A stretch of 64,000 nt of DNA. Origin: Hypomesus transpacificus (taxonomy: Eukaryota > Chordata > Actinopteri > Osmeriformes > Osmeridae). Made by a program: the position numbers and the translations under genes. Shown here one piece after another: positions 1-64,000 of the stretch. Within the stretch, counting starts at the first letter, position 1. The number at the start of each line of letters is the position of its first letter. The notes under the pieces are model-generated. The model did no database searches. It was not told the DNA's origin and was given only the letters and a program-made list of their open reading frames with translations. The stretch lies in the NCBI RefSeq assembly GCF_021917145.1, contig NC_061077.1:12083121-12147120 (forward strand), in the 5' to 3' direction.

Positions 1-571
1 AAATGTGTTCAAGTCTACATCCAGCCATATTTGGTTCACGTTATTCTTGATCAACAAGACCAGCAAAGATCTAAGCCTGATAGAGGTGGTGACACTGGTG
101 TTCCTGTGTCTACCATTGTTGCCATTTGCCAAACACCATCAATGCACTGTGGTCAGTCTGGTCTCAAGGTCATGGGAGAGGAGGAGAAGGAAGAGAGAAT
201 GTGCATGTTTATCATGACCACATGGTTATCAGGTGTGTGATTACAGTGGCTACTAGCTGAAGGTATCAGGTGTGTGATACTAAAGCCAATTCAAAGATCT
301 GACTAGGTCCATCTCGGTCTTTAAACTGGCTCCATTCTTTGAAAAGTTCTCAGTTGTCAAGACAATGTGTACAGTGCTAACGTGTCGCAGGGCAGAAACA
401 TTGACGTGCTCACAATCCACCCATAGCATTGCGATGCATGATCTTTTATACATAGTTCTACTGTGTATTTGCTTTATTTGAACTAGTCCTGCCCCTCGTC
501 CCCAGAAACACATGAAGAGAGAGGAGGAGCTCGCCTGTGGAGGGAGGACAAAAGAGGAGAACAGATTGCAG

Positions 572-603
<32 letters not shown>

Positions 604-1220
604 GCACACACAAACATGCGTCAACATACACGCATACACACACTAAACACACACAAAAAACATATTTTGTGGCTACTCAGCTTATAATTTGATTCCTCAA
701 AGTGCTATATAAGCCATCACATGTCATTTATAAAATAGAGGGATTTGGGTGGCACTCTTGTGGATGTTGGTTGCATGAACTGGAGTATTGTTGTTGGTAA
801 TGCATTTCAGCCTGTCAAATATTATCTTTTATTTTGGGCATAATGACGTTTTTTTTCCAATGTTGTGAAAGTACATTTGATGTATCCCTGTTTACAGTGT
901 TTCTATGGTAACTAGTGTGTGCGTGTGTGTGTGTGTGTACATGGAACAAATGTACTCTGCGATGAAATGCGTTCCAAGGCTAAAGTACAACCAATCATAT
1001 TCGGTCTATGTTAAGGCCAGGGAAGTCAGGCGGGGATGGCAGAAAGCTGCCCGGCCACTTATATATTGTAGAACAGATAGAGGGAGGGAGAGAGTGGGAG
1101 GGAGGGAGGGGGGAGGGGGACCAGATGGACTTGGCCCCAGCGCTCTGAGAACAGCAGATGCCACAGAAATGCCCTCAGTCCCTGAGTGCCAGGGCACTGA
1201 AGAGGCCAACTCTGCCCCGT

Positions 1221-1254
<34 letters not shown>

Positions 1255-4200
1255 GACCCTCTCACTCATCAATTATCATGGGATGAGCCCACCTGATCCC
1301 TTATGAACTTCATATCATTACTGCCAAAGAACATCAATGGAGGACCGTGCCCGTATTCACCTGGGCTGGGTAGTTGTGTCGTACACTGGTTGGGGTCAGT
1401 GGACGTGGCAGAGGGTCACAGCTGAGCATGCGGCCGCCATGACAAGTGAACTGGGAAAAACACTGGATGAATACGAGGGGTGGTGTTCATACTTATTATT
1501 ATTCAGACAAACCTCTTTGGAATGCAAATGAGAGGCTGCGTGGTCGGTGAAGCTAAACATTTGATGTTTAGCACATTGTTACCATGCTAGACACCAATTA
1601 CTTGGTGGAGAGACGTACTGGATCACAGACCAGTATGTGGGGGACCTTGAAACAAATTATGTCCACATCCCTGTATATTAATAGTTTGTTTATTTCACGT
1701 ATTTTCTCTTCTCAAAACATAAACAGGTAAATGGTGTAACATCTCACAGTTAGTATCCGGATGAGGATATCAAGTTTCAAGTTTCTGTGTGGGTACATTG
1801 GAATTCATGGTCATGCTCGTCTCGATAACGTCCAACGTCCGAGTCCTGTCGTGGTTTAAAATGTTCATTTCCACCAAACAAAATCCTAAAAACCGCCAGT
1901 GTGAAACATGGCGTGCGTTCTGTGTCCAACAGAGTGGTCTGAGAGTGAAACGGTTAAAAGGTGTCCATATCTGTGCCAGACAGACAGATGCAGATGCCAC
2001 TGTTGCCAAAGCTGCCCTGAGCCCCATAGAAACACATGAGTCATCCTCTGGAGCAGATGCTGTGCTGCCTGTCCTGACTTTAGGCTGTGAAACCTCGAAG
2101 ACGTCGTGTGGGGAGCAGAGCTGAGTCTTCAGTCCTCTCCTCCTCTCCTTGATTTTGTCTGCTTGTCGTTCGGTAGTGATCAATGAGGGAGCCTTTGATA
2201 GCCAAAGTGAAATTAGAAGATGCAATGACAGGGAATGTATGAAATGAGTTGTCGTTCATGATGACTCACGTTGCTCTGGAGAGGTTGCATGACTCAGATC
2301 TTCCATGGAGGGTTCACTGATTTGCTGTGAATATTCTGTTGTTGTAAGATGACAATACCGACATAACTGTGACATTCAGAGGCTCATGACTGACAAAGCA
2401 TGTTGCATTGGTGTTTTCTGATGTCAATGCAGCACATCCATTGCTAGGGCTATATTCATAACTCCTTCTAAAGGGCTTAGATGCTCAACGTGGCAGCCAG
2501 TTGTAGATTTTGGGGTCACTAGGGCAACCATGAATGAGTAAAGAACAGATATTCAGACTATTGTAAAACAGCATGTGTTTTAAATAGGACTAGAAACATT
2601 CATGGCACTTCTTTACCAGAGGAGAACATTGCCCTCTATGGGTGAAGAGGGGAAATTACAATGACAAACCAAATCATGCCATGTTTACTTGACAAATGTG
2701 TTTAATAGAGTATTGATTGGCAGCTACTTCTTTGTAGAATGTATTTTTGTGATGAATTCATCTTCAAAGTGCTTCAGGGTCAGACAATTATTTTAGACAA
2801 ATCTCCTGAACTCTGTAAAGATAAGCAGGACAACTAAAATGAAGATTGCTCAGTGTGCAGGTTAGACCACTGCTCAATATCTTAGTGGATTACCGTGAAC
2901 AACTGGATTAATTTTAAGCATTACATTACAAACTATGAGCAAAAACTAAACCTACAATCCATAATTGGTACCAAAATCTGAACTGGGTTGTAAGATTAGG
3001 TTGTAACTCTCTATCATCTGTTTTGGAGGGGCTCTCTAAATCATTTTTGTTGGAGATTGGAGGCAAAAACGAATAAAAAACAATTGGCCAGTATTTTGTC
3101 AGGAATATTCTGGAAGGCTGGGCTGCACATAGCCCAGCCCTCATCTCTATGCACAGAAACAGATTCAAATTCTGGAGTGTGTATAAAAAAAAGTAAATGT
3201 AATTTCCTCTTCCAGAAGTCTGAACCAACACCGCAAACAAGGAACAGAACATAACCTTTTATTCAAGTATTAAAATGTAAAGCACATTATTCTGAATATC
3301 AACAGACTCATAAAATACCAATCAACGCAATTAGAAAAGCAAAACTTGAACTTTTCAATTTGCAATGTGCAATCCCTTCATTCTGGCCCCATCTAACATG
3401 TACTGCATAGATTTTTTGACAATCTTTTCCCAAAGATATTGTCCTAATAGTTGGTCCCCTTAACAGCAAAGTATTTCTATAGATGTTAACAGAAAAAAGT
3501 ATAATTAATACAATACTTGGGCCTAATGCATATCTTCTGATGTAGTGGTTGAAAATTATCAAGCATATGCATATGAAAAATCTACCCTTTGAAATGATGT
3601 GCACAGCATGAATTTTGAGAGGCTTTGCTTTTGAACCACCAGAACAACAAAAACAAATGTTGTTTGTACACTGTATTCTCATACATTGTAGTATTTATAT
3701 CACTCAAAGCAAAAGAGCATACAAAAATAATGCAACCCCCAAAAAACACTTAACTGCCTATTCGAGCTGCTTAGTTCTAAACATGGACATGCTCAATGTT
3801 GTTGAAAAGAAGGAAGGCACAAGAAAAAGACAAATTGATTTCAAACAAGACCATGTCCCTATGAGGGACAGGAATCAGAACATGGTTATCATTCCTTAGA
3901 TACAAGACCATGTCCCTATGAGGGACAGGAATCAGAACATGGTTATCATTCCTTAGATACAACTTGAACTTAAATGACGTATTTAGACCTCCAAAGAGCA
4001 CACATATCTTTTGAATTCCTAATGTAACAAGCCTCAGAGTGTAACAGGGACAAGGGCCATAGATTGATAGCTGTTGTGCCTTTGATTTGGTATGAGTGGC
4101 TATGTGCCTTTGTAGTCTGACATCATCATATAAATCTGCTAAGTAGAACAGAGTACATTGTTGCCCGACTGAAGTGGCATCTTGGGGGGGGGGGATCGTA

Positions 4201-5150
4201 AGGTGAATGCCAAAGAACTTGGCTGAGGACATTCCTGTGACATCAGCTCCAGCGCTGCAGCAGAGACGTGGATAAACATTCCTCCTGTTTCGGGTGAAAG
4301 GGGGGGCGGAAGATGAGGAAGACGAAGAGGGAGGGATGGAGAAGAGCTCCGAGCAACTGACATCAACTTGTAGCTACCGAGCTAACGCAAAAGCTCTTGG
4401 CAGCAAACACCTGCATTTGCAAGGAGCACTCTTCCGTTTCGGGGAAGAAGGACAAATCGACCAGCCTCCTTGACTGAACAACTTGACAAAGTGCTTGTGA
4501 GTGCTTTCGATTGCAATACCTGTACAGAATGAGTTCTTTAGAAGATTCTAGTGAAGCAGTGCTATTCTGCCACCTATCTTTACCACAGCCCAGAAAACAT
4601 ATCAATAACATAATTAAATAGAAAAAATACTTATTCTAGAAACATTACTGGAGCGGGAAGAAAAAAAACTATATGTGCTTGCAACATGGGAATGAGGAGT
4701 TTCCTTTGTAAGGAATTCAACAGTACCAAACAAATGATTGTGTCAACTTAAGCAAACAAACGTGTTAATTCAAAACAATATTTAAGTACCTACAACTTAA
4801 GTACACAACGATCCCGTTTGAAAGAGTGCATTTTTAAACTGTACTATTGCCAATAAACGTTCAGGGTTGTTTAACACGAGAATGCCCTGCACTCGTATTA
4901 GTCTTTTTCTCTCACACAAAGCGCTGGGTTTAGCAGAACTCAAAGAAATGCCAATGAACACAGGAACAATCAGTCAAGGTGACCCAGACTCCACGGCAGG
5001 ACATCCTTGAGGCAGCTGAGAGAACTCCTCAGCTGGCCCCCTGGGTCTGGTGGGCCATCACACTGGTTGGAACCTGCAGCTTAGTCGTGACCAGCAGCAG
5101 GAAAAGGCAGAGGTTCCTAGAATGTCCCATAATGCCACGTTTCCTTGCTG
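1..5150. other. region without a recognised gene
   Basis: No exon chain or protein family is recognisable on either strand. It holds CA/GT microsatellites (about 575-610, 915-940, 1222-1253), a 57-bp tandem duplication (3846-3959) and AT-rich unique sequence. The part next to dtx3 may be its 3' UTR: a minus-strand AATAAA lies at 3258-3263, about 1.9 kb beyond the dtx3 stop. That is an inference. Confidence 0.5.
3846..3959. repeat. 57-bp tandem duplication, two copies
   Basis: Two adjacent copies of a 57-bp unit, 3846-3902 and 3903-3959, appear identical. Each contains a short palindrome (GTCCCT...AGGGAC). It lies in possible dtx3 3' UTR. Confidence 0.85.
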
Positions 5151-7558
<2,408 letters not shown>

Positions 7559-7571
<13 letters not shown>

Positions 7572-8250
7572 AAATTCCCTTAATCGATCAATTATCGTCC
7601 TGTTGAAGAGAAAAAATAATTTAAAAAAAAGGAAGTATGATCCTAGGACAGTTCCGCAGATAGGATTCTCATAAGGCTACCAGCCAGCATATCAGATTAT
7701 TATAGCTCCATAGAAGTGCGGAATTTCCATTTTCGAATAACGGTATGCGGAGTGGAATGGGTCTCACCTATTGCCGTTGCTCGCTGGGTGAGGTTATGTA
7801 GAAAGCTAGCCAGCTAGATTAGAGGATGAAACACAACGACGAGTATCTTCCATCGAATTATATCTTACTCACAGGCAGGCAGTAGTGCATGTATTAATGA
7901 GAAGGCGGATGTAATCAAGATTTATATGATATATATTTGTTGCAGACCTCCATTTCGATTTTGTTTTCATTTTAGCAGTGCCGAATCCATTGAATCCTTG
8001 CTGCTGCGCCTAGCCTACTTTTCACTTGCTCGCGAGTAGTGACGAGTTTTCCCACGTACTTCGACACACAGAAAACACACCCGTCCCGTACACTCTTATC
8101 TTCCTCGTGCAACAGTAGCTAAATGTGTATTATTAATGGCTGTTGTATAGCCTACTTAGCTAAGAGACTAATGCTGTACTTGCCTGCACTTTAATGTCAC
8201 GTCTCCCTGCCTCTTCCTTTGAGTCCATGTCCAACAGCTGATAACTGAGA
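7559..8250 (-). promoter_or_regulatory. dtx3: dtx3 5' exons and promoter region
   Basis: The first coding exon is 7599-7559, with 28 nt of leader. Possible upstream non-coding exons end at strong minus-strand donors at 7768 (TAG|GTGAGA) and 7873 (CCT|GTGAGT). The transcription start is not determined. About 0.5-1 kb separates this region from the naca start on the other strand, so the two genes are divergent and could share control elements. Confidence 0.5.
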
Positions 8251-8702
8251 CAAATGTAAGCAGGAAGTTCGTCACTAGAACTGAACTGTGGGTCTGAATC
8301 ACATTGTTGAATAATGAAAAAATGAACAAATAAAAATCACATTGTTGAGCAATTTAAAAACTCAAGCACCCACGAATGTTTTTGCTCTTGAAATGTTAGT
8401 GTTAGTAGATTGTTAGTCTGACTGACAGGCAGGACAACCCCATAAATGCTTGCAAATCAGGTACGTTTTTTGATTCAGCATATTACAATTTACAATGTGT
8501 GCTGTGTTATATATTGGCGTACGACATCAATCCTTCACTGTATGGTATTTTCCGTCAAATGCCTTCACGTTCTGCCGCTCATATCATAGTCACTGGATAA
8601 AATTAACATTTTGGTGATTGAAAACATCAAGGCATGCAGTCTTTCTTAAACTAAAGCTAGCAGCATGTGAACGTAGGCAACTTCGGCTCCGACAGAGAAC
8701 AA

Positions 8703-8738
8703 ATATATAAAGGTTCTCATATGAGAACCCTTATATAT
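8703..8738. promoter_or_regulatory. naca: 36-bp palindrome with TATA at naca promoter
   Basis: Near-perfect inverted repeat centred on CATATG at 8720/8721. All 18 arm positions pair except 8711/8730. Both outer arms are TATATA-like. The right arm's TATATATA (8732-8740) is about 28 nt upstream of a C-plus-pyrimidine tract (CCTTTCC, 8763-8769) typical of TOP-mRNA starts, as known for translation-factor genes. An untranslated exon 1 would end at 8810 before GTAAGT. TATA and TSS assignments are inferred from position. Confidence 0.6.
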
Positions 8739-9895
8739 ATTTTTCTCATATACGTTGATGGTCCTTTCCGAGATCCCGTGTCCACTGAGTTTGTTTACAA
8801 CTACAACACGGTAAGTTAAGGGTTAATTAATTAATAACCCGGAAGCCTGTCGTTTAAGGCATTCTGGTAACTGTAGTTAATTGCCAACCATCTTGGATCT
8901 GAATCCCTTCACAGTAAGTTTTTCCAGTGCCAATCTAACGGCATCTAACACCAAATAGGTAGTTGTATTTCTTTGTTATTACATACGTGTCTCTTTACTT
9001 TTATATCACAAAGATGGATTGAACATTTTTGGATTTAATGCATTACACACTTGATGGCCAAGTAGCCTAACGTAGCTAGCTAGCCTAACACGGTTCAATA
9101 CAAGCTGTAGTGCTGCACCACCACTGGTGCAAGCTACGTTCCAATAGCAATAATAATGGCAATGCTTCGAAAGCTAGGTAGCTTGCTAGCACGTTTATCG
9201 TTAGCTTGTCGGCTCAGTATGTTGCAATACCATATTTGCTAACCTTTGAAAAAGAGGCATACCTAGCCTATCTAGCTACCCCCACCTTCCTCAAAGTTTA
9301 TAATTTCCCGCTTGCTAGCACGAGTATAAACAACCCATGAGTAGCTAGCTAGCTATAGTAGTATGCAGTCCAGAAGGTAGACAAGTGTACTTTCAAGTTG
9401 AGGTAGGTGAGGATGTCACAACTAAGAAGTTAAGTTCCGGTCCTTATGCCAGCATGGGTAAATATAGTCAGGCCTACATGTTATGTAATGTAAATATGTC
9501 ATTTAGTACATCTGGCATTAGCCACAGGTCTAAGTGTGTAGCTAGCATGTAAAGAGCAATAAGCTAGAAAGTTAGTGCCAGTGGACTTTCTTTGTTCAGC
9601 ATACTATTAAATTAAAAAAGACTATTTAGCTTGACTCTACTTTCTGTTGTGCTTCACAACATCATCATACTGAACCTGGTTCAGTGCCTCTACAAATCAA
9701 TAAGGACACTAGACTCAGACTTTCTACCAAGAGCCCAAACATGATAGCTCTGTGCACTTAATCACTAGATCAGAGCTTTACAGCCTGTTATTCAAAAGAA
9801 GTTCCCAAACTGCTATAGCCATGTGTCTCCCTCCTACAGTTGGTTTAGAAATCGAAAACCATTGCGTTACTGAAGCTTTTCGTTTGTCCACAGCC

Positions 9896-15313
<5,418 letters not shown>

Positions 15314-15526
15314 ACACCAAAGAGCTTGGAGGAAGCATCAGAACGAACGAACGAACAACATTATTAGCCTAAATTATTTGAAGGAAATAAAGTGGTGCAT
15401 TACAGAAATGGTTTCTATTTACTGTGTATATTTAGGATTAACGCTAAAGGTAATAAATGTGTTTTCCTTGTTTATCTGTAACTCTTTTGTAAGGTTGTGC
15501 AAAAATGTACTGTGTGCTGCACACCT

Positions 15527-16050
15527 GTCTATACAGTCTAATCCATAGAAAACACCCGTCTATACAGTCTAATCCATAGAAAACACCCGTCTATACAGTC
15601 TAATCCATAGAAAACACCTGTCTAAACAATCTAATCAATAGAAAACACCTGTCTATTTCAGTCTAATCCATAGAAAACACCTGTCTATACAGTCTAATCC
15701 ATAGAAATCTCCCGTCTATACAGTCTAATCCATAGAAAACACCCGTCTATACAGTCTAATCCATAGAAAACACCTGTCTAAACAATCTAATCAATAGAAA
15801 ACACCTGTCTATTTCAGTCTAATCCATAGAAAACACCTGTCTATACAGTCTAATCCATAGAAATCTCCCGTCTATACAGTCTAATCCATAGAAATCTCCC
15901 GTCTATACAGTCTAATCCATAGAAATCTCCCGTCTATACAGTCTAATCCATAGAAAACACCCGTCTATACAGTCTAATCCATAGAAAACACCCGTCTATA
16001 CAGTCTAATCCATAGAAAACACCCGTCTACACAGTCTAATCCATAGAAAA
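15527..16050. repeat. 31-bp minisatellite downstream of naca, copy 1
   Basis: About 17 units of a roughly 31-bp repeat containing CCGTCTATACAGTCTAATCC. Variant units (CTGTCTAAACAATCTAATCA; ATCTCCCG) recur in the same order 156 bp apart (15618 and 15774), which makes a five-unit higher-order repeat. Confidence 0.92.
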
Positions 16051-16272
16051 AGGACCTGTTGGGACCACTGCTGGCACAATTGTCAAACATATCTGGCATT
16101 AGAATGTAGAGAATTGAGTGCTACACAACTTGTTTGCAAGTTGGAAAAAGCGGGAACAAAAATTGAGGTTACAATCGTCATATAATGTTTATTTATTTAA
16201 TCGAAATAGTAACTGATACCCACAAATCGATTGCCTACGAAAGTACGTGTTTCATAAAAAGGGTTCCATGCA

Positions 16273-16292
16273 TTCAATTCCCAGCAGCACCT
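16273..16292 (+). pseudogene. tRNA-Thr 3' fragment, copy 1
   Basis: TTCAATTCCCAGCAGCACCT matches the T-loop and 3' acceptor strand of the nearby tRNA-Thr-like sequence, without any 5' part. It is a relic of another copy. Confidence 0.6.
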
Positions 16293-16451
16293 AACTTTAT
16301 ATAAAAAAAATGTGTCCGGAACTTGTAAATGTTAACGTAAACTGTCAGTAAGGCTGAGAACTGAGGGCACGTTGGTCGTGTTTCCATGATGCTGTCCGAT
16401 CCATCACTCTGAGAGGCTTCAAGTAGTTGCATCCAATGTTCCAGATTCAGA

Positions 16452-16526
16452 GGTGCTGTGGCTTAGCCGCTTGAAAGCGCCTGTCTTGTAAACAGGAGAT
16501 CCTGGGTTCAGCTCCCAGCAGCACCT
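16452..16526 (+). tRNA. tRNA-Thr(UGU)-like, copy 1, possibly inactive
   Basis: Seventy-five bases fold into a full cloverleaf. Acceptor GGTGCTG/CAGCACC, D stem GCTT/AAGC, anticodon stem CCTGT/ACAGG with loop CTTGTAA (anticodon TGT) and T stem CTGGG/CCCAG all pair perfectly. Two normally invariant bases differ: the D-loop GG is GC (G19) and the T-loop is TTCAGCT (A58 is G). Both lie in the internal A and B boxes, so transcription may be weak. It is plus strand, between naca and adgrg7. Confidence 0.7.
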
Positions 16527-17696
16527 CTGTGTTTAATGCATACTGCAGAGGTTTCATATTGGCCAAACAACCTAAACTGAGTCCCCTGTGTTTGAAGGAA
16601 GATGGGAAACTGAAAAAGCCTATTGCAGTGCTTGCACTGTGTGCTCATTTCCGTCTTTGGATAAACTCTGTTAATCCAACATAATGGATGTTCTCATGTC
16701 GTTGTTATATGTTAATGTGTCAAATGTTGCATGTATAGCCTACAATGTCACCACTCCCTTAGTTATGAATATTCTATTCTTGCAACCGTTACCCACTAGA
16801 TGGCGCTATTACTTAAAGTAACGTGTGATCGAGCTTGACCACAAGTAATTTTACCGACACTGATAAGGCTGTAATACAATAACTAGTTCCTGGTTTAAGT
16901 TAAACATGAACTGGCAGTTCATGTTTTGGAGTTTTAGTTTTACCTCAAGAGTAGGTGTGCTACTTTAAACTTCAGGACTACTTCACCTCAGGACTGAAGG
17001 CCGATCGGAAGGTTGTTTTGAGATGAGGGACATGCGGTTTTCATTCATTTTCATCATAGGTAAGACTAACATGTTATAGCCTACTTCACACAGATTGAAC
17101 TAAAGTGCATGGCACTACCTTTGGTTTTGCGAAAGGCATGGGATTAGTAATGACATGAAAGGATTTTAAAATTTCTCAGAAATGCTTGAGAAATAGGCTA
17201 CAAGGTGTTGCGTGAGGGCATGAGAAATGGCTGAAATGCACTCATTTATTGGAGGGGGGGTTCTGGTCCATGAAATTGTTGACATGACAATGTCCATGAT
17301 GACATTGTTGACCACGTTTCTGATGGCTCATGATAATTTATCTTGCCTTCTTTTTACAGTGTTTTTTCAACACAGCGTCCCTGTCAGATTTCTGTCAATT
17401 GTAGGCCCACATAATGAAACCGCTGCGGACATTGTGGCTACTAACAATATGACTACTGATTATGTAACCACACCTGGTTTTCTAAATTCTACTAATCCTG
17501 CAAACACCACTGACAGTGTGACTACTGACTATACAACCACACCTAATCTTGTGATTTATGTACACCTAATTAATCCTACAGCTAAGGATATAACTACTAA
17601 CAAGACTACCAGTACTGATAATGTAACCACACATCATCCTACAAATACTTCACCAGATACAACCACACCGTTTGCTGACTTACCTCGAATTACCAC

Positions 17697-18540
17697 ACCC
17701 TCCATCCTTACCTCCATCCTTACCTCCATCCTTACCTCCATCCTTACCTCCATCCCCACTAGTAGGCCTACTTTCATTCCCAGCTCAGCCCAGATCAATG
17801 CTACATCCACGTCCAACACTGCCCCCACCAACAGCACTCTTTCCCCCACTGTCCTCACCAACAGCACTCATTCCATCAGCACTCTTTCCACCAGCACTCT
17901 TTCCCCCATTGACCCCATCAACAGCACTCTTTCCCCCACTGACCCCACCAACAGCACTCTTTCCCCCACTGACCCCATCAACAGCACTCTTTCCACCAGC
18001 ACTCTTTCCCCCATTGCCCCCACCAACAGCACTTTTTTCACCACTGCCACCACCAACAGCACTCTTTCCCCCACTGACCCCACCAACAGCACTCTTTCCC
18101 CCACTGACCCCACCAACAGCACTCTTTCCCCCACTGACCCCACCAACAGCACTCTTTCCACCATTGACCCCACCAACAGCACTCTTTCCCCCACTGACCC
18201 CACCAACAGCACTCTTTCCCCCACTGACCCCACCAACAGCACTCTTTCCACCATTGACCCCACCAACAGCACTTTTTTCACCACTGCCACCACCAACAGC
18301 ACTCTTTCCCCCATTGACCCCACCAACAGCACTCTTTCCACCATTGCCCCCACCAACAGCACTTTTTTCACCACTGCCACCACCAACAGCACTCTTTCCC
18401 CCACTGACCCCACCAACAGCACTCTTTCCCCCACTGCCCCCACCAACAGCACTCTTTCAAACAGCACTCTTTCCAATAGCACTCTTTCCCCCACTGCCCC
18501 CACCAACAGCACTCTTTCCACCAGCACTCTCTCCACCACT
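17697..18540 (+). repeat. adgrg7: coding minisatellites in the mucin exon, copy 1
   Basis: A 15-bp repeat (17697-17756, TCCATCCTTACC units) is followed by about 25 units of a 30-bp repeat encoding NSTLSPTDPT. Each unit carries an N-glycosylation sequon and several O-glycosylation candidates. The repeat reads open in other frames and on the other strand; those frames are shadows. Confidence 0.93.
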
Positions 18541-19230
18541 GCCATCCACACAACCCAGTCAACCCACCCTCCTCTGAGCTGTGCCAATGGAGGTTTGCTA
18601 CAGAATGGATTCTGTGTCTGTCCCGTTGAATGGACTGGAGGAACCTGCTCAATAGGTGGGTCTAAACGGCCACGACTGTCATGGCATCTTCGCCTGGCTC
18701 TGCTGTTCTAAACATGTTCTTCATTATCTTGTTATCAAAGGTATGTTCTGTTCTGAATTTGATATAAACTGATGTACCACATTTAAATCTCTCAGAAAAT
18801 TTCTGCATGGAAGAAACCATTCAAGGGTTTAATTTCCCAAGAACTACCATCGGTTGGTTCAGTTATTCTAAGCAGAAGTGTGGACCTAATACATCTAGTG
18901 GTAAGATAAAGGATGTGTTTGTTTTCCTGGTACAGCAGTGTCCCATTTTTGTCTACAGCTATTGCGGCCCTGAATGTGTTGACTCTCTTGGCACTGTGGC
19001 AGCTGATGGCTTCGGATGGGATACCATCACTGGAGATATTTTAAATTAACAACAATATTGTCTATATGACATTCTTGATAATAAATTCACTGTTTCCTGT
19101 TTTATCACCAACAGTGAATGTGCCCAGAGCTTCAGCAAGGTGTACTGGTCAATATGGGACTCAAAAGTTTGATACCCCAAATGTCTTACAGTGTGACTTA
19201 ACTTTCAGCAACATTCAAGAAAATGTAAGT

Positions 19231-21165
19231 ACAATAAAAAAATTAATGTATTCATTTAGCAGACGCTTTTATCCAAAGCGACTTCCAAGAGAGAGCTTTT
19301 ACAAAAGTGCATAGGTCACTTATCATAACACTGAGATATCCCCTACATTGCGGGTAGCCAAACATGAAGCATACATTGTGAAAAACCAAAAATAAGTGCC
19401 AAAAGGAAAAACCATAAGAGCATGTAGTTAAACAAGTTACAATTAAACAAGATGAACCTTAAAAAAAAAAGTGCAGGAGTGTACCTTGTAGAAAAGCAAG
19501 CAACAGTAAGCATATTTCACAGCGAGTACAGAGTTTTAAATCAGTTACAGCTAACCAACAAGAGCAACAAGTCTCTAAGTAAGAGTCATTGTGATCCTGG
19601 AGGAAACTAACATCAGGTCCAGCAAATCATTCCTAGGTGCCGTTGTATTCCCGGAACAAGTGTGTCTTGAGCCTTTTCTTGAAGGTGGAGAGACAGTCAG
19701 TGTCTCTGATGGAGGTAGGGAGTTGATTCCACCACTGGGGGGCCAGACAGGAGAAGAGCTTGTGTTGGGACCGGGCGGTCTTGAGCGGAGGGACCACTAG
19801 ACGGTTGTCAGAAGAAGACCCTAGGTGGCGGGTGGGGGTGTAGGGCAGGAGGAGAGACTTGATGTAGTCAGGTGCAGTCCTGTTCACCGCTCGGAAGGTC
19901 AGTACCAGGGTCTTGAATCTGATACGGGCCGTGATGGGTAGCCAGTGGAGAGAGATGAGGAGCGGGGTAACATGGGAGCATCTGGGTAGGTTGAAGACCA
20001 GGCGGGCCGCTGCGTTCTGTGATCCTCTGGAGAGGGCGGGTTGTGCATGCTGGGAGACCGGCGTGCAGTGAGTTGCAGTAGTCCAACTTGGAGAGGACAA
20101 GTGCTTGGACAAGCAGCTTTGTGGAGTGCTCAGACAGGTATCTCCTGATCTTCTGGATGTTGTAGAGGGTGAACCTACACGACCGGGAGACCGCACCAAT
20201 GTGGGCTGTGAGGGATAGCTCGTCATCCATGGTCACCCCAAGGTTCCTGGCAGAGGATGAGGGTGTCACCGTCGCGGATCCCAGGGTGATTGAGAGATCT
20301 TGGGAGATAGAGGGTTTGGCCGGGATGATGAGAAGTTCTGTTTTGGCGAGGTTCAGCTGGAGGTGGTGCTCATCCAGGCGGAAATGTTTGTGAGGCAGGC
20401 CTCAATCCTAGCTGAGATCCCCGGATCAGTCGGGGGGAACGACAGGTACAGCTGCGTGTCGTCAGCATAGCAGTGGTAGGAGAAGCCGTGGGAGGTGATG
20501 ATCGGTCCAAGTGAGGTGGTGTACAGGTGGAAGAGGAGGGGCCGAGGACGAAGCCCTGTGGGACACCAGTGTAGACCTGTTGGGGTCCTGACACTTTGCC
20601 TCCCCAGGAGACCTGGTAGGATCTTCCGGACAGGTAGGATGAGATCCACTGAAGTGCAGTGCCAGTGATGCCCATCTCAGAGAGTCTGGCGAGCAGAATC
20701 TGATGATTAACCGTATCAAATGCTGCAGAAAGGTCCAGCAGAATGATGACGGATGATCTTGATGACCTGGGCGGATCCATTTCTCTGTCAGCGCTAGTGC
20801 GTGAAGAGAAGCCTGGGATGCAAACGCCAGGATAAAGTCTGCTTTATGTAGAGCAGACTGGCAGTTCCAGAGCGCTATAGAAGGAGAGAGGGCAGGTGGA
20901 GAAGATCTGGATAGGTAGCTAAGATTGGAAGTGGACCGTATATACTTTGTGACATATCTACGGCTACGTCTACGAGTGTTGTAATGAACGGGAATGCTGA
21001 AGAAACACATGCTAGCTAAGAATATGTTCTAGATGAATTAGAATACAAATAGAATGATACTTACAATTAGGAGACAGTCATAATCAACACTCAGTAGGAC
21101 ACTATTCGCTCTGATCCGAATACAGATATCTGAGGCTATTTAAGCAGAAACCTACAACAACCCTA
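19231..21165 (-). mobile_element. L2/CR1-like LINE, internally deleted, copy 1
   Basis: Minus-strand non-LTR retrotransposon. Reading from its 5' side, an endonuclease start (LWNCQSALHKADFILAF ... LTEKWIRP, about 20770-20890) is followed directly by reverse transcriptase (LLDLSAAFDTVNHQILL; GVPQG; YADD) and the C-terminal region (LDYCNSLHAGLP; AARLVFNLP; WWNQLPTSIR). Most of the endonuclease is missing and the RT is frameshifted, so the element is dead. The 3' end carries the common fish tail TTTAGCAGACGCTTTTATCC. It interrupts an adgrg7 intron that is only 118 bp at the equivalent place in the second module (40277-40394). Boundaries are approximate. Confidence 0.87.
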
Positions 21166-23611
21166 ATTATGTAAATACAACGATTCTCAATAGAAACCCT
21201 CTTTTTAACCTAAAGGGACAATTTAAGTGCTTGTACAGTATATAACTACATGCATTATTTGTTTTGATCCCCTTAGCTATCCAGCGACACATCTGATTTG
21301 CTGCAGTTAGCGAGCAGTACTCAGATTCTGACGTCAAATGCAGAGACGTTAACAGCTGATAATGTTACCAAAGCGATTGACATCACCAACACCCTCCTTG
21401 AAAGGTCTTCAAATATCTCGGAGGTGCAGTGTTTTCAAACCTTAACACACCATTAATTCTAACAATGAGGCTATAGATATTGTTTTAGTTATATATGGTA
21501 ATTGTAACATATAGTGTATAACAGAAAAAAAGAAATATTCCACTATTATTAAGCTAACTGTGGTGATCTGGTACTATTGCAGGCAGTTGCCGTGGCAGCA
21601 TTGACCACTGTTAGTCAGCTGCTGGAGGCTTCTGTACCGGACAGTGTGGCAGAGACGTCTTTAAAGTCAGTTTTTAAATATTTTTTTTTTGAAGTCACAA
21701 TACAGTCTTAAAGTCTTGTGAGGTGATTTTGTCTCTCTACCTCTCTGAATGCCCCACAGGCTAACAAGAAGTTTAGAGAATATCTCACAGGGGTCAGACG
21801 ACACATCTCTAGTGGCCCAGCCCAACCTCGCTGTCCAGTCTGTCGTACTAACCAGTAATGACATAGTCGGCGTCCAGTTCTCTGCACAAACAGGTTGATG
21901 GGAGAAAGCATCGTTCATCCACGTTTGCAGATACATTTGCTGTGAACACTTTTTAGACTTTTTTTAATTAAATGATTAACACAACAATTTCCCCCTTCTC
22001 CAGGATTATTTGGTAATTTTGCTGCTGATAGAATTAGACTAAATGCCAACGCTTCTGAACTTGTGTCTGACGATGGAGAGGCCACTGATGTGCAGATATT
22101 CATTAGATTATCACCAGGTGAGTTGACAGTGGACCTAACACCATACAGTAGATTTACTATCCACCCCTTTTGAGTTTCCTTGTGCTTATCACACACATCC
22201 TATGAGACCTAGTAAACAAAATCTACGTCAATACATAATCAAGAAGATAGAAATACAACTCTAATTTCTCCCTCCTTTTCTTTTGCTCTACGAACTGTGC
22301 CTCGTCCCCTCAGGAGTGCGGCGTCGAAGTTCTGGCATCTCTGTTGGATTTGTGCTCTACCAGAACACCTGGTTCTTCAGGTCAAGGGAGTTCAGAGCCC
22401 ACTTGGACAGTCGTACCAGGATCATCTTGGGAAATGTGAAAGGAGCTGGAAGGATGGGTGTTGACCATGTTGAAATGGTCTTCAGACCAGTCGTAAGATC
22501 CCCTGCTGACCCCTGTTTTAGATTAGCTGTGCTTGATACAGCAGAGTCATGCCACTGTTTCATAATTCATGGAGGTTGGATGAAATGGCACTGCTGTGTA
22601 AATACAAAACTTACCACAAATTACAATGGGATAAGTTACCCGTTAACTCCTCTTAACAGTGGAACAAGAAAGTCCAAGTATACCAGCTGTACAACAGCAT
22701 TCATCCATTTCACCCACACATCTAAATGTCTATCTGTGTTTGGTTCTCCGGCTACGGTGATGACAAAGCGACTTGTTTGTTTTCTCAGAATGTCCCCAAC
22801 ACAACCTTCTATGACTTTGCATGCGTGTCTTGGAACTACACCAAAGGTGAATGGAGCACGGATGGGTGCTACAAATTCAACGTTTCCCCTGAGGCCCTGC
22901 ATTGTTTTTGCAATCATACCACAAACTTTTCTGCTCTAATGGCAAGTGTCCTTTCTCAACTCTGTCAAGTTGAATACTGCATCATTTCGAAATCATTTTT
23001 TCTATTTGGACCCATGAAAGTCTCAATTCTGTTTCAATAAACTAAATTATGAAATCTATCAAACTTACTCACTAGCCTTTTTTGCCACTTCTGTCTGATT
23101 TAATAGGGATATCTCTTTCATGTCACATCTTCCAAACTTCCTAATGTGACTAAATTCTTGATAATCTCTAAGACATAACATGTTATTATGCTGCAATGTT
23201 ATATTATTGTGTATTATGAGCACATTATGTACTCCTTAAAAAAAAATTGCTGGTGTGCCTATAGCCTACTCTGAATGAAAATAAAGTTGTCCCAATAATT
23301 TGACTGAAGGATGCAGTGTGAGACCTGTCTGATAAATATGATACAGTTGAAAGGTTAAATAACGTTGATTGTTTGAATATTTAGCGAGTCTCTTGGGCGC
23401 GAATGTATAAGTTGCAATGGTCGCAAAACGTGTCTAAACCTGCATTGCATGGACGCATCAGCTGTTCTAAAATGCAGACTGTAAACAAAGGAAACTGCGC
23501 CTCAATTCCTCGATCAAACACGTTTCACTGTAAAAAAAGAAAAAAGAAAGGTCTATTGACAGTCATATGAAACAAAGAAACGTATTTGCATAAACTCATT
23601 AATTAGCCTAC

Positions 23612-24303
23612 CTTGTGATCCCATAAATTCCCTTAATCGATCAATTATCGTCCTGTTGAAGAGAAAAAATAATTTAAAAAAAAGGAAGTATGATCCTAGG
23701 ACAGTTCCGCAGATAGGATTCTCATAAGGCTACCAGCCAGCATATCAGATTATTATAGCTCCATAGAAGTGCGGAATTTCCATTTTCGAATAACGGTATG
23801 CGGAGTGGAATGGGTCTCACCTATTGCCGTTGCTCGCTGGGTGAGGTTATGTAGAAAGCTAGCCAGCTAGATTAGAGGATGAAACACAACGACGAGTATC
23901 TTCCATCGAATTATATCTTACTCACAGGCAGGCAGTAGTGCATGTATTAATGAGAAGGCGGATGTAATCAAGATTTATATGATATATATTTGTTGCAGAC
24001 CTCCATTTCGATTTTGTTTTCATTTTAGCAGTGCCGAATCCATTGAATCCTTGCTGCTGCGCCTAGCCTACTTTTCACTTGCTCGCGAGTAGTGACGAGT
24101 TTTCCCACGTACTTCGACACACAGAAAACACACCCGTCCCGTACACTCTTATCTTCCTCGTGCAACAGTAGCTAAATGTGTATTATTAATGGCTGTTGTA
24201 TAGCCTACTTAGCTAAGAGACTAATGCTGTACTTGCCTGCACTTTAATGTCACGTCTCCCTGCCTCTTCCTTTGAGTCCATGTCCAACAGCTGATAACTG
24301 AGA
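23612..24303 (-). pseudogene. dtx3: orphan dtx3 5' exons and promoter, copy 2
   Basis: An exact copy of the dtx3 promoter region and its first coding exon (23652-23612, MGSQ with donor GTAGGC). The next dtx3 exons are not in the duplicated block, so this promoter, if active, would transcribe leftwards through the joint at 22966 and antisense to adgrg7 copy 1. Confidence 0.85.
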
Positions 24304-24755
24304 CAAATGTAAGCAGGAAGTTCGTCACTAGAACTGAACTGTGGGTCTGAATCACATTGTTGAATAATGAAAAAATGAACAAATAAAAATCACATTGTTG
24401 AGCAATTTAAAAACTCAAGCACCCACGAATGTTTTTGCTCTTGAAATGTTAGTGTTAGTAGATTGTTAGTCTGACTGACAGGCAGGACAACCCCATAAAT
24501 GCTTGCAAATCAGGTACGTTTTTTGATTCAGCATATTACAATTTACAATGTGTGCTGTGTTATATATTGGCGTACGACATCAATCCTTCACTGTATGGTA
24601 TTTTCCGTCAAATGCCTTCACGTTCTGCCGCTCATATCATAGTCACTGGATAAAATTAACATTTTGGTGATTGAAAACATCAAGGCATGCAGTCTTTCTT
24701 AAACTAAAGCTAGCAGCATGTGAACGTAGGCAACTTCGGCTCCGACAGAGAACAA

Positions 24756-24791
24756 ATATATAAAGGTTCTCATATGAGAACCCTTATATAT
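24756..24791. promoter_or_regulatory. naca: 36-bp palindrome with TATA at naca promoter, copy 2
   Basis: Identical to 8703-8738. The candidate TOP-type start is at 24816 and the exon 1 donor GTAAGT is at 24864. Confidence 0.58.
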
Positions 24792-25948
24792 ATTTTTCTC
24801 ATATACGTTGATGGTCCTTTCCGAGATCCCGTGTCCACTGAGTTTGTTTACAACTACAACACGGTAAGTTAAGGGTTAATTAATTAATAACCCGGAAGCC
24901 TGTCGTTTAAGGCATTCTGGTAACTGTAGTTAATTGCCAACCATCTTGGATCTGAATCCCTTCACAGTAAGTTTTTCCAGTGCCAATCTAACGGCATCTA
25001 ACACCAAATAGGTAGTTGTATTTCTTTGTTATTACATACGTGTCTCTTTACTTTTATATCACAAAGATGGATTGAACATTTTTGGATTTAATGCATTACA
25101 CACTTGATGGCCAAGTAGCCTAACGTAGCTAGCTAGCCTAACACGGTTCAATACAAGCTGTAGTGCTGCACCACCACTGGTGCAAGCTACGTTCCAATAG
25201 CAATAATAATGGCAATGCTTCGAAAGCTAGGTAGCTTGCTAGCACGTTTATCGTTAGCTTGTCGGCTCAGTATGTTGCAATACCATATTTGCTAACCTTT
25301 GAAAAAGAGGCATACCTAGCCTATCTAGCTACCCCCACCTTCCTCAAAGTTTATAATTTCCCGCTTGCTAGCACGAGTATAAACAACCCATGAGTAGCTA
25401 GCTAGCTATAGTAGTATGCAGTCCAGAAGGTAGACAAGTGTACTTTCAAGTTGAGGTAGGTGAGGATGTCACAACTAAGAAGTTAAGTTCCGGTCCTTAT
25501 GCCAGCATGGGTAAATATAGTCAGGCCTACATGTTATGTAATGTAAATATGTCATTTAGTACATCTGGCATTAGCCACAGGTCTAAGTGTGTAGCTAGCA
25601 TGTAAAGAGCAATAAGCTAGAAAGTTAGTGCCAGTGGACTTTCTTTGTTCAGCATACTATTAAATTAAAAAAGACTATTTAGCTTGACTCTACTTTCTGT
25701 TGTGCTTCACAACATCATCATACTGAACCTGGTTCAGTGCCTCTACAAATCAATAAGGACACTAGACTCAGACTTTCTACCAAGAGCCCAAACATGATAG
25801 CTCTGTGCACTTAATCACTAGATCAGAGCTTTACAGCCTGTTATTCAAAAGAAGTTCCCAAACTGCTATAGCCATGTGTCTCCCTCCTACAGTTGGTTTA
25901 GAAATCGAAAACCATTGCGTTACTGAAGCTTTTCGTTTGTCCACAGCC

Positions 25949-31378
<5,430 letters not shown>

Positions 31379-31591
31379 ACACCAAAGAGCTTGGAGGAAG
31401 CATCAGAACGAACGAACGAACAACATTATTAGCCTAAATTATTTGAAGGAAATAAAGTGGTGCATTACAGAAATGGTTTCTATTTACTGTGTATATTTAG
31501 GATTAACGCTAAAGGTAATAAATGTGTTTTCCTTGTTTATCTGTAACTCTTTTGTAAGGTTGTGCAAAAATGTACTGTGTGCTGCACACCT

Positions 31592-32115
31592 GTCTATACA
31601 GTCTAATCCATAGAAAACACCCGTCTATACAGTCTAATCCATAGAAAACACCCGTCTATACAGTCTAATCCATAGAAAACACCTGTCTAAACAATCTAAT
31701 CAATAGAAAACACCTGTCTATTTCAGTCTAATCCATAGAAAACACCTGTCTATACAGTCTAATCCATAGAAATCTCCCGTCTATACAGTCTAATCCATAG
31801 AAAACACCCGTCTATACAGTCTAATCCATAGAAAACACCTGTCTAAACAATCTAATCAATAGAAAACACCTGTCTATTTCAGTCTAATCCATAGAAAACA
31901 CCTGTCTATACAGTCTAATCCATAGAAATCTCCCGTCTATACAGTCTAATCCATAGAAATCTCCCGTCTATACAGTCTAATCCATAGAAATCTCCCGTCT
32001 ATACAGTCTAATCCATAGAAAACACCCGTCTATACAGTCTAATCCATAGAAAACACCCGTCTATACAGTCTAATCCATAGAAAACACCCGTCTACACAGT
32101 CTAATCCATAGAAAA
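31592..32115. repeat. 31-bp minisatellite, copy 2
   Basis: Same array as 15527-16050. No unit gain or loss is seen, which is notable for a minisatellite and argues for a very recent or artefactual duplication. Confidence 0.9.
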
Positions 32116-32516
32116 AGGACCTGTTGGGACCACTGCTGGCACAATTGTCAAACATATCTGGCATTAGAATGTAGAGAATTGAGTGCTACACAACTTGTTT
32201 GCAAGTTGGAAAAAGCGGGAACAAAAATTGAGGTTACAATCGTCATATAATGTTTATTTATTTAATCGAAATAGTAACTGATACCCACAAATCGATTGCC
32301 TACGAAAGTACGTGTTTCATAAAAAGGGTTCCATGCATTCAATTCCCAGCAGCACCTAACTTTATATAAAAAAAATGTGTCCGGAACTTGTAAATGTTAA
32401 CGTAAACTGTCAGTAAGGCTGAGAACTGAGGGCACGTTGGTGGTGTTTCCATGATGCTGTCCGATCCATCACTCTGAGAGGCTTCAAGTAGTTGCATCCA
32501 ATGTTCCAGATTCAGA

Positions 32517-32591
32517 GGTGCTGTGGCTTAGCCGCTTGAAAGCGCCTGTCTTGTAAACAGGAGATCCTGGGTTCAGCTCCCAGCAGCACCT
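32517..32591 (+). tRNA. tRNA-Thr(UGU)-like, copy 2
   Basis: Identical to 16452-16526, with the same G19 and A58 changes. One of the three substitutions between the copies (32442) lies about 75 bp upstream. Confidence 0.68.
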
Positions 32592-33087
32592 CTGTGTTTA
32601 ATGCATACTGCAGAGGTTTCATATTGGCCAAACAACCTAAACTGAGTCCCCTGTGTTTGAAGGAAGATGGGAAACTGAAAAAGCCTATTGCAGTGCTTGC
32701 ACTGTGTGCTCATTTCCGTCTTTGGATAAACTCTGTTAATCCAACATAATGGATGTTCTCATGTCGTTGTTATATGTTAATGTGTCAAATGTTGCATGTA
32801 TAGCCTACAATGTCACCACTCCCTTAGTTATGAATATTCTATTCTTGCAACCGTTACCCACTAGATGGCGCTATTACTTAAAGTAACGTGTGATCGAGCT
32901 TGACCACAAGTAATTTTACCGACACTGATAAGGCTGTAATACAATAACTAGTTCCTGGTTTAAGTTAAACATGAACTGGCAGTTCATGTTTTGGAGTTTT
33001 AGTTTTACCTCAAGAGTAGGTGTGCTACTTTAAACTTCAGGACTACTTCACCTCAGGACTGAAGGCCGATCGGAAGGTTGTTTTGAG

Positions 33088-36000
33088 ATGAGGGACATGC
33101 GGTTTTCATTCATTTTCATCATAGGTAAGACTAACATGTTATAGCCTACTTCACACAGATTGAACTAAAGTGCATGGCACTACCTTTGGTTTTGCGAAAG
33201 GCATGGGATTAGTAATGACATGAAAGGATTTTAAAATTTCTCAGAAATGCTTGAGAAATAGGCTACAAGGTGTTGCGTGAGGGCATGAGAAATGGCTGAA
33301 ATGCACTCATTTATTGGAGGGGGGGTTCTGGTCCATGAAATTGTTGACATGACAATGTCCATGATGACATTGTTGACCACGTTTCTGATGGCTCATGATA
33401 ATTTATCTTGCCTTCTTTTTACAGTGTTTTTTCAACACAGCGTCCCTGTCAGATTTCTGTCAATTGTAGGCCCACATAATGAAACCGCTGCGGACATTGT
33501 GGCTACTAACAATATGACTACTGATTATGTAACCACACCTGGTTTTCTAAATTCTACTAATCCTGCAAACACCACTGACAGTGTGACTACTGACTATACA
33601 ACCACACCTAATCTTGTGATTTATGTACACCTAATTAATCCTACAGCTAAGGATATAACTACTAACAAGACTACCAGTACTGATAATGTAACCACACATC
33701 ATCCTACAAATACTTCACCAGATACAACCACACCGTTTGCTGACTTACCTCGAATTACCACACCCTCCATCCTTACCTCCATCCTTACCTCCATCCTTAC
33801 CTCCATCCTTACCTCCATCCCCACTAGTAGGCCTACTTTCATTCCCAGCTCAGCCCAGATCAATGCTACATCCACGTCCAACACTGCCCCCACCAACAGC
33901 ACTCTTTCCCCCACTGTCCTCACCAACAGCACTCATTCCATCAGCACTCTTTCCACCAGCACTCTTTCCCCCATTGACCCCATCAACAGCACTCTTTCCC
34001 CCACTGACCCCACCAACAGCACTCTTTCCCCCACTGACCCCATCAACAGCACTCTTTCCACCAGCACTCTTTCCCCCATTGCCCCCACCAACAGCACTTT
34101 TTTCACCACTGCCACCACCAACAGCACTCTTTCCCCCACTGACCCCACCAACAGCACTCTTTCCCCCACTGACCCCACCAACAGCACTCTTTCCCCCACT
34201 GACCCCACCAACAGCACTCTTTCCACCATTGACCCCACCAACAGCACTCTTTCCCCCACTGACCCCACCAACAGCACTCTTTCCCCCACTGACCCCACCA
34301 ACAGCACTCTTTCCACCATTGACCCCACCAACAGCACTTTTTTCACCACTGCCACCACCAACAGCACTCTTTCCCCCATTGACCCCACCAACAGCACTCT
34401 TTCCACCATTGCCCCCACCAACAGCACTTTTTTCACCACTGCCACCACCAACAGCACTCTTTCCCCCACTGACCCCACCAACAGCACTCTTTCCCCCACT
34501 GCCCCCACCAACAGCACTCTTTCAAACAGCACTCTTTCCAATAGCACTCTTTCCCCCACTGCCCCCACCAACAGCACTCTTTCCACCAGCACTCTCTCCA
34601 CCACTGCCATCCACACAACCCAGTCAACCCACCCTCCTCTGAGCTGTGCCAATGGAGGTTTGCTACAGAATGGATTCTGTGTCTGTCCCGTTGAATGGAC
34701 TGGAGGAACCTGCTCAATAGGTGGGTCTAAACGGCCACGACTGTCATGGCATCTTCGCCTGGCTCTGCTGTTCTAAACATGTTCTTCATTATCTTGTTAT
34801 CAAAGGTATGTTCTGTTCTGAATTTGATATAAACTGATGTACCACATTTAAATCTCTCAGAAAATTTCTGCATGGAAGAAACCATTCAAGGGTTTAATTT
34901 CCCAAGAACTACCATCGGTTGGTTCAGTTATTCTAAGCAGAAGTGTGGACCTAATACATCTAGTGGTAAGATAAAGGATGTGTTTGTTTTCCTGGTACAG
35001 CAGTGTCCCATTTTTGTCTACAGCTATTGCGGCCCTGAATGTGTTGACTCTCTTGGCACTGTGGCAGCTGATGGCTTCGGATGGGATACCATCACTGGAG
35101 ATATTTTAAATTAACAACAATATTGTCTATATGACATTCTTGATAATAAATTCACTGTTTCCTGTTTTATCACCAACAGTGAATGTGCCCAGAGCTTCAG
35201 CAAGGTGTACTGGTCAATATGGGACTCAAAAGTTTGATACCCCAAATGTCTTACAGTGTGACTTAACTTTCAGCAACATTCAAGAAAATGTAAGTACAAT
35301 AAAAAAATTAATGTATTCATTTAGCAGACGCTTTTATCCAAAGCGACTTCCAAGAGAGAGCTTTTACAAAAGTGCATAGGTCACTTATCATAACACTGAG
35401 ATATCCCCTACATTGCGGGTAGCCAAACATGAAGCATACATTGTGAAAAACCAAAAATAAGTGCCAAAGGGAAAAACCATAAGAGCATGTAGTTAAACAA
35501 GTTACAATTAAACAAGATGAACCTTAAAAAAAAAAGTGCAGGAGTGTACCTTGTAGAAAAGCAAGCAACAGTAAGCATATTTCACAGCGAGTACAGAGTT
35601 TTAAATCAGTTACAGCTAACCAACAAGAGCAACAAGTCTCTAAGTAAGAGTCATTGTGATCCTGGAGGAAACTAACATCAGGTCCAGCAAATCATTCCTA
35701 GGTGCCGTTGTATTCCCGGAACAAGTGTGTCTTGAGCCTTTTCTTGAAGGTGGAGAGACAGTCAGTGTCTCTGATGGAGGTAGGGAGTTGATTCCACCAC
35801 TGGGGGGCCAGACAGGAGAAGAGCTTGTGTTGGGACCGGGCGGTCTTGAGCGGAGGGACCACTAGACGGTTGTCAGAAGAAGACCCTAGGTGGCGGGTGG
35901 GGGTGTAGGGCAGGAGGAGAGACTTGATGTAGTCAGGTGCAGTCCTGTTCACCGCTCGGAAGGTCAGTACCAGGGTCTTGAATCTGATACGGGCCGTGAT

Positions 36001-39000
36001 GGGTAGCCAGTGGAGAGAGATGAGGAGCGGGGTAACATGGGAGCATCTGGGTAGGTTGAAGACCAGGCGGGCCGCTGCGTTCTGTGATCCTCTGGAGAGG
36101 GCGGGTTGTGCATGCTGGGAGACCGGCGTGCAGTGAGTTGCAGTAGTCCAACTTGGAGAGGACAAGTGCTTGGACAAGCAGCTTTGTGGAGTGCTCAGAC
36201 AGGTATCTCCTGATCTTCTGGATGTTGTAGAGGGTGAACCTACACGACCGGGAGACCGCACCAATGTGGGCTGTGAGGGATAGCTCGTCATCCATGGTCA
36301 CCCCAAGGTTCCTGGCAGAGGATGAGGGTGTCACCGTCGCGGATCCCAGGGTGATTGAGAGATCTTGGGAGATAGAGGGTTTGGCCGGGATGATGAGAAG
36401 TTCTGTTTTGGCGAGGTTCAGCTGGAGGTGGTGCTCATCCAGGCGGAAATGTTTGTGAGGCAGGCCTCAATCCTAGCTGAGATCCCCGGATCAGTCGGGG
36501 GGAACGACAGGTACAGCTGCGTGTCGTCAGCATAGCAGTGGTAGGAGAAGCCGTGGGAGGTGATGATCGGTCCAAGTGAGGTGGTGTACAGGTGGAAGAG
36601 GAGGGGCCGAGGACGAAGCCCTGTGGGACACCAGTGTAGACCTGTTGGGGTCCTGACACTTTGCCTCCCCAGGAGACCTGGTAGGATCTTCCGGACAGGT
36701 AGGATGAGATCCACTGAAGTGCAGTGCCAGTGATGCCCATCTCAGAGAGTCTGGCGAGCAGAATCTGATGATTAACCGTATCAAATGCTGCAGAAAGGTC
36801 CAGCAGAATGATGACGGATGATCTTGATGACCTGGGCGGATCCATTTCTCTGTCAGCGCTAGTGCGTGAAGAGAAGCCTGGGATGCAAACGCCAGGATAA
36901 AGTCTGCTTTATGTAGAGCAGACTGGCAGTTCCAGAGCGCTATAGAAGGAGAGAGGGCAGGTGGAGAAGATCTGGATAGGTAGCTAAGATTGGAAGTGGA
37001 CCGTATATACTTTGTGACATATCTACGGCTACGTCTACGAGTGTTGTAATGAACGGGAATGCTGAAGAAACACATGCTAGCTAAGAATATGTTCTAGATG
37101 AATTAGAATACAAATAGAATGATACTTACAATTAGGAGACAGTCATAATCAACACTCAGTAGGACACTATTCGCTCTGATCCGAATACAGATATCTGAGG
37201 CTATTTAAGCAGAAACCTACAACAACCCTAATTATGTAAATACAACGATTCTCAATAGAAACCCTCTTTTTAACCTAAAGGGACAATTTAAGTGCTTGTA
37301 CAGTATATAACTACATGCATTATTTGTTTTGATCCCCTTAGCTATCCAGCGACACATCTGATTTGCTGCAGTTAGCGAGCAGTACTCAGATTCTGACGTC
37401 AAATGCAGAGACGTTAACAGCTGATAATGTTACCAAAGCGATTGACATCACCAACACCCTCCTTGAAAGGTCTTCAAATATCTCGGAGGTGCAGTGTTTT
37501 CAAACCTTAACACACCATTAATTCTAACAATGAGGCTATAGATATTGTTTTAGTTATATATGGTAATTGTAACATATAGTGTATAACAGAAAAAAAGAAA
37601 TATTCCACTATTATTAAGCTAACTGTGGTGATCTGGTACTATTGCAGGCAGTTGCCGTGGCAGCATTGACCACTGTTAGTCAGCTGCTGGAGGCTTCTGT
37701 ACCGGACAGTGTGGCAGAGACGTCTTTAAAGTCAGTTTTTAAATATTTTTTTTTTGAAGTCACAATACAGTCTTAAAGTCTTGTGAGGTGATTTTGTCTC
37801 TCTACCTCTCTGAATGCCCCACAGGCTAACAAGAAGTTTAGAGAATATCTCACAGGGGTCAGACGACACATCTCTAGTGGCCCAGCCCAACCTCGCTGTC
37901 CAGTCTGTCGTACTAACCAGTAATGACATAGTCGGCGTCCAGTTCTCTGCACAAACAGGTTGATGGGAGAAAGCATCGTTCATCCACGTTTGCAGATACA
38001 TTTGCTGTGAACACTTTTTAGACTTTTTTTAATTAAATGATTAACACAACAATTTCCCCCTTCTCCAGGATTATTTGGTAATTTTGCTGCTGATAGAATT
38101 AGACTAAATGCCAACGCTTCTGAACTTGTGTCTGACGATGGAGAGGCCACTGATGTGCAGATATTCATTAGATTATCACCAGGTGAGTTGACAGTGGACC
38201 TAACACCATACAGTAGATTTACTATCCACCCCTTTTGAGTTTCCTTGTGCTTATCACACACATCCTATGAGACCTAGTAAACAAAATCTACGTCAATACA
38301 TAATCAAGAAGATAGAAATACAACTCTAATTTCTCCCTCCTTTTCTTTTGCTCTACGAACTGTGCCTCGTCCCCTCAGGAGTGCGGCGTCGAAGTTCTGG
38401 CATCTCTGTTGGATTTGTGCTCTACCAGAACACCTGGTTCTTCAGGTCAAGGGAGTTCAGAGCCCACTTGGACAGTCGTACCAGGATCATCTTGGGAAAT
38501 GTGAAAGGAGCTGGAAGGATGGGTGTTGACCATGTTGAAATGGTCTTCAGACCAGTCGTAAGATCCCCTGCTGACCCCTGTTTTAGATTAGCTGTGCTTG
38601 ATACAGCAGAGTCATGCCACTGTTTCATAATTCATGGAGGTTGGATGAAATGGCACTGCTGTGTAAATACAAAACTTACCACAAATTACAATGGGATAAG
38701 TTACCCGTTAACTCCTCTTAACAGTGGAACAAGAAAGTCCAAGTATACCAGCTGTACAACAGCATTCATCCATTTCACCCACACATCTAAATGTCTATCT
38801 GTGTTTGGTTCTCCGGCTACGGTGATGACAAAGCGACTTGTTTGTTTTCTCAGAATGTCCCCAACACAACCTTCTATGACTTTGCATGCGTGTCTTGGAA
38901 CTACACCAAAGGTGAATGGAGCACGGATGGGTGCTACAAATTCAACGTTTCCCCTGAGGCCCTGCATTGTTTTTGCAATCATACCACAAACTTTTCTGCT

Positions 39001-42000
39001 CTAATGGCAAGTGTCCTTTCTCAACTCTGTCTTTACTGCCCTCAGCTGTAAAACTTCGGTTTACCACATGCTTGGGGTGCAACGATACACTCAGCTCACG
39101 ATTCAATACATATCACGATACTGGGTGTACAATACAATACGTGTCACAATATTTTTTACAACGTTTTAAAATAAACTGAAATTCATTTAACAGATTTATT
39201 TCCCAAACATTAAACATTTTCAATAATGGTCTTTGTTGTACATACAATTTAGTTAACTCCCTTCAAGCGATTTCTGTGAATGCAATGAATGCACGCATGA
39301 CGCAGGTGTAGAGTAGGTCGTGTGCTGGTAGCTCAACCAATCGGATCAAACGGACATCGTATTGTAAAAATATTGCCTTAACTCAATGATACATATTGTA
39401 AAAATATTGTAAATTGTTCCACGATATATTGTTACACCCCTACCACATACAAATATAACATCCCTATTATCTTTAAAGTACTTTGAAATGTCAGTTGTTT
39501 CGTTTTTTCTCCTCCTCTAGTTTTTCACGGTCCCTACCTCCATCCCCACAAGTACTAACATTCCCAGCCCCTCCATCAGTGCTATATCCACGTTCACCAC
39601 TGTCACCCACACAGCCCACCCTCCTCTGAGCTGTGCCAATGGAGGTTTGCTACAGAATGGATTCTGTGTCTGTCCCGTTGAATGGACTGGAGGAAACTGC
39701 TCAATAGGTGGGTCTAAACGGCCACGACTGTCATGGCATCTTCGCCTGGCTCTGCTGTTCTAAACATGTTCTTCATTATCTTGTTATCAAAGGTATGTTC
39801 TGTTCTGAATTTGATATAAACTGATGTACCACATTTAAATCTCTCAGAAAATTTCTGCATGGAAGAAACCATTCAAGGGTTTAATTTCCCAAGAACTACC
39901 ATCGGTTGGTTCAGTTATTCTAAGCAGAAGTGTGGACCTAATACATCTAGTGGTAAGATAAAGGATGTGTTTGTTTTCCTGGTACAGCAGTGTCCCATTT
40001 TTGTCTACAGCTATTGCGGCCCTGAATGTGTTGACTCTCTTGGCACTGTGGCAGCTGATGGCTTGGGATGGGATACCATCACTGGAGATATTTTAAATTA
40101 ACAACAATATTGTCTATATGACATTCTTGATAATAAATTCACTGTTTCCTGTTTTATCACCAACAGTGAATGTCCCCAGAGCTTCAGCAAGGTGTACCGG
40201 TCAATATGGGACTCCAAAGTTTGATACCCCAAATGTCTTACAGTGTGACATAACTTTCAGCAACATTCAAGGAAATGTAAGTACAATTTAATTACAACAA
40301 TTCCTAATAGAAACCCTCTTTTTGAACCTAATGGGACAATCTACGTGCTTGTACAGTATTAAATGACATCCATTATTTGTTTTGATCTCCTTAGCTATCC
40401 AGCAACACATCTGATTTGCTGCAGTTAGCGAGCAGTACTCAGATTCTGACGTCAAATCCAGAGACTTTAACAGCTGATAATGTTACCAAGGCGATTGACA
40501 TCACCAACACCCTCCTTGAAAGGTCTTCAAATATCTCGGAGGTGCAGTGTTTTCAAACCTCAACACACCGTTAATTCTAACAATGAGGTTACAGATATTG
40601 TTTTAGTTATATATGGTAATTGTAACATATAGTGTATAACAGAAAAAGAGACATACTGTGTGAAAAAAAGAAATATTCCACTATTATTAAGCTAACTGTG
40701 GTGATCTGGTACTATTGCAGGCAGTTGCCGTGGCAGCATTGACCATTGTTAGTCAACTGCTGGAGGCTTCTGTACCGGACAGTGTGGCAGAGACGTCTTT
40801 AAAGTCAGTTTTTGAAGTAAATATTATTATTTTTAAGTCACAATACAGTTTTTAAAGTCAAAATACAGTTTTTAAAGTCTTGTGAGGTGATTTTGTCTCT
40901 CTACCTCTCTGATTGCCCCACAGGCTAACAAGAAGTTTAGAGAATATCTCACAGGGGTCAGACGACACATCTCTAGTGGTCCAGCCCAACCTCGCGGTCC
41001 AGTCTGTCGTACTAACCAGTAATGACATAGTCGGCGTCCAGTTCTCTGCACAAACAGGTTGATGGGAGAAAGCATCGTTCATCCACGTTTGCAGATACAT
41101 TTGCAGTGACCACTTTTTAGATTCTTATTAAATGATCAGCACAATAATTTCCCCTTTCTCCAGGATTATATGGTAGTTTTGCTGCTGATAGAATTAGACT
41201 AAATGCCAACGCGTCTAAACTTGTGTCTGACGATGGAGAGGCCACTGATGTGCAGATATTCATTAGATTATCACCAGGTGAGTTGACAGTGAACCTAACA
41301 CCATACAGTAGATTTACGATCCACCCCTTTTGAGTTTCCTTGTGCTTATCACACACATCCTATGAGACCTAGTAAACAAAATCTACATCAATACATAATC
41401 AAGAAGATAGAAATACAACTCTAATTTCTCCCTCCTTTTTTTTCCCTCTACAAACTGTGCCTCGTCCCCTCAGGAGTGCTGCGTCGAAGTTCTGGCATCT
41501 CTGTTGGATTTGTGCTCTACCAGAACGACAGGTTCTTCAGGTCAAGGGATTTCAGAGCCCACTTGGGCAGTCATAGGAGTGTCATCTCGGGAAATGTGAA
41601 AGGAGCTGGAAGGATGGGTGTTGACCATGTGGAAATGGTCTTCAGACCAGTTGTAAGATCCCCTGCTGACCCCTGTTTTAGATTAGCTGTGCTTGATACA
41701 GCAGAGTCATGCCACTTGTTCATAATTCATGGAGACTGGATGAAACGGCACTGCTGTGTAAATACAAAACTTTCCACAAATTACAACGGAATAAGTTACC
41801 CATTAACTCCTCTTAACAGTGGAACAAGGACGTTCCAGTACACCAACTGTACAACAGCATTCATCCATTTCACCCACAAATCTAAATGTCTATCTGTGTT
41901 TGGTTCTCCGGCTACGGTGATGACAAAGCGACTTGTTTGTTTTATCAGAATGTCCCCAACACAACCTTCTATGACTTTGCATGCGTGTTCTGGAACTACA

Positions 42001-44267
42001 CCCAAAATGAATGGAGCACGGATGGGTGCTACAAAGTCAACGTTTCCCCTGAGGCCCTGCATTGTTTTTGCAATCATACCACAAACTTTGCTGTGCTAAT
42101 GGCAAGTGTCCTCTCTCACCTCTGTCTTTACTGCCCTCAGCTGGGAACTTCAGTTTTTCCACATAAAAATCAAACACCCCTATTACCTCTAGTCCTACAG
42201 GGTTGATTATGTCTACGCTGAAGCCCTGGACTGGATCACCTATCTGGGGTGTTCCATGTCTGTTGTGGGCTTGGTTATCGCAATCATTTTTCACGTCATG
42301 ACCAGGTGAGATGTTTGCTGTACCGTGACCTGGCAACCCTCACGAAAGCAACCTACGTAGAGACCGCAAATTGGTACGTAAACCTTTTTTAATTGGTCCG
42401 TTCTTCAGGAAATCCAGTAACAGCAGCCCAGCACTCCTGATGGTGAGCCTCTGTGTCAGCCTCCTCATCTTCACCCTCCTCTTCCTGCTGGGGATCAACA
42501 ACACCGACCCACAGTCCCATGAACCTGAAGACAGGGACGCCAACGTCATGCTTTCCTCTGACACGCACGTCGACCCAGACCACGGACCCTGCACTGCCAT
42601 GGCGGCCTTGCTGCAGTACTTCCTGACGGCCACCTTTGTCTGGAACTCTCTCTATGCCTCTCACATGTTCCTACTGCTCTGGAACCCCCTGAGGAGACCC
42701 CCATCCTACCTTCCGACTGTCACCGTGGTCACTGGATGGGGTATGTAGGTAGCAGCATAAAGTAACAAAGTAGAAAGTAATATTTGTCAATGTAGCAATG
42801 CAGGGTTGCTGCAGCTACTTGTGCATCAACACTGTCTTCTCTCTCCCAGGAGTTCCTGCTGTTCTCGTTTCCATCACGTTGGGAGTCACCTACAGCGTGG
42901 ACGATCCATTAAACTACCGACAGGAAGAATTGTAAATCAAAACTTCGTTTTTGGTTGTTTCATTATTACTTAATACACTAAACTACCAATATGTAATACA
43001 CAATCTGTTATAGCTTTTACTGTCCTTTTTAATTCTAACTTTAGACTACACTACCAGGACAAAGAAAGCATACTCTGGAAGCAAACCAGTGGCTGCATTT
43101 TTGGGGTTCAAATTGTGAGGAACCTGAATTTCCGAACTTTGAATTTTTGGATATGATTTTTCTTTTACATTGAAATAAATGGATATTGCAATCTGAAGAG
43201 CTGAATTCAAAACCAATGTCACTGATTTGCTTCCATAGCATAGCCTAGTATATCTTATACTACAGTACAAAACACATAGAGGTAGATTTTTACCACAGTA
43301 CATTACATCAACCACAAACTAACTACTTCCTTTTGACCCTCCAGTTGCTGGCTTGCTGCTGTAAACCGAGAGGGGCAGTTTGACTTTGCAAAGCCAATGT
43401 TCTGGGGGTTCCTCATCCCGGTAGCTCTAATGCTGATCTTTAACACAGCTATCCAATGCTATTTTAGCTACACAACATGCAGAACAAACCCAAATTTAAC
43501 CAGGTACCAATGATGTAGTTAACTGCAATCATACGTAAACAAATCCTAATAGTCAAAGGGCTTGTTAAAACGTTTTATTGCACTTCTACGTTGTGAGTGC
43601 TCTACCATCTGCTTTAAGCTTTTTTTATTTTCTCCACAGCACCAGACGGTCCTCTAACAAGAAACATTTTCTGAGTAGTTTCTCATTGGCAGTGGTGTTG
43701 GGTCTCTCCTGGATAATAGGATACCTGATGCTCATCATACCAAACAAGAACGTGCACTTCATCCTGAACATCGTCTTCTGCCTGTGTACCACAACACAGG
43801 TAGTTACCTGTGTTGTGTTACCTGGGTTCTCACTGAGTCAGACCGGCAGTACATTGGGGACAAGTGATGAAAACACAATTCACAGGATGCCTATGTACAG
43901 TATGCACACGCTTGTTAGCGCCTGTTTCGGCCCCCACAGACAATTGTGAGATAAGTGACAAGGGAAACTCACTAACCATGTTGTGGCAACTCCCTAATAA
44001 TCCTGTCCGAACAAACAATAGAACATTTACAGCTCATAAAATGAAGACCCATAAATAACATAGACCTTTAAATAATTCAGAACCATTTGCCATCTCTATT
44101 TTTGTCTTTCACAGGGACTGCAGATCTTCATACTGTTCGTAGCAAGAAAGTCCATCTTCAGGCAAAAGATGTTGGATCTTCCAATCGGCCGCCATGTCAA
44201 AAGTTTCACTCTATGGAAACACAAAGATAGAAATACCACTGATTCATACATAGAACTGGATACATAA
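33088..44267 (+). CDS. adgrg7: adgrg7-like adhesion GPCR with two GAIN-GPS modules
   Basis: Module 1 exons: 33088-33124, 33425-34720, 34861-34965, 35180-35289, 37342-37488, 37648-37730, 37825-37958, 38069-38182, 38379-38557, 38854-39006. Module 2: 39521-39707, 39848-39952, 40167-40276, 40395-40541, 40721-40803, 40924-41057, 41164-41277, 41474-41652, 41949-42101. 7TM: 42193-42305, 42409-42740, 42850-42931, 43345-43503, 43640-43799, 44115-44267. The exons total 1523 codons (786+404+333) with no break. Human ADGRG7 (GPR128) likeness: CNHTTNFAVLM at the GPS, CWLA in extracellular loop 2, QGLQIFIL in TM7. Family role: surface receptor cleaved at the GPS, with the stalk acting as tethered agonist; mammalian ADGRG7 is intestinal. 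That modules 1 and 2 form one transcript is inferred from phase, from the absence of a first exon for module 2 and from the absence of 7TM for module 1. Two separate genes is the alternative. Confidence 0.8.
33762..34605 (+). repeat. adgrg7: coding minisatellites in the mucin exon, copy 2
   Basis: Same 15-bp and 30-bp coding arrays as copy 1, with no unit difference seen. The equivalent exon of module 2 (39521-39707) has lost almost all of the repeat and keeps only the EGF module and about 35 Ser/Thr/Pro-rich residues. Confidence 0.92.
35296..37230 (-). mobile_element. L2/CR1-like LINE, internally deleted, copy 2
   Basis: Duplicate of 19231-21165 with one substitution (35469). Absent from the equivalent intron of module 2. 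Confidence 0.86.
39070..39440. mobile_element. non-autonomous hAT-like element
   Basis: A 371-bp element flanked by a perfect 8-bp direct repeat TACCACAT (39062-39069 and 39441-39448), the target-site length of hAT transposons. Near-terminal inverted repeats are GGGGTGCAACGATA (left) and the complement of ATATATTGTTACACCCC (right). There is no coding capacity. It fills most of the intron between adgrg7 modules 1 and 2. Confidence 0.8.
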
Positions 44268-45170
44268 AGCTATAGCCAGTCAAAACTGTCTGTTTCAGCA
44301 GAGACAGTATTAGACTGCCAATGATAAGAAATACCGCTATACTTTCGAGTGAACTATGAGTTCACGAAATAATTATCTCTTTCCCCCATCATTACTGTTC
44401 CCCTGTTCTGCACCCAGATATGTAGTTTCTGGTGCCATTTGTTCACTCACATACTATGTGTATATACAATGCTCTAGTATATACTACACTATACCACATA
44501 CTATGTGTATGTGAGTACAAAAATAATTGCCTGTGCAGTATTGCTATCTGTTTTGTTAGGTTATATGTTTTAAACCAATTGTATCAACTTTTAGTTTTTT
44601 TTCATTGGGAACAAACTCGAACTGTTGCCTAAATCAGGAGTCGATGTGCAATGCACATAACGATAGTTGCAGACTTTAAACTTCAATGCATTGATTGAGC
44701 AATGACGACGCACCCACTCATTAGTATCCGTCTGCTGTGACTGACGCCTGTGTTTATTCCTGTATCATTCCATACTTTCCCAGCACTACCCATTAGTGCG
44801 CCATACATTCCTCTCGTTCTGTCACCTCCTCCAACCTCTCAGTTGTGTGGTGTACGTGAAAACTGTTTTTCAAGGGAATTCATTTCTGTTTCTAGTTTCT
44901 GTGGAATGTTCTTGTTTCCTGTTGTCTAACTGAAAGCTGATATGTTACAGATATGCAATTGATATTCACTTTATACAAAAGCAATACATGCTTTTTTCAG
45001 TTCATTTTACTTGTTCAGTGAGAGAAATCCAGTCTGGCTTGGGGTTGAACAAGTGCATTGAAGTTTGTTAAAGTTGAATACTATTGGATCTGCCTAGAGC
45101 CACTCTGATCTGCCATAACCAATCGCTAGCGTTCACCTTAGCCAATTCCTTCACCACTACTGTAACAGAG
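44268..45170. other. adgrg7 3' flank, nothing further recognised
   Basis: Unique AT-rich sequence, probably including the adgrg7 3' UTR. No clear poly(A) signal was located and no other gene is visible. Confidence 0.4.
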
Positions 45171-45174
45171 CTAG

Positions 45175-45393
45175 CTACCGTAGCTGGAAAATTAAAATGT
45201 TCCCGAACCCCGTGGGGAGGAGGGCCACAACATCATGGCCACCAAGAAAACTCAGCAAAACTTGTTCTTGCTCTGGTTTTAGCTTATGGATATTTGGCAG
45301 TGTTGCCACAACGGACCGAATGGCTTCACTCGCATCTTTCTCCGCCGCCATTACAGAACTACAACACAAACTAGTGCACAACATCAACGTCAT
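45175..45393 (-). pseudogene. RecQ-like helicase fragment
   Basis: About 70 residues resemble the start of a RecQ-type DEAD helicase domain (LKPEQEQVLLSFLGGHDVVALLPTGFG). The Walker A lysine is lost (GFGNI where GFGKS is expected). The fragment stops right after FQL. Such multi-copy RecQ-like pieces occur in fish genomes, probably spread by mobile elements. Confidence 0.6.
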
Positions 45394-45539
45394 CGTTATC
45401 AGCCACTCCCTCTGTTCGCTGATTGGCCGGTAGAAAGTTAACCTGAGACATCTGACTTGTGTGCCTCATGGCCAGACCTAGTACAGAAGCAAAATCAAAA
45501 TTGAGCGGAAGTACATTGGAGGGCAGAGCCAGGCTGGCG

Positions 45540-45722
45540 AAGGACAGCTGAGAGGTAGCAAACCATCAGCGGCCCTCGCCCACTCAGTCAAGTTCTTGTT
45601 TTTGTCCGCGTGTTTAGTCCCGTAGTGCCGATTCGAATTGTAATCCTTCAACACAGCGACCTGTTCTCTACACACTAAGCACACAGCTTTGCCTTTGACT
45701 CCAGTAAACAGATACTTAAAAG
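45540..45722 (-). pseudogene. BED zinc-finger fragment of a hAT-derived protein
   Basis: The reading KGKAVCLVCREQVAVLKDY ... NRHYGTKHADK has the C-x2-C...H-x4-H spacing of a BED-type finger. It matches the N-terminus of Charlie/GTF2IRD2-like hAT transposases that are numerous in fish. The rest of the transposase is absent. Confidence 0.65.
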
Positions 45723-45879
45723 TCCATATCTCTTTTGAAACTCAAACACAAAATTGATTCTTTAGGAACAGAAGTTCTCCTATGAATTTACATAACCCAT
45801 CATTTTGGTGGCACTTCCTGCATATCTCTCAAGACAGTCTCATCCACATAATACCTTTCCTAATGTTAAGACATCTGGT

Positions 45880-47150
45880 ATGGCTGCCTCTTTTGCTGCC
45901 ACATCTGCTGTAGCATTCCCCAGAAAAATGAAATCAATGTTATCAGTGTGAACTACACATTTACAGATGATAACCTTTTCAGGAATTTGGACTACTTAGT
46001 AGAGCAAACACAAGTTCTTAAGAATTCTTATCTTTCCAGGTGATCATTGCCCTATTTATCCATTGTTGAGCCGACACATCATTTGATATTCAACTCCTAC
46101 ATTAGTCATGCCTAGGAATTACAATCTGTTTCTTTGTTCCCTTATTTAAACAAAATCAAGGTTAGTCTCGTTGCTTTCCCTCCCCAAAAAACGTTTCTTT
46201 CTTTTAAAAAGTTTAAGACCTATATCATTTTAGATTCTCTATTTGACCAAATCACACCTCTTTTTGTCAAAGCTATAAAACTATTGTCACTATCCAAATT
46301 TAATCTGTATGCTTCTCAAATGAAACAAAGACCAAATAATGTTCTTAATGTAGCCATTACTGTCACCAAACATGTTTCCAAAATATATTTTCTATAAAGG
46401 CTAGATAGGTAGAACTTCATAACTTGGTTTGGCTGCAGTCCAAAACAAGCTAATTGGCTCCAACCATCATAACCACAATTTATCAGACTTAATGATTCTT
46501 CCCAAATCATCTCAGAACAAAGGCTATAATAACTCTCTTTATGCGCTACTACTATTATTAAGTGTGTACCAAGTACATTTGAGTTCATTTCTGTTTCTCA
46601 TTTTTAGCCAAATTGCATCTAACACCTTTAAATAAACTCTTAAACCCTAGATTTGTACTATTTTTACTTAAAAGTTTGCCCATATACCTTCAAAGTATAT
46701 GCATGGTTCCCTTTTCAAAACATCAAAGTTTAAACCAATCATCTCTGTTCTCTTGCTTCATTCTATAAACGTTCATGATCCACTCTAAACCAATCTTTCA
46801 TGTAATCTTCTAATCACTTCCTCATAATCTTTCATATACATTTCCTCAACATTAATACAATTTGTGAAAAACACAGCTTTAAAATAACCCAAACTGGAAA
46901 AATACCATCAATTGATTCCATGTCAATGGATATTTGATGTGTGCATGGTTATTAGAAATCAGATGAAGATAGTAGTAAAGCTACATTTTCCAATAAAATC
47001 AAACCCTTAAACACCTTCTTTCCCCAAATATAAACCAACCTTTCTGTCTGAAACACAAACACTTCCCATAACACACAAGGTTGCAATTTATTGCCTAAAT
47101 CTCGCCGTTTTGATTTCAAAATTAGCACTTTACTAATTCTCTGACCTACA
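45880..47150. other. G-poor, AT-rich stretch of unknown origin
   Basis: The plus strand is conspicuously poor in G over more than 1 kb, unlike its flanks. No protein family is recognised in any frame. Confidence 0.4.
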
Positions 47151-47365
47151 TTTGAATTTGCACGGAGCCCCTAAAGGGACACAGTGAAAAAATATATAAT
47201 TGCACAAGATACTTTCTGGTGCGCACAAGAAACTTGCACAGAAGCGTGCACAGAAGTGTGCATTAGATCTACTGTTTTCATGCGTGGACGTGACAGAAAG
47301 AGGCTTAGTGGAGCTGTATATATATAGCTGTATCCACCTTGGACTTGCTTATAAGAACATAAAAG

Positions 47366-47413
47366 TTTGCTTGCGAGTTGTCACCACAGTTTGCTTGCGA
47401 GTTGTCACCACTT
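47366..47413. repeat. 24-bp tandem duplication
   Basis: GTTTGCTTGCGAGTTGTCAC occurs twice in a row with a 24-bp period. Confidence 0.75.
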
Positions 47414-47484
47414 TATTATCTAGAAACACATAAAAAACGAATTTTGAAATTGTGTTGTTTTGGCGCAAGGGATACACCCGTCTT

Positions 47485-47620
47485 GACCAGGGGTTTCATT
47501 TATAAACGTGGCGTACGCACAAAACGGGGCTGAAAATGTGCGTACGCCACTTCCCACGCAAAGGTTGTGATTTATAAAAAACAAACTTGACCAGAGAATG
47601 TGCGGCCATCCACGTAAACT
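47485..47620. repeat. inverted-repeat interspersed element
   Basis: The perfect 13-bp arms GTGGCGTACGCAC (47508-47520) and GTGCGTACGCCAC (47538-47550) are separated by 17 bp. TTTATAAA-type motifs lie on both sides. I recall similar GCGTACGCAC-containing repeats in other teleosts but cannot name the family. Confidence 0.55.
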
Positions 47621-47772
47621 CTGACCCATGTAGCCCATTTTGGAGTCCGTGGGAATTGGCGACACAGATATGACCGTACTGTAGTAAGACTGCAGAAAGT
47701 AAATGTGGGAAGAACGATTAATTGATACTACGATGATACTATCCGATAACGCCTTTTATTGCATAAAGTTAA

Positions 47773-47837
47773 GCCTGGCTAGCTCAGTAAGTAGAGCATG
47801 AGACTCAGGGTCATGGGTTCGAGCCCCACGTTAGGCG
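47773..47837 (+). pseudogene. tRNA-Lys(CTT) pseudogene, anticodon loop deleted
   Basis: The sequence follows tRNA-Lys-CTT closely (GCCTGGCTAGCTCAGT ... GGGTTCGAGCCCCACG). The eight bases expected after GAGACTC are missing, which removes the anticodon and the 3' half of its stem. The gap could be slippage between two CTC copies. The A and B boxes are intact. It cannot form a working tRNA. Confidence 0.8.
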
Positions 47838-47910
47838 TGTTTCCATTGTGCAGTCCGATCCATCACTCTGAGAGGCTTCAAGTAGTTGAATCCAATGTTC
47901 AAGATTCATT

Positions 47911-47985
47911 GGTGCTGTGGCTTAGCTGGTTGAAAGCACCTGTCTTGTAAACAGGAGATCCTGGGTTCAACTCCCAGCAGCTCTT
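47911..47985 (+). pseudogene. tRNA-Thr(UGU)-like with broken acceptor stem
   Basis: Same cloverleaf as 16452 but with intact A box (GGCTTAGCTGG) and B box (GGTTCAACTCC). The 3' acceptor strand is CAGCTCT, so it pairs poorly with GGTGCTG. The upstream 70 bp (from GTGTTTCCAT) match the flank of the copy at 16452, so the two are duplicates of a larger tRNA-Lys/tRNA-Thr unit. Confidence 0.7.
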
Positions 47986-48137
47986 GGCTTTAAAAAAAAT
48001 CTTTATATGGCATTTGCTATGAATAGATGTAAACGAATACCTTCACAACGGTTGCCAACGACAATACCTCTGGATCCATCACGGTCTGCCGTAAATGAAA
48101 GCATTCAAGAAGTTTAATCAAATGTGATAGTATAATT

Positions 48138-48165
48138 GGTGCTGTGGCTTAGCTGGTTGAAGCAC
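48138..48165 (+). pseudogene. tRNA-Thr 5' fragment
   Basis: GGTGCTGTGGCTTAGCTGGT and a few more bases repeat the 5' acceptor strand and D-arm, then homology ends. Confidence 0.65.
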
Positions 48166-48719
48166 ATTTATCACTTTCAGTTTCACCAAAACTCTGCACC
48201 AAAAGTCTGTGAAAGCAACACCAGGACTCTGTGACAGGGAGACCTGTCATCAGGTTTGGGCCAATAGGTGGCAGTAAAACATTGATTTAGGTGACTTGCT
48301 ACTGTTGGCTGAATGCCAAGCTAATATGAATTAGTATACATTTTTATGTATGCATGCATGTATGTCAATGTACACATTCTAATTGGTTATTTTCAACCAA
48401 CAGCTGTGCTGTCATTGAAATGGCAGATGTTCAAGGTAAATACCAAGGCTTGGTGACTGTACACTGTTGCTGTTTGTCAATGGAGTGAACAGGGAGTGGC
48501 AGTTCAGCAAGGAACCTGAAAGGCATATAGTCTAATTGCAAAACTGCAACTGTGTGTCCAGAGTAAATGGCACTGCTGTCACAGGTGTCATCGCGTAACT
48601 CATCAGCATCCCTTCCTCCCTCGTCTGCTCCGGGTTTCAATCTACAATTTGGTTTTGTACAATCTCTCTGGAAGTTTCTAAAGAAACATTTCATATTTCA
48701 TTTGGGTCTTAGCTGAAGA

Positions 48720-49500
48720 TGTCATTGAAGACTGTGAAAGAGACACTTAGTCTCTTCTGAGACTCGTAGTCGCAGAAGCGACTACGCTGACTTACTATGA
48801 CCAGTGCGCTCCAACAAGTCTTGACCAGTGGGCATCAGTTGGCATGGTCCACAGCGTGGTTCCAGTCTATTATGTAAGCAGAAGCCTGACAGATTGTGAA
48901 CAGAGATATTCTCTGACTGAACATGAGGCACTTGCCTTGGTGTTGGCGTGCAATAGGAAGCATTGGAAGGGATTTCAAACGGTCACTGACCGTTTCTGCA
49001 GTGCTCAGAGAACAATTCATGCTCAGAGCCTTGTGTACGCATTCAAGGGTCGGTTGAGGGAAGTGGACGAGGCTTCAGTTATGGATGAGAGACAGAGAAG
49101 AGACAAATTCAAGCTGGTTCTTTTTGCATATATCCAATATTGTATATGACAAGCCAGGGCTCTGGCATTGGCTCCATAAAGGGCACTTGGGGTGAGGTAC
49201 TAAAGTACATTTGAGAAGTGTGGTGGCCAGGAATGGACAAGGCAGCTGAGTGATGGCTCCGGTTGTTGGATGATCATGGATGTCAGCTGGTGGCCAGGAT
49301 GCATCTGAGCCAATCAATCCAACAGTGGTCAATTCCAAACAGACATTCAATCCAATCAATTGCCGGTTGTTACAGCAGGACTTATGAGCATGATGTTCTC
49401 TCTAACAACGGAAAAGGGGATAGTCTGGAGACAACATGGTCTGCCGGTGACCTCCAGATCAGACTGTGAACCGCAGTTCCACAATGCATGTCCATTCAGT
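48720..49500 (+). pseudogene. decayed Gypsy-type retrotransposon pol
   Basis: An RNase H-like segment (PVYYVSRSLTDCEQRYSLTE, about 48865-48925, then EALALVLAC) is followed about 500 bp later by an integrase-like segment (RQHGLPVTSRSDCEPQF, about 49430-49480). In the integrase segment the core Asp-Asn-Gly is Asp-Cys-Glu. Order and strand agree with Gypsy pol, but stops, frameshifts and missing sequence show it is dead. LTRs were not found. Confidence 0.7.
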
Positions 49501-50680
49501 TCCGGAACCTACTGTTGGGAGAGCTTGATCCAACACTTCAGGACAAGCCTGGACAAGATGAGCAAGAAGAGGGCAGGAACCCTAGTAAGTGACAGTCTAC
49601 ATATCAAGCAACAATGGGCAGGGGCCTGGCACATGATTGGGAAAGTTACTAAATTGAGCCGTATACACCACAGAACGACCTGGAGATACCGGATAGGGAG
49701 CAGAAAGGAACATCTGAGCTCTTAACAGGCAAACGTCAGGGTGCCAAGATGTCTGGAGAGAGGTGGGACACCAGGTTCTCCTCAGACAGGAAAAGGCTGA
49801 GAAGTTCACAACCGCATTCAGCAAAGTACCTCACACAGGGAGGAGCGAGGAGGAAGACAGGGTTGCTGTTAGACAGTGAGAGTGAGCTACAGGCACTCAA
49901 GTACTCAAGAAACACAACATTTGAGAAGCGATATGACACACCAGCTTCGGAGGAAGTTGGCGCCACACAGCTGAACGTGGCCGAGGGGCCGTTCCACTCT
50001 GGGACACGAGGCGGAGGCAGCCACTCCAGAGACGCTCTGAGTCGAAAGTCAAGTCAACACAGCCACAAAGACGAGTCACGTCATGAACCCCCTGTAAGAA
50101 CCGACATTTTGAATTACAGCCAATTGTGTTTCATGTTCTCATTTTCATTTTGTAGTTGGAAAAAAACGACAAACGCGTTATTGTTGAGAATTGCATGGAA
50201 TATGGCCAAAGTATTTACTGTCTTCTGTGTAGGACTTCTGTGTGTAATCAAAGCTGATGAAGTTTAACGTAAATATAACTTGGCTATCTGGAAAGCAACT
50301 GATCCCACAGTGTATAGGATCTCACTCAGTGGCGGACTCAAATAGGGAACAGTCACATACAGACCACTGTAAGGGCACTGCATCCCATTTTCTTTACTGA
50401 AAGGGCACTCATTAAGACGTGTTATCATTGTCTTGCTCTGCAGGGCACATCATCATCATTTATTGCATGAAGGGGCATCCAAGCTGGCACTCAAGCATTA
50501 TTTCCCCATGTAAAATGCAGCCAACAGGGCACTTGCTCTAGTTTTTGCCACTCTAGAGGACACTTAAGCGATGCCTTTTCCAACCCCGTGCCCCTCCCCT
50601 CTGAATCCACCAGTGGTTCTGTCCCATTGTTTCGAGGTTTTGAGTGTTTCTCATTCAAATGTATTGAATGAGAAACACAC
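49500..50680. other. no recognised gene
   Basis: A 172-codon open frame at 49749-50267 has no recognisable domain or good exon borders and may be the end of the Gypsy remnant. Nothing else is evident. Confidence 0.35.
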
Positions 50681-50682
50681 TC

Positions 50683-50900
50683 CCCACCTCCCTCCCTCCC
50701 TCCCCACCTCCCTCCCCACCTCCCTCTCCCTCCCTTCCCACCTCCCCACCTCCCTCCCTCCCTCTCCCTCCCTCCCCACCTCCCTCCCTCTCCCTCCCTC
50801 CCTCCCCACTTCCCTCTCTCTCCCTCCCTCCCCACCTCCCTCCCTCTCCCTCCCTCCCCACCTCCCTCTCCCTCCCCACCTCCCTCCCTCCCTCCCTGTC
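50683..50900. repeat. CCCTCC-rich minisatellite
   Basis: Irregular repeats of CTCCCTCCC and CCCCACCT on the plus strand. Long open frames on both strands here are low-complexity artefacts. Confidence 0.9.
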
Positions 50901-50984
50901 TATTCCCCTAACCTGCTCTTGCGTGCCGAATTTGTTGCACCAAAGAACCACAATAGAGGATATATCTTCCCCTACTTTGCAGGT

Positions 50985-50991
50985 CCATACA

Positions 50992-51023
<32 letters not shown>

Positions 51024-51058
51024 TACACACACACGTACACACATACAAACACACAAAA
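50985..51058. repeat. CA microsatellite
   Basis: Interrupted (CA)n tract. Confidence 0.9.
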
Positions 51059-51059
51059 A

Positions 51060-53095
51060 CTCACATAATACACTGCCCTCCTTCCTCAAGCCAGACCGTG
51101 TGCAATTTGATGTGTGCTCACGCGTGATAAATGAAATTACCGTGCCTTCATGCAAGGATCCAAGGCCCCAACTGTAAACCCCACGGTTTTAGATTAGCCA
51201 GCGAGCATGTTTTGGCCCCCTCCTGGGCCAGTAGCAGATGCAATTTAGCACCAGGGTATTGGCCACACATGATTTACACACACAGTCGAGAAGATATTTG
51301 CTCATGGTGTGTCGGTGGTGGATTTAGATTTAGTTTCCCAATTAAAGTTAAAAAAATAATTAGCAGTCCACCTAGAGAATTCCAACTGGCAGGGCTTGAG
51401 TGAGAATATGTTCCTTGCTGTGCTCTACGGCTACTTAGGCGATGTTTGCTTATTTTGTAACAATTATGCTGAAACACATTGCACATACATATTTTTTTAT
51501 TTATTATTGAACAATGGCGAAATGTGTCTGGATTTTTGTTGAATTTAGCTGCATTGTGTTAGTTTTGCCAGCAGGTGGCGATCTGTGGATTGAAGCATTG
51601 CCAGAAATGACGATCAGTAGCCTATGCATCCTGCCAAGAGTTTGATTCTCCATTTCAGTGGGGGGGGTAAGTGTAAGTGAAAAACTCGCCCGGGGCATCA
51701 AATGTGCTAGGACCGCCACTGCCTGGCATGTATTCAATTTCATGTTGCAGGCATGTTTCATGGTTGACCGGTTGATGTGTGTGTGCATCTTGTCAGTTGT
51801 GGCTCGTGTCTGAACATTTCATTACTCTTTGAAACATTGTAAAAGTAGTTTTGCACAGACCAAAAAACACAGTTCTGGAAACTCATCCGCTTCAAGAGAA
51901 GGTTATATTGCTACCAATGATTTTGAATGGCGGATAGCAGAGAATGGGGGAAGGGAATTGGAGACTGTGGAGCAGTTCATTAATAAGAAGTACTTTGGGT
52001 GTGTGTGAGCCAAAATGTCGTCAGCCTAAAACAGGCAGACTGCTGCTCTGGGTATAAATCACAGTATTACTGCCCTCTCAGATGGAGAAATGATATAAGC
52101 TTACTTCTCTACCCTTCCCCATATGAGAGAGGGATGTAGAGTGAGTTCATTAGTATAATCGGTTTAATGTCCCTAATTGGGTGAATGGAGATATTTTGTT
52201 CTGGGGGGATTGATGACAGTGATTAACCATTTCCATGGCAGAGTGCAGCAAGCACTTGCTCCATTCATTCTTTGTGAACTGTCTGAGAATCTGATCCAAT
52301 GACACTGGGGGAGAAAGAGAGCTTTTGGATTTTTTACAGTTTTTATCAGTAAGGAAATGGTTTGAACAGCCATATCAGATATTTGACATTGTAATCGTCT
52401 TTAGTGAAGAAACTACAGTACTACTATGGGGTGTTTGAGAAGTCGTAATTGGAGTTTCGGACCCTGACACAGTAACCAATCTCAGAACAATACTGCAGGA
52501 CAGAGCTTAGAATTCCACCAGTCATGTATGACGACTCAAGAAGTGGATCTTGTGATTCTCCCCACCCCCCTCCAAACTTCAAGGATGACTGGTTTTACCC
52601 CTCATGTATTTATTGTGTCCTCATGTCTCTAACGTCTCCCATACATAACACTTAACAGAGGCTGATAGAAAGAGGCCCCCGGCGACGAGCGCCCCGCGCC
52701 GCGTACGGTGTTATGTGTTTGTCAGAGGATGTCTGGCTTGTCATCACCCTGAGATCAGGGAGCTATTTCTGCCCTGCCTGTGAGGAGCGTGTCTGAGGAG
52801 GAGAGGAACCCAACGTCCTCAGCTGGTGAAGCCTACCCCAGATGACTAACCTCAACCGTTGTCGAGATGCTGCTTCCTGGGGGAGGGGGGATGGGGGGGG
52901 ATAAGTGTTTTATGGTGTTTCTTCTGTGTGGTTACAGGTTGAGGGTTTTTGTCAGTGATCTGATATGAGGAGGACGGCGTGTGAATGGAATTGGTGAGAT
53001 CGTCCTCAGGGAGATAAATGTTCTTCTGGGACACTACTGGGCTCAGCTGGTCAATAAGCCCAGGTAAGAGATGACCCCTTAAGTTATACACGCAC
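51060..53095. other. no recognised gene
   Basis: Mostly unique DNA without an exon chain. 52650-52850 is GC-rich and complex in composition and could be conserved non-coding sequence, but no test was possible. Confidence 0.35.
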
Positions 53096-53123
53096 ACGCA
53101 CTCTCTCTCTCTGTGTCTCTCTG

Positions 53124-53160
<37 letters not shown>
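53096..53160. repeat. CT microsatellite
   Basis: (CT)n with a few GT interruptions. Confidence 0.9.
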
Positions 53161-53161
<1 letters not shown>

Positions 53162-53342
53162 ACACACTCCCCATAGAGAGAGGCCTCACAATGCAAATGC
53201 AGAGTGACAGTCTGTCTACTCGAAAGGTTAGACTGGGTTTAGCTACGGACAAGCCCTCTACCTTTCATCCCCAGGCCTCCCTCACCTCCCCACAGGGACA
53301 TAAACCCATCCCCTACACCCCCATCCTTGCCTGGCCCAGCAG

Positions 53343-53665
53343 TGGACATAGTGTGGGCATAGTGTGGGCATAGTGTAGGCATAGTGTGGGCATAGTGTGG
53401 GCATAGTGTGGACATAGTGTGGACATAGTGTGGGCATAGTGTGGGCATAGTGTGGACATAGTGTGGGCATAGTGTGGGCATAGTGTGGGCATAGTGTGGA
53501 CATAGTGTGGGCATAGTGTGGACATAGTGTAGGCATAGTGTGGGCATAGTGTGGACATAGTGTGGGCATAGTGTGGACATAGTGTGGACATAGTGTGGGC
53601 ATAGTGTGGACATAGTGTGGGCATAATGTGGGCATAGTGTGGACATAGTGTGGACATAGTGGGCA
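53343..53665. repeat. 11-bp minisatellite
   Basis: About 29 units of CATAGTGTGG plus G or A. Because 11 is not a multiple of 3 and the unit lacks minus-strand stops, all three minus frames stay open (repeating Cys-Pro-His-Tyr). These are not genes. Confidence 0.95.
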
Positions 53666-54419
53666 TCTTGAACCTCACAGTGATATGTAGGTACACAGCT
53701 CTGGATCCAGGCAGGAAGAAAGGATTATAGATCGTTAATTGCTTCCTTCCTTAGGCAGGATGTTTGATGTTGCACTGTTTTGGTCGTGTTGCTAACAGAT
53801 TTCTGATATCGTCCTGGATGTCGGGCCCCTCTAGGTTTAAGCCTGGGAAGGAGTTAGCAACCATGTGGCTATCCTCTAAGGGCAGCCAGGCAAAGTCATT
53901 TGCAGAAGTTGACAAAAGCTGATGCAAAACCCCTTCCTTTTTGCATGTCAACCATTTGCAGCCATCGTTACCGCTGATATCTTATGACTCCTTTCACTAA
54001 TGTCGCTTTTGTCAATCCCTCTCTTCCCTCCAAGCCTCTCTGTTTTTTCAGAACGGAATGTCAGGCAGCCATAGCGATGGAACTCAGATATGTGCTCGGA
54101 TGTAAACCCGGCTGATCGGAGGCCCCGGCGAGGATCTGGTCATGTCTGTCAGATGGACGAGCGCCCGCCACAGCACTCAGACCATGAGGACGAAACTCAA
54201 TCAGAGTCATTTCCCATCAATTAGCAAGTGATTAACGCCAGGTCAGAGTCGGCTGGGCGACCTTACAGACCATAATGAGTTTAACTGGATCAATGGACCA
54301 TTGAGGCACAGCAGCAAAAAGCTGCCCTGCTCAGACCAGACCAGACCTGCTTCAGCTGGAGAGATAATATTCAGACCAAGCTGTAGGAGACACCAGGCTG
54401 ACTGGGGAGGCCGCTCCCC

Positions 54420-54672
54420 TCCCCATCTCTTTGTCTTCCTCTCTTTCTTTCTCTTTTTTCTTTAGCTCCTCTCTCTCGGTCTCTGTCATTCATTCTCTCG
54501 CTCTCTCTCTTTCTCTGTCTCTCACTCTCGCGCTCTCTTTCTGTCTCTTTCTCTCGCTCTCTCTTTCTCTCTCTGTCTGTCTCTGTTTCTCTCTGGCTGT
54601 CTCTCTTTCTCTCACTCTCTCTTTTTCTGTCTGTCTCTGTTTCTCTCTGTCTATCTCTTTCTCTCTGCGCCA
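54420..54672. repeat. CT-rich simple sequence
   Basis: Irregular CTCTCT/CTGTCT tract. The Arg/Glu-rich minus frames across it are artefacts. Confidence 0.9.
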
Positions 54673-55009
54673 AGCTATTGATCTTTCCATCTCCGTGTCT
54701 CTATCAGTCCATATGGGATAAAAGAGATTAAATGGGGCAGAAGTGATCTTAGCTGTCATTTTTCTTATCATTATTTACAGGAAGATGTCTTGTTTTTCAC
54801 AATCTGTGGTGAACACATGCAAGCACACAAACTTTTCCTTTCTCTAGAAGGTTCTCTATGGTACAGAGCTTCCAGAACAGACCTCTCCCTTTCAGTCTAC
54901 CGGTCCATCCAGCTCATTATTCCTCCTATTCTCCTCTTCCTGTCTTTCTGAGCCACCAGTCTGCTTCCTATGTACTCGTTTGTCTTATTAGCTTTTTAGA
55001 CTAATGGTG

Positions 55010-55025
55010 TTCTCTCTCTTTCTCT

Positions 55026-55108
<83 letters not shown>

Positions 55109-55120
55109 CCTCTCTCTCCT
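55010..55120. repeat. compound CT-CA microsatellite
   Basis: (CT)n followed by about 29 CA units and a short CT tail. Confidence 0.95.
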
Positions 55121-56150
55121 GTCTCTCTCCTTCATATATTCTGCTGACAGCATCCTCTTTTTCCTGCATCCCCAGTGTTCAAGTTGTTCACTCCTACCCT
55201 CTCCCTTTCTCAATGCCTCCATACCCCCCTCGCTCTCATATATTATCTACCCGTCCGCTTGCCAGTAACTCACTTACAGTAAACTCAGAAGGAGAGAGTA
55301 GGTGAGGTAAGAGAACAGGAGAAGAGAACAAAAGACGTCATACACACTTGCTCCATCGAAAGAGGGATGGTCAAAGATGGATAGGCGAATTGAGCAACAG
55401 AGAATGGATTAAAGACAAGTACGGCTAAAATCATTTCAACTGTGCCCGTATTTAATGTGTTTCACCCCATCCTTATTAAGCAAATGACTAGGCGAGGAAA
55501 TGGTGTGTGATTGGACAATCCAGTTTGAGTGGTCGTTGAAGAGTATGTTCCCTGTGTATCAGTGGAAGGAAGCAGAGAGCGAGAGAGAGAAATATCCGAG
55601 GGACACATTACCACTATTGATCCCTCTAAACAGTGCCTCGTACAAGCTTCGCGCACATTCTTTGGTCCACTCTGTCCCCTTAAGCTGCTAAATATTGCAT
55701 GTTCGATTTTACTGAGGTTTAACAGCAAGGTCTTAATAAGGAGCTAAGTTGTGTCTTAGGTTCAGCCCTTCCTCTGGCTGCAGTTGCACTTCCAATCAGC
55801 TGTGGACTTCAGCTTAGCAAACGCTAACCTCACTCTAACGTTATTCTTGTCCGTCGTAACACGTCCAGGACTATGTTGAACCTTACGTTTCCTGGTCTGC
55901 TGTGATCTTAACGTGTTAGAACCTTTCTCTCAGCCTCCCAGTCTGCTCCCAGAGTCACATGGCTGGTGTCCAGATGTTTCACCTGGCCCTTTGTGTGCGT
56001 GTCTGTCATCAATCATCCGTCCTGCTTGGCTCCGCTGGCATCGCCCAGTCTTTGTCTGGCGTGTCCTGGTGGCACTGTTGACAGAGGGGCACGCTGCCAC
56101 CCTCACACTGAGCTGTGCTGGGGTGGCACAGCCGACAACTGGCCAGTTGA
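55121..56150. other. no recognised gene
   Basis: Unique sequence without recognisable exons or repeats. Confidence 0.35.
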
Positions 56151-56790
56151 TTTATTAGTTTATTTGATTTAACCTTTATTTCACCAGGTGAGCCCATTGA
56201 GAACATATTCTCATTTGGGGCGACCTGGCCAAGACAAAGCGTAAATGCAAGACAACATATACTTACCTCAAAATACAAGGCACAAAATACAAAATGAGGT
56301 ACGGATTGAATAAAATAAAAATAAAACAGGACACAATCTATATACAGATAGGGCAGATAGATAACCCTATGCCAAGATTACAGATGAGCGAGAAAGACAG
56401 GCTGAAATTGTAAAATGCAATACAGGGCATTATACTGTACAGTGAAAGGAGCAGTGCAGATCAAAAATGCAAGTCTGCCATGGCATTACAGAAATAAGTA
56501 GGCACGGCTATGTGCAGCGACAAATGTGCGCATGATAGAGGAGAACTAACACGTACAATGCAAGGCCAGTTGCTCTGATAGACGTTTTTTTACAAGCATG
56601 AAGAGGAATAAGGCTCTCCAATTTCAGGGTTTTTTGTCATTTGTTCCAGTCATTGGCAGCTGAGAACTGGAAGGATAGCGGCCACAGGAGGTGAGGACTT
56701 TTGGGGTGACCAGAGAGATGTACCTGCCTGAGTGCAGGATAAGACAGGAAGTGACCAGGGAGCAGAGATACAGAGGTGCTTTGCCTAACA
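56150..56790. mobile_element. teleost interspersed repeat
   Basis: Starts with TTTAACCTTTATTTCACCAG and ends with a segment (GGTGACCAGAGAGATGTACC) that I recall from widespread fish repeats. The class (LINE tail or DNA transposon) is not certain and no coding sequence is visible. Confidence 0.5.
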
Positions 56791-57220
56791 ATTCAGTTCA
56801 ATGAGACTGGACTGGATTGCTCAATCCCACGACAGGTTTGGAGGAATGTGGGACGATGTGGGTACATTTATGTAGTTGTATTTTATTCCTTAACTTTTTT
56901 GTGACTTTCTTTATTTCATGCTCTTGCACATATTTTAACGGGTTCTGTTCGGTTAAGGTTTATTTGAATGTCCAGTTTGGTGGTGTTGTCATCGAACTCT
57001 CTTTCCAGGACTAAAGAGAGCGTGTGTTCAGTGGCAGCTCATGTCGTCAGCCCTCCAGACGGTCAGTGAGCAGCGCTCATGGTCTCCGTCATGGTGCCGC
57101 TATCACCATCACTATCGCCATCCCTGCTATCATGTCACAGACACCCAGCCAGCCTCCTACTCAAGATGATGCCGCATTTCCTGATTATCAGTGTTTTTCT
57201 GCATTTTCCTGTTCCTGACA

Positions 57221-57270
57221 CCCCCCCCCCCCCACCAGCACCACCACTCCCCCCACCCCCCGCCCCAGCA
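57221..57270. repeat. C-rich low-complexity tract
   Basis: Runs of C and CCACCA within 57221-57270. Open frames here read as Pro-rich artefacts. Confidence 0.8.
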
Positions 57271-57684
57271 CACATGAAAGACGTCAGGGATCGTTTTCAC
57301 ATGCGCCATGTTACGTAACGTGTGTCTGAACGCCGGCGTTTCTTGTGATTACACACCAGTTATTAATGGAAGCCCCATAGATACCGTGTCCTAGTGATGC
57401 CCCATGTCCATTAAATATGTGAGATCATGTGGGCTCGTTAAACCATATAGATCATTACCACCATCATAAAGACTCATTCACATTACCTGTACAAGCTGTG
57501 AGCTTCAACACTCAGTGATTTGGGGACAGGTTAAGAGAGCTATGGCTATAGACTGTATATGCTAATGAGTGTGTTATACTGGCACTGTATGGCAGCATAT
57601 AGGAAGAAGCTAAACTGAGCTATGCTAACTGCTCTCTCTGGCTGCTGCAACTGCTGGAACCTGGCCCTGCTAATCCCAGCCAGC

Positions 57685-57685
<1 letters not shown>

Positions 57686-57770
<85 letters not shown>
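57686..57770. repeat. GA microsatellite
   Basis: About 40 GA units. A second GA run lies at 57886-57936. Confidence 0.95.
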
Positions 57771-57771
<1 letters not shown>

Positions 57772-57886
57772 GTTGTATACTGCATGAAGAAGAGAAGGGA
57801 GGGATGGAGGGGTGGAGGGGTGCACCGGGGGAATGAAGAGAGAGGAAGGAGGGAGGGAAGACAATAAAGGAATGGTCAGATTCCTC

Positions 57887-57939
<53 letters not shown>

Positions 57940-57989
57940 GGAGAGAAGGAAGGAGGGAGGGAACAGGATGGGGAGCGGCAAAGGCAGAG

Positions 57990-58266
57990 AAAAAGGGTGA
58001 TGTCACCTCCAGCAGCCAGCCAATCAGAGCCAGGCAAGGAGGGATTGGAGGGAGGGGATGGGAGGGGGAGAAAGAGCGCGGCCGTGAAGAGGGTGTGTTT
58101 TTCTATCACTGCAGCATCAGCAGAGAGGAGAGGGCACAATCAATTTGATAGAGAGGAGGAAGAAAAGGGAGGAAAAACTGAAGATAAGAGAAAGAAAGGT
58201 GGACGCGGGGAGTCGCCCAGAGGAAAAGAATAATCCCAGAGGCCATCTTTAAAAACCTGTGGAGAG
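57990..58266 (+). other. candidate 5' untranslated exon
   Basis: A purine-rich stretch with GC-rich pieces (AAAGAGCGCGGCCGTG; GGTGGACGCGGGGAGTCGCC) ends at GGAGAG|GTGAGG, a good donor. It looks like a first exon of a plus-strand gene extending right. There is no protein support. Confidence 0.25.
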
Positions 58267-58500
58267 GTGAGGGAGAAAGAATGAGGGATGACAGAGTTTG
58301 TCGTTAACAAGAAAGCTTGCTAATAAGGAGCATTAATTGTGTGTGTGTGTGTGCATGTGTGTGTGTGGGTTGGGGGGCAGAGATGTTGGGGAACGTGGAG
58401 GACTGTGGCAACACACCTTTGGTAACATCTGCAGCTTAACTCAAGCAGCACAAGATGGTAGCCTGTAAAAGTAGCCTCTATGGATGTATACATTTACTGT

Positions 58501-59000
58501 NNNNNNNNNNNNNNNNNNNNNNNNNNNNNNNNNNNNNNNNNNNNNNNNNNNNNNNNNNNNNNNNNNNNNNNNNNNNNNNNNNNNNNNNNNNNNNNNNNNN
58601 NNNNNNNNNNNNNNNNNNNNNNNNNNNNNNNNNNNNNNNNNNNNNNNNNNNNNNNNNNNNNNNNNNNNNNNNNNNNNNNNNNNNNNNNNNNNNNNNNNNN
58701 NNNNNNNNNNNNNNNNNNNNNNNNNNNNNNNNNNNNNNNNNNNNNNNNNNNNNNNNNNNNNNNNNNNNNNNNNNNNNNNNNNNNNNNNNNNNNNNNNNNN
58801 NNNNNNNNNNNNNNNNNNNNNNNNNNNNNNNNNNNNNNNNNNNNNNNNNNNNNNNNNNNNNNNNNNNNNNNNNNNNNNNNNNNNNNNNNNNNNNNNNNNN
58901 NNNNNNNNNNNNNNNNNNNNNNNNNNNNNNNNNNNNNNNNNNNNNNNNNNNNNNNNNNNNNNNNNNNNNNNNNNNNNNNNNNNNNNNNNNNNNNNNNNNN
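58501..59000. other. assembly gap (500 N)
   Basis: Exactly 500 Ns, a fixed-size scaffolding gap; the true distance is unknown. Open frames crossing it are meaningless. Confidence 1.
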
Positions 59001-61704
59001 GGGTGTGTCAAATGGGGCTCTGACTGACATGATGTACGTGGAGAGGGACAGAAAAAGAAATAGAAAAGGATTTAAAGAACAAATGAAGAAGAACAGAATG
59101 GAGAGGAGCAGGTGTGATTGGGCAGGTTGTAAAGGCAGTTGGGTGTTTTTTGGGATTGTGATCAAAGAGAAAGCAGGGGTTTCAATCAGGAGTATGATGG
59201 AGGGAGACAATAAAGATTGTATGTATTGTATGTTTAGAGCCTTCTTACCAGTCACTAGACATCGCTAACAGAAAAGGATCACTCCCCTCAGATCTGGAGC
59301 ACACTTCAAAACTCCTCTCATCATTTCTTCTCACTTTCTCTCTGTCCTGGTCTTTCTCAGCCTCCATATTTTCATCTTTCCACCGCCTCCGTTTACTTGA
59401 AAAGTGGGGTTTCAGTCGTCGCATTCTGTTCCTGCAGCACACCTAAACAAACCTCCAGACTCCTAATCAGAATAATGGATGCTTGAATTTTTTATAGGAC
59501 TTCCCAGAAACCCCCCTTTTGAGACAACAACCAATCAAGAGAAGTCACTTATATAATTGACCCTGGTGATGGAGGAGCGGGGGTACAAATAATGATTCAA
59601 TTAAATTGATATGCTTGAATTTTCTTTTTAGAGTGAATTTCACTAAGGAGCCTTGGGAGGCAAATATGAGATTGTCTCAAAAAAGTGATGAAAGTGCAAC
59701 CTCGTAAAACGTATGATTCCAAATCTCTGTCATTGCATTATCTGAGCATGGAGTCCATTCATTTGACGTGTTGACCTCTGCAGCTGCGGTCACACAAAGA
59801 ACCAGTTAGAAGTTGGCAGAAAAAAAAGCTTTTTGGTGTGAAACGTATTACATAAAATGGGAAATGACCATTAATTGTATATTTTTGTTTTGTGAACAAA
59901 ACGGTTTCAGTGGAACTCCATGAAAGGAGGCGTAGACCACTGGAGCCAGAGATAAGACAGAAGATGGGCCTGTGTAGATGAGAGAGTAACGAGAGAATGA
60001 AGGGAGACGAAGAGAAACTCTGTGTCCGCCTTTCAGAGATGCTGACCACTTCCTCCCTCTCGCTCTGTCACCCCTGCCACAATTATATCTGTCTATGACT
60101 TACAAAGAATTCCCCCTCTTCCCATCCTCCACGGGTCAAGCCTTATAAAAGAGGCTTTATTGACCAAATCAATGACCCCCAAATATCTCTCAATCACTCC
60201 TCTGTGTGGTACAGTTCACAAAGACCTCACAACTTTGGGTGTGTGTGGCGTGTTTGTGTGTTGACTGTCAAGAAAGTGACTGTCTTCTGTGGGCAGTCTA
60301 CGTGTGTGCGTCACTGTCAAGTGATGGTGAAAAGAAGCCATGACTGGTTAACAGTCAGTGATGTTGACTAAGTCTTGGCATTTACGGCTATCCCCACTGA
60401 AATTCTCCATCCAGGTTTACCGTGTACGCATTAGCATGGGATGTCGGACGGTGATTCCGCCATGCAAACATCAAGTATGTCTTCACTGTCATGGTGATTC
60501 GTCTCTACGGGGTAAGAAATGTGTGACGTGAGGTCAAATGTCAAGTGTGCCTTCCAGTTTTTTTTCCTTGCAAAAAGAGAGAGAGAGACGGCGAAAAAGA
60601 AAGGAGAGAACCGTCTTTAAAAATCAGCCCCTTCGCCTCACGTTATTCATAGAAATATAGAATGACATATCATATGATTGCTTTTCTGAATAGCGGACAC
60701 CAATTATTTCACACTCCACACAATCTAGTAGTCTTCTATCTCTCTGGCTCTCCCAGCGAACCAGCCTCTGCAGTAGAAGTGTCTGGAAAGTGAACGAGAA
60801 GACAATTTATCTTATTCTGTCGCTGCGCGTCAAATTGATATTGGCATTTCCATGGGTGCAGTTATGTACCAGCTTCCTCCTTGTTCTGCCACGTCAGATT
60901 AGAGGTAGTAGAGTCAGATAAGAGGCAGTAGAAGCGCTGCTGGTTTCTGAGACATTGCCAGAATAAAAACCTAGCTGTCAACGTTTCATCTCTCTATCGT
61001 GTGACAGTGTTTTTTTTCTCTCCCGCCAGTTGTCATAAACGCTTCCGCTGTGTCAACCATGATATATTCATTAGCGTTGGATTACTGCGCGTGTGGGAGG
61101 GGATCTATTCTGTAGTGGATGTAATCCCCATACACTAGCCTAATTTAATCTCACCTACTGTGCCATTCCCATTTTTCACACACGCACGCACTCACACATG
61201 TACACACAAAAGAATCTCAGCATCACCACCACCATCGCAGGGGGGTAGCGAGGCTTAGGGGAAGAGACAGTAGAAATTTCCCAAATCCAGATGCTGCTGT
61301 TAGTTTTATGGCAGCCTGTTACATTTAGCCTATACAGTAGGCCTACGTATAACTTCATGCATCCTACACTATTATGTAATCAGCTTCAGGTGACTGCATA
61401 AAAGTTTTCTGCAAAACATTTGTCATGTCTGACTATTGTGGGTCGGGATGAGTGTATGAGGTTCAAATGATATACTATACTAAACTATACTTTAACATAC
61501 CATAGGACAGTGTACTTTACTAAACAGAACTACAGCGTACATGTGTGGAGAATACTATCCTACAGTCTTTCTCTATGTTACATTATCCTCCTCTTTGGAA
61601 AAGCCACAATATATTTAGCTGAGAAGGACTGTTAACCTGATGTACTTTAGCTGGGAAAATGCATGACATTTATGTCATGCACTTCAGCATGCTGTGTGGT
61701 CTGC

Positions 61705-61741
<37 letters not shown>

Positions 61742-63110
61742 TCTCTTTCCCCCGTCTCTCACTCTCTCCTCATCATACTGTAAATATCAAAGGTAAGGAG
61801 GTCGCCTACCTCACGTAGACACACACACACACACACCGCACAACCACCCACCTGAGCTTGGATCATCATCATCTTCATCATTTCATCATTGTGTTTTGCC
61901 TTCAGCTCCTTCACTTGTATGTTAGTTGATTGTTGTACAGTATTTGTGGGTGGCCCCCTAGAATTCCAATTTGTGTGGGTATGTGTGTGTGGTTGGAGCG
62001 AGTGCAATAGAGTGTGTGTGTAGGGGGGTCGTTGTAGAAATAATGAGGCGATGTATCCACCTATAAAACTGTCTGTTTGCATCAGTCCTGATCTCTTGAG
62101 CAGGCAAACTCAGCAGAACGGAAAGAGGGAAGGAAAACTGGACCCTCCTGTGTGTGTGTGTGTGTGTGTGTGTGCGCGTGCGTGTGTGTGTGCGGGTGTG
62201 TTTGTGTTTGTGTGTGTTTGCGTGTGTGTGTGTGCGTGCGTGCGTGGTCACGTGTGGAGATGTTTATTTATGTACGTCTTTGGGTGTGTATAAGTGCACA
62301 CTTGTAGTGAGGGTCAAAGAGTGGACAGGGAGGAGAAGAGAGGAGAGAAGCTCTCAGAGGAGAGAGGACACATGGTGGGAGAGGGGAGGGGAGAGGACCA
62401 TGGGAGAAAGGGAGGGAGAGACACTGGAGTGCAGATGGGGGAGAAGGGGATGGTAGGAGGAAATGGGGTAAAAAAAAGAAGGAAATCTAGAGCTAGAATG
62501 TGTGTAAGTGAGGGGGGGAGACTGGCCTGAATGAAAGGAGACGAGACAGACGGTCATGACATCACTAACACGCTTAATGAGGTAATTATACTGTTAGCCC
62601 CCCCCACTTCCCCAGCCCCCTCAGGCTAATGGGTGGGGTTGGGTGCCATGGCTGAGAGGGGTGTGTGTGTGTGGGTGCGCGTGCGTGCGTGTGTCAGTCA
62701 ACTATAGAATGGGGGTCTATTATGACTAACCTTTTAGCGATGGTTGCATGATTAGGAACTGAGGCTGCTCTTGGAAAAGACAGAAGAGAGATGGAGATGA
62801 TAGAAGTGTCTGAGAGTGTGTGTGAGAGAGAACATGGGGGATCCCTGGAGCTACTGAAATGTCACAGCACACAGACGAACCCCGCATGCACACCTGCCAT
62901 ATAACACACGTACACACACACATGCACACACACTGTTGTTCATCCTCCAACAGTATACTGCTTACTTTGTAACTGTAATGATACAACAGGGACATCTTGT
63001 CTTCCAGCAGACAGATACTGTATCTTTAACAAGGCACTGCAGGCAATCAAGTGTTCTGATGTTGAATACACATAGCTAAATTATCTGGTGTTACTGTGTA
63101 CCTGATATCA
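59001..63110. other. no recognised gene; simple repeats
   Basis: Contains CT repeats (61704-61746), GT repeats (62146-62250) and short GA-rich tracts in otherwise unique DNA. No exon chain or family match is visible on either strand. Confidence 0.45.
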
Positions 63111-63111
63111 G

Positions 63112-63219
<108 letters not shown>

Positions 63220-63988
63220 AAACAACTGTAACCAGACTAGGTCTTTCTGTTAATTCCATGGCTCGGGTTCGTCCCAGTGGCTTTGACCCGGGCTTGGGAA
63301 GTGCTCTTAGCACCGTGTTATTAGCTTGTCGCTAATGCTATTACCTATATAGGTTCCGTGGATCACTTGGCATGCGCCAGCTGTTGCCTAGCAGTGCAGT
63401 GCCGTAAGTTGCTGACCTGCTCTTTGTGTGGTCAGTGCATGACTAGCAGGATCAGCATGGTTCGAGGCAATTATGACATGATGACAGGTTATAAACCATC
63501 ATGCCACAGGCTAATGACATCGTAAACACGCACGCACACTCTCTCACCCCTCGTCACCCATGGCTGTGTGTTTGAACGCAATGCACTCTGTGCCCGGGTG
63601 AATGCTTGCATGTGTGTGCACTGCTGGATGGCCTCCCATGTGTGTGTGTGCACAGTGTGTGTGTGCACAGTGTGTGTGCACAGTGCGTGTGTCTGTGGTG
63701 TGTGTACGGCGAGTGCCAGACCTTGTCAGCCCAGTTCTCTGTCTCAGGCTCATCAACTGGTCCACCAGCCTCGGGGAAAGGTCAGAGATTCCTCTGAACC
63801 CCCCCCCATCCAACTCGATCTCGCTCGCTCTTCTCTCGCTCTCTCTCCCTCTGTTCCCCTCTCGGCCTCCTCTCCTCCATCTGCTCCCTCTGCCTTCAGT
63901 CTCTCCCCTTGTCTCCCCGAGCCTCTCTCCTGCTGCTCCTCCTCAGCCTCTCCTGTCGTGAGAAAAGCCAAGCAGAAGAGAGGAGGAG

Positions 63989-64000
63989 ATGGACGAGGAG
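63989..64000 (+). other. possible start codon at the window edge
   Basis: AGGAGGAGATGG at the end of a pyrimidine-then-purine-rich stretch gives ATG GAC GAG GAG (63989 on). It could begin a coding exon that continues past the window. Only four codons are visible, so this is a guess. Confidence 0.2.

Follow-up and report, generated by a model that had tools for sequence, protein, structure and literature searches.

Introduction

In the current view, an adhesion GPCR fires once force has stripped the N-terminal fragment from one GAIN domain. The usual core of the GPS cleavage site is H-L-T/S. ADGRG7/GPR128 receptors usually possess one GAIN-GPS module each, which is not a curated rule.

Under a revised scheme, ADGRG7/GPR128 has been renamed ADGRE1, as given in the cited part of PMC8584163. 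In ray-finned fishes, most GPR128 proteins possess a signal peptide, and an extra helix occurs in sharks and basal ray-finned fishes, according to the portion of PMC11039983 used here. The same portion describes soluble N termini as frequent products of human adhesion GPCR genes, formed via alternative splicing and intron retention. Zebrafish has two genes, gpr128a and gpr128b (excerpt of PMC4335454). No double or tandem GAIN/GPS receptor was described among the literature matches listed, which is weak evidence; the one mention of "two GPS" concerned two mutants. Among the matches listed for teleost tandem duplication, adgrg7 was not named.

Here we describe an adgrg7 locus of Hypomesus transpacificus. 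The window, that is, the whole stretch of DNA analyzed, comprises 64,000 nt (assembly GCF_021917145.1, NC_061077.1, positions 12,083,121-12,147,120 of the forward strand), and the positions below are counted within it.

Results and Discussion

Twenty-five exons form one open reading frame

The receptor gene occupies positions 33088-44267 on the plus strand (Table 1). In the rebuilt model, 25 exons with a total of 4569 nt encode 1523 codons including one terminal stop, and no internal stop or phase break was found. The donors are GT, except for GC after exons 10 and 19, and all acceptors end with AG. The end of exon 10 and the start of exon 11 (39521) are both in phase 0, and exon 2 opens in phase 1. 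Thus, the 1523-codon join with canonical or GC-AG borders and the phases given in the first-pass annotation were all reproduced. A 26-exon model with an additional 70-bp exon (43045-43114) was rejected, because this exon breaks the frame.

By reading the translation, a short hydrophobic stretch was seen at the start of the predicted protein. It may correspond to the signal peptide that most GPR128 proteins of ray-finned fishes are reported to possess in the portion of PMC11039983 used. Residues 25-418, the mucin-like part encoded by exon 2, consist of 58% S/T/P and contain 31 N-glycosylation sequons. Two open stretches of the insertion in intron 4, taken at their copy-A positions, gave no match in Pfam.

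Table 1. Positions of the receptor gene, its modules and the neighboring repeat in the window
Feature	Position	Strand	Description
Copy A, 16-kb unit	6914..22966	+	NAC-domain (NACA-like) gene, tRNA-Thr and module 1 (exons 17023-22941), without 7TM
Copy B, 16-kb unit	22967..39031	+	Stops 25 bp into the intron that follows the GPS exon of module 1; junction blunt
Exon 1	33088..33124	+	Start codon, hydrophobic signal-peptide-like N terminus; ends in phase 1
Exon 2	33425..34720	+	Long mucin-like Ser/Thr/Pro/Asn tract, 30-bp repeat array, then EGF-like start of GPR128_N
Exons 3-10	34861..39006	+	Remaining module 1: GPR128_N, GAIN A and B, GPS (CFCNHTTNFSALM)
~1.9-kb insertion, intron 4 of module 1	35300..37233	.	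Missing from module 2; edges approximate
Inter-module intron	39007..39520	+	514 bp, GC donor; either side of the insert is homologous to the pre-7TM intron, as far as 39475
hAT-like insert	39072..39442	.	Imperfect terminal inverted repeats, 8-bp target-site duplication
Exon 11	39521..39707	+	Phase-0 start; compact mucin stretch, then EGF-like beginning of module 2
Exons 12-19	39848..42101	+	Remaining module 2: GPR128_N, GAIN A and B, GPS (CFCNHTTNFAVLM)
Exons 20-25	42193..44267	+	Single 7TM (7tm_2), tail, stop codon

Both modules carry GPR128-specific domains

The Pfam search detected two GPR128_N-GAIN-GPS modules followed by one 7TM. GPR128_N (PF22257) scored 88.4 bits in module 1 and 87.4 bits in module 2 (cut-off 27.2; E 3.4e-25 and 7e-25, respectively). 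The GPR128 GAIN subdomain A (PF22259) scored 57.4 and 55.1 bits (cut-off 22), and subdomain B (PF22261) 70.1 and 78 bits (cut-off 21.7; E 2.4e-19 and 8e-22). The GPS (PF01825) was found with E values of 6.7e-11 and 2.7e-13, and the only match to the secretin-type 7TM (PF00002, 7tm_2; 107.3 bits, E 9.9e-31) lies after module 2. Together with the open 25-exon frame, these matches bear out the proposal of two tandem mucin-EGF-GAIN-GPS modules in one frame. Since three GPR128-specific models exceed the cut-off in each module, the gene is, as judged from its predicted domains, ADGRG7/GPR128, in line with the earlier assignment.

The GPS core is CFCNHTT in both modules, with H-T-T, in place of the usual H-L-T/S, at the expected cleavage site, and is followed by a tethered-agonist-like peptide, NFSALM in module 1 and NFAVLM in module 2. 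As in ADGRG7/GPR128, GPR128_N, GPR128 GAIN A and B, GPS and 7tm_2 stand in the same order; the differences are two ectodomain modules per 7TM and the long mucin exon of 30-bp repeats. Where one module per receptor would be expected, the predicted frame contains two. Because the family-specific domains are present, we count the doubled module as a variant of the known receptor ADGRG7/GPR128, with medium confidence.

The module was doubled ahead of one 7TM

Up to the acceptor of the 7TM exon, the introns that follow modules 1 and 2 are homologous. The 55-bp junction at 39476-39530 reaches 10 bp into exon 11 and contains the exon-11 acceptor, and no homologue of it was found within the 64-kb window. 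The homologous post-module introns and the new acceptor at the junction therefore indicate that the module was duplicated ahead of a single 7TM. The annotation had inferred an intragenic duplication. The modules are indeed duplicates, ~4% apart and in one open frame. An intragenic event is one of two routes to them; tandem genes that fused while the first 7TM was lost would explain them just as well.

The inter-module intron had been noted to hold a hAT element and neither a start exon nor a 7TM exon, and all three points stood in the checks that follow. The insert is flanked by CCACATGC and CCACATAC, a target-site duplication with 7 of 8 bases alike, and its ends pair at 13 of 17 bases, both by eye; the repeat finder gave inner inverted pairs only. 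The matching module-2 intron carries the empty site. From the type of the ends and the length of the duplication, we take the insert to be a hAT-like element. No signal-peptide exon was seen by eye in the three forward frames of the gap, and a stop codon lies immediately 5' of exon 11; a separate module-2 gene is thus not favored. By tblastn of the window (E<=1e-3), no 7TM coding sequence was detected outside 42193-44266; the query was in frame to residue 1390, so that the test covers TM1 to approximately TM4, and matches inside the mucin repeat were left out.

From these sequence features, the locus probably contains one adgrg7 (GPR128) unit, in which a mucin-EGF-GPR128_N-GAIN-GPS module is doubled before one 7TM and which is predicted to encode a two-module receptor. 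We hold this reading with modest confidence.

Splice sites permit single-module joins

All 17 homologous splice sites (8 acceptors and 9 donors) are intact in both modules. By phase, exon 1 can be joined to exon 12, 13, 17 or 18, and exon 10 to exon 20; therefore, single-module isoforms would be in frame. The claim that module 2 has lost compatibility with a signal-peptide exon is thus true for exon 11, but not for these four exons.

An alternative is that the modules are used mostly singly, by splicing of exon 10 to exon 20, or from a module-1 exon to whichever module-2 exon comes next in the homologous order, which would give a single-module receptor with either head. The homologous exons share phases, and the joins 10 to 20, 9 to 19 or 20, 4 to 14 and similar ones are in frame. 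In addition, the GC donor of exon 10 is modest, scoring just 3.7 with an approximate splice-site matrix. However, the acceptor of exon 11 outscores that of the 7TM exon, exon 20 (9.6 versus 5.7); thus, site strength alone does not favor skipping. From window position 100 to 63900, 38 plus-strand sites reach the exon-11 score, a number that includes the exon-11 acceptor itself and further true sites. We consider mostly single use unlikely. If only single-module splice forms exist, the gene would be one with two alternative heads. Human soluble and alternative N-terminus isoforms likewise provide several ectodomains per gene, but they arise by alternative splicing and promoters, as described in the cited portion of PMC11039983, whereas the present gene acquired its second ectodomain by genomic module duplication.

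Divergence between the modules looks nearly neutral

The compared exons of the two modules differ at 44 of 1128 positions, with the mucin stretches of exons 2 and 11 set aside, and the introns at 55 of 1322, a similar divergence. The dN/dS between the modules was 0.84. In a neutral simulation, a stop was gained in 79% of 500 runs, and 51% of the stop-free runs gave a dN/dS of <=0.84. Therefore, stop-free modules have odds of about one in five under neutrality. The divergence looks neutral, and the dN/dS gives no sign of purifying selection on the amino acids or, so near to neutrality, of a retained function of both modules.

No indel was found in the 1128 bp of exons versus about 4-6 in the 1322 bp of introns. 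For 4 or 5 events, the probability of zero exon indels by chance is 0.01-0.03. This absence hints at constraint and is the sole pointer to it. One module may have lost constraint. Between exons 9-10 and 18-19, 21 changes fall in altered codons and 2 in synonymous codons (unpolarized).

A 16-kb tandem repeat adjoins the gene

Two 16-kb units, which the first-pass annotation had overlooked, lie head to tail (6914-22966 and 22967-39031) and differ by 3 substitutions and one 12-bp CA difference. The repeat is either very young or an assembly duplicate, and its near identity shows that the locus is unstable or hard to assemble. The two modules are not this repeat, since their divergence is ~4% versus ~0.02% and module 2 is outside the 16-kb unit.

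In copy A, read-through of exon 10 adds 32 more residues before a stop. Copy A already represents module 1 without a 7TM, and the whole locus might be split or decaying: with a promoter that serves just module 1, the product would be a secreted mucin-EGF-GAIN protein, and module 2 with the 7TM would be a promoterless remnant. The near-neutral divergence and the frequency of soluble N termini from human adhesion GPCR genes (PMC11039983, portion used) are consistent with this idea. On the other hand, the module-2 and 7TM exons are open, their borders are intact, no indel occurs in the part compared with module 1, and exon 11 has a good acceptor in the correct phase. We regard a split or decaying locus as quite improbable.

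A false double module, misjoined from two paralogous or allelic copies, is very unlikely: although the adjoining repeat, hardly diverged and with a blunt junction, shows a pattern that also occurs in false duplications and a 500-N gap lies at 58501 in the window, the modules are ~4% apart with separate indels and insertions, their 3' introns are homologous as far as the acceptor of the 7TM exon, no gap lies between the modules, and the two-module gene stands even if the repeat is collapsed.

Predicted working of a two-module receptor

For the favored two-module receptor, sequence upstream of exon 1 would drive a single pre-mRNA, and splicing of exon 10 to exon 11 would yield a 1522-residue receptor. 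Since H-T-T is kept at the expected cleavage place in each GPS, self-cleavage may occur in both GAIN domains. Double cleavage would leave three non-covalently held chains: a mucin-rich outer chain, a middle fragment starting with the tethered-agonist peptide of module 1, and a 7TM fragment starting with the agonist of module 2 (TNFAVLM). Only the latter agonist would be joined to the 7TM. Module 1 would provide a longer, heavily glycosylated outer reach and a second breakaway joint. If exons 11-19 are skipped, which keeps the frame, this gene could also give rise to ordinary receptors with one module.

Two serial self-cleaving GAIN domains would constitute a three-chain, two-joint tension sensor, in which the outer agonist, unjoined to a 7TM of its own, may dock in trans. 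We consider this sensor possible, if doubtful. If it exists, the serial GAIN-GPS joints would make it possible to study how the outer joint affects the inner one, be it by shielding, delay or tuning. It would also be a test case for cleavage of a GAIN domain far from the membrane, and would illustrate how ectodomain modules are gained by duplication.

A paralogue in the same genome

The GPR128_N search of the whole genome, performed exon-wise so that counts are lower bounds, gave at least four matches, three of them in the window (copy A, copy B and module 2) and the other on another contig (C12). Because only one GPR128_N match occurs there, the C12 paralogue looks single-module. In this paralogue (C12:428769-431873), the frame is open through exons 1-7 and as far as exon 8 is visible. 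The phases of exons 1-7 are identical to those of the window gene, and the two genes are ~15% diverged over the aligned exons and introns. In contrast, its mucin exon is compact, 282 bp versus 1296 bp in the window gene. The window gene and this paralogue make two GPR128 genes in one teleost, as with gpr128a and gpr128b of zebrafish, for which a doubled GPS goes unmentioned in the excerpt of PMC4335454.

Two-module Structure of the ADGRG7 Gene

The window corresponds to positions 12083121-12147120 of contig C18, in a genome of 437 Mb and 376 contigs. On the plus strand (33088-44267), 25 predicted exons with GT-AG or GC-AG borders were joined into 4569 nt, giving 1523 codons with one terminal stop. 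Pfam matches to GPR128_N, the GPR128 GAIN subdomains A and B, and GPS were detected in each module (the mucin-EGF-GPR128_N-GAIN-GPS ectodomain block), and 7tm_2 was matched only once in the whole predicted protein. Thus, the two-module, single-7TM reading frame proposed in the first-pass annotation is borne out. With the module-2/7TM part as the query, the closest solved relatives by sequence were other adhesion GPCRs, ADGRG6 first. Based on the domain set and these relatives, the predicted product identifies the gene as ADGRG7/GPR128.

Features of the window and their positions
Feature	Position	Remark
RING-finger open reading frame	5889-6857 (minus)	Just upstream of the 16-kb repeat
Copy A of the 16-kb repeat	6914-22966
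Copy B of the 16-kb repeat	22967-39031
Module 1		Exons 1-10
30-bp tandem array	33882-34588	Exon 2; codes NSTLSPTDPT-like units
Insertion, roughly 1.9 kb	35300-37233	Intron 4 of module 1 only, absent from module 2
hAT-like element	39072 (start)
Module 2		Exons 11-19
7TM part		Exons 20-25
Weaker tRNA match	47773-47837	Downstream of the receptor
tRNA-Thr (TGT)	47911-47985	Third in the window, downstream of the receptor
Retroelement piece	48751-49146	Open stretch matching a reverse-transcriptase RNase H domain
Tandem repeat	53342-53661	11-bp unit, 29 copies
Assembly gap	58501-59000	500 N

Junction and Splicing

The introns that follow the two modules are homologous as far as 39475 on the module-1 side, which corresponds to 42191, the penultimate base of the intron preceding the 7TM exon. 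At this boundary, CTCTAG corresponds to CTTTAAAG. The homology of exon 11, the first exon of module 2, to the interior of exon 2 begins at 39531 (= 33806). No clear homologue of the 55 bp between 39475 and 39531 was found within the window, and the exon-11 acceptor sits inside this stretch. Only the intron after module 1 carries the hAT-like element; its module-2 counterpart has an empty site at that position. Long minus-strand open stretches were observed in the copy-A version of the intron-4 insertion.

Splice sites were scored with an approximate matrix. The acceptor of exon 11 is good, scoring 9.6 versus 5.7 for the 7TM exon, and the GC donor common to exons 10 and 19 scored 3.7. Exon 10 can be joined in frame to exons 11, 14, 15, 19 or 20. 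A double-module mRNA is plausible, as one among several possible in-frame products.

Divergence and Selection

The mucin-coding portions of exons 2 and 11, whose lengths are very unequal, and the intron-4 insertion were left out of the comparison between modules. Differences were observed at 44 of 1128 exon sites and 55 of 1322 intron sites, and 17 splice sites are common to both modules. Identity was 98.5% across the 5'-most 683 bp, which extend from the EGF part as far as the beginning of intron 4 (34618-35300 vs. 39605-40287), with no differences in exon 3 and intron 2, whereas the 3' part showed about 92% (gaps counted). This contrast exceeds chance (p about 2e-5, given independent sites) and is suggestive of gene conversion having acted on the 5' part at a later time. 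With the C12 paralogue, a second GPR128 gene in the same genome, as an outgroup, 25 differences were assigned to module 1 and 22 to module 2, and 5 were ambiguous (1586 columns, reaching into exon 8). Thus, neither module is ahead in those columns.

The dN/dS between the modules was 0.84 (32.5 nonsynonymous and 11.5 synonymous differences), which is not below neutral-simulation values and does not support purifying constraint on amino acids. Among 500 neutral simulations with an equal number of changes, 79% acquired a stop; the observed modules have none. No indels were found in the compared exons versus about 4-6 in the introns (chance 0.01-0.03), and therefore the reading frame has probably been kept. 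In the GAIN-B/GPS exons 9-10 vs. 18-19 (38379-39006 vs. 41474-42101), 21 changes fall in altered codons and 2 in synonymous ones. This excess, of unpolarised changes, could reflect relaxed or positive selection.

Mucin Exon and the C12 Paralogue

A whole-genome GPR128_N search, which detects exon 3 only and gives lower bounds, yielded at least four matches (copy A, copy B, module 2 and C12:430269-430373). As one match is on C12, the gene there appears to be single-module. The reading frame is open through its exons 1-7 and the available portion of exon 8, with phases equal to those of the window gene, and its exon 2 (282 bp) has no long repeat array. The array in exon 2 of module 1 is expanded relative to both module 2 and the C12 paralogue, and the module-1 mucin head (residues 25-418) contains 58% Ser/Thr/Pro and 31 sequons. 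Because module 2 has a compact mucin stretch like that of the C12 paralogue, the longer mucin tract in module 1 probably represents a derived state.

Predicted Cleavage

CFCNHTT is kept in both modules. In module 1, the expected cut is followed by TNFSALM, a peptide with no connection to the 7TM; in module 2, it is followed by TNFAVLM, which matches the usual pattern. If both modules cleave, the receptor would consist of three chains in series, and the outer fragment would be projected by the module-1 mucin head. According to PMC11039983, the tethered agonist of the GAIN domain in adhesion GPCRs is thought to be exposed by force. A weak search, covering part of the literature, found no description of a receptor with two GAIN domains.

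The 16-kb Tandem Repeat

Copies A and B, the head-to-tail units of the repeat, meet at a blunt junction and differ by 3 substitutions (about 0.02%) and one 12-bp CA-tract difference. Module 1 is present in both, with coding parts identical across 2358 nt. Since the unit ends 25 bp inside the intron 3' of the GPS exon, copy A is without its own 7TM. If the repeat is real, the product of copy A could be a secreted ectodomain, or its transcript could continue by splicing into copy B. The divergence is so low that we lean slightly toward an assembly duplicate; such a false duplication would leave the two-module gene untouched. A tRNA-Thr is found in each copy of the unit, and copy A includes a NAC-domain (NACA-like) gene.
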